A stretch of DNA of 57,593 nt from Myxococcota bacterium. GTDB lineage: Bacteria; Myxococcota_A; Polyangia; JAAYKL01. The position numbers were made by a program, and so were the translations under genes. The stretch spans positions 1 through 57,593 of the forward strand of contig JANQET010000163.1 of assembly GCA_028278265.1 (NCBI GenBank). Direction: 5' to 3'. Shown here in pieces: positions 1 to 57,593 of this stretch. A model generated the notes under the pieces. The model did not search any database. It saw nothing but the letters and a program-made list of their open reading frames with translations, and had not been told where the DNA came from. Numbering within the stretch: position 1 is the first letter of the stretch; each line of letters opens with the position of its first letter.

Positions 1-3
1 GGG

Positions 4-153
4 CTCGCGGAAAAATAAATGCCGAGTTTTGAGAGTGGAGGCGCAATTCTAACAAAGAGCGAGAAGCCTGAATACCTGGGGTATTTGGGCGCCGAGCGAG
101 GCCGTTAGAATTGATGGATCCTCTCTCAAAACAGGTAGTTATTTTTTCGCGAG
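4..153. repeat. Nested inverted-repeat element (element A)
   Basis: Outer arms at 4-39 and 119-153 match at about 29 of 36 positions in inverted orientation (both begin CTCGCG at the outer end and contain GTTTTGAGAG). An inner perfect 10-bp pair, CAATTCTAAC at 44-53 and GTTAGAATTG at 104-113, is nested inside. At the centre is a hairpin AATACC (71-76), loop TGG, GGTATT (80-85). There is no coding potential. The element ends three bases from the stop codon of the kinase at 157-1506, so transcripts of that gene would run directly into it. It could be a palindromic mobile element (MITE/REP-like) or a large 3'-end structure. Confidence 0.7.
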
Positions 154-156
154 TCC

Positions 157-1506
157 TTACTGCCCCACGGCTTGTTGGATCCGATCGGCGCTCAGGGGCA
201 ACTCGATGACGAAGGTGGCCCCCTGACCCTCGCTGCTTTCCACGTGGATCGTTCCCCCGTGCAGCTCGACGATGCGCTTGGTAATCGACAGTCCCAGTCC
301 GGTGGTGCGTTCGTGGTGCGTTCCCGGTCTTCCCGCATCGGAAAACCGCTCGAAAATTTTTTCGTGGAGCTCGGGGCAGATGCCGATGCCGTCGTCGGCA
401 ACCGAGAGCACTGCCCAACGGTCGCGCACCCCGATGCTCACCCTTACCTGACCCTCGCTGTGGGTGAACTTGATCGCGTTGGACAGCAGGTTGTCGAGCA
501 CCCGGGAGAATTTGACCTTGTTGATCGCCACCGCGATTGACGGTGTCGGGGCGGAGAGGGTGATCCCGATCGCTTTTTCGAGCGCTCTGGAGCGATAGAG
601 CTCGATGGAAGATTCGACGAAAGTGTTGAGATGAACTGTCTCGGTGAGCAGGGGTGAGGCTTCCGGTTGTTCCAGACGGGTCGATTCCACGAGGTCATCG
701 ATTATATCGATTGCCGAAGCGATCGCATTCTCAGTGAGGCGGATACGCTTGGCCATGGAGGGGTTGGCCTGTTCGTCCAATTCGTAGCGCATGAAACTCA
801 ACAGGGAGCTGACCGCGCCCACCGGATTTTTCAAGTCATGGGCCACCGTTCCGATGATGTGGTCTTTTTGGCGATTGGATTCGAGGATTTGCTGTTCGGC
901 CTGTTGGCGCGTCCGTTCGAATTCGATGATGAAAATGGTCAGGATGAACAGGCCGCAAGCGGTCACAATCGGCGTGGCGATCAGCACGTACTCCGGATTG
1001 GCGGTGACCACGAAGAACGAGGGCTGCACGATTTTGAGGATCGCGATGGCGCTGATGGTGGCCAGAATCAAACCGGAAAAGACGAGGGTGCGTCGGAGGC
1101 TCAAGGTGAAATGGGCCAAGATGATGAGCAGAAAATACCAAAAGACGATCACCACGGAGAGCTCACCTTGGTAGACGTAGGAGTAGGCGGTGGCTGCGAT
1201 ATAGGTACCGGAGCACACCAGGGTGGTGGCCAGCTTGACCGAGCGACGGTACTTCAGGGCGAAGATCGGCAGCACGTGCAAGAAACAGATACCCATGTTC
1301 AACCAAAAGACCAGCCAGGGCCGAGTCGAGGCCAGTGAAGCGGGGATGGCGAACAGCATCATGACAAAGTAGAACACCGAGAAATTGAACACCGCCCGAA
1401 CGCGCGCTTTGCCGAACAGGTCGGTCTGCTCGGCGAGCACGTCTTCGATGATGAATCGGGTCAGTCTGTTCACGTTCGGTCCTACAAACGGAATAATCCA
1501 ATTCAT
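157..1506 (-). CDS. Membrane sensor histidine kinase (orphan)
   Basis: A 449-residue inner-membrane kinase. Residues about 40-195 form roughly six hydrophobic segments with short loops, so the sensor is probably within the membrane. A short linker leads to a HisKA domain with the phospho-acceptor His223 in the motif AHDLKNP. The HATPase_c domain follows with an intact N box (DNLLSNAIKFT), G1 box (DDGIGI), F box (IFERF) and G2 box (TTGLGLSI), so it should be a competent kinase. No receiver or regulator gene lies next to it. It begins 60 bases downstream of the radical SAM gene on the same strand and may be the third gene of that operon. The ligand cannot be read from the sequence. Confidence 0.9.
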   Translation of the reverse strand: MNWIIPFVGPNVNRLTRFIIEDVLAEQTDLFGKARVRAVFNFSVFYFVMMLFAIPASLASTRPWLVFWLNMGICFLHVLPIFALKYRRSVKLATTLVCSGTYIAATAYSYVYQGELSVVIVFWYFLLIILAHFTLSLRRTLVFSGLILATISAIAILKIVQPSFFVVTANPEYVLIATPIVTACGLFILTIFIIEFERTRQQAEQQILESNRQKDHIIGTVAHDLKNPVGAVSSLLSFMRYELDEQANPSMAKRIRLTENAIASAIDIIDDLVESTRLEQPEASPLLTETVHLNTFVESSIELYRSRALEKAIGITLSAPTPSIAVAINKVKFSRVLDNLLSNAIKFTHSEGQVRVSIGVRDRWAVLSVADDGIGICPELHEKIFERFSDAGRPGTHHERTTGLGLSITKRIVELHGGTIHVESSEGQGATFVIELPLSADRIQQAVGQ

Positions 1507-1566
1507 ATTGTACTACTTGAATGTCCGGCTAGCAGCGAAATTTTACGGCAGTAGCGGCAACCACGG

Positions 1567-2634
1567 TCACGGCATAACAATGCGCCAGCATTGGGGATCC
1601 CGTCGCCCCAGGTGTCCGTAGCGACTCGCCCCCACGGCCGGACAGCCCCGACATACCGTGCGCAACCGGCAGATCGAACACCCTTCGATACGTGAAACGT
1701 CCCGAAATTGTTTTGTTATTTTGCTGTTTAAGTAAAGGTGAAATATATCGTCATCCGGCAGGGTGCCCACCTTTGAGTCGCACCGGCGACAGACGTGAAC
1801 CTCCCCGTCGGGAAGGATGGTCAAGGAGGTGAAACCGCAGGGACATCCGGTCTGGGCGGTTTTTTCCCGGGGAAGCGGGAGCAGCCCTTTTTCATGGTAG
1901 AGCAGCCGCCAGAGGTTGTCTTTCTTGCCGATGGTGAGCGCACTGTTGCGGTCGATCAGGGATCGCTCGAGGTCGAAAATGTCGCTCAGAAAGCTGCGAT
2001 ACGCCTCTGGTGTCAGACACTCCATCGTTGACGCATTTCCCAAAAACGAGACGCGGGCAAAGTCGAATCGCTGTACCCCCACTGCATCCAGATAGGTAAT
2101 CAGGGGCACCATCTCGTCGATATTCTCTCGGCTGATCGTGGCCATCAGATTGATGGTGAACTGACCTTGCAGTCGAAGTGTTTTTTCAATGGTTTGCTCA
2201 AATGAGCCGGGCTTACCTCGAATCCCATCGTGAGTCTCTTTCAACCCATCGACGGAAAACTGAATGGAACGCACCCGGTGTCGCTTCAACAGCTCAATCT
2301 TCTCCGCTGTCACTGTGTCCGGACAGCCCAGCAGACCGATGCGAAAGCCCAGCCCATCCAGTCGGGAAACGATTGTGTCGAACCGGTCGCAGAGGAGCGG
2401 ATCGCCGCCGGTCAATACCACATACCTGCCGAAAGGATGGCCGAAGTGGGTCTCCAAATCGGTGTAGAACGCGACCAGTCGCTGGATAATCGCTTCTGCG
2501 TCGCCGACCACTGCTGCAGCTGCCCGATCGGTTGATGGGCCGTCATAGCAGTGCGCACAGCGGTAGCCGCATTTCGATGTCAGATGCCATTGAAACGTAA
2601 AACCCCGGCGATAGCGATGGTCGATGAGGCGCAT
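1567..2634 (-). CDS. Radical SAM/SPASM domain enzyme
   Basis: A 355-residue radical SAM protein. Cys22, Cys26 and Cys29 (CGYRCAHC) form the CX3CX2C site for the SAM-binding 4Fe-4S cluster. A GGDP-like motif (LTGGDPLL) follows in the TIM barrel. The C-terminal region carries SPASM-type cysteines: CPCG, then ILPDGEVHVC, then CSICRLRTVCRGC and a final Cys before the end, which suggests auxiliary clusters. SPASM enzymes typically modify peptides or proteins (sactipeptides, PQQ, anaerobic sulfatase maturation) or act on small molecules. The start lies 15 bases after the stop of the Cys-tail protein gene, so the two are almost certainly co-transcribed and that protein is the obvious candidate substrate. 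No PqqD-like carrier domain or separate carrier gene is visible. Confidence 0.88.
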   Translation of the reverse strand: MRLIDHRYRRGFTFQWHLTSKCGYRCAHCYDGPSTDRAAAAVVGDAEAIIQRLVAFYTDLETHFGHPFGRYVVLTGGDPLLCDRFDTIVSRLDGLGFRIGLLGCPDTVTAEKIELLKRHRVRSIQFSVDGLKETHDGIRGKPGSFEQTIEKTLRLQGQFTINLMATISRENIDEMVPLITYLDAVGVQRFDFARVSFLGNASTMECLTPEAYRSFLSDIFDLERSLIDRNSALTIGKKDNLWRLLYHEKGLLPLPREKTAQTGCPCGFTSLTILPDGEVHVCRRCDSKVGTLPDDDIFHLYLNSKITKQFRDVSRIEGCSICRLRTVCRGCPAVGASRYGHLGRRDPQCWRIVMP

Positions 2635-2649
2635 GGCGGGAAGGGTGAC

Positions 2650-3786
2650 TCAGTCACCGCCACAGCCGCCGCAACCACCGCACGAGGAACAGGACGAACA
2701 GGAGGAGCAGGAGGAGGAAAAATCGCCGCTGTCGCCGAAATCGAAAAAGCTCTCCGAATCCCCCATCTCGGTGCTCATTTCCCCTGTATCGAAGTCCACC
2801 CCGGCATCGGAGAGTTGGTCGCCGTATTCATTGGTTTCGTGAAAGCTCAGCTCCCCGTCGGTGGGAACTTCGAAATCCGCATCCGGATTCAGCGCGTCGT
2901 TGTCGCCCGCATAGAATCCGTCGGTTCCCACGTCCATGATCGATGCCCCGGATGTGTCGACGACCGAGCAATCGTGGCAATAGATGTTGTTGTGGTGCAT
3001 CATTTCAGCCCAGAGCATCGTGGTAAAGAGGTAGGTTCCGAATCCGGGATAGCCGTAAAAGAGTGGTGCCCCGGCCATCTGAGCCGCCGGTGCCGTCACC
3101 TCCTCCTCCCGGGTGACCCTCTTTTTGGGCCGCACGAGACAGCGTTTGGCCTCGATTTTCACGTCATCGCACTTGATCGATTTTTTGAGCGCCATCTTCA
3201 GCCGTTCGGTGAATCCCTCCATTGTAGCGTGAACGATGGCGACGAATTTTTCGTATTCTTCTTGTGAGGCAAAGATAGTGCCCACTCGGCGTTTGTACTC
3301 ATCGAGCGATTCATCAGCGGTTTTGGTTGCCTGCACGCTCATGCCGTTGATGACAATCTCGATGGGATAGACCCCGGCTTTGTGAATCCGGTTCACGTCG
3401 ACTTCGATGAGATACTTCATCATTTCGTCATCGTGTTCCAGGACTAGGGAGAGGGTGTTGAACACCTCCGCATCAATCCGATCCGCTTTTAGCTCAAAGG
3501 TCTCCATCGCCTCTTTGATGTCGTCTTTTTTGCCGTGTTGGTCGTAGTAAAAATCGAAGTCATCCTTGGACAGCCGGACGATATTGGTGATGCCGGCTTG
3601 TCTGAACGCCACGTTCAGCTGCTGCAGGATGGCGATGGCCGTAAAGGTCTCGTGTTCCTCTTTCTCACCGGCGACCAGACCGGCGGAGAGGAAGTGGAGA
3701 ACGCGGCCCCACATCTTGGTCGGTTTGACAGTGGTGATCAGGGATTGCTTGGCCGGGTCGAGTTCGATTTTTGCTGAGAGATACAT
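2650..3786 (-). CDS. Protein with acidic linker and (Cys-X-X)6 C-terminal tail
   Basis: A 378-residue protein of unknown function. Residues 1 to about 225 look like a folded alpha/beta domain rich in charged residues, with no signal peptide. A short stretch around residue 255 contains a YCHDC motif. Residues about 265-355 are a strongly acidic, low-complexity linker (Asp, Glu, Ser, Gly). The last 22 residues place six cysteines at exact three-residue spacing (360, 363, 366, 369, 372, 375), separated first by Ser-Ser and then by Gly-Gly. Regular Cys tails like this are seen on proteins or precursors modified by radical SAM enzymes, and one is encoded 15 bases downstream. The start has a good GGAGG site 7 bases upstream. 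The alternative reading is a metal-binding tail. Confidence 0.75.
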   Translation of the reverse strand: MYLSAKIELDPAKQSLITTVKPTKMWGRVLHFLSAGLVAGEKEEHETFTAIAILQQLNVAFRQAGITNIVRLSKDDFDFYYDQHGKKDDIKEAMETFELKADRIDAEVFNTLSLVLEHDDEMMKYLIEVDVNRIHKAGVYPIEIVINGMSVQATKTADESLDEYKRRVGTIFASQEEYEKFVAIVHATMEGFTERLKMALKKSIKCDDVKIEAKRCLVRPKKRVTREEEVTAPAAQMAGAPLFYGYPGFGTYLFTTMLWAEMMHHNNIYCHDCSVVDTSGASIMDVGTDGFYAGDNDALNPDADFEVPTDGELSFHETNEYGDQLSDAGVDFDTGEMSTEMGDSESFFDFGDSGDFSSSCSSCSSCSSCGGCGGCGGD

Positions 3787-4046
3787 CGGTTGTCCTCCGG
3801 GGTATTGGGCTCACCGGCACTATACAGAGCTTTGCCGTCGAGCGAAACGACAAGGGTATCACAGGGGGGCGATTCGAGCGGTTGAAGCGAGAAAAACAGT
3901 TTAATATCAGTATGTTGTCCGTCTCTGGTTGGTTTCGTTTATGCGGTCAATGTTTTTATTGACTATGGCTAAAAAAAGTGGTTTTCTCACTATGATTTTC
4001 TGCGATTAAAAAAAATAAGAAAAAATTTGCGAGAAAGGGTGTGCAA

Positions 4047-4511
4047 ATGCGTAACAATCGGAGAAATAACGGCTCGTTTTGGCTCATTTCTACTATTCTT
4101 TGTTTGATGGCACTGTTGATTTCGGTGGGATGCGACAGTGACAATCCCGAAGAAGCGGCGCCTCCCGGTGGAGAGTGCTCTGAGGAAGGTGCCCTGCGGT
4201 GCACCGGAATGATGCTTCAGCGCTGTGTATACGGCTACTGGGTCAGCTGGGCGGCTTGTGATCGCGGCGGAGAGACCTGCCAAGCGGTGGGCGGTGTGCC
4301 CCAATGCGTTTGCATAGAAGATCAAACCAAGTGCGTTGGCAATGTACTGAAAAAATGTGTGGGCACCGTGTGGACGGTTGCTGAAGATTGTGTCGCCTCC
4401 GGTGTATCCTGCCTGGACGTCCAGGGCGAGCCGATGTGCTGCTCGGCGATTACCGACGCGGGAACCTGTGCGGATGACGAGGGTGGAGATACCGACACCG
4501 ACACCGAATAG
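4047..4511 (+). CDS. Cys-rich lipoprotein with Asp-Thr tail
   Basis: A 154-residue secreted lipoprotein. The signal peptide ends in a lipobox (LISVGC, lipidated Cys29). The mature part holds two copies of a module of roughly 45 residues with the pattern C..G...C.G..L..C..G.W.....C..G..C....G.P.C, probably stabilised by disulfides. It ends in an Asp/Thr run (DTDTDTE), a miniature of the long acidic linkers in other surface proteins of this window. An upstream GTG at 4041 is in frame, but the ATG at 4047 has AAAGGG at a better distance. The function is unknown. The long AT-rich leader (3960-4046) probably holds its promoter. Confidence 0.75.
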   Translation: MRNNRRNNGSFWLISTILCLMALLISVGCDSDNPEEAAPPGGECSEEGALRCTGMMLQRCVYGYWVSWAACDRGGETCQAVGGVPQCVCIEDQTKCVGNVLKKCVGTVWTVAEDCVASGVSCLDVQGEPMCCSAITDAGTCADDEGGDTDTDTE

Positions 4512-4524
4512 GTGGCGTCCGCTC

Positions 4525-4686
4525 TCAAAATGTGATCAGACCTTCCGCAAACTGCCGGTATTTCTCAACCGCCTGCTCGCGATTATACTTCTCCACAACT
4601 GAACACCGGGTCGGCTTGATTTTCAGGGCACTCCCCGTTTCTCCTCCCTTCTTTGATGTCGACAGCGCTCCACTCAGATGAGTCAA
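4525..4686 (-). other. Possible remnant or small ORF opposite the arsR leader
   Basis: The minus strand between the lipoprotein and arsR is open for about 80 codons, and the last 53 could start at a TTG (4686). Its end reads like a real C-terminus with a charged amphipathic helix (VEKYNREQAVEKYRQFAEGL then a short tail). There is no ATG, no ribosome site and no recognised family, and the upstream part overlaps the arsR promoter. It may be the leftover 3' end of a deleted gene, or chance. Confidence 0.25.
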
Positions 4687-4708
4687 CTTTTTGGTTGCCC
4701 AGTCTTTG

Positions 4709-4738
4709 TTGTTGTGTAATATTTGAATATAGTAATAT
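4709..4738 (+). promoter_or_regulatory. arsR core promoter
   Basis: A TTGTTG (-35, 4709-4714) and TAATAT (-10, 4733-4738) lie 18 bases apart, 27 bases before the arsR ATG. The proposed operator occupies the spacer and the -10. Confidence 0.5.
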
Positions 4739-4741
4739 GCG
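4718..4741 (+). promoter_or_regulatory. Putative ArsR operator (arsR copy)
   Basis: A 24-base AT-rich site made of a near-palindrome ATATT-TG-AATAT followed by TAATATGCG. It matches the site in the sulfur operon promoter (10606-10629, minus strand) at 20 of 24 positions. The adjacent TATGCGCATA at 4736-4745 is a perfect 10-bp palindrome. The position inside the core promoter suggests autorepression. Confidence 0.6.
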
Positions 4742-4765
4742 CATAAATTCTCATTGGGAAATTAA

Positions 4766-5065
4766 ATGAGACCTCTTCGGAAACAGACTGAACATGCGGC
4801 CCTTGCGGCGGCAAAGATGAAAGCGCTCGGTCATCCCGTGCGGCTGCAAATCGTCGCCATCCTCAGTGAAGCCGATGCCCACGTAAACGCCTTGGCCGAG
4901 GAGCTCGGCTTGCCCCAATCGACAGTGTCGCAACATCTGCGCATCCTGCGTCTCGAAGGGTTGGTCGATGTGGTGCGGCGCGATGGCTTTGCAGTCTACA
5001 GCCTGCTGGAGCCGCGGATCAAAACCCTCCTCACCTGCATCGAGGGATGTCAGTGGTCGGGATGA
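4766..5065 (+). CDS. ArsR-family repressor, probable sulfur/persulfide sensor
   Basis: A 99-residue winged-helix regulator. The helix-turn-helix is clear (NALAEELGLPQSTVSQHLRI), followed by the wing (VDVVRRDGFAVYSL). The classical metal-site motif ELCVCD of ArsR/SmtB proteins is absent. The only cysteines are Cys91 and Cys95 near the C-terminus, a pair that could form a disulfide or polysulfide bridge, as in the persulfide-sensing BigR/SqrR branch (although those use more widely spaced cysteines). The gene is convergent with the sulfur reductase operon, its stop lying 9 bases from the end of the NrfD-like gene. Its promoter shares a 24-base site with the promoter of that operon, so the likely role is repression of both until sulfur compounds appear. 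Confidence 0.85.
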   Translation: MRPLRKQTEHAALAAAKMKALGHPVRLQIVAILSEADAHVNALAEELGLPQSTVSQHLRILRLEGLVDVVRRDGFAVYSLLEPRIKTLLTCIEGCQWSG

Positions 5066-5074
5066 GGGACGCGC

Positions 5075-6022
5075 CTACACTTGACCGGCACTGACCAGAA
5101 TCAGGCGCAGGCAGAAGCCGCCGAGCAGCAGCAGTACCGGGGCCCAGACGGTGGGTCGAATTCTTTTTCTCGCCTCGAACAGCTCGATGAAGAGGGGGAT
5201 GAGCAATCCGGCGAAGACCACCAGTGACCAGAAGGTCGCGGTGTAGGGACCTCCGAGAAACAGTTGCGCTGCCGCGTTGGCTGCGGTGTTTCCCGAAGAG
5301 AGTCCGACCAGGTAGAGGGCCAGCAGGGCGAGCTCGGTGACGATCGCCGCGATATCGACCTTTCTGAGCCAGGGGTGTGACTTTTCTCCCAGGGGCCAGA
5401 GCATCATCAGGGCCGCACCGGTCGAGATCCCCGACACCAGGAAAAGGGGACCCAGCACGGCCGAGCTCCAGACATGGCGCACCCCCAAGGTGCTCAGCAA
5501 CAGTCCGGTGTACCCGCCCAATCCGATGCCCAGGACAATGTTGACGATACGGATACGGCCCGTGTGATTGAGCGCAAATCGACGCGCCGCCTCGGCGAGG
5601 GTCAGAACGCCGATTTTTTTGATCCAGTTGCGCCCGCTCACCCAGCGCCAGTCGTTGTCGTCGAGGGTGGCCAGGCCCAGCAGCAGGGTCGCCGGATAGA
5701 TGGCGATGAGGATCCAGGCCCCCCAGGACATCGGCGAGGCCGGACGGAAAGCGGCATAGAACCGCAGGGCGTGGAGTTTGTAGGAGAGATCGATTAGCAG
5801 GGCGAGCATGCCGAACGACAGAATCAGCGGCGCTACCAGGGGCAACCAACGCATCCATTTGGTACGCTGTGCCGGCGGGGTTCTGCCCAACAACAAGGGG
5901 GTGAGGATCATCAACCCGGCGGTCAATCCCCCGAGAAACAAATAGATCGGGACCTCGATACCCCAGATGTGCAGTTGGGGATCGATTAGCTGGCTGGCTC
6001 GGTTGATCTCTATTTCAGTCAT
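5075..6022 (-). CDS. NrfD/PsrC-family membrane quinol subunit
   Basis: A 315-residue integral membrane protein with about eight hydrophobic helices, typical of the NrfD/PsrC family that anchors periplasmic molybdoenzymes and passes electrons between the quinone pool and the ferredoxin subunit. The N-terminus (PQLHIWGIEVPIYLFLGGLTAG) is characteristic of the family. It is the last gene of the operon 10555-5075, separated from the YeeE-rhodanese gene by 39 bases. No strong ribosome site precedes the ATG. Together with the catalytic and ferredoxin subunits it would form a polysulfide-, thiosulfate- or tetrathionate-reductase-like complex; the direction of electron flow cannot be decided from sequence. 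Confidence 0.88.
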   Translation of the reverse strand: MTEIEINRASQLIDPQLHIWGIEVPIYLFLGGLTAGLMILTPLLLGRTPPAQRTKWMRWLPLVAPLILSFGMLALLIDLSYKLHALRFYAAFRPASPMSWGAWILIAIYPATLLLGLATLDDNDWRWVSGRNWIKKIGVLTLAEAARRFALNHTGRIRIVNIVLGIGLGGYTGLLLSTLGVRHVWSSAVLGPLFLVSGISTGAALMMLWPLGEKSHPWLRKVDIAAIVTELALLALYLVGLSSGNTAANAAAQLFLGGPYTATFWSLVVFAGLLIPLFIELFEARKRIRPTVWAPVLLLLGGFCLRLILVSAGQV

Positions 6023-6061
6023 GGTTTTTCTGTTTCCCGCTAAAGTGGTCGCGCCGGCCCG

Positions 6062-7252
6062 TCAGCTGCAACCACCCCCTTTCTTTTTCTTTTTTCGGGG
6101 CACGTAGGTGGTGTTCGCCGGCGGTAAAGGGGCCGGCTTTTGGCCGCTCAGCGCACTGTGGAGGGCTGCGCGAAAGGTGTAATACTCCTGCTCAGCGGAA
6201 CTGGCGCCAGGTTCCGGCAGCAATGGTTTGACCAGTGCAAAGGCCCGCCAGCCGGACCAGCCCCCTTCCAGTGTGAACAGCCGTCCCTTGTAGGCCAACG
6301 CCTCATCGGGAGCGGTTGCGGTCGTCTCATCGACCAGCACCAGATCGCGGGTGCCCGTATCGTAGGGCAGACCCAGAGTGGAAATGGTCCGCCGTGGCGC
6401 ACATTGGGTGCCGGGAATTCTGGCCTCGGCACAGCTCGCCGCGTCGCGCAGATCGATGATGCGAAGGGTCCACGGCTCGTCGATGATGCGTCGGGCCAGC
6501 TCGTCCTGACTGATCAGGACAGCTGTTCTCGGTTCGTCCGCCCGGGGGGTTTGGGGCACGCCGAGGGTGATCAGAGCGAGGAGGGCCAACCCGCCGATCG
6601 CGCTGAGAGCGAAAATCCGGGGGCGCTGGGGGGAGGGATCCCCTTCGGGCAGCTCACCCCGCCGCCGTTTGAAAATGCGTTCGACCTTCTCGGCCCCCAG
6701 AAACATCCCGATCGCCGCCGCGACGATCACTGCGGCCAACACCGGAGCGGGAATGCCGATCACGTCGGGCAAGAAGAGAAACCCCTGATCGCCGCTGGTG
6801 TGAAACGACGCGATGAGCGGAAACAGCTCTCCGTAGATCACCGAACCGATAATCACCCCGACAAAGGTGACCAGTCCGTCCAGATTCCCCGAGGCGGTGG
6901 CCACCACTGATGTCCCGGGACAATAGCCGGAGATGATGAAACCGGCGCCCAACACCAGCCCGCCGACCAGCATCGGCCAGAGATAGGTGAAGCTGACCGC
7001 CGATTCGGCCAGCGCTCTGAATTCGATCAGACCGACGCCGTCGGCCACCCAAACGCCGGCCATGGCGGTGATGATCGCGGCGAACATCACCTTGAACACG
7101 GTCATGTCGTGCAGATAGAATTGGGCGGCGAGCTTGGTCGCGCGGCCGAATCCGGCCCGTTCCAGGACAAATCCGAAGCCGAAACCGATGGCCACTGCGA
7201 TCACCAGACCGAGCTCCCGGTGCTCGGTGAACAGAGAATCCAACGGCAACAT
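6062..7252 (-). CDS. YeeE/YedE sulfur transporter half fused to a rhodanese-like domain
   Basis: A 396-residue fusion. Residues 1 to about 190 are a YeeE/YedE half-transporter with the conserved SGYCPGTS cysteine motif that in TsuA-type proteins relays thiosulfate. A single membrane helix (around residues 215-235) then leads to a rhodanese-like domain of about 110 residues, expected outside the membrane. The catalytic Cys loop of rhodaneses is missing: the position reads VLVDETTATAP. The protein ends with five lysines and GGGCS, leaving one Cys at the penultimate position. The start is set by a TGATG overlap with the upstream YeeE gene; the longer frame upstream only shadows that gene. It probably delivers or imports sulfur for the neighbouring reductase. 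Confidence 0.85.
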   Translation of the reverse strand: MLPLDSLFTEHRELGLVIAVAIGFGFGFVLERAGFGRATKLAAQFYLHDMTVFKVMFAAIITAMAGVWVADGVGLIEFRALAESAVSFTYLWPMLVGGLVLGAGFIISGYCPGTSVVATASGNLDGLVTFVGVIIGSVIYGELFPLIASFHTSGDQGFLFLPDVIGIPAPVLAAVIVAAAIGMFLGAEKVERIFKRRRGELPEGDPSPQRPRIFALSAIGGLALLALITLGVPQTPRADEPRTAVLISQDELARRIIDEPWTLRIIDLRDAASCAEARIPGTQCAPRRTISTLGLPYDTGTRDLVLVDETTATAPDEALAYKGRLFTLEGGWSGWRAFALVKPLLPEPGASSAEQEYYTFRAALHSALSGQKPAPLPPANTTYVPRKKKKKGGGCS

Positions 7253-7767
7253 CAGTTCCACACCTTTCTCAGGGAATAGGCCAGGGCGTAGGCCCCGCCG
7301 AACACGGCAAACATGAAGATGAAGCTCCCCGCGGACATCAGTGCCCCACCGGAGAGCGCCTGACCCGAGGTGCAGCCCCGGGCCAGCCGTGCGGCCATGC
7401 CCATCAGCACACCGCCCCCCAATGCCATCGATAGGCGCATCGCCGTGGAGATTTGAGGTCCCTTGATCACCCCTCTGCTCAGTCGACCGCTGGTGTACGC
7501 GGCGACCAGTCCGCCGAGGAACATCCCCAACACCTCGAAGACCAACCAACTGTCCAGCAGGCTTCGTCCGGTAGTTGATATCTCGGCGAAGAAGCTGTTC
7601 TGCCGGACGTGGTCCGGTGCGACCGCTTCGACCGCTGCGACGCCCAGGCGGTTGGCCGTGCCCGAGGCCCCCAGCCCCTTGCCGACCAGTAGAAACGAGA
7701 CCAGCATCACCCCGCCCAGGGCTACGCCGGCGACGTAGGGATTCCAAAATGGTTTCGGTGGTTTCAT
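7252..7767 (-). CDS. YeeE/YedE family sulfur transporter, N-terminal half
   Basis: A 171-residue membrane protein with about four helices, corresponding to the first half of YeeE/YedE (TsuA-like) transporters. It keeps the hallmark motif RGCTSGQALSGGALM, whose cysteine contacts the transported thiosulfate in TsuA. The second half is encoded by the next gene, which overlaps by one base (TGATG), so the two polypeptides probably assemble as a split transporter. An AGGAG ribosome site precedes the ATG and overlaps the stop codon of the ferredoxin gene, consistent with coupled translation inside the operon. Confidence 0.88.
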   Translation of the reverse strand: MKPPKPFWNPYVAGVALGGVMLVSFLLVGKGLGASGTANRLGVAAVEAVAPDHVRQNSFFAEISTTGRSLLDSWLVFEVLGMFLGGLVAAYTSGRLSRGVIKGPQISTAMRLSMALGGGVLMGMAARLARGCTSGQALSGGALMSAGSFIFMFAVFGGAYALAYSLRKVWN

Positions 7768-7775
7768 CGAATCTC

Positions 7776-8318
7776 CTAAATCAAAAAGAAGACATGGGGT
7801 AACAACCCTTCCTCCGGCAGGAGGGTTTTGTGTCTTCTCGATTTGAGCAGTCGGCTCACCGCGCTGCGGGGATCGTTGAGATCACCGAAGGTCAGCGAAT
7901 CGGTGGGACAGATGTCGACACAGGCGGGCTGCTTGCCCGCGGTCAGTCGATGCACGCAAAAGGTGCACTTGTCGACGAACCCTCGGGGGTGCACATACCG
8001 CGCGCCATAGGGACATGCGGCGATACAGGCCTTGCATCCCGTGCACTTGGCAGGATCCACGAGAACGATTCCGTCCTCCTGACGGTAGCTCGCCCCGGTG
8101 GGGCAGGCGCTGACGCAGGGGCTGCGGTCGCAGTGATTGCACCGTTCTGAGCGGATCTCTTGAAACAGATTGGGAAACGCCCCGGTGGTCTCGGTGACGA
8201 TCCAGTCCCGATAGCCCTGTTCGGGCAACCCGTTCTCCGACTTGCAGGCCAACACGCAGGCATTGCAGCCCACGCAGGTCTTCGTGTCGACGGTCATCAC
8301 GTATCTCGGCCGGCTCAT
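7776..8318 (-). CDS. Four-cluster ferredoxin subunit (PsrB/PhsB/DmsB type)
   Basis: A 180-residue iron-sulfur protein with four groups of cysteines (CVGCNACVLAC, CNHCDRSPCVSAC, CTGCKACIAAC and CTFC...CVDIC), enough for four 4Fe-4S clusters. This is the electron-transfer subunit of complex-iron-sulfur molybdoenzymes, between the catalytic subunit and the NrfD-like anchor. The ATG overlaps the stop of the catalytic gene as ATGA, so the longer frame beginning at 8492 is rejected. It lacks its own export signal, as expected for a subunit carried across the membrane with its Tat-signal partner. Confidence 0.93.
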   Translation of the reverse strand: MSRPRYVMTVDTKTCVGCNACVLACKSENGLPEQGYRDWIVTETTGAFPNLFQEIRSERCNHCDRSPCVSACPTGASYRQEDGIVLVDPAKCTGCKACIAACPYGARYVHPRGFVDKCTFCVHRLTAGKQPACVDICPTDSLTFGDLNDPRSAVSRLLKSRRHKTLLPEEGLLPHVFFLI

Positions 8319-10555
8319 GACAGTTGCTCCGGTAGGGGTTCGAGTCGGACGAAATTGACGTTCATCCCGGTGCCTCCCATAATCGGATCGACCTTGTAGC
8401 GGGTGATCAACTCGCTGTCCGATGCGCCTCGTCCCCGGGCGTAGCGCAAGCCCTTGGCGGTGTGTCCCCAGCCGTGCACCATGTAGACGCAATCCCCGCG
8501 AATTCGCTCGGTGACCCTCGCCCGCACCGGGTTGGACTTCACCCCGTCCTGATTGACCAACACCACCTTGTCGCCGGTCTTAAGCGGTCGCTCTTCGAAG
8601 CCCGGTAACCCGCGGGCCACCCGGCTGTTGATCCACACTTCGTTTTCATCGAACACCTGGGACAAGAAGCGGTTGTTCGAGGTCCGCCCGAAAGTGTGCA
8701 TCGGCGCCCGTCCGAAGAGCAGCCTGAACATTCCCGGCGGTCCCTCCTCCGGCGGTGAGTATTCGGGGATCGGGTGAAAGCCGAGATTTTTCAGCGCCTC
8801 GCTGTGCAGCTCGATCTTGCCGCTCGGGGTGTCGAAGCTGAGCGCGAGCCCCTCCTCCTGGCAAACCGGTACCTGCTTGCCCCGGAGCACACCCTTTTTT
8901 TGGAGCTCGGCGCAGGAGTACCCGGCCTGTTTGACCCGGTGCTTGGCGTACTCGAAGCTGTCTTTCCAGGGGAAGTAGTCCTCCAGCCCGATTCGGTGGG
9001 CGATTTCCCGGGCGATCCACCACCCGGGCTTGGCGTCGTACATCGGCTCGATTACCGGTTGGCGCACGGCCACATAGGGTTCTTTGTACGACGGGGCGTG
9101 CACGTCGTCACACCGTTCCAGGTAGGTGCACTCGGGCAGCACCACGTCGGCCCAGCCGCAGATCTCGCTGGGCAGCACATCCACAGCGACCATGAATTCG
9201 AGCCCTTCGATCGCCTTTTGGGTTTGCCGGGGATCGGGCAGCGCCTGGATCAGGTTGGAGCCGTAGACGATCCAACCCTTCAGGTTGTAGGGAAAATCTC
9301 CCTTCATCGTGGCGTCGCAGAGGCCCGAGGCCAGTGTCTCACCGGCCAGGGGATAGAGGGTCTGCTTGGGTTTGTCGGCAATGGTTTTGGGTTTGTGGTG
9401 GTACGAGGTGTAGGGAAACGCCGGCAGATCCATGCCCGAGGGCAACAGAAACCCGCCCCGGCGGCCCCAGCTGCCCAATAGGGCGGCGAGAATCGCCACC
9501 GCCCGCTGCCGTTGAGTATCATCCCCGTACCAGGTGGTGCGCCGGCCGGGGTGAATGATCGAAGCGGGCTTGGCCCCGGCGATGAACCGGGCGGTCTCGG
9601 CGATCAGCTCAGGTCTGATCCCGGTGTGGGGATAGGCCCAGTCGGGGGTCTTGTCCGCCACATGCGCCTTGAGCTGATCGAAGCCGATGGCGTGCTGTTG
9701 CAGATAGTCCGCATCGTACAATTTTTCGCTGATGATCACGTGCATCCAGGCCAATAACAGGGCCAGATCGGTGCCCGGCTTGATCGGCAGCCAGTACTTT
9801 GCTTTGCCGGCGGCGGTGGAGAATCGGGGATCCACCACCACCAGCTGGGCCCCGCGGGAGATCGCCCGGGCCATGTCCTGGACCTGGGTGTTGTGCATGT
9901 TCTCCCCCAGATGGCCGCCGATCAAGGTCAGACAGCGGGTGTTCTCGATGTCCAGCGGCTCGGGGGAGCCCAGCCCCTGTCCAAAGGTCAGCTCGAACCC
10001 CACCTCGCGGGGACCGCGGCACTGGGCGTAGGAGGGGGCGGCGATATTGGCCGAGCCGTAGGCCTTGAGCAGGTGCTTGAACCAGGAGCCGCCATACCCA
10101 TGGGAGAAGAGCGCCAGGGCCTCCGGCCCGTGCCGTTCGCGGAGCCTGAGCATGCCCTCGGCCACCCGGTCCAACGCCGCATCCCAGGAGACTTCGGTGA
10201 ACTGCTCGGCGCCCCGTTTTCCCGTGCGAACCAGCGGTTTTTTCAGTCGGTCGGGATCGTAGAGCAAGCCGATACCGCCGGTCCCCCGCGGGCACAGTCG
10301 GCCGCGGGAGAGGGGATGCTCCGGATTGCCGGTGATTTTGGTCACCCGTCCGTCGCGCACATGGGCGAGCACCCCGCATTTCCAAAAGCAGAGCTCACAA
10401 AAGGTGGGGATCACCTGATCACCATCGGTTTGCGGATCGGGCATGGCCGAGCTGTCCAGTCCCCACCATTGGCTGAGCAGACCCGAACCCACTGCCGCAG
10501 CGCCCGCGCCGGCCGTGCCGATTTTGATAAAACTTCGTCGGGAAATGTCACTCAT
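8315..10555 (-). CDS. Periplasmic molybdopterin oxidoreductase, PsrA/PhsA-like catalytic subunit
   Basis: A 746-residue catalytic subunit. It starts with a twin-arginine signal (SRRSFIKIG) and has the 4Fe-4S motif CELCFWKC followed by CPRG. The Mo ligand is probably the Cys in SYAQCRGPR. Length and domain order fit polysulfide/thiosulfate reductases. The start at 10555 has AGGAGG seven bases upstream; a longer in-frame start at 10639 would lie within the promoter. It is the first of five genes (catalytic, ferredoxin, two YeeE genes, NrfD). The sulfur transporter genes make a sulfur compound (thiosulfate, tetrathionate or polysulfide) the likely substrate. A sigma-70-like promoter with an ArsR-type operator precedes it. 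Confidence 0.9.
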   Translation of the reverse strand: MSDISRRSFIKIGTAGAGAAAVGSGLLSQWWGLDSSAMPDPQTDGDQVIPTFCELCFWKCGVLAHVRDGRVTKITGNPEHPLSRGRLCPRGTGGIGLLYDPDRLKKPLVRTGKRGAEQFTEVSWDAALDRVAEGMLRLRERHGPEALALFSHGYGGSWFKHLLKAYGSANIAAPSYAQCRGPREVGFELTFGQGLGSPEPLDIENTRCLTLIGGHLGENMHNTQVQDMARAISRGAQLVVVDPRFSTAAGKAKYWLPIKPGTDLALLLAWMHVIISEKLYDADYLQQHAIGFDQLKAHVADKTPDWAYPHTGIRPELIAETARFIAGAKPASIIHPGRRTTWYGDDTQRQRAVAILAALLGSWGRRGGFLLPSGMDLPAFPYTSYHHKPKTIADKPKQTLYPLAGETLASGLCDATMKGDFPYNLKGWIVYGSNLIQALPDPRQTQKAIEGLEFMVAVDVLPSEICGWADVVLPECTYLERCDDVHAPSYKEPYVAVRQPVIEPMYDAKPGWWIAREIAHRIGLEDYFPWKDSFEYAKHRVKQAGYSCAELQKKGVLRGKQVPVCQEEGLALSFDTPSGKIELHSEALKNLGFHPIPEYSPPEEGPPGMFRLLFGRAPMHTFGRTSNNRFLSQVFDENEVWINSRVARGLPGFEERPLKTGDKVVLVNQDGVKSNPVRARVTERIRGDCVYMVHGWGHTAKGLRYARGRGASDSELITRYKVDPIMGGTGMNVNFVRLEPLPEQLS

Positions 10556-10605
10556 CGAGTCGCCTCCTCGTGACAGCGCAATGGTCGTGGGAGTATGTCG
10601 AAGTT

Positions 10606-10629
10606 CGCATATTAAGATATTAATATATT
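10606..10629 (-). promoter_or_regulatory. Putative ArsR operator (sulfur operon copy)
   Basis: Read on the minus strand this 24-base site matches the arsR promoter site at 20 of 24 positions, including an unbroken TAATATGCG. It covers the -10 and the start region of the sulfur operon promoter, so a bound repressor would block transcription. Confidence 0.6.
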
Positions 10630-10644
10630 GCAATAACAAGTCAA
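10617..10644 (-). promoter_or_regulatory. Sulfur operon core promoter
   Basis: TTGACT (-35, 10644-10639) and TAATAT (-10, 10622-10617) are 16 bases apart, about 60 bases before the catalytic subunit ATG. The elements are good sigma-70 matches in an otherwise GC-rich region. Confidence 0.6.
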
Positions 10645-10709
10645 TCTTTTTTTTGCGCTGCTCCGGCGGTAGTGCTTGGTGCTTGACCCGGGTGCCGATT
10701 CACCCAATC

Positions 10710-12020
10710 ATGACCGCTATGAATAAATCGGCACCCCTGTGGCATCGTTTGGGACCGGGAATTCTACTCGCCGCGACGAGCATCGGCGCTTCCCACCTGG
10801 TGCACAGCCCGCGGGCCGGCGCCTTGTTCGGCTTTGAGCTGCTCTGGTTAATCGTGGCCGCCCACCTGTTCAAATACCCGGCCTTTGAGTGCGGACCGCG
10901 CTACGCCGCGGCCACGGGGCAGCACCTGCTCGAGGGGTATGCCAAAGTGCCCGGACCTCGCCATTGGCCCCTTTACCTCTTTGCCGGTACGACCGTGCTG
11001 CAGGGCATCGGCGTGCTCGCCGCGGTGGTCAACATCTCCGGATGTGTTTTTGCCAGCTGGATCGGCGATCCCGGTGCCCCGCTGCTCGCTTCGTTCAGTG
11101 TCACCCAATGCGCTTCGGTGGCCCTCATCGGCCTGGTGATGTTGCTGTTGTTCAGTGGTGGTTTTTCCCTGCTGGATCATCTCAATAAGATGATGATCGC
11201 TACCTTAACCCTAGCCACCGTGCTCGCCTTTGTCCCGGTCATTCCCGAACCGGCGTCGTTCGTTCACCTGGTCGTGCCGGCAATTCCCGCCGGGTCGGTC
11301 GTGTTGATTGCCGCGATCCTGGGCTGGATGCCCACGGGTATCGATGTTTCGATTTGGCACTCGTTTTGGACGTTGGAAAAAAACCGCCAGCTCGCCGCCT
11401 ATGGAACCGGCGCTACCAAGCCGTCGAGCCTGACGGAGCGCCTGCGCGTGGCCCTGTTCGACATGCGCGTGGGCTACGGCCTGTCGGCGATCACCGGTCT
11501 GATGTTCGTCGTGCTCGGTGCGGTGCATCTCTCCGGGCGCGGCGCCGAGTTGAGCGGAGTGCAGTTCGCCCAGGCGATCTCATCGGCGTACTCGACCATC
11601 TTGGGCCGCTGGATGGTGCACGTGTTCATGCTGACTGCCTTCTTCGCGATGTTCTCCACCTCCTACGTCGTCATCGACGGGTTCTCCCGCAGCTTTGCCG
11701 AGGCGTTGGCCCTGCTGTCGCCCAAACGGTTCGGCGATTCCCGTCGCCATGCGGTGTACCGAAGCTTTGTCATCTTTTCCGGCCTGCTCGCCGCCGTGAC
11801 CATCCTCACGATGGGCAATCCGGTGACCCTGGTGGTGGTCGCGTCGATTGTCAGCCTCGCTGTCGCTCCGATTCTGTACGCGCTCAATCTCTACTGCGTT
11901 AATCGTCACATCGCCGAGCCCGCCCTGCAGCCCTCCCGCATCATTGTGATCCTCGGCTGGGTGGGGACGGCCTTCATGGTCCTCGCCCTGGCCGTCACTG
12001 TTTACGTCAAACTGCGCTGA
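10710..12020 (+). CDS. Nramp-related membrane transporter with non-canonical motifs
   Basis: A 436-residue membrane protein with about 11 helices and the Nramp fold signature at the N-terminus (LGPGILLAAT...). The canonical metal-binding motif DPGN of helix 1 is replaced by GASH (SIGASHLVHSPRAGA), and the helix 6 MPH motif reads WMPTGID. Members with GASH/GVSH motifs form a distinct Nramp branch whose substrate is not established. Either ATG (10710 or 10719) could start it; the upstream extension in the same frame overlaps the sulfur operon and is rejected. It is transcribed divergently from that operon. Molybdate, iron or another ion are possible cargoes, but nothing in the sequence decides this. 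Confidence 0.82.
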   Translation: MTAMNKSAPLWHRLGPGILLAATSIGASHLVHSPRAGALFGFELLWLIVAAHLFKYPAFECGPRYAAATGQHLLEGYAKVPGPRHWPLYLFAGTTVLQGIGVLAAVVNISGCVFASWIGDPGAPLLASFSVTQCASVALIGLVMLLLFSGGFSLLDHLNKMMIATLTLATVLAFVPVIPEPASFVHLVVPAIPAGSVVLIAAILGWMPTGIDVSIWHSFWTLEKNRQLAAYGTGATKPSSLTERLRVALFDMRVGYGLSAITGLMFVVLGAVHLSGRGAELSGVQFAQAISSAYSTILGRWMVHVFMLTAFFAMFSTSYVVIDGFSRSFAEALALLSPKRFGDSRRHAVYRSFVIFSGLLAAVTILTMGNPVTLVVVASIVSLAVAPILYALNLYCVNRHIAEPALQPSRIIVILGWVGTAFMVLALAVTVYVKLR

Positions 12021-12048
12021 GCGAGTGCGGCCGTTTGGGGCGTACACC

Positions 12049-12080
12049 TGTCCGCCCGACCGGACACCTGTCACGGACAG
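12049..12080 (+). promoter_or_regulatory. Putative enhancer sites for the NtrC-like activator
   Basis: Two adjacent inverted repeats, TGTCCG-N6-CGGACA (12049-12066) and CTGTC-ACG-GACAG (12068-12080), share the half-site TGTC/GACA. They lie about 110-135 bases upstream of a sigma-54 promoter, the usual distance for upstream activator sites. Confidence 0.6.
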
Positions 12081-12172
12081 CGGCATGTCCACCTCCACCG
12101 GCTTCGGCGTACCGATGACCCAACGCCTCGCCATTGCTGACGATCGTCCTCAGCACGACTCGCATATGATTT

Positions 12173-12188
12173 TGGCATGGGGGTTGCT
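12173..12188 (+). promoter_or_regulatory. Sigma-54 promoter of the efflux operon
   Basis: The sequence TGGCATGGGGGTTGCT has the invariant GG (12174-12175) and GC (12186-12187) twelve bases apart, as required for sigma-54 holoenzyme. It lies about 50 bases before the adaptor gene, and the operon itself encodes a sigma-54 activator. Confidence 0.8.
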
Positions 12189-12234
12189 GAAGTTGGGGCT
12201 GTGCGAGACTGAGCACAGAGGAGCAGTTGCCGAG

Positions 12235-13509
12235 ATGATCAGCGAACAGATGAAAATGGATCGACCGGTTTCCCGTCGGCGCACTGTCACGCCTAAGCGA
12301 CTCGGCCTGCTGCTCGGGCTGGCCGGCTGCGGGGTGGGGGTGGTTCTGCTCTTCCCCTCGATTGACCGATGGTTTCAGTCAGAGGTTTCCGTCGACGCCG
12401 ATCGGGTGCGCCTGGCCAAGGTCACCCGAGGCGCACTGATCCGGGAAATAGCGGTCCAGGGGCGCGTCGTCGCCGCGTTTCACCCCACCGTGTTCAGTCC
12501 TTCTGCGGGCATTGTCGCTGTTGATGTGCGCGCCGGTGCCGTGGTCGAAAAGGGAGCGGTGCTCTGCCGCGTTACCAGTCCCAAGATAAACAACCGGTTG
12601 GACCAGGAACTGTCCCGGCTACACTCTCTCGAGGCGGAGCTGAGCCGTCAGCGCATCCAGGCCAAGCAGGTCCCCCTACGCAACCAACAGCGCATCGATC
12701 TGCTGGGCGTGGAGCTGCAAGCCGCCAAACGGGCGCAGGAGCGCGCGGAGAAATCCAGGGCGCTGGGCATCCTGACCGAAGTGGAATACGAGAAGACGCA
12801 AGACCAAGCGGAGATCCTCTCCCGCAAGCTCGAGTTCGCCAAGCGCAACAGCGTGCTGGAGCGGGAGTCGCTGGCCTTTGAGATCGAGGAGCGCAAATCC
12901 CAGCTCGAGCGACAGCGGCTCGCCGTAGCTGATTGGCAGCGGCAGGTGGACGGACTGACCATCCGCTCGCCGGTGACCGGCCTGGTTTCACGGCTCCACG
13001 TGGAGGATCGGGAGGCGGTGGGGGAGAACGCCCGATTGGTCACCGTGGTGGATCTCTCCGCTTTTGAAATCGAGATCGCGGTGGCCGAGGACTATGCCGA
13101 TGAGATCGCGCCGGGGACCGGGGCGGTGTTGACGATCAACCAACAACAGTTCGCCGGACAGGTGCGCAGCATCTCTCCGGAGGTGCAGGGCAGCCAGGTC
13201 AAGGGCGTCGTCGCCTTCACCGATCGCACTCCGGACGGGTTGAAACAGCACCAGCGGGTCACCACGCGGCTGATGCTCGATCGGCGCGCCGACGTGCTCA
13301 AGGTGCGTCGGGGACCGTTTCTCGAGAGCGGCGGCGGGCGCCGGGCCTATGTCGTCAAAGATGGGCTGGCCAGTGCCCGCCCGATCGAAGTGGGGCTGCG
13401 CAGCGTGACCGAGGTTGAAATCCTCTCGGGGTTGCAACCCGGTGAGACCATCATCGTTTCAGATACCGCCCGCTTCAACGGCGCCCAGAAGGTCCTGTTG
13501 CGACGATAA
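12235..13509 (+). CDS. HlyD/MacA-family periplasmic adaptor
   Basis: A 424-residue membrane-fusion protein. It has one N-terminal transmembrane anchor (residues about 22-42), a beta-barrel/lipoyl region, a long alpha-helical coiled-coil hairpin (residues about 115-230, rich in Arg, Glu and Gln) and a C-terminal beta domain. It would bridge the inner-membrane MacB-like permeases and the TolC-like channel encoded downstream. The ATG at 12235 follows an AGAGGAG site; a second ATG 15 bases later is possible, and the frame upstream to 12025 overlaps the promoter and is rejected. It is the first gene of an eight-kilobase operon under a sigma-54 promoter. Confidence 0.9.
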   Translation: MISEQMKMDRPVSRRRTVTPKRLGLLLGLAGCGVGVVLLFPSIDRWFQSEVSVDADRVRLAKVTRGALIREIAVQGRVVAAFHPTVFSPSAGIVAVDVRAGAVVEKGAVLCRVTSPKINNRLDQELSRLHSLEAELSRQRIQAKQVPLRNQQRIDLLGVELQAAKRAQERAEKSRALGILTEVEYEKTQDQAEILSRKLEFAKRNSVLERESLAFEIEERKSQLERQRLAVADWQRQVDGLTIRSPVTGLVSRLHVEDREAVGENARLVTVVDLSAFEIEIAVAEDYADEIAPGTGAVLTINQQQFAGQVRSISPEVQGSQVKGVVAFTDRTPDGLKQHQRVTTRLMLDRRADVLKVRRGPFLESGGGRRAYVVKDGLASARPIEVGLRSVTEVEILSGLQPGETIIVSDTARFNGAQKVLLRR

Positions 13510-13538
13510 CCAGGGGCGAACGGCAAAGGAGATTTGGC

Positions 13539-14267
13539 ATGATTAAATTGAAAAACGTTCAGAAAATCTACCGCACCGAGCATGTGGAGACCCACGCCTT
13601 GGGCGGCTTGAGCCTTTCGATCGCGGCCGGAGAGTTCGTCTCGGTGATGGGACCCTCCGGTTCGGGCAAGACCACCTTGTTGAACATCACCGGGCTGTTG
13701 GACACCTTTGACCGGGGCTCTTATCTGCTGGACGGCAGGGATGTCAGCGGGCTCAGTGATCGGCAGATGTCGAAACTGCGCAACGCGATGATCGGGTTCA
13801 TCTTTCAGAGCTTCAACCTCATCCCGGACATCAATGTGTTCGACAACATCGACGTGCCCCTGCGCTACCGGGGATGGAAGGCAAAGCGGCGGCGGGAGGC
13901 GATCGAAGAGGCCCTCGGGCTGGTCGGGCTGACCTCGCGCATCAAGCACCTGCCCTCCCAGCTCTCCGGCGGGCAACAGCAGCGGGTCGCCGTGGCCCGG
14001 GCACTGGCGGGGAACCCCGCCCTGATCCTGGCCGACGAGCCGACGGGAAATCTCGATTCGGCGATGGCGATGGAGATCATGGATCTGCTCGAGCGGATCA
14101 ATCAGCTGGGCACCACCCTGGTGATGGTGACCCACGACCCCGAGTTGGCCAACCGGGCCCAGCGGCAGCTGCACCTGCTCGACGGACAGCTGATCGATAT
14201 GGACTTCAGCGATGGCCACAAGCCGCTGTTCGTTGAAGAGGAGGCCATCTCGGCTGCGGCCGAGTGA
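13539..14267 (+). CDS. MacB/LolD-type ABC transporter ATPase
   Basis: A 242-residue ABC ATPase with Walker A (GPSGSGKTT), Q-loop (FQSFNLIP), signature (LSGGQQQR), Walker B with catalytic Glu ([12 protein letters not shown]) and H-loop (VTHD). Sequence and length match the MacB/LolD group, which powers tripartite mechanotransmission pumps rather than substrate import. A ribosome site (AAAGGAG) precedes the ATG. The gene follows the adaptor by 29 bases and is followed by two separate permease genes, so ATPase and permease are not fused as they are in E. coli MacB. Confidence 0.95.
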
Positions 14268-14281
14268 GCAGAGGAGCGATC

Positions 14282-15595
14282 ATGCTGAGCTACCAATTGA
14301 AGAATGCGCTGAACAGCATCCGCAACAACCCGATCCTGTCGGGGCTGCTGATCTGCGCCATCGGCTTGGGCGTGGCCATGTCCACCGCTTCGCTCACGGT
14401 GTACTACATCTATTCCGGCGATCCGATACCCCACAAGAGCGATCGGTTGTTCTACGTGCAGTTGGACAACTGGGAGCTCTCGAGCTCGTCCAATCCACAA
14501 GACGAAACCGCGCCGCCCACTCAGATCACTTACCGGGATCTGCTCGGGATTATGGAGAGCGACATCCCGACCCATCAGAGCGGCATGGTCGCGACCTATC
14601 CCACCGTTCATCCCAGCGGCGTGGACCAGCGGCCCTTTCGCGCCAAGACCCGCATGTGCTACGCCGACTTTTTCCCCATGTTCGAGGTGCCCTTTCGCTA
14701 CGGCAGTGGTTGGGACCGGCGGGCCGATCAGAATGCGGAACCGGTAATCGTGCTCGACGCCAAGACCAATGACAAGCTGTTCGGCGGGGCCAACAGTGTC
14801 GGACGGACCCTGCGCATCGAAGATCGGGAGTTCAGCATCGTCGGCGTGCTCGATCCGTGGCGGCCCAAGCCGAGATTCTACGACACCTTCGGCCGGAACG
14901 CGACGCGGGAGCCCGAAGGAATCTTCATGCCGTTCGCTTTTGTCGAGCGTTTAGAGTTGGACAACATGGGCAGCACCATCTGTTTCGGTGACTTTGACGA
15001 CGAGTTCGCCGCGTTTCTCCAATCCGAGTGCTCGTGGATTCAGATGTGGGTACAGCTCGACGACGACCGACAACGGGAGGCCTACCATGGATTTCTCAAC
15101 GCCTATGCCCAGCAGCAAAAAAAGCTGGGGCGGTTTCCCCGTCCGCTCAACAACCGCCTGGTGCCGGTGATGTCCTGGCTGCGGGACCAGGAGGTGGTGC
15201 CGGACGAGGCCAAGGGGGTGTTGTTGATCTCCCTGCTCTTCCTGGTGGTCTGCTCGGTCAACCTTATCGGCATTCTACTCGGCAAGTTCCTGGCCCGGGC
15301 GCCCCAGGTGGGCGTGCGACGCGCCTTGGGTGCGAGCCGGTTTTCGATCTTCACGCAGCATCTCCTCGAATGCGAGCTGCTGGGGGTCTGCGGCGGATTG
15401 CTCGGACTCGGTCTGTCGATCGCCGTGCTGCAGTTTGTCAATCAATCGTTGGATCGGGGGGGGCTGTTCGCCCTCGACGGGATGATGATCGGGGCGGGCG
15501 TGGTGCTCTCCCTGGTCGCCGGAGCAGTGGCCGGGATTTACCCGGCCTGGCGCATCTGTCGCGTCGCCCCGGCGACCTACCTCAAACTGCAGTAG
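14282..15595 (+). CDS. MacB-like ABC permease (first)
   Basis: A 437-residue permease with the FtsX/MacB layout: one N-terminal helix (residues about 18-40), a periplasmic domain of about 250 residues and three C-terminal helices. The coupling-helix motif VRRALGASR contacts the ATPase. The ATG at 14282 has an AGAGGAG site; a GTG at 14264, overlapping the ATPase stop, is a weaker option. With the next gene it probably forms a heterodimeric permease, since each encodes a complete half. Confidence 0.92.
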   Translation: MLSYQLKNALNSIRNNPILSGLLICAIGLGVAMSTASLTVYYIYSGDPIPHKSDRLFYVQLDNWELSSSSNPQDETAPPTQITYRDLLGIMESDIPTHQSGMVATYPTVHPSGVDQRPFRAKTRMCYADFFPMFEVPFRYGSGWDRRADQNAEPVIVLDAKTNDKLFGGANSVGRTLRIEDREFSIVGVLDPWRPKPRFYDTFGRNATREPEGIFMPFAFVERLELDNMGSTICFGDFDDEFAAFLQSECSWIQMWVQLDDDRQREAYHGFLNAYAQQQKKLGRFPRPLNNRLVPVMSWLRDQEVVPDEAKGVLLISLLFLVVCSVNLIGILLGKFLARAPQVGVRRALGASRFSIFTQHLLECELLGVCGGLLGLGLSIAVLQFVNQSLDRGGLFALDGMMIGAGVVLSLVAGAVAGIYPAWRICRVAPATYLKLQ

Positions 15596-15619
15596 CGCCA
15601 TCCCGAAAGGAGAAATGAA

Positions 15620-16837
15620 ATGGAACTCGGTCCTATCATTCGCGCTTTGATGCACAATAAGGTGCGCTTCTGGCTGATCGCGATTGAGGTGGCGCTCACC
15701 CTGGCCATTGCGATCAACGCCGGAGCGATGTTGTTCGAGCTGCGAGACAAATACAACCAGCCGTCCGGGATGGACGATACGAACCTGCTCACGGTCTCGA
15801 CCCTGCCGTTTGGCGAGCGGTTCAAGTCCGATAGCTTTGTCGACAGCACCCGTGAGGAGGATCTGCGCCGCCTGCGGGCCTTTCCCGGGGTGCGGGACGC
15901 CACCGTGATCGACCTCTTTCCCCTTTCGGGGAGTGGCACGATTTACGGGCGTCGCCCGCTGGGCGCCAAGAGCGAGGACGTTACCACGCCGGTCATCGTG
16001 GTGGGGCGGCGCGCCCTGCCGACCCTGGGGGTCGAGCTCACCGCCGGCCGATCGTTCGGCGAAGGGGACTTCGTCGACGACGATGTGCTCAGCGAACAAC
16101 AGCTGAACCGCAACGTGCTGGTCACCCGTGAATTGGCCGATGAGCTGTTTCCCCAGGGGGACGCGCTGGGGCAAGTCATCGAGGGCCAGAACGAACCGAT
16201 CAAAAACACCATCGTCGGCATCGTCGGATTGATGCAGAACGGGTGGCCCCACTCGGCCATCGGCAAACGGGTGATGCTTATCCCGGGCGAACCGGGAGAC
16301 TACAACGGGATGCGGTACTTGGTACGTGCCGAGCCGGGATCGATCGACGCGCTCTACGGCCAGTTGGAAAACCTCCTCTTCGAGATCAACCCCGAACGCA
16401 TTGTAAAGATCCAAACATTGCTGGAGAGCAAGGATCGGGTGTTCAACAACTCCCTGCTGATGGTCAAGCTGCTCAGCGGAATCATCGGCATGTTGGTGGT
16501 GGTGACGATTCTCGGGATTGTCGGGTTGACCTCGTTTTCGGTGGCCGAGCGCACGCGACAGATCGGTACCCGGCGGGCCCTGGGGGCGACTCGGGCGGAC
16601 ATTCTGCGCTATTTTCTGGTGGAGAGTTGGACCATCGCCGGCGCCGGGCTCGTGCTGGGTAGCGGCCTGGCCTACCTGGTGAATTACGCCCTGGCACAAG
16701 TGGCCGATGCTCCCCGTCTCGAGTTGGGGGCGTTGGCCGTCGTCGGGCTGGCCTTGTGGATCACCAGCATGTTGGCCGCGCTGGTGCCGGCCCTGCGGGC
16801 GATGACCATCTCCCCCGATTTGGCGACCCGGTCGTAG
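15620..16837 (+). CDS. MacB-like ABC permease (second)
   Basis: A 405-residue permease, again with one N-terminal helix, a periplasmic MacB_PCD-like domain and three C-terminal helices, and the coupling motif TRRALGATR. It begins 24 bases after the first permease with an AAAGGAG site. The two permeases differ clearly in their periplasmic domains, so they are not a recent duplication. Such paired permeases with adaptor, ATPase and TolC usually export peptides, lipids, antibiotics or siderophores; the cargo here is unknown. Confidence 0.92.
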   Translation: MELGPIIRALMHNKVRFWLIAIEVALTLAIAINAGAMLFELRDKYNQPSGMDDTNLLTVSTLPFGERFKSDSFVDSTREEDLRRLRAFPGVRDATVIDLFPLSGSGTIYGRRPLGAKSEDVTTPVIVVGRRALPTLGVELTAGRSFGEGDFVDDDVLSEQQLNRNVLVTRELADELFPQGDALGQVIEGQNEPIKNTIVGIVGLMQNGWPHSAIGKRVMLIPGEPGDYNGMRYLVRAEPGSIDALYGQLENLLFEINPERIVKIQTLLESKDRVFNNSLLMVKLLSGIIGMLVVVTILGIVGLTSFSVAERTRQIGTRRALGATRADILRYFLVESWTIAGAGLVLGSGLAYLVNYALAQVADAPRLELGALAVVGLALWITSMLAALVPALRAMTISPDLATRS

Positions 16838-16849
16838 GTGGAGGCGGGA

Positions 16850-18178
16850 ATGGGTTTTCTGGTTCTCTGGCTGGTGATGACGGGCGCCGATTCCGGTGCG
16901 ACGGATGCGTCGGTCGCCGTGGATTTGCGCCAGTGTATTGAGATGGCGCTGAATCGCCACACCGACGCTTCACTCGCCGCAGCCGATCTCGCTTCGGCAC
17001 GGGCTGAAAAAACCGGCACTCGTGCGGCGTATCTCCCAAGGGTCACGATCGACGCGGGCCTGGGGTACACCCGACTGTCGTCGCCGATTGCGATCGATGA
17101 GGGCGATTCTACCGCCGCGCAAGCAGCGGGGTTTCCCTCCCACTATTTCGGATTGAGCGTTTATCAGACGTTGTTCGACGGCGGCCGCTCGTGGAACGGA
17201 GCCACCCGCGCCACCCGCGAGGTGGAGCGCAAACGGGTACAACGGACAGCCATACGTGAGGCGATCGCCCTGAGGGTGATCGGCGCCTATTTCAACGTGC
17301 TGACCGAAGCGAAAAAAGTCGAGGTGCTAGAGAAAGCGTTGACCCTGAGCCGGGATCAGCTGCGACTGGCCGAAGCGCGGTTCGGCATCGGCACCGGCAC
17401 CCAGGTGGACGTGGCCCTGGCCAAGGTCAGTGAGGGACAGGATCGGGTGGCGCTGGAGCGGCAGCAACAACGCCTTCGCGCGACCAAAGTTCGCCTCAAT
17501 CTGGCCCTGGGACGATCGCCCGAGGCGACGATTGCAATCCGGCCGCCGCGGGTCGCGCCGATCGTTCCGGAGAAACCCCACACCGAGGTGCCGTCTCATC
17601 ACGCCGAGTTGCAGGCTGCGTCGGCAGCGCAAGCCGTGGCCGAGGTGGAGGTGCGGCTCGCCCGAGGCGGGCACTGGCCGACGTTGCGGGGGGTTGCCTA
17701 CTATCAGCGCCAGGGCACCGAGGTGGGGCAGGTGTACGCCCGCTTAGACGAGCACCACGATTTCGGCGCCTCGCTGCAGTTGTCCCTGCCGATCTTCGAG
17801 GGCTGGGCCACTTCCGCCAAGGTGCAGGCGGCTCAAACCGAAGTGCAGCGACAGAAGCTGCGCCGGCGCGAGGTCGAGCAGGAGCTGAACGCCCAGTTGG
17901 TCCGGGCGACCGATACGCTCAAGACGTTGGCCGCGATCGGGGCGATCGAGACCGCCAGTATCACCGCTGCCGAGGAGTCGCTGGTCTTGGCCCAAGAGCG
18001 GTACGCCCTGGGCATGGGCACCGCCCTGGAGCTCCGCGACGCGCAGTTGTCGGCCACCCGGGCCCGATTGGCCGCCGTGGAAACCCGGTTCAATCTGCAC
18101 ATCGCACTGGCGGCCTATCACTACGCGGTCGGCAATCTACTGGCCACCTACCTGCCCGTGACCAAGCGAAGCCGATAG
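16850..18178 (+). CDS. TolC-family outer-membrane channel
   Basis: A 442-residue outer-membrane efflux protein with a short signal peptide and the TolC internal repeat: each half has long coiled-coil helices (for example residues 25-60 and 230-265) and a strand region. Motifs such as LRQCIEMAL near the N-terminus and LELRDAQLSATRARL near the C-terminus are typical. The ATG at 16850 is chosen over the GTG at 16838 because GGAGG lies just upstream of it. It completes the tripartite pump of the operon. Confidence 0.92.
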   Translation: MGFLVLWLVMTGADSGATDASVAVDLRQCIEMALNRHTDASLAAADLASARAEKTGTRAAYLPRVTIDAGLGYTRLSSPIAIDEGDSTAAQAAGFPSHYFGLSVYQTLFDGGRSWNGATRATREVERKRVQRTAIREAIALRVIGAYFNVLTEAKKVEVLEKALTLSRDQLRLAEARFGIGTGTQVDVALAKVSEGQDRVALERQQQRLRATKVRLNLALGRSPEATIAIRPPRVAPIVPEKPHTEVPSHHAELQAASAAQAVAEVEVRLARGGHWPTLRGVAYYQRQGTEVGQVYARLDEHHDFGASLQLSLPIFEGWATSAKVQAAQTEVQRQKLRRREVEQELNAQLVRATDTLKTLAAIGAIETASITAAEESLVLAQERYALGMGTALELRDAQLSATRARLAAVETRFNLHIALAAYHYAVGNLLATYLPVTKRSR

Positions 18179-18237
18179 AGGGAGTCGATGCGGATAAGTG
18201 ATGGACGGAGCCGCGCCTTTGCCCCTAGAATGAAGCC

Positions 18238-19653
18238 ATGAAAACAGACCCGCTCACCGTGCTCATCGTCGATGATCAGCCGGCGGTTCTTCAGGCGTTG
18301 GGAATCCTGCTGGACCTGCACGATCTGCCCCACGTCAGTGCGTCCACACCCGAGGCGGCCTGTCGCATCGCGAGCAGCCAACCCCTGGGCGCGGTGATTC
18401 AGGACATGAATTTCGGGCCCAATGAGACCTCCGGTAAAGAAGGGGTGTCCCTGTTTCGGGCCCTGCGCGGGATCGACCCACAGCTGCCGATTTTGCTGAT
18501 GACCGCCTGGGCCTCGGTGGCGTCGGCGGTGGAGTTGATGAAGGAGGGGGCCAGCGACTATATCGAAAAACCGTGGAATGACGATCGGTTGATCGCCACC
18601 TTGAAAAACCTGCTTCGGCTGCGGGAGCTCGAGGTCGAGAATGAGCAACTGCGCGCGGCGACCGAGCGGTCTCGAGCGGCGCTGGCCGAGAAATACGATT
18701 TGAGGGGGCTCGTCTACGCCAGTGAAGAGATGCATCGGCTCGTCTCCTTGGCGACCAATGTCGCCGGCTCGGACGCCCCGATTCTGATCACCGGCCCCAG
18801 CGGTTCGGGCAAGGAGCGGGTGGCCGAGATCATTCAGGCCAATTCGCGGCGGCGGGAGGCGCCGTTCGTGCGGGTCAACGTTGGGGCGATCCCCGAGGAG
18901 CTGATCGAGAGCGAACTGTTCGGCGCCGAGGCCGGGGCCTACACCGGACTGAAAGGCCGTCGCATTGGACACTTTGAAACGGCCGATCAGGGCACGTTGT
19001 TTCTCGATGAGATCGACGGGTTGTCGTTGGCCGGCCAGGTCAAACTGCTGCGTGTGCTGCAGAGCGGAGAGCTGTTGCGCTTGGGCTCGAGCCGTTCCCT
19101 GAAGGTCGACGTGCGCATCTTGAGCGCCACCAACGCCCGGCTGGATGAGGCAATCCGAGCGGGTCGGTTTCGCGAGGATCTCTTTTTTCGGTTGAATGTG
19201 ATCGAGCTGGCGCTCCCCGGGCTCCGGCAGAGGCGAGAGGATATCGTGCCCCTGGCCGAACATTTTCTACAACGGTTCATTCGCGTTGAGCACGCACGGC
19301 CGGTCGTGCTGAGCGATGCGGCGTGCAACGCGCTTTGCGGGCACGATTGGACCGGTAATGTGCGGGAACTCGAGAACCGCGTTCACCGGGCGCTGTTGGT
19401 CGCTCGCGGGGAGGAGATTCTTCCCGGCGACCTGGATTTGGGCGGTGTGGCCGGTACGGCCGAGGCGTCAGACGGTCGACCCGCCGACGATCCGGCGACT
19501 GCGAGCGAACGCCAACAGGTGATCGACGCGCTCCATCAGGCACAAGGGGTGGTGGCCCGCGCGGCAGAAATCCTCGGGCTCAGCCGGCAGGCGTTGTACC
19601 GCCGAATGACACGCCTCGGTGTTCAACTCGAGCGAAAACCGAGAAGCCATTAG
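18238..19653 (+). CDS. NtrC-family sigma-54 response regulator
   Basis: A 471-residue regulator with three domains. The receiver (1-120) has acidic Asp12/Asp13, the phospho-acceptor Asp56 and Lys111. The AAA+ domain (about 155-390) has Walker A GPSGSGK at 186-192 and Walker B TLFLDEID. A Fis-type helix-turn-helix lies at the end (VVARAAEILGLSRQALYRRM). The sigma-54 contact loop reads GAYTGL instead of the nearly invariant GAFTGA. It lies in the operon it probably controls: a sigma-54 promoter with inverted-repeat sites precedes the adaptor gene at 12.2 kb. The sensor kinase follows immediately. Confidence 0.93.
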   Translation: MKTDPLTVLIVDDQPAVLQALGILLDLHDLPHVSASTPEAACRIASSQPLGAVIQDMNFGPNETSGKEGVSLFRALRGIDPQLPILLMTAWASVASAVELMKEGASDYIEKPWNDDRLIATLKNLLRLRELEVENEQLRAATERSRAALAEKYDLRGLVYASEEMHRLVSLATNVAGSDAPILITGPSGSGKERVAEIIQANSRRREAPFVRVNVGAIPEELIESELFGAEAGAYTGLKGRRIGHFETADQGTLFLDEIDGLSLAGQVKLLRVLQSGELLRLGSSRSLKVDVRILSATNARLDEAIRAGRFREDLFFRLNVIELALPGLRQRREDIVPLAEHFLQRFIRVEHARPVVLSDAACNALCGHDWTGNVRELENRVHRALLVARGEEILPGDLDLGGVAGTAEASDGRPADDPATASERQQVIDALHQAQGVVARAAEILGLSRQALYRRMTRLGVQLERKPRSH

Positions 19654-19655
19654 TC

Positions 19656-21041
19656 TTGCCTGAGCAATCGTCAGAAACGGCCACACGCCGGTCGGAGATG
19701 CCCCTTGTTCGCTGGTCGTTTGCCGGAAAGGTGAGCGCCGGGTTTGTCGGGTTGCTGGTGCTGATGGCCGCGGTGGCCGCCCTGGCCGCTCGCTACTTCT
19801 CCTCGGTGGGATGGATCTTCGTCTGTGTGCTGCTGGTCGGTCTGACCGCCGGGGTGTGGCTGATCGGACGGATCACCCGACCGCTGACCCGTACGCTCAA
19901 GGGTCTCTCCAGCGGTATCGCCAGCTTTGCCGACCGGGACTTCAGCGTTCGTTTGGCGTCCAAGCGGATGGATGAGTTGGGAGAGATAGCCCGCCTGTAC
20001 AACGACGCGAGTGCGATGCTGCAAAAGGAGCGGCAGGAGATTCGTCAGCGGGAGCTGCTACTGGGTACCGCGCTCAAGCGGTCACCGGTGGCGATTCTGT
20101 TGGTCAATCCACTGGATCGCATTATCTACGCCAACACGGAGGCACGGCGTCTGTTGCGCGACGGGGGCCGGATCGAAGGGAGCCGTTTCAGTGAGATTCA
20201 AGAGGGGTGTCCCCGGGAGATGCGCGATATTCTCACCAGCAGCACCGATGGGCTGTTCTCGGTGGCGCGGGACGAGCGGATCGAAAACTACTACTTGGCC
20301 CAACGCACGTTTCAACTGAACCAGCGCCAGCATCGCTTGGTGTTGCTCCAGCGAATCACCCACGAGCTCAACAGGCAGGAGGCCGAAGCGTGGAAAAAGG
20401 TGATTCGCGTGGTGTGCCATGAATTGAACAACTCCCTGGCCCCGGTCTCCTCCCTGTTGCATTCGGCCAAAACCATTGCCCGGCAACCCGAGCCGGGGGC
20501 CCGCTTCGAGGAGATCTTCGGCTTGGTCAACGAGCGCCTGCAGCAGATTCAACAGTTCATCGAAGGCTATGCCCGCTTTGCCCGACTGCCCGTTCCGCGC
20601 AAGGAGTTGGTGGCCTGGTCCGAGCTGCTGTCCTGTCTCGACGGGTTCCCGTCGGTAGAGCGGCCCGAGCTCCCGCCGTCGAAGAAGGGGTGGTTCGATC
20701 GCGCCCAGATGCAGCAGCTGCTGGTCAACCTGGTCAACAACGCCCAGGAGGCCTCGGCGGGCGAGCCGCAGGTGACCGTCACCGTTCAGCAGATCGGTGA
20801 TCACAGCGCCTACCTGCAGGTGCTGGATCGGGGATCGGGTATGGACGAAGAGACCATCCAAAAAGCGATTCTACCGTTCTATTCGACCAAGACGTCCGGC
20901 AGCGGACTGGGATTGCCCCTGTGCCGGGAAATCATCGAGGCCCACGGGGGCCGCATCGATCTCCAATCCCGCCAGGGGGGCGGTACTGTGGTGACCTGTT
21001 GGTTACCCGGTCCGGGAACCGCACCTCACGATTCCCAATAA
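19656..21041 (+). CDS. NtrY-like membrane histidine kinase
   Basis: A 461-residue kinase with two N-terminal helices enclosing almost no periplasmic loop (residues about 25-75), a HAMP domain, a PAS-like segment (about 125-185), HisKA with CHELNNSLAP and a full HATPase_c domain (LVNLVNNAQEA, DRGSGM, GSGLGLPL). The HELNNSLAP type of kinase commonly pairs with NtrC-type regulators beside MacAB-TolC operons. The TTG at 19656 lies two bases after the regulator stop; an ATG at 19698 would give 447 residues. The short sensor region suggests that it detects membrane stress or an intracellular cue. Confidence 0.9.
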   Translation: MPEQSSETATRRSEMPLVRWSFAGKVSAGFVGLLVLMAAVAALAARYFSSVGWIFVCVLLVGLTAGVWLIGRITRPLTRTLKGLSSGIASFADRDFSVRLASKRMDELGEIARLYNDASAMLQKERQEIRQRELLLGTALKRSPVAILLVNPLDRIIYANTEARRLLRDGGRIEGSRFSEIQEGCPREMRDILTSSTDGLFSVARDERIENYYLAQRTFQLNQRQHRLVLLQRITHELNRQEAEAWKKVIRVVCHELNNSLAPVSSLLHSAKTIARQPEPGARFEEIFGLVNERLQQIQQFIEGYARFARLPVPRKELVAWSELLSCLDGFPSVERPELPPSKKGWFDRAQMQQLLVNLVNNAQEASAGEPQVTVTVQQIGDHSAYLQVLDRGSGMDEETIQKAILPFYSTKTSGSGLGLPLCREIIEAHGGRIDLQSRQGGGTVVTCWLPGPGTAPHDSQ

Positions 21042-21063
21042 ATTCGTGGGAGTTGAGTTGAAC

Positions 21064-22110
21064 CTAGCGTACGCAGCGAAAGCCCAAATCCACTTCCCCC
21101 TTGTTGTCGTGATCCCATCCGTCTTGGGGAAAGGACATGCGGTAGGTCGTGCGCATCATGTAGGCGTCCGCTTCCATGTTGTGAAATCCACCGCCCCTGA
21201 TCACTCGATTGATCGCCCCGGCCGAGGGCGGTTCTTCCTGTGCCGAGCCGTCGAGGGGATGGTTGACATAGTCGTCCCACCAGTAGTCGGCCAGCCATTC
21301 GAAGACACTGCCCGCCATATCGCACAACCCCTGAGCCGTGTTGCCCATCGGGGCAGAGCAGACCGGGTTGGTGTTGAACTCACCGCATCCGGCGCCGGTA
21401 CCATCGTTGAAGATCGCCAAGTTGCAGGTAGGTGCCTGTTCGCCCCAGGGAAACGTTTTGGTCAATCCCTCGCTGCGGGCGGCGTATTCCCATTGGGATT
21501 CGCTGGGCAGCGTCCCGCCGGCCCATTGACAGAAGGCATCTGCATGAGACCAGACGACGCCGTTGACCGGAAACTTGCCCCGCCCGGGAACGTTCCAGTT
21601 GATACTGTTTTCAGAGACACCGTCGGGATATTGGGGTTCGGCGCAGTCCCCGTCCGTGACGCAGGCCGCATATTGGCTCACCGTGATTTCCGAACGGGTC
21701 ATTTCGAATGTATCGATCAGCACGTTGTGGATAGGTTGGGTGAATGAGTAGAGGGCGTCTCCCATGACCAGTACGCCGCTTTGAATCTCGATCCAGGTGA
21801 TCGTCGGATCGTTATCCGTGTCCCCGTCCGTGTCCGAATCGGTATCGCCGTCACTATCCGCGTCCGTGTCGCTGTCCGTGTCCGCGTCGGTATCCCCGTC
21901 CGCATCGACGTCGGTATCCGCGTCCGCATCCACATCTCCGGTCGGGCTGCCGTCCGGCGACCACGGATCCATCGCCTCGCACATCCCGTCAACGCAGATC
22001 TGCCCGGTGGCGCATTCGACTGTGCTCTCGCATTCATCACACCCGTTCAGCACACCGAGCGCCAACGAGAGTGCGGCGATTCCGAGCAGTCCGCTTTCTC
22101 GTTTGATCAT
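21064..22110 (-). CDS. FGE-sulfatase-like (SUMF1 fold) lipoprotein with Asp-rich linker
   Basis: A 348-residue lipoprotein. The lipobox is VLNGC; a small Cys-rich segment follows (CESTVECATGQICVDGMC), then about 42 residues of alternating Asp with Thr, Ala, Ser or Gly, then a SUMF1/FGE-like domain to the end. Domain hallmarks include MTRSEITVSQYAACV, WAGGTLPSESQWEYAARSEG, GLCDMAGSVFEWLADY, RVIRGGGF and a final GFRC. The cysteine pair that forms formylglycine in true FGE is not evident, so this is probably a binding or structural domain. The ATG at 22110 has GGAG nearby and gives a clean signal peptide. It is convergent with the kinase and divergent from the C25 protease. Confidence 0.85.
   Translation of the reverse strand: MIKRESGLLGIAALSLALGVLNGCDECESTVECATGQICVDGMCEAMDPWSPDGSPTGDVDADADTDVDADGDTDADTDSDTDADSDGDTDSDTDGDTDNDPTITWIEIQSGVLVMGDALYSFTQPIHNVLIDTFEMTRSEITVSQYAACVTDGDCAEPQYPDGVSENSINWNVPGRGKFPVNGVVWSHADAFCQWAGGTLPSESQWEYAARSEGLTKTFPWGEQAPTCNLAIFNDGTGAGCGEFNTNPVCSAPMGNTAQGLCDMAGSVFEWLADYWWDDYVNHPLDGSAQEEPPSAGAINRVIRGGGFHNMEADAYMMRTTYRMSFPQDGWDHDNKGEVDLGFRCVR
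21811..21936 (-). repeat. Asp-Thr/Ala/Ser/Gly linker repeat
   Basis: A degenerate hexanucleotide-type repeat (GAY plus a second codon) encoding the acidic linker of the FGE-like lipoprotein. Confidence 0.8.
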
Positions 22111-22374
22111 CGATGATTCTCCTATCCCTTCTCTCACCATAATTCATCATTGGCGCCCTGACCACTTTCCCGCCTGCCAAAGGCACTGTTTGTTCAATTG
22201 AAAAGTAATTTGGCAGCGGCTGTGTAATAAATTCCAGATCTCCTCTACATATTTCTGTAGATTGCGTAGTAATGACTTCATATTGATGGTATATTCGGGC
22301 GAAACATTTAATTATGTGCAGCAATCTGCCTCTTTAAATAAGCAATCTGCGCAACCCAGTTCAGGGAGGAACAC

Positions 22375-24771
22375 ATGTCTATCACCGGTCGAAGGGGTCT
22401 CGGGTCGGGTGTTTTGCCGGCCGCGTTGATCCTCTCAACCATTCTGGCCATCCCATCGGTCCGGGCGAATGACGCCCCGGTGGCGTTTTCCCCGGCCGAC
22501 ACCTCGTGGATCGGGATCAATGGCAAAACCCCTTCTCCAGCCGAGATCACCCTGATGTCGTCCAACATTCGAACGACCTTTTTTTCCGTGGAATTGAGCG
22601 GATTTTCGCTCTTTCCGGTGATGACCCCCAGTGGCCCGGCTTATACCGTGTCGGCGCCCGGTGCCTATCCCCTGCTCCGGGCGTCGGCACCTCATATACC
22701 GCGCATGAGCACCTCGTTGCTCATTCCCGACCGAGCCAAAATGCGCGTCCAAGTGATCCGCTCCCGTTACCGAGAGTACCAGAATTTGACTATCGCCCCC
22801 TCCAAGGGCGCGATCAGCCGTCGCGTCGATCCGCGGGAGGTTCCCTTTGCGTACGGCGAGGCCTATGGGCAGGACGCCTTTTATCCCGGGGAGATCGCCG
22901 CATTGGAGCGACCCTACATTCTGCGGGATCACCGGGCGCAGACCGTGGCCCTCCATCCCTTTCAGTACAATCCCCAAACCCGGACATTGCGGGTGTACTA
23001 CGAGCTGGAGATCGAGGTGAGGGCGACCGACGACGTGGGTGAGAACCCCTTTGTCAGAAAACGGGCCCTGCGAACCGTCGATCCGCTGTTTCACGCCACC
23101 TACAACCGCCGATTTCTCAATTATCCGGCCTTTCGCTACACCCCGATCGAGGAGAAGGGTGGCATGCTGATCATTTCCGCCGGGCAGTTCATCGAGACGA
23201 TGGCCCCCTTGATCGCCTGGAAAAAACAAAAGGGCATCCCCACCGAAATCGTGGATATCGCCGATGTGGGAAACACCACAGACAGCATCAGCGAGTACGT
23301 GGAAGAGTATTATAATGCAAACGATTTGAAATTCGTCTTACTGGTAGGGGACTACGAGCACATCACCTCGCCGATCGTTTACGGGGGCCACGACTCGGGG
23401 CCAGCGGACAATGTCTACGGCTACCTCGAGGGGGACGACAACCGCGCCGAAGTATTCGTCGGCCGGTTTTCCGGCGAAACAGTCGACCACATCGAGACAA
23501 TGGTCAAACGGACCCTCTACTACGAGCAGTCTCTCGGTCCAGAGGACACCTGGCTCGAAACCGGGTTCGTGATGGGCTCGAACGACACGATGACCAATGA
23601 TTGGGGGGACACGGATTGGCAGCATCTGCGCCGAAAAATCAGACCCAAACTGCTCGATTATACTTACACCCAGATCGCCGAGCTCTACGACGGCAGCCAG
23701 GGGGAGGATGACGAACCGGGGGATCCAACCAGCGAGGATTGCGCCGAGTTGGTGAACGACGGGGTCGGCATTCTGTTCTACAGCGGGCACGGCTATTCCG
23801 GCTCGCTGATCTCGGGCGATTTCGATGTGCAAACCGCCAGTCAACTGACCAACGTCAACAAGCACCTGCACATCTGGGTGCTCGCCTGCAATCCGGGACA
23901 GTTCAACGATCGCACCTGTTTTGCCGAGGCGATCACCCGGGTTCAAAGCGGCGGGGAGCCGGCTGGGGCGGTCAACGTGTTCGCCGCCTCCACCTCTCAA
24001 CCGTGGAACCCGCCCTATGCGGGACAGTTCGAGTTCGTCGATCTGCTGACCGACGTGGCCAGTCACATCAAATGGACCGCCGGTGCGATTGGGCTCAACG
24101 GCTGTTCTTACATGGTCGATGAGTATCCCAACAATACGGGCGTGGCCGACACCTGGGTGATGCACGGGGATCCGTCGGTGATCCTGCACACCATGGCCCC
24201 CCAGGAGATGGTCGTCGAACACCCCGCCACGATGGTGCCGGGAGCCACCGAGTTCGAGGTCGAGGCCGATGCGCCGGGGGCGCTCCTCTCACTCACCGAC
24301 ACCGGGGAAATCGTCGGTACGGCCTACTTGGAGACCGATGCGGTCACTATTCCCCTGGAGGGGGATATCACGCTGGAATCGGAAATCAAGCTGACCATCA
24401 CCGCCAAGAACAAGGCCACCTACGTCGCGGATATCGAAGTGGACGAAGGGGGCGGCGATGCGGATAGTGACAGCGACAGCGACAGCGACAGCGATAGTGA
24501 CAGCGATAGTGATACGGACAGTGACGGCGATTCGGACAGCGATAGTGACGGCGACAACGATGCCGATTCCGATGGTGACGGGGACGGGGACAGTGACGGG
24601 GACGGGGACAGTGACGGGGATGCAGACGGAGATGGAGACGGAGATGCTGACGGGGACAGCGATGACGATGATGACAACGCCGCCGCCGACGGAGTGGACG
24701 ATGGCGGTTGTGGCTGCTCAGCAGTCGGTCATTCATCGATTTCCTGGATTTGGGCGATTATCCACCGGTAA
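22375..24771 (+). CDS. Gingipain-family (C25) cysteine peptidase with Asp-rich tail
   Basis: A 798-residue secreted protease. It has a signal peptide, then a gingipain-type propeptide (to about residue 240) and a C25 catalytic domain. The catalytic dyad is His472 (FYSGHGYSG) and Cys505 (VLACNPGQF), 33 residues apart, as in RgpB. An Ig-like domain follows, then about 75 residues of Asp-Ser/Gly/Ala repeats and the ending GGCGCSAVGHSS plus a short hydrophobic-basic stretch, which resembles a shortened MYXO-CTERM surface-sorting signal. A GGAGG site precedes the ATG. It probably acts at or beyond the cell surface on proteins. Confidence 0.9.
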   Translation: MSITGRRGLGSGVLPAALILSTILAIPSVRANDAPVAFSPADTSWIGINGKTPSPAEITLMSSNIRTTFFSVELSGFSLFPVMTPSGPAYTVSAPGAYPLLRASAPHIPRMSTSLLIPDRAKMRVQVIRSRYREYQNLTIAPSKGAISRRVDPREVPFAYGEAYGQDAFYPGEIAALERPYILRDHRAQTVALHPFQYNPQTRTLRVYYELEIEVRATDDVGENPFVRKRALRTVDPLFHATYNRRFLNYPAFRYTPIEEKGGMLIISAGQFIETMAPLIAWKKQKGIPTEIVDIADVGNTTDSISEYVEEYYNANDLKFVLLVGDYEHITSPIVYGGHDSGPADNVYGYLEGDDNRAEVFVGRFSGETVDHIETMVKRTLYYEQSLGPEDTWLETGFVMGSNDTMTNDWGDTDWQHLRRKIRPKLLDYTYTQIAELYDGSQGEDDEPGDPTSEDCAELVNDGVGILFYSGHGYSGSLISGDFDVQTASQLTNVNKHLHIWVLACNPGQFNDRTCFAEAITRVQSGGEPAGAVNVFAASTSQPWNPPYAGQFEFVDLLTDVASHIKWTAGAIGLNGCSYMVDEYPNNTGVADTWVMHGDPSVILHTMAPQEMVVEHPATMVPGATEFEVEADAPGALLSLTDTGEIVGTAYLETDAVTIPLEGDITLESEIKLTITAKNKATYVADIEVDEGGGDADSDSDSDSDSDSDSDSDTDSDGDSDSDSDGDNDADSDGDGDGDSDGDGDSDGDADGDGDGDADGDSDDDDDNAAADGVDDGGCGCSAVGHSSISWIWAIIHR
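24457..24681 (+). repeat. Asp-Ser/Gly/Ala linker repeat
   Basis: A degenerate GAY-AGY/GGN repeat of about 225 bases encoding the acidic tail of the C25 protease. Alternative frames are also open because of the periodicity. Confidence 0.8.
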
Positions 24772-25001
24772 ACACCTTCCCTCCAGATAATTGTTGTTTG
24801 AGCGAACGAATTTGTCGTACGGTTGTGCTCAGAGTTGTAACGCGAAAGGCGCGATATGACTTCAACATTCACGCCCCCCTCGCTTTTTCATTGAATGTTC
24901 ATAAGTCAGTGTGTAATTAGTATCTCCTAAAAATGATGAAAAAAATCCAGATGAAATTGCAAAAACTTACAAATTGGAAATCGTTGACATAAGGAGGCGC
25001 G

Positions 25002-25469
25002 ATGACCTTAGAACTTTCGAAAGTCGATGCCATTGTGGAAAAGATGGGCACCGGTCCGCAATTGGCCATCCCCATCCTGCAAGCGGTTCAAGATGAATTT
25101 CGCTACGTTCCCGTCGAAGTGATTGAACGGATCGCCGAAAAAACAGAGATGACCGAGTCTCAGCTCTACGGTGTGGCCACCTTCTACACCCAGTTTAGAC
25201 TCGATCCGGTCGGTGAAAAGATCGTTAAAGTCTGCCACGGCACCGCCTGCCACGTGGCCGGCGCCGAGGGTATCACCGAATCGATGGAGACCCGGCTCGA
25301 CGTCAAGGACGGGGAAAACACCGCGGACATGAAATACACACTGAGCTCTGTCGCTTGTGTGGGTTGCTGTTCGCTGGCCCCGGTCGTGATGGTCGACGAG
25401 AAGACCTTTGGACGCCTGGATCGCAAGAAAGCGGCGAAAGTTATCGATAATATTGAAAAAGAAGGTTGA
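25002..25469 (+). CDS. NuoE/HndA-like [2Fe-2S] subunit of a bifurcating transhydrogenase
   Basis: A 155-residue thioredoxin-fold [2Fe-2S] protein of the NuoE family. The cluster ligands are Cys78, Cys83, Cys119 and Cys123, in the family spacing. The N-terminal helical part (ILQAVQDEFRYVP) is typical. An AAGGAGG site precedes the ATG. It opens an operon with NuoF-like and NfnB-like genes and no hydrogenase, so it is read as the A subunit of a Stn-type complex. The 230-base AT-rich leader upstream contains no gene and probably carries the promoter. Confidence 0.9.
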   Translation: MTLELSKVDAIVEKMGTGPQLAIPILQAVQDEFRYVPVEVIERIAEKTEMTESQLYGVATFYTQFRLDPVGEKIVKVCHGTACHVAGAEGITESMETRLDVKDGENTADMKYTLSSVACVGCCSLAPVVMVDEKTFGRLDRKKAAKVIDNIEKEG

Positions 25470-25479
25470 GGAGGAAGTG

Positions 25480-27264
25480 GTGTCAACAACCAACAACAGA
25501 GTCAAGCCGGCGCTGGTCGTGGGGATGAGCACCTGCAATATCGCCGCTGGAGCGCAGGAGGTCTACGACCTGTGCCAAGAGACGCTCACCGAGCAAAAAC
25601 TCGACGTCGAACTGCGCATCACCGGGTGTTTGGGCATGTGTTATGCCGAGCCCCAGGTACAGTTCATCGATGCTGATGGAACAACCCATTTGTACGCCAA
25701 TATGACCGCGACGCGGATGCGCAAGGTGATCGCCGAACATGTCGTCGATGGGCAGCCTCGCGACAAGTGGATTGCCAACCCCGAGGAGGGCGAGACCAAG
25801 GCGCTGCTGGGCAAGCAAAAGCGAATCGTGCTGGACAACTGCGGTCACATCGACCCGGATCAGCTCGATGACTACTTGGCCGTCGACGGCTACCAGGCGC
25901 TGAAAACCGTCCTGACCGAGAAGAGTCCGACCGAAGTGATCGACATCATGTCCGCTTCCGGGCTTCGCGGTCGCGGCGGTGCCGGGTTTCCCACCGGGCT
26001 GAAATGGAAGTTCGCCCTGGGCGCCGAAGGGGATAAAAAATACATCGTCTGTAACGCGGATGAGGGGGATCCCGGCGCGTTCATGGATCGAACCACCTTG
26101 GAGAGCGATCCCCACGCCGTGCTGGAGGGGATGGCGATCGGCGGTTTTGCCACCGGTGCGGACGAAGCGTACATCTATTGCCGGGCCGAGTATCCGATGG
26201 CCGTGGCGCGGCTGCACCGGGCGATTGCCGAAGCCGAGGAGAAGAAGTATCTCGGTGAGAAGATTTTCGGCACGGATTTCAACTTCACCATCCACGTTAA
26301 AGAAGGGGCCGGCGCTTTCGTCTGCGGCGAGGAGACCGCCTTGTTGGCCTCAATCGAAGGCCGCCGGGGCATGCCCCGCATCCGTCCGCCGTTCCCGGCA
26401 CAGTCCGGTCTGTTCGGCAAACCGACGACCATCAATAACGTAGAGACCTGGGCCAATGTGCCCTGGATCATTCGCAACGGGGCGGACGCCTTTGCCAGTT
26501 ATGGTACCGAAAAATCCAAGGGCACCAAGGTGTTTGCCCTGGCCGGCAAAATCGCCCGCGGCGGATTGGTCGAAGTGCCGATGGGCATCACCCTCGATGA
26601 AATCATTCACGAAGTGGGCGGCGGCACCGGCACCTCGCGCCAGGTCAAGGCCGTACAGATGGGCGGTCCCTCGGGGGGGTGTGTTCCCCGTGAGCTGTTC
26701 AACACGAAAATCGACTACGATGAAGTCAACAAAACCGGCGCGATCATGGGCTCGGGCGGCATGGTCGTGATGGATGACACCACCTGCATGGTCGACGTGG
26801 CCCGCTACTTCCTGGACTTCACCCAACTCGAGTCCTGCGGCAAATGCACGTTTTGCCGTATCGGGACCACACGCATGCTGGAGATCCTGACCCGCATCTG
26901 TGAGGGGAAGGGAAAAGCAGAAGATATCGATACCCTCGAGGATCTGGCCGAACAGATCCGCACGACCAGCCTGTGTGGCCTGGGACAGACCGCGCCCAAT
27001 CCGGTGCTCACCACCTTGCGCTACTTCCGCAAGGAATACGAGGAGCACATTCACGATCACAAATGCTGGGCCGGTAAGTGCCGCAACCTCTGCTCGTTCG
27101 AGATCACCGACCAGTGCAACGGCTGCATGGTTTGCAAAAAGAACTGTCCGGTCGACGCCATCACCGGCACCAAGAAACAAAAACACATTATTGACCAGGA
27201 AGCCTGCATTCAGTGCGGTGTCTGCCGCGACTTTTGCAAGTACGATTCTGTGGTTGTTATTTGA
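25480..27264 (+). CDS. NuoF/HndC-like flavin subunit of a bifurcating transhydrogenase
   Basis: A 594-residue protein. In order it has an N-terminal thioredoxin-like [2Fe-2S] domain (MSTCNIA...TGCLGMC), the NuoF FMN- and NADH-binding domain (GRGGAGFPTGLKW, CNADEGDPGAFMD), an SLBB domain, a 4Fe-4S site (ESCGKCTFCR) and a C-terminal 2x[4Fe-4S] ferredoxin (CNGCMVCKKNCP, CIQCGVCRDFC). HydB/HndC/StnB subunits share this layout. The GTG at 25480 is chosen because AGGAGG lies five bases before it; the frame upstream overlaps the previous gene. Its FMN is the expected bifurcation site. Confidence 0.92.
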   Translation: MSTTNNRVKPALVVGMSTCNIAAGAQEVYDLCQETLTEQKLDVELRITGCLGMCYAEPQVQFIDADGTTHLYANMTATRMRKVIAEHVVDGQPRDKWIANPEEGETKALLGKQKRIVLDNCGHIDPDQLDDYLAVDGYQALKTVLTEKSPTEVIDIMSASGLRGRGGAGFPTGLKWKFALGAEGDKKYIVCNADEGDPGAFMDRTTLESDPHAVLEGMAIGGFATGADEAYIYCRAEYPMAVARLHRAIAEAEEKKYLGEKIFGTDFNFTIHVKEGAGAFVCGEETALLASIEGRRGMPRIRPPFPAQSGLFGKPTTINNVETWANVPWIIRNGADAFASYGTEKSKGTKVFALAGKIARGGLVEVPMGITLDEIIHEVGGGTGTSRQVKAVQMGGPSGGCVPRELFNTKIDYDEVNKTGAIMGSGGMVVMDDTTCMVDVARYFLDFTQLESCGKCTFCRIGTTRMLEILTRICEGKGKAEDIDTLEDLAEQIRTTSLCGLGQTAPNPVLTTLRYFRKEYEEHIHDHKCWAGKCRNLCSFEITDQCNGCMVCKKNCPVDAITGTKKQKHIIDQEACIQCGVCRDFCKYDSVVVI

Positions 27265-27281
27265 GATAAGGGGCCAACACA

Positions 27282-29384
27282 GTGGAAAAAATAACGATAA
27301 CCCTCGATGGCGAAAAGGTGGCGGTGGACCCGGGAAGCACCATTTTGCAGGCCGCCAAGCGCCAGGGCAAATTCATCCCCACCTTTTGCGACAACAAAGA
27401 GCTCAAACCGTTTGCCTCGTGCTTCGTCTGTGTGGTCGAGGTCGAAGGGGGGCGGGGCAACTTGATCCCCTCCTGCTCCACCACGGTCACCGACGGCATG
27501 GTGGTCAAAACCAATACCGAGCGGGTCAAAAAGGCGCGCCGCACCTGCGTCGAGCTGCTGCTCTCCGATCACGTGGGGGATTGCCTGGGACCGTGCATGA
27601 CCGCCTGCCCGGCGGGCATCGATATCCCCGGCTTCATCAGCCACTTGGCCAAGGGCGAAGACCGCCAGGCGTTGGAGCTGATCAAACACGACATGCCATT
27701 GCCCGGCATCCTGGGGCGGGTTTGCACCCGGCCCTGTGAAGAGGCCTGCCGCCGGCAATTGGTCGAAAAACCGATCGCGATCTGCCATCTCAAGCGCTTT
27801 GCCGCCGATGCCATCTCAGCGTCGGGCGATGAGTACCTGCCCACCCCGGCAGCGGCGACCGGCAAAAAAGTGGCTGTCGTTGGTGCCGGTCCGGCCGGTT
27901 TGACCGCGGCCTACTACCTGCAGTTGCTGGGTCACCAATGTACGATTTACGAGGCTCACGAGGCCGCCGGCGGCATGGTGCGCTACGGCATTCCCAGCTA
28001 TCGCCTGCCCCGGGACGTGATCGAGCGCGAGGCCGAGGTGATTGGGAAACTGGGTGCAACCTACAAATTCAACACCCGCTTGGGTCAGGACATCACCCTC
28101 GATCAGCTGCGCAACGACTACGACGCGGTCTTTTTGGGATTGGGTGCCCAAAAAGCTTCATCGATGCGCGTCAAAGGTGAAGACACCGAGGGTGTGTTGA
28201 CCGGCATCGGCTTTTTGGGCGATGTCTCCCGCAACGAATCGTATAGCATCGGCGACCGGGTGATGGTGGTCGGTGGCGGCAACACGGCGATCGATGCCGC
28301 GCGCACCGCGGCCCGGCTGGGTGCCAAAGAGGTGACGATCCTTTACCGCCGGACGCGCGCTGAAATGCCTGCCTGGGAAGAGGAAATCGATGCGGCCGAA
28401 GAAGAGGGGATCAAGCTCGATCTGCTCGCCGCGCCGACCCAAGTGGACAAGGGCGCCAACGGCACCCTCGCCGTGACCTGCATTCGCATGGAGCTGGGAG
28501 AGCCGGACGACTCGGGCCGCCGTCGTCCGGTGCCCCAAGCGGGCAGTGAGCACGTGCGCGAGATGGACAATGTGATCGCCGCGATTGGCCAGGGCGTGGA
28601 CGCCAGCATGGCCGAAGGGATCAAGCAGACCCGCTGGGGTTCGCTGGTCGCCGATGAGCACACCATGCAGACCAATCTGCCGAACGTCTTTTCCGGTGGG
28701 GATTGTGTCAGTGGTGCTGACATCGCGGTCACTGCCGTGGCCGCGGGCCGTCGGGCGGCGATTTCGATTGATCAGTTCGTGCGGGGACAGGCAGTGGTCG
28801 GTGACAACAAGTCCTATTGCCACTCGATGGGCAAGCTGGACGAAATCCCCAAGGAGGTGGTCACACCGTTCACCGAGACCCCGCGGGTTCCCATGCCCCA
28901 CCTGGAAGCCAAGTCCAGGGCCAAGATTTTCGACGAGGTGGAGACCGGATTCACTCCGGAACAGATCCGCGAAGAGGCCAAGCGCTGCATGGAGTGCGGC
29001 TGCCGGGACGCCCACGAATGTCGCCTGCGGAGCTACGCCACCCAGTTTGGCGCGGACGTGGATCACTTCAGTGGTCAGGGACGGGAGTATCACCGGGATG
29101 ACTCCCATCAGGAGATTGTCCACGAGTCCCACAAGTGCATCCAGTGCGGCACCTGCGTGCGGATCACCGAAAACCTGCTGGGTACCTCGGCGATGGGGTT
29201 TGTCGGCCGGGGCTTCACCGCTCGGGTCAAGCCGGCGCTGGGGCGCGAGCTGGCCAAAGTGGACGGTACCGGACTGCAGAAAATCGTCGAGAACTGCCCG
29301 GTGGGTGCGCTGACCTTCAAAGAGGACAAGGTGGCCACGCTGGATCCCAAGTTCAAACGACCCACTCCCCAAGGCGCGCTGTAG
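27282..29384 (+). CDS. NfnB/GltD-like NAD(P) oxidoreductase with [2Fe-2S] domain (StnC-like)
   Basis: A 700-residue protein. An N-terminal [2Fe-2S] plus HydA-like ferredoxin segment (CDNKELKPFASCFVC, HVGDCLGPCMTACP) is followed by a GltD/NfnB core with a cluster site (CTRPCEEAC), an FAD site (GAGPAGLTAAYYL), a dinucleotide site (GGGNTAIDAARTA with RRTRAEMPA) and C-terminal cysteine clusters (CMECGC, CIQCGTC). This fused design matches StnC of the Sporomusa-type Nfn complex, which couples NADH, NADPH and ferredoxin. The GTG start lies 17 bases after the previous stop with AAGGGG upstream. No hydrogenase or Nuo gene is nearby, so hydrogen is not an expected substrate. Confidence 0.85.
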   Translation: MEKITITLDGEKVAVDPGSTILQAAKRQGKFIPTFCDNKELKPFASCFVCVVEVEGGRGNLIPSCSTTVTDGMVVKTNTERVKKARRTCVELLLSDHVGDCLGPCMTACPAGIDIPGFISHLAKGEDRQALELIKHDMPLPGILGRVCTRPCEEACRRQLVEKPIAICHLKRFAADAISASGDEYLPTPAAATGKKVAVVGAGPAGLTAAYYLQLLGHQCTIYEAHEAAGGMVRYGIPSYRLPRDVIEREAEVIGKLGATYKFNTRLGQDITLDQLRNDYDAVFLGLGAQKASSMRVKGEDTEGVLTGIGFLGDVSRNESYSIGDRVMVVGGGNTAIDAARTAARLGAKEVTILYRRTRAEMPAWEEEIDAAEEEGIKLDLLAAPTQVDKGANGTLAVTCIRMELGEPDDSGRRRPVPQAGSEHVREMDNVIAAIGQGVDASMAEGIKQTRWGSLVADEHTMQTNLPNVFSGGDCVSGADIAVTAVAAGRRAAISIDQFVRGQAVVGDNKSYCHSMGKLDEIPKEVVTPFTETPRVPMPHLEAKSRAKIFDEVETGFTPEQIREEAKRCMECGCRDAHECRLRSYATQFGADVDHFSGQGREYHRDDSHQEIVHESHKCIQCGTCVRITENLLGTSAMGFVGRGFTARVKPALGRELAKVDGTGLQKIVENCPVGALTFKEDKVATLDPKFKRPTPQGAL

Positions 29385-29426
29385 TCGCCAGCAGAGATCA
29401 CCCCTCCAACCAGCGAAAGGAACGAG

Positions 29427-30608
29427 ATGGACATTCGAGTTGCCAAACGCATCACGGCTTTACCGGCCTACGCTTTTCAAGTGCTCGATGAAAAAGTAGC
29501 ATCCCTCAGACGGGCCGGTGTCGAGCCGATCGATTTCGGGGTCGGCGATCCGAGCACGCCCACACCGCCGGTCGTGCGCCGGGCCTGCCAAGAGGCGATT
29601 GATGCCCGGGCCCAGGCGGGCTACCCCAGCTACATCGGCGCCCTCGAATTTCGCGAGCAGGTGGCCGAGTGGACCAAGCGGCGCTTTGCCGTCGAGATCG
29701 ATCCCCAGACCCAGGTCAGCTCAACGCTGGGATCCAAAGAGGGCATTTTCAATTTTGCCGAGGCGTTTGTCGATCCCGGCGATTTGGTGCTGATCCCCTC
29801 ACCGGGATACCCGCCCTACTCCCGGGGGACCTGGTTCGCCGAGGGCAAGACCTATTTTTACCCCCTCGACGAGCGGAATGGTTTTCTACCCGACTTGAGC
29901 GCGATTCCCAGCGATGTGGCGCGCGCCGCCAAGATCATGTGGGTCAACTATCCCAACTCTCCGACCGGCGTTTGCCCGGGCCTCGATTTTTTCGAGCAGC
30001 TGGTCGGTTGGACCCGCAAAAACCACATCATCCTCGCCTCGGACGAAGCGTACAGTGAGATCTACTTCGGCGACGAGCCGCCCCCCTCTGCGTTGAATGT
30101 GGGTGACGAGGGGGTGGTGGTGTTCAACTCCCTGTCCAAGCGGTCGGCGATGACCTGCTATCGCGCGGGTTGGGCCGCCGGGGATCCGCGGATCATCGCC
30201 GCATTTCGCAAGCTGAAAACCAACATCGACTCCGGCACCCCGACCTTTATCCAGGACGCGGCCGCAGCGGCGCTCAATGACGAAACCCACGTGGCCCAGA
30301 TGCGCGAGGAGTACCGCGAGAGGAGAGATATCCTGGTCGATGCCCTGGCCCGAGTCGGATTACGGCGCTCCACCCCCGAGGGGACACTCTACATTTGGCA
30401 AGCCGTACCAGAGGGGATGACCGCGCTGGATTTTGCTGAAAAACTGATGGATCCGGCGATCGGCATCGTTGCCACCCCCGGAGATCTGATCGCCGAAGAG
30501 TGCGCCGACGGACACAACCCGGCGGCGGGGTACGTACGCTTTGCCCTGACCCCCTCTGTCGAACAGGTCACCCTCGCGGCACAACGGCTTTCACAGTTGC
30601 AGTTCTGA
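29427..30608 (+). CDS. Class I/II PLP aminotransferase (diaminopimelate-type)
   Basis: A 393-residue fold-type I aminotransferase. The PLP lysine is Lys238 (NSLSKRSAMTCYRAG), with Asp206 and Tyr208 (SDEAYSE) contacting the cofactor and NYPNSPTG in the substrate pocket. Overall it resembles LL-diaminopimelate or succinyl-diaminopimelate aminotransferases, but alanine/aspartate-type activity cannot be excluded. It follows the transhydrogenase genes by 42 bases with an AAAGGAA site, so it may be the last gene of that operon. No other lysine biosynthesis gene lies nearby. Confidence 0.88.
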   Translation: MDIRVAKRITALPAYAFQVLDEKVASLRRAGVEPIDFGVGDPSTPTPPVVRRACQEAIDARAQAGYPSYIGALEFREQVAEWTKRRFAVEIDPQTQVSSTLGSKEGIFNFAEAFVDPGDLVLIPSPGYPPYSRGTWFAEGKTYFYPLDERNGFLPDLSAIPSDVARAAKIMWVNYPNSPTGVCPGLDFFEQLVGWTRKNHIILASDEAYSEIYFGDEPPPSALNVGDEGVVVFNSLSKRSAMTCYRAGWAAGDPRIIAAFRKLKTNIDSGTPTFIQDAAAAALNDETHVAQMREEYRERRDILVDALARVGLRRSTPEGTLYIWQAVPEGMTALDFAEKLMDPAIGIVATPGDLIAEECADGHNPAAGYVRFALTPSVEQVTLAAQRLSQLQF

Positions 30609-30645
30609 AACACCCAATCCGCACGTGTGCTTTTGCCCCCGTTTA

Positions 30646-30891
30646 GGGACGCCCGTTCCGAATTGGCCCCGAATTGGGACGCGAATTGGGACGGACCTCA
30701 AAAGTTCATTAATTTAAATTCGCAGATTCTTCCATATTGTGTCGTCCGAAAACATAAGCCCGTAGGGTATTGCTAAAGTTGGTGAACTTCTGAGGTCCGT
30801 CCCAACTTGATGCGTCCCAACTTGATGCGTCCCAACTTGATGGATGCGTCCCAACTTGATGACTCCCAACTTGACCCTGATTCCAACTTGA
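30646..30891. repeat. Inverted-repeat element with tandem CCCAACTTGAT copies (element C)
   Basis: This fills most of the 304-base gap between two convergent genes. The arms at 30685-30708 and 30783-30806 match at 22 of 24 positions in inverted orientation (core GGGACGGACCTCA). Outside the right arm, the motif CCCAACTTGA recurs about six times (from 30801, 30816, 30831, 30850, 30865 and, degenerate, 30883), the first three at exact 15-base period. Outside the left arm lie about three inverted degenerate copies (GAATTGGGAC). The AT-rich centre could be a loop. No ORF is present. It looks like a non-autonomous palindromic element. Confidence 0.75.
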
Positions 30892-30912
30892 TGAAACGAA
30901 TGTTCCGCTTGC

Positions 30913-31698
30913 TCAACGCTGCTTTTTGATCGTGAACTCTTCGAAACGGGCGATGGGGCTGAAGCCTAGCCGCTTGTATAGGGTGATTGCGCCCGTATTG
31001 TCTGTGTTGACGTTTAGCCCGATGTGATCCGTTTCTGTGCGGAGCGACTGCAGTAGACGGGCGGTCACTCGAGTGCCCAATCCACGCCTACGATGGGTCG
31101 TTGCGGTGGTGATATTGCCCAAGGCTGCAACCCGATAGGCCGCTGAGTAGACGTGAATCCCGGCAATGCTGACCAGCTCATCCCTGCTTTTGACGCCGAA
31201 GTACTGTCCGGTCTCCAACATCCGCTGATCGAACCAGTTGGCCGGATAGCTCTGTTCGTAGAGCCGATTTATCGCGTCCAAGTCCCCGGCGGAGAGATTG
31301 ACCACCCCTGTGCAGTCCACACTATCGGCGATGGATCGATCCCTAAGGGCCATTCTGAGATACCTGCCGTGGAAATCGAGCCGACAGGTCGACTGGAGTA
31401 CGGATTCGAGCCCCGGTGTGAGGTGGGCGTGGAACCGATTGGGCAATCGGTGAAGGATGGCTCTGGTGAGCGATTTAATGGCGGACAGATCGTCATCCAG
31501 CGCCAGCAGGGTGGGTACGGCCTGTCCGGTGTAGAGCAGGGCAATGGCGCTGAGGGATCCTCTATCGACCCAGCCGTACCACACCGTATGCGGCCAGAAG
31601 AAATCGTCCAAATCGCCAATGCTGTAAATGTGGAGCTCGGGATTGGAACGTAGGTACGATTCGATGACCTTCTTGTCCCTAAGCTCGACAAATGACAT
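30913..31698 (-). CDS. GNAT-family N-acetyltransferase
   Basis: A 261-residue protein. The C-terminal half is a GNAT domain with the acetyl-CoA loop (TTHRRRGLGTRVTARLL) and a typical end (VNTDNTGAITLYKRLGF). The N-terminal half (1-130) resembles a second, degenerate acetyltransferase-like domain. A GGAG site lies ten bases before the ATG. The gene is single, between a repeat element and a divergent FHA/VWA operon. The substrate is unknown. Confidence 0.87.
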   Translation of the reverse strand: MSFVELRDKKVIESYLRSNPELHIYSIGDLDDFFWPHTVWYGWVDRGSLSAIALLYTGQAVPTLLALDDDLSAIKSLTRAILHRLPNRFHAHLTPGLESVLQSTCRLDFHGRYLRMALRDRSIADSVDCTGVVNLSAGDLDAINRLYEQSYPANWFDQRMLETGQYFGVKSRDELVSIAGIHVYSAAYRVAALGNITTATTHRRRGLGTRVTARLLQSLRTETDHIGLNVNTDNTGAITLYKRLGFSPIARFEEFTIKKQR

Positions 31699-31879
31699 TT
31701 GAATTAGACTCCTCTAATGGTCACAAATGTGAACCGGTTAACTTTACAGCTATTTGTTTTGGTTTATCTAGCAATTAAAGGTACGTTTTTGATCACTGGA
31801 CGCTGGATTGCCGTGTCTGGTATCATGCGGTCACTTTCAAACGGTGAAGGGGCACGAAACCAAGTTTAAGAGGTTTTTC

Positions 31880-33688
31880 ATGAAGTTGATTGAACGAAAG
31901 AAGGTCTGGGCCGCCGTTCTCCTGGGAATGATGATCGCCGCTCCGGCGGTGTCGTTGGCGCAGCGCATTGTTCACTGGCAGATTAACCCACGGGGATTTC
32001 CCAAGGACACCTCTGTTTTTGTCGATGTCAACGACGGCAATGTGTTTCGCCGGGACCTGCCGGCCAGCGCCTTTATGGTCAGCATGGACGAATTCGCCGG
32101 CGACCAGGGAGGATGGATCGTCAATCAACAGCAAGCGGTTGCCGGTTGGGCCGGCGCGCAGGTGCTGGTGATGATCGACCGGTCGCGCACCTATACCGGT
32201 GAGTTCAAAAAAGCCAAGCGAATCATGGAGGCGATCGTCAATCGGCTCGATCCAAAACGGGATCAGGTCGCCCTGGCCACCGCCCCGGCCCAGGGCAGCT
32301 ACTCCGAGGCCAAGCTCGAACAGAACTTCACCAACGATAAGAAATCCCTACTGGCGACGATCCGGCGAATCAACCCCCTGCCCAGCGACGACAAGAGCGG
32401 CGCCCGCATCTGCCAGGCGCTCTCCGAGTCGTTGCGCTGGTTTCCCGAGCAGACCGGGGACAAGTACCGGGTGGTCGTGTTTCTCACTGGCGGTGCGGAC
32501 AAGGGGGAGGGCAAGGGGAACTGCGTGCAGGAGTCCTACGCCCAGGGAAAGGTGCCCTTTTTCCCCATCGTGTTCAAGCTCGACCGCAAGTACGACGATC
32601 CGCGAAACGCCCATAAAATCGAAAACCGAACCCACGAGCTGGCCCAGCGCACCGGCGGCAACTCGATCTTCCGGCGAGCCGAGAACGCCAACCTGCAGTT
32701 CGTCACCATTTTGTGGAACCGCATTCGCAGCCAGTACCACCTCAAGGTCAACTTTCCCTGCTACCGGCCGATGCCGACCACCGAACACTACTCCGTGCTC
32801 AAGGTAGAGGGACGGGACGTGGAGGGGATCAAGTTCAAGGCCACCTCCCAGGCCGCACCGATTCCTCAAATCACGGCGCTCTACCCCTCGGCCCAGCCGA
32901 CCCGCAAAAACGTCGATGACGGCAAGGTCGACCTGACCATTGACGGATCGGGCTTTTGCGGTCCCCCGGGCCGGGTCAAAGCCTTTGTCGGCGGCCGCCC
33001 GGTGAGCATGAAATCCCAAATGCCGTTTCGGCTGGTCGTCTCATTGGATTCGGCGGTGGAGACCGGCACGATTAAGGTGATCAACCAGTACGGGCAAAAC
33101 GGGGAGAGCCCGATGAAGTTCACCATCGCCAAGGCCCCCAAGGGCGCCGAGGCCAGCGCCACGCTGATGTTTCTCATCATCGCCATTGTCGTGCTGGTCG
33201 TGGTCGCGATCGTGCTGGTTGCCCTGCGCTCCCGCAAGGCCAAAATTCCCGCCGACAGTGCTCCTTCGTCGCCGGGCCTGTCCAGGGCTCCGTCGGCCGA
33301 GGATGTCCGCCAGAGTCGCGGGGCCAAGACGATGGCGATGGGGACGATTACCAACGCCAAATTGATCCAGGCCGATGGTCCCACGTACGAGCTGAGGCTG
33401 GGCCAGAACATCATCGGCCGGGAACCGTCCTGTCAGGTGACCCTGGAGCTGTCGGGCATCTCGCGGGAGCACGCGAGAATTATCATCGAACCCGACAGTG
33501 GGCTCGTCTGGCTCGAAGATTTGGGCTCGACCAACGGCACTTACACCGGGCCCAAGGGCAGCCAAGAGAGCGACATGAAAAAGGTTGAGCAGAAACGCCC
33601 GGTGAGCAGCGGCGATCTGATCTGGATTTGCGGCCAGAAATTCACCTTCACCGCGGTCAAGCAGGGTGCCGGCCCCGGGGAGGGTTAG
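31880..33688 (+). CDS. Exported VWA-like protein with membrane helix and cytoplasmic FHA domain
   Basis: A 602-residue membrane protein. A signal peptide is followed by a von Willebrand A-like domain (about 50-270) with a MIDAS-like DRSRT motif (VLVMIDRSRT) and FLTGGAD. Next come an Ig/IPT-like region with DLTIDGSGFCG, one transmembrane helix (about 430-452) and a C-terminal FHA domain (IIGREPS, GISREHARI, DLGSTNGT). FHA domains bind phosphothreonine, so the outside VWA domain could be linked to a Ser/Thr kinase pathway inside. The ATG at 31880 gives a proper signal peptide. It forms an operon with the FHA-ABC and CPBP genes. Confidence 0.85.
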   Translation: MKLIERKKVWAAVLLGMMIAAPAVSLAQRIVHWQINPRGFPKDTSVFVDVNDGNVFRRDLPASAFMVSMDEFAGDQGGWIVNQQQAVAGWAGAQVLVMIDRSRTYTGEFKKAKRIMEAIVNRLDPKRDQVALATAPAQGSYSEAKLEQNFTNDKKSLLATIRRINPLPSDDKSGARICQALSESLRWFPEQTGDKYRVVVFLTGGADKGEGKGNCVQESYAQGKVPFFPIVFKLDRKYDDPRNAHKIENRTHELAQRTGGNSIFRRAENANLQFVTILWNRIRSQYHLKVNFPCYRPMPTTEHYSVLKVEGRDVEGIKFKATSQAAPIPQITALYPSAQPTRKNVDDGKVDLTIDGSGFCGPPGRVKAFVGGRPVSMKSQMPFRLVVSLDSAVETGTIKVINQYGQNGESPMKFTIAKAPKGAEASATLMFLIIAIVVLVVVAIVLVALRSRKAKIPADSAPSSPGLSRAPSAEDVRQSRGAKTMAMGTITNAKLIQADGPTYELRLGQNIIGREPSCQVTLELSGISREHARIIIEPDSGLVWLEDLGSTNGTYTGPKGSQESDMKKVEQKRPVSSGDLIWICGQKFTFTAVKQGAGPGEG

Positions 33689-33691
33689 TCG

Positions 33692-35632
33692 ATGGGCACG
33701 CAGCTGATATCAACGACCAAGGGGGGATTGACCATCGGCCGAGGGCCGGACAACGACCACGTCATCGATCATCCGATGGTCTCCAAACAGCACGCCCGGG
33801 TCACCTTCAAAGACGACGGCTATCTGCTGGAGGATTTGGGCTCGGCCAACGGCACATTCGTCAACGGCGAACAGCTCAGCGCTCCGATCAAGCTCGGTTC
33901 TGAGGACACTTTTCAGATCGGACCGGTGCGCATGCGGCTGGCCGGGGACGGCCAAGTGGAGAGTGACGATCTGAGACTCTCCACCCGCGTCGATGTGCAG
34001 GGGGTCACTTTCGACATCACCAAGGGCAGCCGATCGATTCGATTGCTCAGGGATGTATCGTTCACCATCGAGCCCGGTGAGTTCGTCGCCCTAATGGGAC
34101 CGGCCGGTGCGGGCAAGACCACCCTGATGGAGAACATCAACGGCAACATGACCCCGACCAAGGGGCGGGTGCTGGTCAATGGGATGGATCTCCACCGCAA
34201 CTTCGATGCGATGCGGGGCCATATCGGCTATGTGCCCCAAGACGACATCGTGCACCGCAAGTTGACCGTTTACGAGGCCTGTTACTACACGGCCAAGATG
34301 CGCATGAAAGGGGTGTCCGAGCAGGAACTGCACGATAGGGTAGTCCAGGTACTGACGGATCTCGACATCGTCCATCGGGCCAACACGGTGATCGGCGGTC
34401 CCGAAGCGAGGGTGCTCTCCGGTGGACAGCGCAAGCGGGTCAATCTGGCGATGGAGCTGGCCACCGATCCGGCGATTCTCTTTCTCGACGAGCCCACCAG
34501 CGGCCTCTCCTCCTCGGACGCCAAGAGCGTGATGCAGGTGCTCAAGAACCTCACCGAGAAAGGCCGGACGATCATCATCACCATCCACCAACCGTCCCGC
34601 GAAATCTACGAGATGATGGACAACGCGCTGATCCTCGGCGTGGGAGGGCGACTCGTCTACTACGGTTCGGTGCGGGACTCGTACACCCGGTTCGGCACGG
34701 ACACCAACCCGGACGCCCTGTTCGAGGTGCTCACCCCCAAGGACATGACCGACCATTCCTGGGACGAGATGGCCGAGGATTACCGGCGCTCCCGTTGGTA
34801 CCGGGATTTTGTCGTCGATCGCTCGACCCAACCGGCCACCTTGGGCTTTCAGGCACCCCGGGCCCGGGCCAGCCGGGCCTTTGGGTTGAGTCAGTTCTTT
34901 CTGCTTTTCGAGCGGCTGACCAAGCTCTACACCCGGGACATCGGCTGGCTGGTCGGCGCTGTGGTCGGTGCCCCCCTGTTCATGTACTTTCTCTCGATTC
35001 CCCTCGACGACCCCAAAAATCGACACGTGCTGCTGTTCATCGCCGTGTTGTTGGCCTTTTTCTTCGGCATCTTTCCGGCGATCGAAATGGTGCACGCGGA
35101 GCGGACAATCTTTCAACGGGAGCGGATGGTCAATCTCAAGATCCCCTCTTATGTGTTGTCCAAGGTGATCTTCCTCGCCGCCTTTGGTTCGTTTCAGGCC
35201 TTCTCCATGGCGGCGATCATGGTCTGGGTGGTCGGCGTCGACACGGCGCTGGTGCCCTGTGTCTTGATCCTGCTCTCTGTTCAACTGGGGGGCTTGGCCG
35301 CGGGACTGTTGTTCTCCACCCTGGCCAAGTCGAGCAAGGTGGCCCTGCTGTTCATGCTCGGCTGGCTGGTGTTGATGATCGCCTTCTCCGGATTCGTGGT
35401 GAAGCTGCCCGACTTGCGGGATCAGGGCATGGAGTGGCTGCTCGGGCCCAGCGCGATGCGGTGGGGCATGGGTGGTCTGATGGACGCGGTCAATGACGTG
35501 CCCATGACCAAAGTGGAATTTTTCGGCTTTGCCGACGAGCTGTGGACCCTCAATGTGGCGGTCAACATCACCCTGTTCATCCTGCCCATCGCTATGACCA
35601 TGTTGATCCTCCGCTTACGGGACAAGGTCTAG
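33692..35632 (+). CDS. FHA-domain ABC transporter, ABCG (Rv1747-like) type
   Basis: A 646-residue fusion. An N-terminal FHA domain (TIGRGPDN, VSKQHARV, DLGSANGTFVNG; 1-90) is followed by an ABC ATPase (Walker A GPAGAGKTT, signature LSGGQRKR, Walker B ILFLDEPTSGL; about 105-340) and a C-terminal ABC2-type membrane domain with about six helices (about 420-646). This order matches the ABCG exporters controlled by Ser/Thr kinases, such as Mycobacterium Rv1747. It begins three bases after the VWA-FHA gene stop. The cargo, probably lipid or polysaccharide-related, is not evident. Confidence 0.92.
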   Translation: MGTQLISTTKGGLTIGRGPDNDHVIDHPMVSKQHARVTFKDDGYLLEDLGSANGTFVNGEQLSAPIKLGSEDTFQIGPVRMRLAGDGQVESDDLRLSTRVDVQGVTFDITKGSRSIRLLRDVSFTIEPGEFVALMGPAGAGKTTLMENINGNMTPTKGRVLVNGMDLHRNFDAMRGHIGYVPQDDIVHRKLTVYEACYYTAKMRMKGVSEQELHDRVVQVLTDLDIVHRANTVIGGPEARVLSGGQRKRVNLAMELATDPAILFLDEPTSGLSSSDAKSVMQVLKNLTEKGRTIIITIHQPSREIYEMMDNALILGVGGRLVYYGSVRDSYTRFGTDTNPDALFEVLTPKDMTDHSWDEMAEDYRRSRWYRDFVVDRSTQPATLGFQAPRARASRAFGLSQFFLLFERLTKLYTRDIGWLVGAVVGAPLFMYFLSIPLDDPKNRHVLLFIAVLLAFFFGIFPAIEMVHAERTIFQRERMVNLKIPSYVLSKVIFLAAFGSFQAFSMAAIMVWVVGVDTALVPCVLILLSVQLGGLAAGLLFSTLAKSSKVALLFMLGWLVLMIAFSGFVVKLPDLRDQGMEWLLGPSAMRWGMGGLMDAVNDVPMTKVEFFGFADELWTLNVAVNITLFILPIAMTMLILRLRDKV

Positions 35633-36517
35633 ATGCCCCTCGAGCCGGTCTCCTCCCGTTCGCCGGTGACCTGGTGGCACGGGGTGCTCGCCTTTGTCGT
35701 CGCCTGCGTTCTCCAAGGACTGATCCTCGTTGCGATCATCATCGCCCAGATGCTCGGGCTGCTCGGTGACGATGCCGAGGAAATTCGCAACACCCTGCTC
35801 AGTCCGGCTGCGATCATCACCCAGGTGCTGTTCACCAGCGGCATGTTGACCGCCCTCGCCTTGGGGGCACCCCGGTTGTTCGGGCTCGCCTCGGTCGCCT
35901 GGCTCAGAATCACCGCCGTGCCGACCGGCATCTACCCGGTGGTGATCATCGGTGTGGTCAGCGTGGGGGTGCTCGTCGATCAGGTGACCTTCTACCTGCA
36001 TTTGGTCGCCCCCACCGTCTTCGAAGCCGAGACCCTGGAGATGTTCAGCCAACTATTTGCCCAGGCGACACCGCTGGCCTTCATCGCAATGACCCTGACC
36101 GTGGTGGTCGGCCCCGGAATCGGAGAGGAGCTCTTCTTTCGCGGCTTTCTCCTGCGGGCGTTCAATGTGCGATGGTCGGCAAAGACGGCGATCATTGTCT
36201 CGGCGGTGCTGTTCGGCGTGGTGCATTTCAATTTTCTGCAGAGCACCGGCGCGGCATTGATCGGGCTGTACCTCGGTTATGTGGCGGTGCGGACCGGCAG
36301 CATCTGGCCCGCGATCGTCGCCCACGGGGTAAACAACCTGCTCACCTCCCTGCTCAGCCGCTTTGCCCAGCAGGAATTGGGCAACACCTGGCGAGAGGGG
36401 CATCCCTGGTGGGTGTTGCTCATCGCGGCGGCGGTCCTCGTTGTATCGATCAAGGGACTCCAATCCATGACCCGGGCGGCCCACCCTGCGGATCAAGGGG
36501 TGGCGGCGAACGAGTAA
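35633..36517 (+). CDS. CPBP-family intramembrane glutamic protease
   Basis: A 294-residue membrane protein with about eight helices. The CPBP (ABI/Rce1-like) motifs are present: EELFFRGFLLR (the EEXXXR glutamate pair) and VHFNFLQ (the second motif His). The ATG directly follows the TAG of the FHA-ABC gene. The C-terminus overlaps the end of the convergent M20-like gene by 25 bases. It probably processes a membrane or lipidated protein in this surface-associated operon. Confidence 0.9.
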   Translation: MPLEPVSSRSPVTWWHGVLAFVVACVLQGLILVAIIIAQMLGLLGDDAEEIRNTLLSPAAIITQVLFTSGMLTALALGAPRLFGLASVAWLRITAVPTGIYPVVIIGVVSVGVLVDQVTFYLHLVAPTVFEAETLEMFSQLFAQATPLAFIAMTLTVVVGPGIGEELFFRGFLLRAFNVRWSAKTAIIVSAVLFGVVHFNFLQSTGAALIGLYLGYVAVRTGSIWPAIVAHGVNNLLTSLLSRFAQQELGNTWREGHPWWVLLIAAAVLVVSIKGLQSMTRAAHPADQGVAANE

Positions 36518-38100
36518 ATCAGGTCTACGTAGGCTTTCTCGATCGCTGCCAGACCGGCGACCGGAACTCCCGGCTTGGGGGTGATCAGCATGTATTCGTC
36601 GGGCCCGTGAGCGCCCGAGCCGTGGCCCAGCGCGGTGAAAACCAGGGGCAGACCGAGGCGGTCGGTGAACTGATAAAACGGGGCGCTGCCGCCGATCCGG
36701 GGCTGCACCTGTAGGGGATAGCCGGTCTTTTTGAACACCCCGATAGCCGATTGGACCCAGGGCTCGGTAATCGACGTTTGGGCCGCCGGGTACCCATCAT
36801 CCAACTTGCGAAGCGTGATGTCCGAAAAGCCATGGGCGTCCAGGTGCTGGCGGATCATCGAAATGGCCTGTTCCGGCTGCAAGCCGGGGGGAAGCCGAGA
36901 ATCCACTTTAGCCGTCGCCATATGGGGGAGCACGGTCTTGCTCCCAGGGCCCGTATAACCGCCCCAGATGCCGTCGATGTTCAATGTGGCACCATAGAGA
37001 TGGCCCAAGATGGCGGTGGTGCCGGTTGCCCCGTCAATCCAATGATCCACTCCGAGGAGCTGCTGCAACTGTGCCTCATTCCACTCGGTGCTCATCGAGT
37101 TGATCAGTTGCTGTTCCTCCCGGGTCGGGGGGATGATGGTGTCGTAATAGCCGTCGATAGCGATGGTGTTGCCGTCCTCGGTGGTCAGGCTGGCCAGCGC
37201 GTGGATCAGCCGCCAAACCGGGGCATCGACCAATGACTTGAATGATCCGTGGATTGCGTGCCGCTGCGGGCCGCCCCATTTGCCGCCGACCGCTTCGAGC
37301 TCGAAATAGATGATGCCTTTGACGCCCAGATACATCGCGATTTTGCCATCGGGCAGCTGTCCGTTCATCGGAAAGTAGACCCCATGGGCCTGCCGGAGCC
37401 GTTCTTCGTATTGGGAGACAAATTGCGGGTAGTGGGGGGATCCCAGCTCCTCCTCTCCCTCTGCGGTGATGATGAGGTTCACCGGAAGGGTACCGGTGAT
37501 CCGGATGATCGAATCCACCGCATTGAGAAATGCCCGCTGGGGACCCTTCTGATTGGTGGCCCCGCGGGCCATCAGCACCTGGCCCAGTTCGTGATCGACC
37601 AGATTTCCGGCAAAGGGATCGGTCTGCCACTCCTGCTCGTTTACCGGTTGGACATCGTACATCATGTAGACCAGCAGGGTTCGCGTCGCACCAGCGTCGT
37701 AGTACCCCCAGACCCCGGGATGGCCTTCGGTCCGGACCAGCTCTGCTTCGTGAAAACCGATCGACCTCAAGTCCTCCTGTACCAGGGCGGCCATCTCTTC
37801 GATGCCGTCCCGTTGGGGGCTGATGGATCGCTGACGAACCCACCGCTGTAGATGGTGGATGTGCTGGGGCAGGTGTTCGTCGATATGAGCGTAGACCGAT
37901 GCGTGGTTTGCCCGGTATGGCGCTATTCCTGCAAAATCGTAGCGCTCGTCGGTCGCCAACTCAAAGACGGGTCGGGTCGGCGTCGGCGGGGATGGGGCAG
38001 GTGGTGCCGTCAGCGGCAGCTGCCCGGCGGGCGCGCAGGCGGTTGTCCAGATGGCGACACCGATGACTAGGAGAGACGAACCGGATCTCAGCGTTTTCAT
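36493..38100 (-). CDS. M20-family metallopeptidase-like lipoprotein with altered metal ligands
   Basis: A 535-residue lipoprotein (lipobox WTTAC) with the M20 dipeptidase fold. Some hallmarks remain: EGEEELGS near residue 215 and the C-terminal GHGSGAHGPDEY. However, the usual HYDVQP zinc motif reads MYDVQP (Met147 instead of His), and the bridging Asp of GATDXKG is Asn183 (GATNQKG). These are two of the five metal ligands of the di-zinc site, so the enzyme may bind a single metal, use other residues or be a non-catalytic binding protein. The rest of the fold, including the dimerisation-domain His (RHAIHGS), is kept. A GAGG site precedes the ATG. Confidence 0.82.
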   Translation of the reverse strand: MKTLRSGSSLLVIGVAIWTTACAPAGQLPLTAPPAPSPPTPTRPVFELATDERYDFAGIAPYRANHASVYAHIDEHLPQHIHHLQRWVRQRSISPQRDGIEEMAALVQEDLRSIGFHEAELVRTEGHPGVWGYYDAGATRTLLVYMMYDVQPVNEQEWQTDPFAGNLVDHELGQVLMARGATNQKGPQRAFLNAVDSIIRITGTLPVNLIITAEGEEELGSPHYPQFVSQYEERLRQAHGVYFPMNGQLPDGKIAMYLGVKGIIYFELEAVGGKWGGPQRHAIHGSFKSLVDAPVWRLIHALASLTTEDGNTIAIDGYYDTIIPPTREEQQLINSMSTEWNEAQLQQLLGVDHWIDGATGTTAILGHLYGATLNIDGIWGGYTGPGSKTVLPHMATAKVDSRLPPGLQPEQAISMIRQHLDAHGFSDITLRKLDDGYPAAQTSITEPWVQSAIGVFKKTGYPLQVQPRIGGSAPFYQFTDRLGLPLVFTALGHGSGAHGPDEYMLITPKPGVPVAGLAAIEKAYVDLIYSFAATP

Positions 38101-38115
38101 AGTACACCTCGGGTT

Positions 38116-38148
38116 GTTCGATCGAACATCACGCTTTTGTAGCGTGAT
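38116..38148 (-). promoter_or_regulatory. Palindrome plus perfect hairpin upstream of the M20-like gene
   Basis: A perfect 12-bp palindrome GTTCGATCGAAC (38116-38127) directly abuts a hairpin with perfect 8-bp arms (ATCACGCT at 38128-38135 and AGCGTGAT at 38141-38148, loop TTTGT). There is no T-run, so this looks like an operator or attenuator more than a terminator. Confidence 0.4.
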
Positions 38149-38177
38149 AATCGCTCACAGGATAGGGAATACTGAGG

Positions 38178-38567
38178 TTAGTAGACGCCCGGACCGGTGT
38201 AGGGAAAAATCAGGTTGTCGATGAGGGACGTGCTGTTGCTCGGTCGGAGGAAAACCTCATCTTGATCGAGGGATTTGTTGATCGCCACGATGCCGGCGCG
38301 GGTGGCGCTGAGCGGGTCGTCGCGGTAGACCAGCGCGGAGATACGCCGACGGGCCAGGGTGATCCCGATGCGGGACTGAACGCGGCCGTCGATTCGTTTG
38401 ATTCGAATACTGACCAGTGAACACTCCCGCTCAGAACACTGAATGTTGCGCACGCAGGCGAGCAGCTCTTCGCGTAAGGCGTCATCGATCGTCAGGCCTT
38501 CGCCGTGAAGCTCGACCTTCCAGTCTCGCTGTTCGATAGTCGTGCTGATTTGGTCTTTTTTACTCAT
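38178..38567 (-). CDS. Probable HPF/RaiA-like ribosome-associated protein
   Basis: A 129-residue soluble protein. Residues 15-105 show the beta-alpha-beta-beta-beta-alpha order of the hibernation factor family: a strand (WKVELHGEG), the phrase LTIDDALREELLACV that parallels the family's ITDALRDYVEEKL, then three strands with basic residues (IRIKRIDGRVQSRIGIT) and a final helix (ATRAGIVAINKSL). The last 25 residues are not conserved-looking. The family call rests on pattern, not on a search. The GGGGAG ribosome site is buried in a hairpin (38576-38592). The gene precedes the M20-like gene on the same strand. Confidence 0.5.
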   Translation of the reverse strand: MSKKDQISTTIEQRDWKVELHGEGLTIDDALREELLACVRNIQCSERECSLVSIRIKRIDGRVQSRIGITLARRRISALVYRDDPLSATRAGIVAINKSLDQDEVFLRPSNSTSLIDNLIFPYTGPGVY

Positions 38568-38575
38568 CTGAGCAA

Positions 38576-38592
38576 CTCCCCGATAGGGGGAG
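38576..38592 (-). promoter_or_regulatory. Hairpin sequestering the ribosome-binding site of the HPF-like gene
   Basis: On the minus-strand transcript CTCCCC pairs with GGGGAG across a five-base loop. GGGGAG is the only plausible Shine-Dalgarno sequence of the HPF-like gene, eight bases before its ATG, so folding would mask it. Confidence 0.45.
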
Positions 38593-38770
38593 GTGCACAG
38601 TTGGTGCCATGCCGGAGTTGAGGAGGTGGAAACTCTAAAGCTGAACTATTTCAGATTATTAGAATAAATTTGAACACCGAATTAACTATCGATCGAGCTC
38701 AGAGGTGTGGCTGATTTGCTACAACCGACAGCCGATTCGGCGCGGAAATGTCCGATTCGATCCCGCTGCC

Positions 38771-38932
38771 AGTACCACAGCCCAAAAATTCTGCCCGTAC
38801 CGAGGGCGCCGAGGCACCCGGATCGCAAGGCGCGAGGAGGGCGCATGCCCTACGGCCTGTAACTGACGAGCAACGCAGGGAGCCGGGATGCATCGGCGGC
38901 CAAATACGTCAGAACTTTTGGACTGTGGTGCT
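38771..38932. repeat. Nested inverted-repeat element (element B)
   Basis: Outer arms at 38771-38799 and 38905-38932 match at about 24 of 28 positions with one gap (core ACCACAG.CCAAAA.TTCTG). Inner arms at 38808-38821 and 38883-38897 (GCCGAGGCACCCGG against its near-complement) lie within them. The layout of nested arms around a GC-rich core recalls element A at 4-153. It overlaps the purA stop codon. It occupies nearly half of the 363-base gap 38568-38930; the rest (38593-38770) shows no gene and probably holds the promoter of the HPF-like gene. Confidence 0.65.
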
Positions 38933-40214
38933 AGCCAAAGGGATGGTTGACGATGATCGTCTGTTCCCGTCCCGGTCCGACGGAGACGATATCCACTGGG
39001 CAGCCGACCAGCTCGGCCAGGGTATTGACATACCCCTGGGTCGCCGCGGGGAGCTCGCCGAAGGACTTCGCCTGCGTGATATCGTCGGACCAACCGGGCA
39101 GCTGGCGATAGACCGGCGTCACGTCCTTGTAGTCGGTGCCGAAGCCCCGGTCGTACGGTTTGCCCTCGAGCTCGTAGCCGATGCAGACGTTGATCGCTTC
39201 GAGGCCGGACAACACGTCCAACTTGGTCAGGGCCAAGCCGGTCGCCCCACTGAGCTTCAGAGTTCGACGAGCCCCCACCGCATCGAACCAACCACATCGC
39301 CGCGGGCGGCCAGTGGTCGAACCGAACTCCGCGCCCGTTTTGCGCATGTGCTCGCCGGCTTCACCATCGTCCTCGGTGGGAAACGGCCCGTTGCCCACTC
39401 GGGTGACATAGGCCTTGACCACCGCCACGATTTTGTCCATTGCGGTCGGCCCGACGCCCGCTCCGGCACAGACCGCTCCGGAAACCGTATTGGAAGAGGT
39501 CACGTAGGGATAGGTGCCGTGATCCACGTCGAGCAGGGTGCCCTGGGCCCCTTCGAGGAGGACGTGATCCCCGGACGCCAGTCGCTGGTGGAGCAGGCCC
39601 GTGGTATCGGCGATCAGCGGCTCGAGCCGCCGGCCCATCCCGCTGTACTCCTCGACCACCTCGTCGACCGCGGGAACCGGTTCGTTTTGCGCCTCGAACA
39701 TGGGCCGGTGATAGGATTGGGCTTCGTTGATCAACTCGCGCAGGCGGGCCGGTTGAAGCAGATCTTCGATGCGCACGCCGCGCCGGCCGACTTTATCCTC
39801 ATACGTGGGCCCAATGCCCCGCAGGGTGCTCCCCACGGGAACCGAGCTCGACCGCTTTTCCTCACGCAGCCGATCGAGGATCAAGTGGTGCGGCAGGATG
39901 ACATGTGCCAGATCACTGATCTTGAGGTCCGCTTTAGCCAGGTGACCGGATTGCTCGAGTTTGTCCAGCTCTTCGAGCAGGACACGGGGATTGATCACCA
40001 TGCCCTGGCCCAGGATACACGTCTTTCCGGGATGAAGAATGCCCGAGGGGATGAGGTGGAAAACCATTTTTTGATCATTCACGACCAGGGTGTGTCCGGC
40101 GTTGTTTCCCCCTTGAAACCGGACCACCGCCGCTGCTTCGGCCGCGAGAATATCGACGATTTTTCCTTTGCCTTCGTCACCCCATTGGGCGCCCACTACT
40201 GCAACAACCGCCAT
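38931..40214 (-). CDS. purA: Adenylosuccinate synthase
   Basis: A 427-residue enzyme joining IMP and aspartate with GTP in AMP synthesis. The GTP-binding loop GAQWGDEGKGKIVD lies at residues 8-21, with catalytic Asp13, and the catalytic His is in GNNAGHT. Further signatures include LLEGAQGTLLDVDHGTYPYVTSSN and GRPRRCGWFD. Length and motif order match the family, so it should be functional. A GGAGG site precedes the ATG. It is the last gene of a four-gene minus-strand operon after truA (gap 61 bases). The stop codon overlaps an inverted-repeat element. Confidence 0.98.
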   Translation of the reverse strand: MAVVAVVGAQWGDEGKGKIVDILAAEAAAVVRFQGGNNAGHTLVVNDQKMVFHLIPSGILHPGKTCILGQGMVINPRVLLEELDKLEQSGHLAKADLKISDLAHVILPHHLILDRLREEKRSSSVPVGSTLRGIGPTYEDKVGRRGVRIEDLLQPARLRELINEAQSYHRPMFEAQNEPVPAVDEVVEEYSGMGRRLEPLIADTTGLLHQRLASGDHVLLEGAQGTLLDVDHGTYPYVTSSNTVSGAVCAGAGVGPTAMDKIVAVVKAYVTRVGNGPFPTEDDGEAGEHMRKTGAEFGSTTGRPRRCGWFDAVGARRTLKLSGATGLALTKLDVLSGLEAINVCIGYELEGKPYDRGFGTDYKDVTPVYRQLPGWSDDITQAKSFGELPAATQGYVNTLAELVGCPVDIVSVGPGREQTIIVNHPFG

Positions 40215-40275
40215 TGACTTTGCCTCCAGTCGTCAAACAAAACCTCGGATCGGTACCACTGCTCGGCCCGCGGCG

Positions 40276-41064
40276 TCAATCGGTGATTTTCTTTTTCGCG
40301 GAGCCGGGCTTTGGCCGCAGCCAACCCTCGGGATAGAACACTTCGACGAGGGTCAATCCCTTGGCCGGCGCAGTGATGCCGGCGAACCGTCGATCCTTGG
40401 ATTCGAATCCGCGGGAAATGGTCTCCGGCTCGAGCCGACCGCGGCTCACGTCGATTAGGGTGCCGGCGATGATCCGCACCATGTTCTTGAGAAAAGCCGT
40501 CCCTTTTACATCGATGGCGATCAGGGTACCTTGCGCTGAGACGGTCACTTGAGACAGCTCGCGAACCGTATTCTCCCGACCGCAATCGGCGGCGCGAAAG
40601 CCGGCAAAATCGTGTTCGCCGATCAGCATCGCGGCCGCCGTAGCCATCCGTTCGAGATCGAGGGGGGCGGGCACGTGGTGGCTGTAGAGGGCGTGGAGCG
40701 GAGAGGGGGATCGGCGGGCGATCAGTTGATATCGGTAGTGTTTGCCCTGGGCGTCGAACCGGGCATTGAACCTGTCCGGTGCCAAGGCCGCCTCGATGAC
40801 CGAGATGTCCGGCCCGGCCAGGGCGGTCAGACCGCGCCGCAGGTGCTTGGGATCGATGGGATGGGGGGCTTCAAAGCTGGCCACCTGGCCCAGGGCGTGA
40901 ACCCCGGAATCGGTTCTGCCGGCACCCTGGATCTGAATCGGCTGGCGAAAAATCGTCTCGGCCGCGATCTCCAGCTGGCCTTGGATCGTGAGGAGGTCCG
41001 GTTGGCGCTGCCAGCCGCAAAAAGCGGTGCCGTTGTATTCAATCGTGATGCGGTAGGTCGGCAC
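40276..41064 (-). CDS. truA: tRNA pseudouridine(38-40) synthase
   Basis: A 262-residue enzyme that isomerises uridines 38-40 in the tRNA anticodon arm. The catalytic Asp52 lies in GAGRTDSGVHALGQV. Other family motifs are ITIEYNGTAFCGWQRQ near the N-terminus, FAGFRAADC, and FLKNMVRIIAGTLIDV near the C-terminus. The start is GTG at 41064, seven bases after the stop of the outer-membrane barrel gene, with a weak ribosome site, which suggests coupling. The C-terminus is basic (KPGSAKKKI). Confidence 0.97.
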   Translation of the reverse strand: MPTYRITIEYNGTAFCGWQRQPDLLTIQGQLEIAAETIFRQPIQIQGAGRTDSGVHALGQVASFEAPHPIDPKHLRRGLTALAGPDISVIEAALAPDRFNARFDAQGKHYRYQLIARRSPSPLHALYSHHVPAPLDLERMATAAAMLIGEHDFAGFRAADCGRENTVRELSQVTVSAQGTLIAIDVKGTAFLKNMVRIIAGTLIDVSRGRLEPETISRGFESKDRRFAGITAPAKGLTLVEVFYPEGWLRPKPGSAKKKITD

Positions 41065-41071
41065 GATGCCG

Positions 41072-41797
41072 CTAGAATTCGAGTGCGAGACCGATCATGA
41101 ACGTCGCGTTGCCCAATCCGGAGAGGTCGGTGGGGCTCAAGTGCATGTTGTTGTTGCCCACCCCCTCGACGTTGGCCCACATCAATTCAAAGAAGAGGTA
41201 GCTGTGATTGACGCCAATCTCGTTGTCGAAGGTGCGGGCGGCCATCTGGTCGAACGGATCGAGGCGCAGCATGAGTCCCGTACTGACCTGCCAGCCCAGG
41301 GTTCCCCCGTTGGCCTCGTCTGCGACGTTGCCCCCGCCGAGAATCCACCAGTAATACCAACAGGGGCCCGCTTTTACATAGGGCACCAGGGGAACGGCGG
41401 CGTTGTCCGCCAAGGCGTCGACGCGCAGCACGGCGAGCAGGGCAAAGGGCATCACGTTGAGCACCGTGTAGTCCGATGAGACGGCGCCGGTTACACTGCG
41501 GGCCTTGTTGTAGGCCTGCATGAAGCCCCAGGATCCACCGATGCCCACCGAGCCGCCGATAAAGCGGAAGAACTGCCAATCCAGCTCCAGCACGGTGAGA
41601 AACATGGATTCGTCTTCAAACGTATCGGCGTAGACGGTTTGGCCCCCGAGGGAGGGCTCGTCGTCCACGTTGGGGGTGTAGGGACCGAACTTCAGCTCAA
41701 AGGCGCCGTATTGTTTCGACGGCACATAGCCGAAGGCCCACTGAGGGGCGACGAGGAGCAAGAGGGCCACGATGGCCGGTAAGGAGAGACGCTTCAT
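41072..41797 (-). CDS. Outer-membrane beta-barrel protein (MXAN_2562-like)
   Basis: A 241-residue protein with a signal peptide (MKRLSLPAIVALLLLVAPQW) and alternating strands ending in a terminal aromatic residue (GLALEF), as in outer-membrane barrels. The N-terminal phrase YGAFELKFGPYTPNVDDE resembles myxobacterial barrels of the MXAN_2562 group. The ATG at 41797 has AGGAGG eight bases upstream and overlaps the stop of the CFI-box gene (ATGA); the longer frame upstream is a shadow of that gene. The two proteins are probably made together and may interact in the outer membrane. Confidence 0.8.
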   Translation of the reverse strand: MKRLSLPAIVALLLLVAPQWAFGYVPSKQYGAFELKFGPYTPNVDDEPSLGGQTVYADTFEDESMFLTVLELDWQFFRFIGGSVGIGGSWGFMQAYNKARSVTGAVSSDYTVLNVMPFALLAVLRVDALADNAAVPLVPYVKAGPCWYYWWILGGGNVADEANGGTLGWQVSTGLMLRLDPFDQMAARTFDNEIGVNHSYLFFELMWANVEGVGNNNMHLSPTDLSGLGNATFMIGLALEF

Positions 41798-43245
41798 CCC
41801 ATCCTCCTTTTTCCAATGAAAAACAGTCCCAAGAACAGCCCCAGTAACGCACTCAACCCACATCCCGCGGCGAGGGGTTTGGGGCCGATGGTGACGAGAA
41901 GCGCGGCAAATCCGGCGAAATGAAACAGCCCGCTGCGCAGAGCGGTGAGGGTGCCCGCATCTTCCTGGACCGCTGCGGCCAGGGTGGGCCCCACCGCGTA
42001 GTACGCTTTGATGAGCTGGGATCCGCCGGGCGTTTCGGCGAGGAAGCGATCTCTGAACTGACGCAGCACCCGCACCACCGGATGGTCGTACGATCCGTAG
42101 GCCGCCGTTGCGATGAAACAGAAATTGCCGCCCCCCTTGCCCCCGGCACCGCTGTAGATGTCGTAGAAGTCGACGGTTTCGGTGGGGGTGGCGCAAACCC
42201 ATTGAGAGATGACCGAGGGATTGTTGTAATCGTCGAGCGCAACCACCCCGAATTTGTAGGTTTTGCTGTTGAGCAGATTGGTTATTTTGGTCGACCGTCC
42301 GGCAGAGACGAAATCGGCCGAGTCCTTCAGGGTGGTGGTGAACACACCGCCGGTGTCAAAGCCCACGTTGGCGCATTGAACCAAACAGTCCACCTCATTG
42401 TTGGAGTCGGTGTCCTGGGCCGCTGCTCGGCACGGCTTGCCTGCCATCACCGGTGGCGCGGCGGTATCCGTATCCGTGTCGGTATCGGTGTCCGTATCGC
42501 CGTCGGTATCGGTGTCCGTATCGCCGTCCGTATCGGCATCGGTGTCCGCGTCGGTATCCGTGTCAGAATCCGTATCCGTATCGGCGTCCGTGTCGGTATC
42601 GCTGTCCCCGCCGGCGTCGGCACAGTCCCAGAAGATCACGTAGAAACCGCCCACATCTTCGGTTCCCGAGCCCGCGTCCGGATCGGACTGCTCCCCCTCG
42701 ACTTGCCAGATCACCTCGGTCGATCCGTCGCCGAAGTGGGCTTCGACATTGATCGGCGCCAGGGGCTGATCCATGTGAGTGCTCATGTCCAACGCCGTAT
42801 CGGCCCAGAGGGCACCGGGTTGGTCCTGATCCTGACCGGCCTGCTCCAGCAAGGCGACCCAGATTTTGGCGCTGGATGCGGTGGCACAATCCCCGGGGCC
42901 GCTGATGTCGAGCACGGTTTCGATCGGAAGGACAAACACCGTGCCGTTGGTCGGTGCAAAATTCTCCAACTCCGTGCAGCCGTCAGGGGTTTCCGGACAG
43001 TTCGTTCCACGATAAACATATAACTCTTTTCCGGTGGTCTCGTCGAAATCTTCGATGGTAATCGTAAATTCGATGTCGATGGAGCTGGTGCAATCGTGCA
43101 GATTGATTTCATCGAAATTGGGGGACGATAGACCGAGTGAATTGCTGCTGCGTCCGGTCGCTTCGATCTTTACCCCCATCGCCGTGAGCGGTAGGAGCAT
43201 CCCCAGGGTCATTACAAAGATGGAAATTATCGAGTTTTTCGTCAT
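41794..43245 (-). CDS. Secreted protein with Asp-rich linker and CFI-box C-terminal domain
   Basis: A 483-residue exported protein. A signal peptide is followed by a beta-rich domain (about 25-215), then about 45 residues of Asp-Thr/Ala/Ser/Gly repeats, a Cys-containing fibronectin-like segment and the CFI-box region (FCFIATAAYGSYDHPVVRVLRQFRDRFL) with a C-terminal hydrophobic stretch ending in KRRMG. CFI-box domains are a recurrent C-terminal module on surface proteins and are thought to take part in sorting or anchoring. It opens the operon with the barrel protein, truA and purA. The function of the N-terminal domain is unknown. Confidence 0.85.
   Translation of the reverse strand: MTKNSIISIFVMTLGMLLPLTAMGVKIEATGRSSNSLGLSSPNFDEINLHDCTSSIDIEFTITIEDFDETTGKELYVYRGTNCPETPDGCTELENFAPTNGTVFVLPIETVLDISGPGDCATASSAKIWVALLEQAGQDQDQPGALWADTALDMSTHMDQPLAPINVEAHFGDGSTEVIWQVEGEQSDPDAGSGTEDVGGFYVIFWDCADAGGDSDTDTDADTDTDSDTDTDADTDADTDGDTDTDTDGDTDTDTDTDTDTAAPPVMAGKPCRAAAQDTDSNNEVDCLVQCANVGFDTGGVFTTTLKDSADFVSAGRSTKITNLLNSKTYKFGVVALDDYNNPSVISQWVCATPTETVDFYDIYSGAGGKGGGNFCFIATAAYGSYDHPVVRVLRQFRDRFLAETPGGSQLIKAYYAVGPTLAAAVQEDAGTLTALRSGLFHFAGFAALLVTIGPKPLAAGCGLSALLGLFLGLFFIGKRRMG
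42463..42608 (-). repeat. Asp-Thr/Ala/Ser/Gly linker repeat
   Basis: A degenerate hexanucleotide repeat encoding the acidic linker of the CFI-box protein, similar in codon pattern to those at 21811-21936 and 24457-24681. Confidence 0.8.
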
Positions 43246-43429
43246 GGCTCGGTATATTTAGCAAGAACCAAACCAAACTGCGAGGTTTTTTACGGCGAGC
43301 GTTTTCGACTCTTGGGCAGTCGATTTTGTGACAAATTGGCAAAACCGTTAGAAAATCGTTGCCTTTCCGTCGGACCGACCCGGGCGGCGCTGCCCCGTCT
43401 GTCCGGGATCGCGCCAAAAAACGATCTAA

Positions 43430-44287
43430 ATGATATTTAAACTACCGAAATTATGGTACATCTCGGCGATGATCAAGGCGGCGATTCTGGCGCGACTCAA
43501 CTGGTTGTGGGCCATCGTTCTTGTTGTCGGCGTCGTCGAGGTGGCGCTGCAGTGGCAAATCCCCCAAGGCGAACCGCGGCCGGCTGATTGGAAAAAAGCG
43601 GCCCGGGCGATTGCCGCCGAGAAGCAGCCGCACGATCTCGTCGTCATCGCACCCCATTGGGCCGGCCAGGGCAGAATGTACCTCGGGCAGCTGATGCCCC
43701 TCAGGGATCTGGGGCGATTCGATACCGCGATCTACGACCGCATTTTCGAGGTTTCCGTGGGCAAGGCCCGCTCCAATGAGACGTTAAACCTGGTTGCAGA
43801 GAGCGAAACCCGCTTCGGCAATATCACCCTGCGGCGCTACCGGCTCCCCCCCAAGGCGGAAGTGGTCTACAGTTTCTCCAATCAGATGAACGAGGCCGTC
43901 GCCCACGGATTCAGGCGCCGGGAGGCACGGGTGATGATCGACCATTGGTTCCAGCCCCGCTGGGTGATACCGATTCCCCTGAGCGGAAACACCGCATCCC
44001 TCAGTTTTGACAACGTGCCCCTCGACGGGGTGCTGCGCGGCTATGGGATCGTCGATTATCGCCACGGGCGGCACAATAAAGGTGGACCCGTCATGTTGTC
44101 GATTTACGTCGACGAAAAGAAGATCGGCACGCACGAAGTAGCCAATTTCGGGCCGCTGGCACCGTTTCAATTCGAGCTTCCCGGAGATGTGGGGCGGGTG
44201 CGTTTTGCAGTCAAAGCACCGGACGCCTTCAACCGGCAGTTCGGCATGATCGCCCACGTCTTGCGGCGGCCCGGGGGAGATCGATGA
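43430..44287 (+). CDS. Membrane-anchored periplasmic protein beside a GT39 transferase
   Basis: A 285-residue protein with one N-terminal helix (LNWLWAIVLVVGVVEVALQW) and an otherwise soluble, probably periplasmic part. The segment starting DWKKAARAIAAEKQPHDLVVIAPHW resembles the loop near the C-terminus of GT39-type membrane glycosyltransferases (DW..AA..I.....DLVV). The remaining part looks like a beta-rich carbohydrate-binding domain. The second ATG at 43469 is an equally possible start. The stop overlaps the next ATG (ATGA), so it is translated together with that transferase. It may be a detached accessory domain of the transferase. Confidence 0.6.
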   Translation: MIFKLPKLWYISAMIKAAILARLNWLWAIVLVVGVVEVALQWQIPQGEPRPADWKKAARAIAAEKQPHDLVVIAPHWAGQGRMYLGQLMPLRDLGRFDTAIYDRIFEVSVGKARSNETLNLVAESETRFGNITLRRYRLPPKAEVVYSFSNQMNEAVAHGFRRREARVMIDHWFQPRWVIPIPLSGNTASLSFDNVPLDGVLRGYGIVDYRHGRHNKGGPVMLSIYVDEKKIGTHEVANFGPLAPFQFELPGDVGRVRFAVKAPDAFNRQFGMIAHVLRRPGGDR

Positions 44288-45954
44288 ACGGTCCGTCGAC
44301 CGATGCCCGACAGGGGATCCACCTGCCCGCTGTGGTGGTCGCCAGCGCCTACTTGGCCCTGTTGTTGATCACCGCGAGGCCGGTCGGCTTTTCCCGGGAT
44401 GAGGGATTTTACTTCAAGGCGGCCCGCAGCTACCAGGGCTGGTTCTCCGTGTTGTTCGATGAGCCGGGCCGGGCATTTCGGCGCGAATCAGTGGACAAAC
44501 ACTGGCGATACAATCACGAACACCCCGCCTTGATGAAGGTGCTGTTCGGCTTCAGCCATCGGCTGTTTCACCAGTCCCTCGGTCTGTTGTCACCGTCGAC
44601 TGCTTACCGGCTGCCCGGAATGGTCGCGGCGGCGATGGTAATTTACCTGCTCTTCGTCTGGGGAGCGCAGCTGTATGGACGACCGATCGGGCTCTTCGCC
44701 GCTCTGGCCTTCGGGTTTTTGCCGCGGGTGTTCTATCACGCTCATCTCGCCTGTTTCGATGTGGCGATCACCGCGGCGTGGTTACTGGTCTGCTATTTGT
44801 ATTGGCGTTCCCTCAGCTCCTGGCGGTTCGGACTGGCCGCCGGGGCGGCCTTTGGCGTGGCTATCTGCGTCAAGCTCAACGCTTTCTTTTTGCCGTTCCT
44901 ACTCGGGTTGCACTACCTGGTGCTGCTGGCGCATCGACGTCGGCGACTCGGGCGGTTGGCCTTCAAGGATGGGCCCAAACCCTGGGCCTTCCTCTTCGGC
45001 CTTCTGGTTGCGCCGCCCATTTTTTTGCTGCATTGGCCCTGGCTCTGGTTCGACACCTTTACGCGGTTGGGCCGGTACGTGGGATTTCATGCCGCCCACG
45101 CCCACTACAACACCGCCTGGTTCGGCGAAAATATCATCGGTCCACCGACGCCGTTGAGCTTGCCGGTGGTGATGACCCTGCTGACGGTGCCTTCGGTGAT
45201 TGTGCTGTTGTTTGTGGCCGGTGCACTGGTGCGCCTGCGGCACTACGTCGGCCGGCGGTTGGACCAGCGACTGTGGTCTTTTTGGCCGACCTTTGGGCCT
45301 CCCTCGCAAAACGGGCTCGACCTATTGGTCTGGTTTTCAGTGATCTTTCCCATCGCGTTGATCAGCATGCCCCACGTACCCATCTTCGGTGGGACCAAGC
45401 ACTGGATGCCGGCCTACCCGTTCGTCGCGCTGGTGGCGGGTATCGGCGTCTCCCATCTCATCGCCACCGTGGCCAACGGCCTGCCCCGGTTGCCCCGCCG
45501 GGTGGTGCAGACACTGGTGGTCATCGCCCTGCTCGTTCCTGCGGTGCAGCAGAGTCTCACCGCACATCCCCACGGATTGGCCAGTTATGTCCCCTTGGCC
45601 GGCGGGGCGCCAGGGGCCGCATCACTGGGGATGACCCGGCAGTTCTGGGGGTACACCACGGCCGGGATCGCTCCGTGGCTCAACGAAAATGCGCCCCAGG
45701 GCAGCACGGTCTTTTTTCACGACACCTCTGCGCCCTCAGTGGAAATGTTTCGGCGAGAGAGCATCGTTCGCCCGGATCTGCAATCCGCGCGGCTGCGCCG
45801 AGCGGACTATGCACTGGTTCACCACGAGCTGCACATGATCATGGTCGAGGCCTGGATCTGGAGCGACTTTCGCACCCATATTCCCGCCCATGTACTGACC
45901 TACCAGGGGGTGCCCCTGGTCAGTGTCTACCGCCGACCCTCCGAGACTCGGTAG
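44284..45954 (+). CDS. GT39/ArnT-like membrane glycosyltransferase
   Basis: A 556-residue integral membrane protein with about 11 helices. The first periplasmic loop has the acidic motif SRDEGFYFKAA typical of GT-C enzymes (protein mannosyltransferase/ArnT group), which use polyprenyl-phosphate sugar donors. NHEHPALMKVLFG is also characteristic. The C-terminal soluble part is about 90 residues long. The gene end overlaps the convergent transglutaminase gene by 35 bases. Targets could be lipid A, polysaccharide or surface proteins such as the Thr-rich linkers in this window. Confidence 0.88.
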   Translation: MNGPSTDARQGIHLPAVVVASAYLALLLITARPVGFSRDEGFYFKAARSYQGWFSVLFDEPGRAFRRESVDKHWRYNHEHPALMKVLFGFSHRLFHQSLGLLSPSTAYRLPGMVAAAMVIYLLFVWGAQLYGRPIGLFAALAFGFLPRVFYHAHLACFDVAITAAWLLVCYLYWRSLSSWRFGLAAGAAFGVAICVKLNAFFLPFLLGLHYLVLLAHRRRRLGRLAFKDGPKPWAFLFGLLVAPPIFLLHWPWLWFDTFTRLGRYVGFHAAHAHYNTAWFGENIIGPPTPLSLPVVMTLLTVPSVIVLLFVAGALVRLRHYVGRRLDQRLWSFWPTFGPPSQNGLDLLVWFSVIFPIALISMPHVPIFGGTKHWMPAYPFVALVAGIGVSHLIATVANGLPRLPRRVVQTLVVIALLVPAVQQSLTAHPHGLASYVPLAGGAPGAASLGMTRQFWGYTTAGIAPWLNENAPQGSTVFFHDTSAPSVEMFRRESIVRPDLQSARLRRADYALVHHELHMIMVEAWIWSDFRTHIPAHVLTYQGVPLVSVYRRPSETR

Positions 45955-48085
45955 GGGCATCGGGGCGGTCGGTCTGCGACGACAAGGTGTCGATAGCGGC
46001 TTTGAGCCGATTGGCCTCTTCGAGGGGGAGCTGTTCGGATCCAAAGCGTACCGCGTTGTAGCGCGCTGTGATCAGCGCCAGGCGATCGGCCAATAGCGGA
46101 TCCACTTGTCGGATGATGTCGAGGTGCTCCAGCGGTGTCGACATCGGTGCGCGGGGATGGCCCAGCCGGGTGAGCCGGCGATCCAAGCGGTGGTAGAGTT
46201 TGGTCGCTATCGTCAGGGAGCGCCGCGAACTGCCATGACCGGCATGCCGACGGAACCGGATGCGGTTGCGGCGGGCCCATTTGATCGCCAGCCAAAAGAG
46301 CAGCATCACCGGAGGGATCGCCAGGAGCCAGAGCAGCGGAGGTCGATTGCCTATGTTGACGAGTCGGTTTTTTTCGGCGAACCGTTTGATATTCGAGAGC
46401 AAGGAGATCTGGGAGGCCGCGTCGTAGCCGATGATGTATTTGTGCCAACGCATGCGCAACGCATCCAGCGCCAGGGTGATTGCCGGTGGCTTTCGCCGAA
46501 CCATCGCTCCCTCGGCGGCGGGGGTGGCGTCGAAGGTTTGCCAGGCCTGATTGAGGTACGCTTCGGTCCAGGAGTGGGCGAATCGCTTGCGGACCGCGTA
46601 GAATTGGCCGACCGTGTTCCAGTCTGCACCGGAAAATCCTGACGCGGCGCGGGCCGGTATCCCAATCGTCCGCAGCATGAGGGTCAGCGCAGTGGCAAAA
46701 TGCTCACAGGTCCCCGTCTTGCGGGCGAACAAGAACCGATCGAGCGGAGTGGCGGCCAAGGCGTTTCGCGGATCGTCGGCCAGGCGAGTGGCATAGCGAT
46801 AGTCCTGTCTCAGCCCGCGGATCACTCGGGTAATCTGTTGGCTGCGGGATCCTTGACCGGCATAGGTTTGGGCCAACCGGGCCAGCCGGGACGCGTTCGG
46901 CGGCAGCTGCAAGTAATCATTGTCCGGTCCCGGGGGGTCGCCAAAGGGGGGGGCGCCGGAGTGATAGACCCGGTACTGCAGTCCCACCTTGGCCTTGTCG
47001 TGGTAGCGAAGCATGCCCAAGGCGTTGCGTTGCAAGCGGCGGGCCCGCATCGTGCCGCCGGAGGCAATGGGGTAGGTGACGATTTCGGCGGTGCCTTCGG
47101 GGATGAACAGCACCGGGGGATCGATCGATTCCAGCAATACTTCGTAGCCAATCGATCGGCGGGTAGCATCCGGGGTGAGCCGATAGACCCCCCGCCGTCC
47201 GGCCGCGCGCGTCCACTGTTTCTGTTGTTGGCGCCAAGTGCGGTTTTGGTACGTATCGAATACGGCACCGCGTAGGCGAATCGGGAGGTGATCCGGACGC
47301 CCCCGCCCCTTCTGCGTGAGTTCCTGCTGCTCCAGCGGTTCGAGCCTGATCAGTACGGTCTCTTCGGTGCGCAGCAAGTCCATGTCCCCTAGGGTCATGC
47401 GGTCGGTGAATCCCACCGCGTTTTCACTGCGGGGCAGGCGGCCCAAAAAGCCGAAGCCGAGTCGAGGAAAGCTGACGAACAACAGGGCGGTGATCAGCAA
47501 CACCGGACCACTGAGCAATGTCGCGCTGACCAGGGTGCGCCAGGTGATGATCCGCTTGGAGTTGAACAGCCGTTCGAGGGTGGATCGGGCGTCGATGCGT
47601 TTGCTCGTGCCGAAGCGTTTCTCCATCTCACTGCGCAGGTGGGTCAGGATGAGCATCGGGGGTGAGAGCACGAGAAAGGCGACGAAGCTGATCGCGTACG
47701 ACAGGTCATCGAGGGCGATGGTCGAAGCGATAATCTGTAAAAAGGAGAGGATCGTGATCTGCTGATAGTCAGCGGACCATCCCCGACTGCAGAGCTTTAC
47801 CCCCAGAAGCACCAATGAGAACTCCATCCCCAGTCGGGCCATCGGCGTCCCGATCACCACCAATCGGATCAGCTGCAGGGCGAGGATGATGATCACCACG
47901 GCGACGATTCGGGGCCGATAACCCGGGTTGCGCGTCAATGGGGCCTCGAGCCACCACCCGCCGAGAAACAGCAGGGCGAACAGCACCGACCATTCGATGC
48001 CGACCTCCATCGAAAACATCAGTGGCGTTGCGGCGACGCCGGCCAACACGAAGGAGAGCAGTTTGTGTGCGGCGGCAAATTTCAT
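45920..48085 (-). CDS. TgpA-like membrane transglutaminase
   Basis: A 721-residue protein. About six N-terminal helices (1-225) of the DUF3488/TgpA type precede a periplasmic transglutaminase-like domain with the catalytic triad Cys (KTGTCEHFATAL), His (FAHSWTEAY) and Asp (FDATP), then a further helix (about 598-618) and a cytoplasmic tail. It is the last gene of the MoxR-DUF58-TgpA set and overlaps DUF58 by four bases. The family often appears with MoxR chaperone-like ATPases; the substrate is unknown. Confidence 0.93.
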   Translation of the reverse strand: MKFAAAHKLLSFVLAGVAATPLMFSMEVGIEWSVLFALLFLGGWWLEAPLTRNPGYRPRIVAVVIIILALQLIRLVVIGTPMARLGMEFSLVLLGVKLCSRGWSADYQQITILSFLQIIASTIALDDLSYAISFVAFLVLSPPMLILTHLRSEMEKRFGTSKRIDARSTLERLFNSKRIITWRTLVSATLLSGPVLLITALLFVSFPRLGFGFLGRLPRSENAVGFTDRMTLGDMDLLRTEETVLIRLEPLEQQELTQKGRGRPDHLPIRLRGAVFDTYQNRTWRQQQKQWTRAAGRRGVYRLTPDATRRSIGYEVLLESIDPPVLFIPEGTAEIVTYPIASGGTMRARRLQRNALGMLRYHDKAKVGLQYRVYHSGAPPFGDPPGPDNDYLQLPPNASRLARLAQTYAGQGSRSQQITRVIRGLRQDYRYATRLADDPRNALAATPLDRFLFARKTGTCEHFATALTLMLRTIGIPARAASGFSGADWNTVGQFYAVRKRFAHSWTEAYLNQAWQTFDATPAAEGAMVRRKPPAITLALDALRMRWHKYIIGYDAASQISLLSNIKRFAEKNRLVNIGNRPPLLWLLAIPPVMLLFWLAIKWARRNRIRFRRHAGHGSSRRSLTIATKLYHRLDRRLTRLGHPRAPMSTPLEHLDIIRQVDPLLADRLALITARYNAVRFGSEQLPLEEANRLKAAIDTLSSQTDRPDAPTESRRVGGRH

Positions 48086-49176
48086 GGTGCTCGCTGACGG
48101 CGGGGGGCGACCGCCATCTCGTCCAGTCGACGACCGCGGCCGATCGTCCCTGCCCGTTGACCCAGCAACAGAGCCCCCCGGGCCCGGCCGCGGGGGGGCG
48201 GTGAGCGACCGTCGGTGGTCACTTCGAGGAGTGCCAGGTGCTCCAACTGGGCGATCGCCTCACGCTTCTCCCGCGCTTCGATGATCCTCTCCGGCCCGGT
48301 GATCAGCCGCACGACCCCGCCCGAGTCCAACACGTCGCGGACAATCGTGCCGGCGATGCGAATGTTGTGCTCCAACTCGAGCCGCGCGGGAGTGCTGTCC
48401 TCTCTCAGCGCTGGATCGAGTACGATCTCGACTAGACCGCGGGGTTCGGCGTGGTTCTCTCTGACGAGCAATCGACTCAACCGGGCCGATGAGCGCCAAT
48501 GGATATTGCGGGGATCATCACCGGGGGAGATGTCTCGCAACTCCAAGAACTCCTGTCCGGGACCCCGTTGATCGGTTAACAAACCGTTTTCTCCTCCGGC
48601 CGCCAGCTGATGGGCCAACCGCAGGGGGAGGCGCGCCGGCAACACGATGATGTCGTCGGTCAGCGCAAAGAAGCGGCGCTTCTCGAACAGGCCGAAAGGG
48701 TAGCGCGTCGAGGCCATCGTCCCGCTGAAATGGGAGCGCCCGCGTTCATGTCGCTCGCAGTGGTAGGCGATCGCTTGGGACTCTCCCGGAGCAAGGCGCA
48801 AGAAGAAACAGCGCCGGCGAAACGGCTGTCCGTCGATTTCGTCCCGCAGCTCAACACTGAACGAGGTGGTGTGGGCCTTGCCGTTGTGCAATTTGAGCTC
48901 CACAGCGAAACTCGCTTCGGCCTCGACCCGTCGAGGAAGCTGGCGGGAGATCGTCAGCCCGCGCAGTGCAATTTCCGACAGAATGCCGCTGACGATGATC
49001 AGACCTAGCATCAAGCCGAGCACCAAAAAAAGGAGATTGTTGTTCGTATTGACCGCGGCAAAACCGACCCCCAGGGTGACGCCGACATAGACCTTCCCCT
49101 CGCGGGTGAAGGAGAGTCCTCGCGGAAACAAACGCCGTTTTAAGGTGACCCACCGATTCGGTCGGTTTGCTGTCAC
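48082..49176 (-). CDS. DUF58 domain membrane protein
   Basis: A 364-residue protein with two adjacent N-terminal helices (about 28-70) and the DUF58 signature (ELRDISPGDDPRNIHWRSSARLSRLLVREN), a VWA-related domain commonly serving as the MoxR partner. It starts with GTG at 49176, overlapping the MoxR stop by four bases (GTGA), and ends overlapping the transglutaminase ATG. Together the three genes form the conserved MoxR-DUF58-TgpA module. Confidence 0.93.
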   Translation of the reverse strand: MTANRPNRWVTLKRRLFPRGLSFTREGKVYVGVTLGVGFAAVNTNNNLLFLVLGLMLGLIIVSGILSEIALRGLTISRQLPRRVEAEASFAVELKLHNGKAHTTSFSVELRDEIDGQPFRRRCFFLRLAPGESQAIAYHCERHERGRSHFSGTMASTRYPFGLFEKRRFFALTDDIIVLPARLPLRLAHQLAAGGENGLLTDQRGPGQEFLELRDISPGDDPRNIHWRSSARLSRLLVRENHAEPRGLVEIVLDPALREDSTPARLELEHNIRIAGTIVRDVLDSGGVVRLITGPERIIEAREKREAIAQLEHLALLEVTTDGRSPPPRGRARGALLLGQRAGTIGRGRRLDEMAVAPRRQRAP

Positions 49177-50120
49177 AGGGGGATCTCCACCGAGGCGAGG
49201 ATGTCACCGATGGCGCGGGCGGCCATCTCCCGTTCGCCGCCGTCGTGCCAGTTGGTGCCCTTGGGAATGACCCGGTGGGCCAACACCGGAACGGCCAACT
49301 CCTTGATGTCGTCGATCAGGCAGTAGTCCCGATCGCGGACAAAGGCCAGTGCCCGGGCGGCCCGGTGCAGCGCCATCCCTCCCCGTGGCCCCACCCCCAG
49401 CTCGAGGAGATCGGTGTCTCGGGTGCGTCGGATCAGTTCCATAATGTAGTCGACAATCGCATCATCGACTCGAATTTGATCAATGGCCCGTACAATCCCT
49501 TGAGCCTCTGCCGGAGCAATCACCGGGGTCAGCGCCTCCACGGGATCGTCCAGTGTGGATCGGGCGATCACTTGCCGTTCGGCGGCGATCTTGGGGTAGC
49601 CCATTGAAATGCACATCATGAACCGATCGAGCTGGGACTCGGGAAGGGGATAGGTCCCGTGGTGTTCCTCCACGTTTTGCGTCGCCATGACCATGAACGG
49701 CCGGGGCAGATCCAGCTGGCTGCCGTCGACTGAAATGCGACCCTCGCTCATGCATTCGAGCAGGGCGGATTGGGTTTTGGGGGTGGCGCGGTTGATCTCG
49801 TCGGCGAGCACCACATTGCCGAAAATCGGACCCGGCTTAAAGGAAAACTCGCTGGATTTGGTCTCCCAGACCGATACCCCCGTGATATCGGCGGGCAGCA
49901 GATCGGAGGTGAATTGAATGCGGCGAAATTCGCCCCCGGAGGCGCGCGCCAGCGCCCGGGCCAGCGTGGTTTTACCCACCCCGGGAACGTCCTCGATGAG
50001 CAGGTGACCGCTGGCCAGGAAGGTGCAGACAGCCTGTTCGATCGCCCGTTGTTGACCGAGCAGCGCGCGTTCGACCATCTGGACGAGCTGACGTGTGGCC
50101 TGTTGAATTTTCGAGCTCAA
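49173..50120 (-). CDS. MoxR-family AAA+ ATPase
   Basis: A 315-residue AAA+ ATPase with Walker A (GVGKTTLARALA), a MoxR-typical stretch (FRRIQFTSDLLPADITG), Walker B (VVLADEINRATPKTQSALLE) and sensor motifs (MATQNVEEHHGTYPLPESQLDRF). MoxR proteins act as chaperone-like remodelers of VWA-type partners. The start is TTG at 50120, supported by AGGAG six bases upstream. It follows the second histidine kinase by 43 bases, so the two kinases and this module are probably one transcript. Confidence 0.93.
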   Translation of the reverse strand: MSSKIQQATRQLVQMVERALLGQQRAIEQAVCTFLASGHLLIEDVPGVGKTTLARALARASGGEFRRIQFTSDLLPADITGVSVWETKSSEFSFKPGPIFGNVVLADEINRATPKTQSALLECMSEGRISVDGSQLDLPRPFMVMATQNVEEHHGTYPLPESQLDRFMMCISMGYPKIAAERQVIARSTLDDPVEALTPVIAPAEAQGIVRAIDQIRVDDAIVDYIMELIRRTRDTDLLELGVGPRGGMALHRAARALAFVRDRDYCLIDDIKELAVPVLAHRVIPKGTNWHDGGEREMAARAIGDILASVEIPL

Positions 50121-50163
50121 ATGATCTCCTCATACCTCCGCCGAGCGGAAGAGTTGTCGCGCC

Positions 50164-51813
50164 TCAAGGCCCTGCCAAGGGCAGGCTCACGGTGAACACG
50201 ATCCCCTGTTGGCGATCGCTGTCCGCGCTGAGGGTTCCACCGTGCAGCCCGACAATGTCGCGGGCCAGCGCGATGCCCAGGGCGAGCCCCCCGGCATCTT
50301 CGGGGGAGAAGGCGCCGTCGACCGCGTTGACCGCCCGGTTGAACCGCTTGCGCTCCCCGTGGGGAATGGCGCGTCGGTTGTCGAGAATGACCACCTTCAA
50401 CCAGCCCTCGGGAGTGTCCTCGTGTCGCTCACGGGATGCCCTCAGGGTAATTGTACCCCGCTCCATCGAGTCGATCACGCGGGAGACCAGATCGAGCAGG
50501 GCCTGGCGAATTCGCGCCGCGTCCACATACACCGGCGGCAGCCCGGGCTCGAGCTCGCTGTAGAGCTCGATCGGTCGGTCCCCGATCAGCTTGCGCGCCA
50601 CGGTGCCGCACTCGGTGAGGATCTCCACCGAGGGGACCCAGCGCTGCTCCAGGTCCAGCCGCCCGGCTTTCAATTTGGAGGTGTCCAGAATGTCGGCCAC
50701 CAGCACGATGAGGCGTTCGGATTCCCGGGAGATGGACAGCAGCGCCTTGTGCGGCTTGTCCTCGATCGGACCCTCCATCCCCTTGAGCAGGAGCTCGGTG
50801 AAGCCGATCACCGAATTGAGCGGGCTGCGCAAATCGTGGCTCATTCCGGCGAAGAACTGGGTCTTCATCTCCCGGGAATAGTGGCCGGTCTCGATCGCGT
50901 TGATCTGGGCCCCGTGCAAGGAGAAGAAGCGGTTCTCCAACCGGCTCAGTTCCTGCTCGACGGCGCTGATTTCAGTTGGGGACTCACTGGTCACGTTTTT
51001 TTTCTTGCCGTGGGGAATCTCCTCCATCCGGGTGGCCAGCCGGGTCAGCCACCGTTTGATCCCCACCGACCCCAGGGTGGTGACCAGGCCGCAACCGAAG
51101 ACCGCGACCATCAATGTGGCGATGACGATGAGCCATGATTTGCGATCCACATCGGGCTCGAACTTGATGCCCACGATCCCCTCACCATCGGCCAATTCGG
51201 TCCAGACAAATCCCTCACCCCGCTCGTCGATGATGCTGTCAATCGTCGTCTGCCGGACGATTCGGCGAATCTGCTCTGCCTCGGCGCGGGCGACCCCCAC
51301 CCCCATCGGCGGATTTTCGAACAGGGCGAAGGGGGTGGCGTGATCGAAACTGGCCACGCGGGAGAGCTCTTCGATCACCGCTTCCCGCGAGGCTCGCTCT
51401 CTGGGGGTGAGCATCGCGCCGGCGAGCTGGCGGTAGCGTTCGAGCTGCCACTGCCGGGTCGTGTTGAGCACGATTCGTTCGGCGTAAAACGACAACACCA
51501 GCGTCATCAACAAGCTGGGAACAAACAGAATCCAGAAGAGCTGGAGGGTCATCGACCAGGCCAACGGCCGATCCGGCGGGATCTCATCAGGGCAATTGAC
51601 GAACCAGCGGGTCTTGACCTTGAGCAGTAACAGCCCCCCCAGCAATGCCAGCACCCCCAGTGCTGCCAAACACAGCGACCAGGGTTGCCATTGAACCAGG
51701 ATACCCAGCCAAACGATGGCGCTCACCCCGCCCAAGGCGACCAACCACAACAACAGGGTGTAGCCGATGCGGAGGGTCGCGATTCTGGGATCGGCGCGGG
51801 GTACTTTGCTCAT
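50164..51813 (-). CDS. Histidine kinase with intact His but degenerate ATP-binding domain
   Basis: A 549-residue membrane protein with two N-terminal helices (about 17-65), a third (about 91-112), a periplasmic loop and a fourth (about 228-248). HisKA is normal, with His326 in SHDLRSPLNS. The HATPase_c domain is present but damaged: the N box reads LLDLVSRVIDS (Asp441 and Arg445 in place of both Asn), the G1 box LDNRRAIP lacks its glycines, the F box is unrecognisable and the G2 box reads GGLALGIAL. It is unlikely to bind ATP. The ATG overlaps the stop of the partner kinase (ATGA). Together they look like a split kinase. Confidence 0.88.
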   Translation of the reverse strand: MSKVPRADPRIATLRIGYTLLLWLVALGGVSAIVWLGILVQWQPWSLCLAALGVLALLGGLLLLKVKTRWFVNCPDEIPPDRPLAWSMTLQLFWILFVPSLLMTLVLSFYAERIVLNTTRQWQLERYRQLAGAMLTPRERASREAVIEELSRVASFDHATPFALFENPPMGVGVARAEAEQIRRIVRQTTIDSIIDERGEGFVWTELADGEGIVGIKFEPDVDRKSWLIVIATLMVAVFGCGLVTTLGSVGIKRWLTRLATRMEEIPHGKKKNVTSESPTEISAVEQELSRLENRFFSLHGAQINAIETGHYSREMKTQFFAGMSHDLRSPLNSVIGFTELLLKGMEGPIEDKPHKALLSISRESERLIVLVADILDTSKLKAGRLDLEQRWVPSVEILTECGTVARKLIGDRPIELYSELEPGLPPVYVDAARIRQALLDLVSRVIDSMERGTITLRASRERHEDTPEGWLKVVILDNRRAIPHGERKRFNRAVNAVDGAFSPEDAGGLALGIALARDIVGLHGGTLSADSDRQQGIVFTVSLPLAGP

Positions 51814-53246
51814 TGGGCCACCGGCAAGGTCACGATGAACTGTGATCCCCTTTCAGTGGCGGCGCTGATGCGGATCGTTCCCCGGTGCAGCTCGACCAGT
51901 CGCTTGGAGATGGCCAGGCCCAATCCCGCCCCGCGCCGTCGGGTGCTCATCTCGCCCCGCTGTTGGAACGGGTCGAAGATCGACTCGTGGGCGCTCTGGG
52001 GGATGCCGATGCCCGAATCGCTGACCTCGACGATGACCTTGCTCGGACCAGTGGGCCGGATCTCGATTTGCACCTCCCCCTGCTCGGTGAATTTGATCCC
52101 GTTGCTGACCAGGTTGGTGAGCACCTGCCACAGGCGCTGCCGATCGCCGTTGACCAGGATCGGTTGTTCGGGAACATTCACTAGGATCTGGAGCGGTTTA
52201 TCCTCGAGCTCACCTCGGGCGGTCTGGGCCACTTCCCGGGCGATCTCGACCAGATCGACGGGTCGAGGATCGAAGGAGAACTGTCCGCCGAGCAGAACCG
52301 AAAAGTCGAGAATATCATCCACCAGTCGCAGCAACCGTCCGCTGGCCTGACGAATAATCCGCACATCGTCGAGTTGCGCCTCGGTCAGCTCCCCGTGACG
52401 ACCATCGACGATCTCTTCGGCCTGGCGATCGATCGCCTGCAACGGTGCCCTGAGCTCCTTGGCCACTGTGGAGAGAAACACGGTGCGCTGTTGATCGACG
52501 ACTTTGACTTCGTCCAGGGCGTCCCGGTAGATCGCCAGCTCGCCGGAGAAGCGCTGCTCCAGCGTGGCGATGGAGCGGTAGAGCGACTTGAGCTCCCGCA
52601 CCGCGGAGAGACAGAGATCCTCGGTCGCGACCGTGTCCCGTGGCTGCATCACTGCTGCCAACCGCCGCTTGAGACGGGCGAACACCGCGGCCACATCTCT
52701 GCCGTGTAGGTAGCCGAACCCGAGAACCGCAGCGAATAGAACCGCGGCCAGGGCGATCAATCCGCCGGTTCCGCCCAGGTGCGGCACCTGTTCGGCGAGC
52801 AACTGATCAGAGGCCAGGACCAGGGTCAGTCGTCCGTTGGGGGTGTAGACCGGCGCCGAGGCGACGATTTGATGGGCACCTTCGATCGACGTTTCGGTCA
52901 CCGGGGTGTTGATCACTCGGTGAAGCTCTTCCCGCGGGAGCTTGGCCAACGGGGTGGGCACCAGTGCGACCCCCCGGCGGTCGAACAAACCGACCTGGGC
53001 CTGTAGCTTGTCGGACAGGTCGCGCGTCAGCGCCTCCCGTTCCGATTCCTCGGTGCGCGAGAGCGCGTCGGCGAGCCAGACCGAGGCCATTCGCACCGTT
53101 TCGGCCAGGCCCCGTCTATCGTGGGTGCTCAGGCGCGCTTGCATGACGATTGTGACCACCAGGGTGGTCAGTAGGGGCAAGGTGGCGGCCATCAGGATAC
53201 ACCGCAGCACAATCGACGCCCTGCGTTTGGCTCGTCGGATAAACAT
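51810..53246 (-). CDS. Histidine kinase lacking the phospho-acceptor His but with intact ATPase domain
   Basis: A 478-residue membrane kinase with helices at about 13-36 and 161-181 and a periplasmic sensor of about 125 residues between them. The H box reads STVAKELRAPLQ: Lys263 (AAG codon) stands where the phosphorylated His should be. All ATP-binding boxes are intact: N box TNLVSNGIKFT (378-382), G1 DSGIGIP (410-416), F box IFDPF and G2 RGAGLGLAI (438-445). It could bind ATP and phosphorylate a partner but not itself. The partner kinase overlaps its stop by four bases and has the opposite defects. A receiver-domain gene is not nearby. Confidence 0.9.
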   Translation of the reverse strand: MFIRRAKRRASIVLRCILMAATLPLLTTLVVTIVMQARLSTHDRRGLAETVRMASVWLADALSRTEESEREALTRDLSDKLQAQVGLFDRRGVALVPTPLAKLPREELHRVINTPVTETSIEGAHQIVASAPVYTPNGRLTLVLASDQLLAEQVPHLGGTGGLIALAAVLFAAVLGFGYLHGRDVAAVFARLKRRLAAVMQPRDTVATEDLCLSAVRELKSLYRSIATLEQRFSGELAIYRDALDEVKVVDQQRTVFLSTVAKELRAPLQAIDRQAEEIVDGRHGELTEAQLDDVRIIRQASGRLLRLVDDILDFSVLLGGQFSFDPRPVDLVEIAREVAQTARGELEDKPLQILVNVPEQPILVNGDRQRLWQVLTNLVSNGIKFTEQGEVQIEIRPTGPSKVIVEVSDSGIGIPQSAHESIFDPFQQRGEMSTRRRGAGLGLAISKRLVELHRGTIRISAATERGSQFIVTLPVAQ

Positions 53247-53339
53247 CGCAGTGCAGTGTACCTAAAACAGATCCTCCCCAAAAGAAAATTAACCGGCCTC
53301 CCGTTCGGCCAAGGGCTGAAAGAGTTCCTGTGAAGTGTT

Positions 53340-54347
53340 ATGACACAAGATCAGATGAGCTGGTTGAACCACCACCGCAGCAACCCGGGGCGATCGCGCG
53401 TTCGTCCACGGGGGGACCGGATCGGCATTCCGCGCAGCCTCGCCTTTGACGAATTGCGCTGCTTTTTCGATTCGGTGCTCCAGTCCCACGGTCAAACCCC
53501 GTTCCATTCCCCCCGCAGCAGCCCCGAGATTCTCCGGCTCGGGTCGAGCCGCTGCATCGACGAAGTCTGCTTTCCGTTGAAGACCTTCTTCGGTCACCTG
53601 GCGGCGTTGCTCGAACAGGGGGTGGATACCGTTCTCGTTCCCCGAATTATCTCCACGGCTCGTGGTCGCAACCTCTGCCCCAAATTTCACGTGTTGCCCG
53701 ACCTGGTCGAGCAATCGTTCCCCGAGTTCAAGGTGTTGTCCCCCTATCTGGATCTGCACCACGCCAAAAAAAGGGATTTTCGCCAACACCTGTTTGCGGC
53801 GAGCCGCGCGATGCTGATTGAGCTCGGGGCCTGGCACCGACACTCGACCGAACAGCTGACCCTGGCCTGGCAACGGGAGAAAGAATGCCGGATCGACCCC
53901 CCTGATCCCCCTGCGGATCAACTGACCGTCGCCCTGGTCGGACATACCTACGGGGAAAGGGATCCCTTCTTGAACCTGCACTCGGCAAAGACCCTGTCGG
54001 ATCAAGGGGTCGCGGTCGTGGGGTCACCGGCGGTGCTGCCCGTCGAACCGAGCTTTCTCGAAGAGGGGATTTACTACGAGCCCACCTTTCGCACGGCCCG
54101 GGCGATTGACCATCACCTGCGCCGGGGTGTCGACGGTCTGGTTCTGGCGACCTATTTCGCCTGCGGACCGGACTCCTACGGGGCCGACACCTTCTTGTAC
54201 CGATTGAAGCGACAACAGGTGCGTGTGCCTGTGCTGCGGTTGATTTTTGACGAGCACACCGCCCCGGAGGGGTTGATCACCCGATTGACCACCTTCGTCG
54301 ATGTGGCCCGGCACTACCGGGAGCAGCGGTTGAACGAATCGTGTTGA
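53340..54347 (+). CDS. COG3580-like acyl-CoA dehydratase activase-related protein
   Basis: A 335-residue cytoplasmic protein related to the DUF2229/COG3580 region of 2-hydroxyacyl-CoA dehydratase activase-type proteins. Motifs are IGIPRSLAFDELRCFF near the N-terminus, SSRCIDEVCFPLKTFFGHL and NLCPKFH, whose cysteines could ligate an iron-sulfur cluster, and ATYFACGPDSYG. The ATP-binding BadF/HgdC module usually fused or adjacent to such regions is missing. The gene overlaps the next one (COG3581-like), so the two probably form a complex. The substrate is unknown. Confidence 0.78.
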   Translation: MTQDQMSWLNHHRSNPGRSRVRPRGDRIGIPRSLAFDELRCFFDSVLQSHGQTPFHSPRSSPEILRLGSSRCIDEVCFPLKTFFGHLAALLEQGVDTVLVPRIISTARGRNLCPKFHVLPDLVEQSFPEFKVLSPYLDLHHAKKRDFRQHLFAASRAMLIELGAWHRHSTEQLTLAWQREKECRIDPPDPPADQLTVALVGHTYGERDPFLNLHSAKTLSDQGVAVVGSPAVLPVEPSFLEEGIYYEPTFRTARAIDHHLRRGVDGLVLATYFACGPDSYGADTFLYRLKRQQVRVPVLRLIFDEHTAPEGLITRLTTFVDVARHYREQRLNESC

Positions 54348-55423
54348 AGATCTCCACCTCCCAAATCGGCTACTTGGGCGTGGGTATGAAAACCCTGGCC
54401 CTGGAGTTGGGCCATCAGTGGATCGATCCGGAACGGCCGGGCCGAAAGGGGCTCTTGCGGGCGAGACGGTTTTCCCCGGAGTATTGCTGCTATCCGTTCC
54501 GACTGGCGTTGGCTGATTGTCTCTCTGCGCTCGAGCGGGGGGCGGACACCATCGTATTTTTCGGGGGCAAAGGGATTTGTCGGCTGGCGATGTATCAGTC
54601 GGTTCAACGGGAGATCCTGACCCATGAGGGATGGCGGTTTCGGGCCCATGTGGTCTCCGGAAACATTCGCTCCAGCCTGTACGGCATACTTCGTTCCGAA
54701 TCCCCCCATGGCCAATCGATGTCGTATACGCCGCGCACCTTCATCGGATTTTGGAAGTTCATGGCCAAGCTGAAGGTGATCGAGCGGTGGCGCTACACCC
54801 TGCTCTCGGTTCGCCCCTACTGCATCGACCAATCCGCCGCCACGCAGCTCTTTTCCCGGCTCGTCTCCCAATTGGATAGGACCCATGGCGTCCTTGGCAT
54901 CCGCCGGCTTTCGAAAAAGGGCCTGCGAGAGCTGAATCGACTCGAGCAGGATCGATCGGTATTATTGCCCCGGATCGGCCTGATCGGGGAGTCGTACGCC
55001 TGTATCGACGAGTTCACCAACCGCCGCATCATCGAGCGGCTCAACAGAATGGGCATCGAGGTGGTCTCCCCCATCTCGGAGTACAAGTTCATGTCCGTAG
55101 TCACGCGGCTCTATTACAAAACCGAGGCTTCACGCATCGCGCAGGCCCGCCGGTTTTTCAAGGCACCCGGGGGCGGAGATTCGCTCCTTTCGGCGGCCTA
55201 TGCGATGGAGTTCGCCCGCACCACGGATGGGATCTTACACCTCTATCCGTTTACCTGCCTGCCCGAAACCTCTGTGCGCCAGGTGATCACCCCCTACCTG
55301 GCCGAGCGGGCGGTGCCCTATTTTCATTTCAACCTCGACGAGCAGATGGCCGAAGAGGGGTTTGCCACCCGGTTGGAGACCTTTGCCGACATGGTCCGCA
55401 TGCGCGCGAAACCCGGCGAGTGA
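54341..55423 (+). CDS. COG3581-like partner of the activase-related protein
   Basis: A 360-residue protein resembling the COG3581 half of the same family. Conserved elements include PEYCCYPFRLALADCLSAL, a GADTIVFFGGKGICRL strand-loop and FTCLPETSVRQV; several cysteines may bind an iron-sulfur cluster. The start is GTG at 54341 or TTG at 54344, both overlapping the previous stop and indicating tight coupling. COG3580 and COG3581 proteins occur together but normally with an activating ATPase, which is not encoded in the window. Confidence 0.75.
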   Translation: MLKISTSQIGYLGVGMKTLALELGHQWIDPERPGRKGLLRARRFSPEYCCYPFRLALADCLSALERGADTIVFFGGKGICRLAMYQSVQREILTHEGWRFRAHVVSGNIRSSLYGILRSESPHGQSMSYTPRTFIGFWKFMAKLKVIERWRYTLLSVRPYCIDQSAATQLFSRLVSQLDRTHGVLGIRRLSKKGLRELNRLEQDRSVLLPRIGLIGESYACIDEFTNRRIIERLNRMGIEVVSPISEYKFMSVVTRLYYKTEASRIAQARRFFKAPGGGDSLLSAAYAMEFARTTDGILHLYPFTCLPETSVRQVITPYLAERAVPYFHFNLDEQMAEEGFATRLETFADMVRMRAKPGE

Positions 55424-55467
55424 GAAGGGACGTTGCAGGCAGGGGGAATCATTGGTAAATTGGCTTC

Positions 55468-55980
55468 ATGCGCGGGATGTTGAAACTGTTCGTCGTCTGG
55501 GGCGTCCTGAGTCAGGCCTGCACCAACATCGGTGATTTTTCCACGGGTGCGGGGGAGTGCTACGAGGGAGTGGTGGTCTCGGACCTGTCGGTTCGTCGGG
55601 GTATCGAGCCGGATGTGCGGATGGTGCTGACCATTGACGTCGATGCCCTGACCCGAGGCAACGACCTGGCAACCGAACCGTTGGATCAACTGGCCCAGCC
55701 CGCTGCGCGGATCAGTACCAGCGACGGTCAATTCGAGCAGACGCCGGTCGCTCAGATGCTCCAGTTGCCCCACGATTCGCTATCGTTGTTCCAGTTTCCC
55801 GGCGGCCGGGTGCGCAACTACTTGGCCTATGCCGTGACCAACACGGGGGCGCTGGTTACGGTCATCGTCTCATTGATGGAGAATGACGAGGTGGAGGTGC
55901 GGGTGCTGCGGCCGCTGGTCGGGGACCACCCGGCGCTGTTCGGTGTGTTCCGGCTGTCCCTCAAGGATAAGTGCGAATAG
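55468..55980 (+). CDS. Hypothetical lipoprotein
   Basis: A 170-residue protein with a short signal sequence and a possible lipobox (VLSQAC, Cys18; Gln at -2 is unusual). The mature part is beta-rich with a single further Cys pair (Cys31 and Cys169), probably a disulfide. No family was recognised. A downstream in-frame ATG at 55477 would remove three residues. The following glycosyltransferase begins two bases after its stop. Confidence 0.6.
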   Translation: MRGMLKLFVVWGVLSQACTNIGDFSTGAGECYEGVVVSDLSVRRGIEPDVRMVLTIDVDALTRGNDLATEPLDQLAQPAARISTSDGQFEQTPVAQMLQLPHDSLSLFQFPGGRVRNYLAYAVTNTGALVTVIVSLMENDEVEVRVLRPLVGDHPALFGVFRLSLKDKCE

Positions 55981-55981
55981 G

Positions 55982-57511
55982 GTGTTGGGAAATCCCAACC
56001 AATCCGGTCCGGCCCGCATTTGGACCACCATCTTCTCGGTGCGCCTGATTATCGGCGCGATGCTGGTGATCGTTCTCGCACCGGTATCGATCGATGATGA
56101 CTTCCGCATTTTTTTTGCGCGATGGTGGTTCGACCACCCCAGTTTTACCCCCTCCCAATATTGGGTGCCCGGCTATTTCTACATCTACGGTGCCATCTTG
56201 GGTCTCACCGACGATGCGGTCATCGCGCCGCGCATCCTGACCATGGGCCTTCATTTGGCCTTGGGCGCCGTGTTTCTGTTGGATCGCACCTGCCCCCGAG
56301 CGGCCAAACCGCTGGCGATTATCTGGGTGCTCTTCTCTCCCCTCTCCTGGGTGCTCGGTACGGTACCCCTGTCCGAATCCCTTTTCATACTCCTCGCCGT
56401 GTCCGGCGCGGTCTGCCTGGGCCGCTTTCTCAGCACCGGCCATTTGCCCACTCTGCTCTGCGCGGCTTTGCTCTATCTGGGTGCGTCGATGGTGCGCTAC
56501 GAGGGGTGGTTGCTGCTCGTCGTCTACAGCGCGCTCTGTGTAAGCGGCCGTCCCTCCGCGGTGAAGCGACCCCTGTGCTATGCGCTCGCGGCGGTACCTT
56601 GGGTCTTTCCCCTGGTGTGGAGCCTGTGGCTTTGGGGAATGACCGGCAATCCGTTCAACTATTTGGAAAACATCAAGACCGACTCCTTTGGACCGGGGCG
56701 GCTGGCTGACGGATTGAGCCACCCCCTCTCTTGGACCATTCCCTTTCAACTGGGCGTGGTGGTCGGGTTCGGGGCGCTGATTACCGCGCTCAAAGTGATT
56801 TCCCGGCGCTCCCGGCTGGTCGACTACTTGTGGGAGGTGCACCTGGCCGCCGCGTTGGCTTGGCTGGTCTGGGTCCTGGTGAGCGACAATATTCCCTCCC
56901 AATTTCCCCTTCGCCTGCTCTACCCCGCACTGATCTTCGGGGCCCTGCCGTTTGCCTCGTTGGTCTTGAGCCGACTGACCCCGGCCGCAATGCCGAGGGT
57001 CAGCCTTCTGCTGGGGGGAGTGATTGGACTGTGCGGCCTGGCGTACGCGCTCACTGCCGAACCCGGGTATCACGAGCCCAGCTATCGGGCGGCCAGCTAT
57101 ACCCGGGCGCTCGTCGAAAAGGGGAGCCTCCGCGGTGAGGATCGGGTGCTCGTCGAGAAGCACCTGCCCCAGAGCACCGCGCTGGTAATTTACACCAATC
57201 GACCGGGAATGATGCACATCAACAACATGGGGTCGGACTGTCCGACCGATCTGTTTGGCTGCGTTGTCGGTCAGCGCCCCTCGTGGACCGAACAGGTCAA
57301 GTTGGCGGTGATCTGGCGGGACTCGAAAACCGGCTATTTGACAGCGCTCGGCTGGCGCGCGATCGCCCAGACCGAGACCTGGACGCTGTTCTGGCGTTCG
57401 GCGGGTGCGCGACCGCTGGGATCCTGTGTCGATGAAGACAGACCCCGGCTTGGCATCGCCGATGGCCACGCCACAAATAACAGGATGAGCCGAACAAATG
57501 CGGCTCAATGA
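55982..57511 (+). CDS. GT-C fold membrane glycosyltransferase
   Basis: A 509-residue membrane protein with about 11 helices. Right after the first helix comes the acidic motif SIDDDFR typical of GT-C enzymes using polyprenyl-phosphate sugars. A soluble C-terminal domain of about 110 residues follows (EDRVLVEKHLPQSTALVIYTNRPG). The start is GTG at 55982 or TTG at 55985, directly after the lipoprotein stop; the frame upstream is a shadow of that gene. It is the second such transferase in the window, with no close similarity to the one at 44.3 kb. Confidence 0.8.
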   Translation: MLGNPNQSGPARIWTTIFSVRLIIGAMLVIVLAPVSIDDDFRIFFARWWFDHPSFTPSQYWVPGYFYIYGAILGLTDDAVIAPRILTMGLHLALGAVFLLDRTCPRAAKPLAIIWVLFSPLSWVLGTVPLSESLFILLAVSGAVCLGRFLSTGHLPTLLCAALLYLGASMVRYEGWLLLVVYSALCVSGRPSAVKRPLCYALAAVPWVFPLVWSLWLWGMTGNPFNYLENIKTDSFGPGRLADGLSHPLSWTIPFQLGVVVGFGALITALKVISRRSRLVDYLWEVHLAAALAWLVWVLVSDNIPSQFPLRLLYPALIFGALPFASLVLSRLTPAAMPRVSLLLGGVIGLCGLAYALTAEPGYHEPSYRAASYTRALVEKGSLRGEDRVLVEKHLPQSTALVIYTNRPGMMHINNMGSDCPTDLFGCVVGQRPSWTEQVKLAVIWRDSKTGYLTALGWRAIAQTETWTLFWRSAGARPLGSCVDEDRPRLGIADGHATNNRMSRTNAAQ

Positions 57512-57530
57512 CGCTGGGATGGAGGATGTA

Positions 57531-57593
57531 ATGCGTTTTGGCACAACAATATGGGTTCTGGCCGTCGTGGGCTGGGCAGCCGCTTCGATGGGG
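57531..57593 (+). CDS. Start of a secreted protein, cut by the window end
   Basis: An ATG five bases after GGAGG opens a frame that runs to the end of the window. The 21 visible residues (MRFGTTIWVLAVVGWAAAS...) have the basic-hydrophobic-small pattern of a signal peptide. Nothing more can be said. Confidence 0.6.
   Translation, partial: MRFGTTIWVLAVVGWAAASMG

Follow-up and report, generated by a model that had tools for sequence, protein, structure and literature searches.

Complementary defects in two overlapping kinase genes

A histidine kinase is usually regarded as a homodimer whose chains can each serve both as phosphate donor and as acceptor. The window analysed here, a stretch of 57,593 nucleotides from a Myxococcota bacterium, carries two overlapping kinase genes on its minus strand, which raise the question of whether these two functions can be divided between two full-length membrane sensors. 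The upstream gene, K1 (51810..53246), encodes a membrane histidine kinase of 478 aa without an acceptor His, as judged from Pfam and residue placement, and the downstream gene, K2 (50164..51813), encodes a membrane histidine kinase of 549 aa that combines an acceptor His with a degenerate catalytic domain. The stop codon of K1 and the start codon of K2 overlap in the ATGA at 51810..51813 (all gene and motif coordinates here and below are on the minus strand). A hydropathy scan gives two transmembrane helices in K1 (residues 16-34 and 162-180, loops up to 128 residues) and four in K2 (residues 22-40, 46-64, 92-110 and 228-246, loops up to 118 residues).

The two active sites are defective in opposite halves. 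At the acceptor position of K1, within VAKELRAPL, stands Lys263 (codon 52458..52460), which is aligned with the acceptor His of the solved structure 6azr (T. maritima HK853), among the best matches, while the N box NLVSNGIKF (residues 378-386; 52089..52115), the G1 box DSGIGI (residues 410-415; 52002..52019) and the G2 box GAGLGL (residues 439-444; 51915..51932) are intact, as is the F box. In K2, His326 (codon 50836..50838) is present in SHDLRSPLN, and the ATP-binding boxes have decayed: DLVSRVIDS (residues 441-449; 50467..50493) falls on the normal N box of 7z8n, among the best solved-structure alignments, and has lost both Asn; DNRRAI (residues 478-483; 50365..50382) keeps only the Asp of the G1 box, without its glycines; and the G2 box is altered to GLALGI (residues 509-514; 50272..50289). 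Neither protein thus holds an acceptor His together with ATP-binding boxes, K1 lacking the His and K2 the N and G1 boxes. The first-pass annotation of this DNA had described the same overlap and the same residues in both kinases, and coordinates, strand and residues all held on re-reading.

That annotation had also proposed a comparison with Pfam models. HisKA and HATPase_c are matched in both proteins, at 34.5 and 102.7 bits in K1 and at 60.1 and 46.7 bits in K2, and since all four matches exceed the Pfam cut-offs, a domain scan would call two ordinary kinases. These are the only domains that reach the cut-offs in K1 and K2, and the REC and HPt domains expected of a relay of the RcsC/RcsD type are not among them. 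In structure predictions the DHp and catalytic folds come out with moderate confidence (overall mean pLDDT 57 and 58), and the sensor parts are uninterpretable.

Conservation of the pair in the family of the window

Among 14 genomes of the family, K2 relatives at E 1e-30 or better occur in nine, each with K1 adjacent; eight of these pairs are separate genes, the window included, and one, in genome G005 (locus L041), is fused. No K2 match at 1e-30 exists in the other five genomes, where a K1 search gave lower-scoring matches at the level of ordinary kinases in four and none in G008. With the fusion counted, and at the thresholds used, K1 and K2 are therefore both present or both absent across the 14 genomes. 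We scored the catalytic domains by ten hallmark residues and called those with at least eight “complete,” a cut of our own choice. In all eight unfused pairs, the K1 acceptor site is occupied by K, V, A, R, L or Q and all ten hallmarks are kept, and K2 has the His and only three or four of the ten. In G005, K1 and K2 form one chain from which the K1 catalytic domain is gone, and the fused gene is followed, in overlapping frames, by a complete kinase and an NtrC-like regulator.

The first-pass annotation had further suggested that the pair is a coincidence detector in which two periplasmic sensors must meet. This idea fares poorly. In the G004 pair both defects are kept and the predicted loops between membrane helices are only 12-13 residues long in both proteins, so the design does not depend on a pair of periplasmic sensors. 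Searched against 96 genomes, its own included, the K2 sensor half found the window and, in the 95 others, one weak match (E 3.8e-5, contig C112 of G004) that is not located at the K2 of G004. In three family genomes, full-length K2 alignments reach as far toward the N terminus as residues 92-136.

Tandem pairs across Polyangia

We searched 317 genomes of the window's class, Polyangia, and 377 genomes sampled from the phylum with a K2 profile. At E 1e-80 the phylum sample yielded 21 matches, all 21 in the window's own class; at weaker E-values the profile also catches ordinary kinases. We collected 89 loci (the window, eight from its family and 80 from the class), the class loci being the top of two lists ranked by K2 likeness with some rows skipped, so that more distant pairs may be missing. 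Tandem pairs were found in 78 loci and 71 pairs were kept. Those left out are 11 loci, some on short contigs, in which a tandem pair was not found (L170, L184, L189, L207, L208, L213, L214, L218, L224, L226 and L227), six pairs of other kinases (L201, L202, L211, L222, L230 and L231), both members of which look complete when their boxes are read by eye, and the fused L041.

Two features run through the 71 pairs: the acceptor His of K2 is present in every one, and K1 scores nine or ten hallmarks in 70. The K2 score falls below eight in 62 pairs; of the nine at or above it, three keep all ten hallmarks, four lack the first N-box Asn and two lack both G1 glycines. The K1 His is lost in ten pairs, namely the eight of the window's family and two of family f20, which carry Gly and Val. 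By their residues, acceptor and ATP-binding functions are thus split over two proteins in the window, in seven further unfused pairs of its family and in the two f20 pairs. The commonest state is a complete K1 beside a degenerate K2 (51/71). A single pair, in G199 (L216), has both catalytic domains degenerate. The frames overlap by four bases in 32 of the 71 pairs.

Whether the two defects go together had been posed as a check on the split-kinase reading. All ten His-less K1 proteins adjoin a K2 scoring three or four, as that reading expects; the converse fails, the 51 pairs just mentioned having a degenerate K2 with a complete K1. The losses of the K1 His amount to two independent events, which puts significance out of reach of a co-occurrence test, and because 62 of the 71 backgrounds were already degenerate in K2, the co-occurrence alone is not statistically strong.

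Comparison with ordinary kinases and selection on both genes

As controls, 105 kinase domains from 91 other loci were used (113 matches less eight that were incomplete). The second N-box Asn and the DxGxG motif are kept in all 105. The acceptor His is kept in 104, where the one exception may be a misalignment and where the count is biased, as the loci were chosen by similarity, mostly with a search pattern of which the H box was a part. A separate contig scan kept 80 loci; the first eight, in which pairs were looked for, comprised four true pairs (L073, L076, L077 and L079) and four single ordinary kinases, and the other 72, used as controls, contained no degenerate catalytic domain. Given the control kinases, the residue pattern of K1 and K2 is more than chance.

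Among three close species of one genus, dN/dS ranges from 0.13 to 0.38 in both genes, whether in the sensor, the DHp or the catalytic part. The longest frames were used, and the K2 start may be set too early in two of the three species, which would touch only the sensor values. Low ratios in all parts suggest that the degenerate domain of K2 and the His-less helix of K1 are both maintained.

The residues that follow the acceptor also differ between the two proteins. Glu comes next in all ten His-less K1 proteins. The position four residues after the acceptor is Thr or Ser in all 61 His-bearing K1 proteins and is changed in nine of the ten that lack the His; in K2 the same position holds Ser, Ala or Gly in all 71 pairs, never Thr. 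E/DxxT/N is a phosphatase motif, and the K2 residue hints that its phosphatase activity may be weak.

Likely order of the losses

A tree was built from concatenated K1-K2 cores with the trait columns blanked. Pairs from the same host family cluster together on it with few exceptions, which suggests that the pair was inherited vertically. Loss of the K1 His needs two changes on this tree. A single clade of the ten His-less pairs, a grouping named after the states had been seen, is rejected (p-AU 0.0086), and the same constraint without three long-branched rows gives p-AU 0.0059. Loss of K2 catalysis takes two changes if regain is allowed and, by our own reading of the tree, at least four losses if it is not. 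The likely order, as read from the tree, is that the K2 catalytic domain decayed first and the K1 His was lost later. According to the first-pass annotation, homologous loci in which either kinase is complete would point to random decay or sequencing error. Such loci are common (K1 in the 51 pairs above, K2 in nine), but the distribution of states agrees with the tree and resembles stepwise evolution rather than random decay or error.

Covariation between K1 and K2 was measured on 70 pairs, with L216 left out. In the DHp domain, covariation at or near equivalent positions exceeds that in within-family shuffles (5/200 shuffles reach it), whereas in the catalytic domain it does not (18/60 reach it). 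We count this signal as weak, because at exact positions covariation in the catalytic domain almost matches that in the DHp domain, and most of the covariation survives shuffles that preserve families.

A proposed membrane hetero-kinase

K1 and K2 are probably the halves of one membrane sensor kinase, in which K1 would phosphorylate the His of K2 across a heterodimer. The DHp helices of the two proteins would pair as a four-helix bundle, the ATP-loaded catalytic domain of K1 would phosphorylate His326 of K2, and the phosphate would go on from K2 to a response regulator whose gene lies elsewhere. With a K2 catalytic domain that lacks the ATP-binding residues and a K1 helix that lacks the acceptor, neither homodimer should signal in the window's family, and the best reading is that transfer from K1 to K2 would be obligate there. 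The origin may have been stepwise, from two complete tandem kinases to a decayed K2 catalytic domain beside a complete K1, and from there, twice, to loss of the K1 His. For the class as a whole we lean toward the view that active-site halves are being lost reciprocally in the tandem pair, which is thereby becoming an obligate membrane hetero-kinase; the K2 catalytic site would have decayed first, and repeatedly, and in the two lineages that then lost the K1 His, phosphate would flow one way and only the mixed dimer would signal. The split-kinase reading of the first-pass annotation is thus upheld as to complementary defects, which are conserved in the K2 His and the K1 hallmarks, and has to be narrowed as to extent, the split state being limited to the window's family and, independently, one other. 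G199 and the fused G005 are further exceptions, which imply that K2 can persist without an intact K1 catalytic domain and weigh against a strict rule.

As for the output, the surroundings of the window pair showed no receiver domain, and the sole one listed on the contig, with 150 of 246 candidates scored, lies at 18259-18603. Downstream of K2 follow genes for a MoxR-type AAA ATPase (49173..50120; Pfam AAA_3, 1.9e-59), a DUF58 protein (48082..49176; Pfam DUF58, 2.4e-4, below the cut-off) and a TgpA-like membrane transglutaminase (45920..48085; Pfam TgpA_N, Transglut_core and DUF4129). Among the 71 pair loci as fetched, same-strand MoxR relatives occur in 24, from nine families and downstream by their offsets, DUF58 relatives in 21 and TgpA relatives in 17; the best DUF58 match of G005 and that of G006 are each on another contig. 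None of the three is found in any of the 18 loci of family f11. These neighbors suggest that the pair may serve an envelope-related process in the lineages that have them.

The two exceptions would also suit a different arrangement, in which K2 is a membrane histidine phosphotransfer protein that obtains its phosphate either from some other kinase or through back-transfer by a regulator, and K1 is an ATP-sensing allosteric partner like DivL of Caulobacter. Neither protein of G199 has an intact catalytic domain, and the G005 fusion, which has lost that of K1, overlaps a complete kinase with an NtrC-like regulator next to it. DivL itself offers a precedent: across its orthologues the acceptor His is replaced by Tyr, or in one species by Ala, and the protein, a weak binder of ATP that lacks kinase activity, is interpreted as sensing DivK~P (PMC4211667). 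The replaced acceptor of K1 is DivL-like, but CckA, the suggested partner of DivL, served as the active kinase control in that work (PMC4211667), while the partner of K1 lacks the catalytic residues and is no complete kinase. Retention of at least nine of ten hallmarks by K1 in 70 of 71 pairs is stricter than an allosteric role seems to need, and it contrasts with the weak ATP binding of DivL; we regard this arrangement as unlikely.

A still less probable view takes both proteins for signaling-dead scaffolds or ligand-binding regulators whose complementary pattern is incidental. It would fit the variable sensors, the lack of a response regulator adjacent to the window pair and the exceptions G199 and G005; it sits badly with purifying selection on both genes and with a K2 His and K1 hallmarks that persist almost throughout while the other two modules were lost repeatedly. 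Although the window is one contig of a 516-contig assembly, random decay or a sequencing or assembly error in one draft genome is scarcely credible when seven other unfused family pairs share both defects, with six different acceptor-site residues (window counted), and the frames are open and dN/dS is low.

Relation to known kinase pairs

Split kinases are already known; what is new here is residue-level reciprocal loss in full-length membrane kinases. HK1 and HK2 of Mycobacterium tuberculosis are a split kinase with the ATP-binding domain on one part and the His on the other, divided by truncation and accompanied by an adjacent regulator; K1 and K2, unlike them, are full length and have no regulator found adjacent. 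RetS and GacS are membrane sensor kinases that interact with each other to inhibitory effect. The solved structures that match K2 best include RetS, but the RetS/GacS interaction differs from that proposed for K1 and K2 in being inhibitory and in having no shared active site. For the M. tuberculosis system, HK1/HK2/TcrA (Rv0600c-Rv0601c-Rv0602c), one source tabulates two kinase genes with one regulator (PMC8965865).

The closest parallel is CheA3/CheA4 of Rhodobacter sphaeroides, for which it is reported that neither protein autophosphorylates alone and that their mixture labels the acceptor protein (PMC3591291). As in K1 and K2, where the division is read from residues only, acceptor and ATP-binding functions are on two proteins (PMC3591291). 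CheA3 and CheA4 are CheA-type kinases of the cytoplasmic cluster (PMC6829392) and miss whole domains, P1 in CheA4 and P3 and P4 in CheA3; in K1 and K2, both membrane kinases of the HisKA type, no domain is missing and only key residues have been lost. The CheA3/CheA4 study took the absence of an HATPase domain as its guide in estimating other split kinases (PMC3591291). A HisKA protein without an HATPase_c match is not what K2 is, its match reaching 46.7 bits, so the pair would escape such a count.

RcsC and RcsD of enterobacteria are also a membrane pair, with a two-hybrid interaction and with RcsD lacking the conserved His; RcsC is an active hybrid kinase and the proposed cascade runs through RcsD (PMC3762810). 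That paper argues, though, that each can act alone and reports labeling of RcsD with ATP (PMC3762810). The pair does not share the reciprocal loss seen in K1 and K2. The authors of a Caulobacter study speculate about heterodimer formation by a kinase that lacks the conserved His (PMC11481889). The literature searched, mostly outside subscription journals, contained no report of K1-K2 or of any two membrane kinases that have lost residues reciprocally.

Within full-length membrane sensors, the two functions of a histidine kinase have apparently been taken apart twice, with apparent intermediates in related families. As both proteins match both domains, such pairs escape domain-based annotation and may outnumber what counts of missing domains suggest. 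Two points become testable with these pairs: whether kinase heterodimers are real signaling units, and the sequence of steps by which an active site comes to be shared out between subunits. If the proposal is true, the operon would offer a natural setting in which to study trans-phosphorylation in one direction and the passage from a homodimer to an obligate heterodimer.

Sequence variation among the tandem kinase pairs

In K1, the upstream membrane histidine kinase that carries Lys263 at the acceptor-histidine site, the residue directly after that site is Glu264 (codon at window 52455-52457). A glutamate at this position is retained in all 10 His-less K1 proteins, despite the loss of the histidine itself. 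In the tandem pair of locus L216 (genome G199; K1 at 2755-3795, and K2, the downstream membrane kinase, at 3549-4871), the histidine is present in both kinases and the catalytic domains are degenerate in both; this pair forms the longest branch of the pair tree. At locus L041 (genome G005), a K1 without its catalytic domain is joined to K2 in one 1042-aa frame. The genes after this fusion, whose frames overlap, encode a complete kinase and a regulator judged NtrC-like by eye from its sequence (fusion and following genes, 949-7099).

Genomic context of the pair

Elsewhere on the contig, a further histidine kinase match lies at window 190-876 on the minus strand, and the receiver domain at window 18259-18603 is the only one among the matches listed (150 of 246 candidates scored).

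Two DUF2229-type (CoA enzyme activase) genes are oriented divergently from K1 (window 53340-55423), the second match scoring under the Pfam cut-off. At 13 loci of family f7, within the window's class, a gene of one cluster lies upstream of the pair (5418-6392 at locus L185, and its cluster members at the 12 others); the single member scanned is an electron-transfer-flavoprotein alpha subunit.

Downstream of the window's pair, MoxR, DUF58 and TgpA-like transglutaminase genes stand in tandem (window 45920-50120). Relatives of the three accompany the K1-K2 pair in several families, and are also found downstream of the L216 pair.
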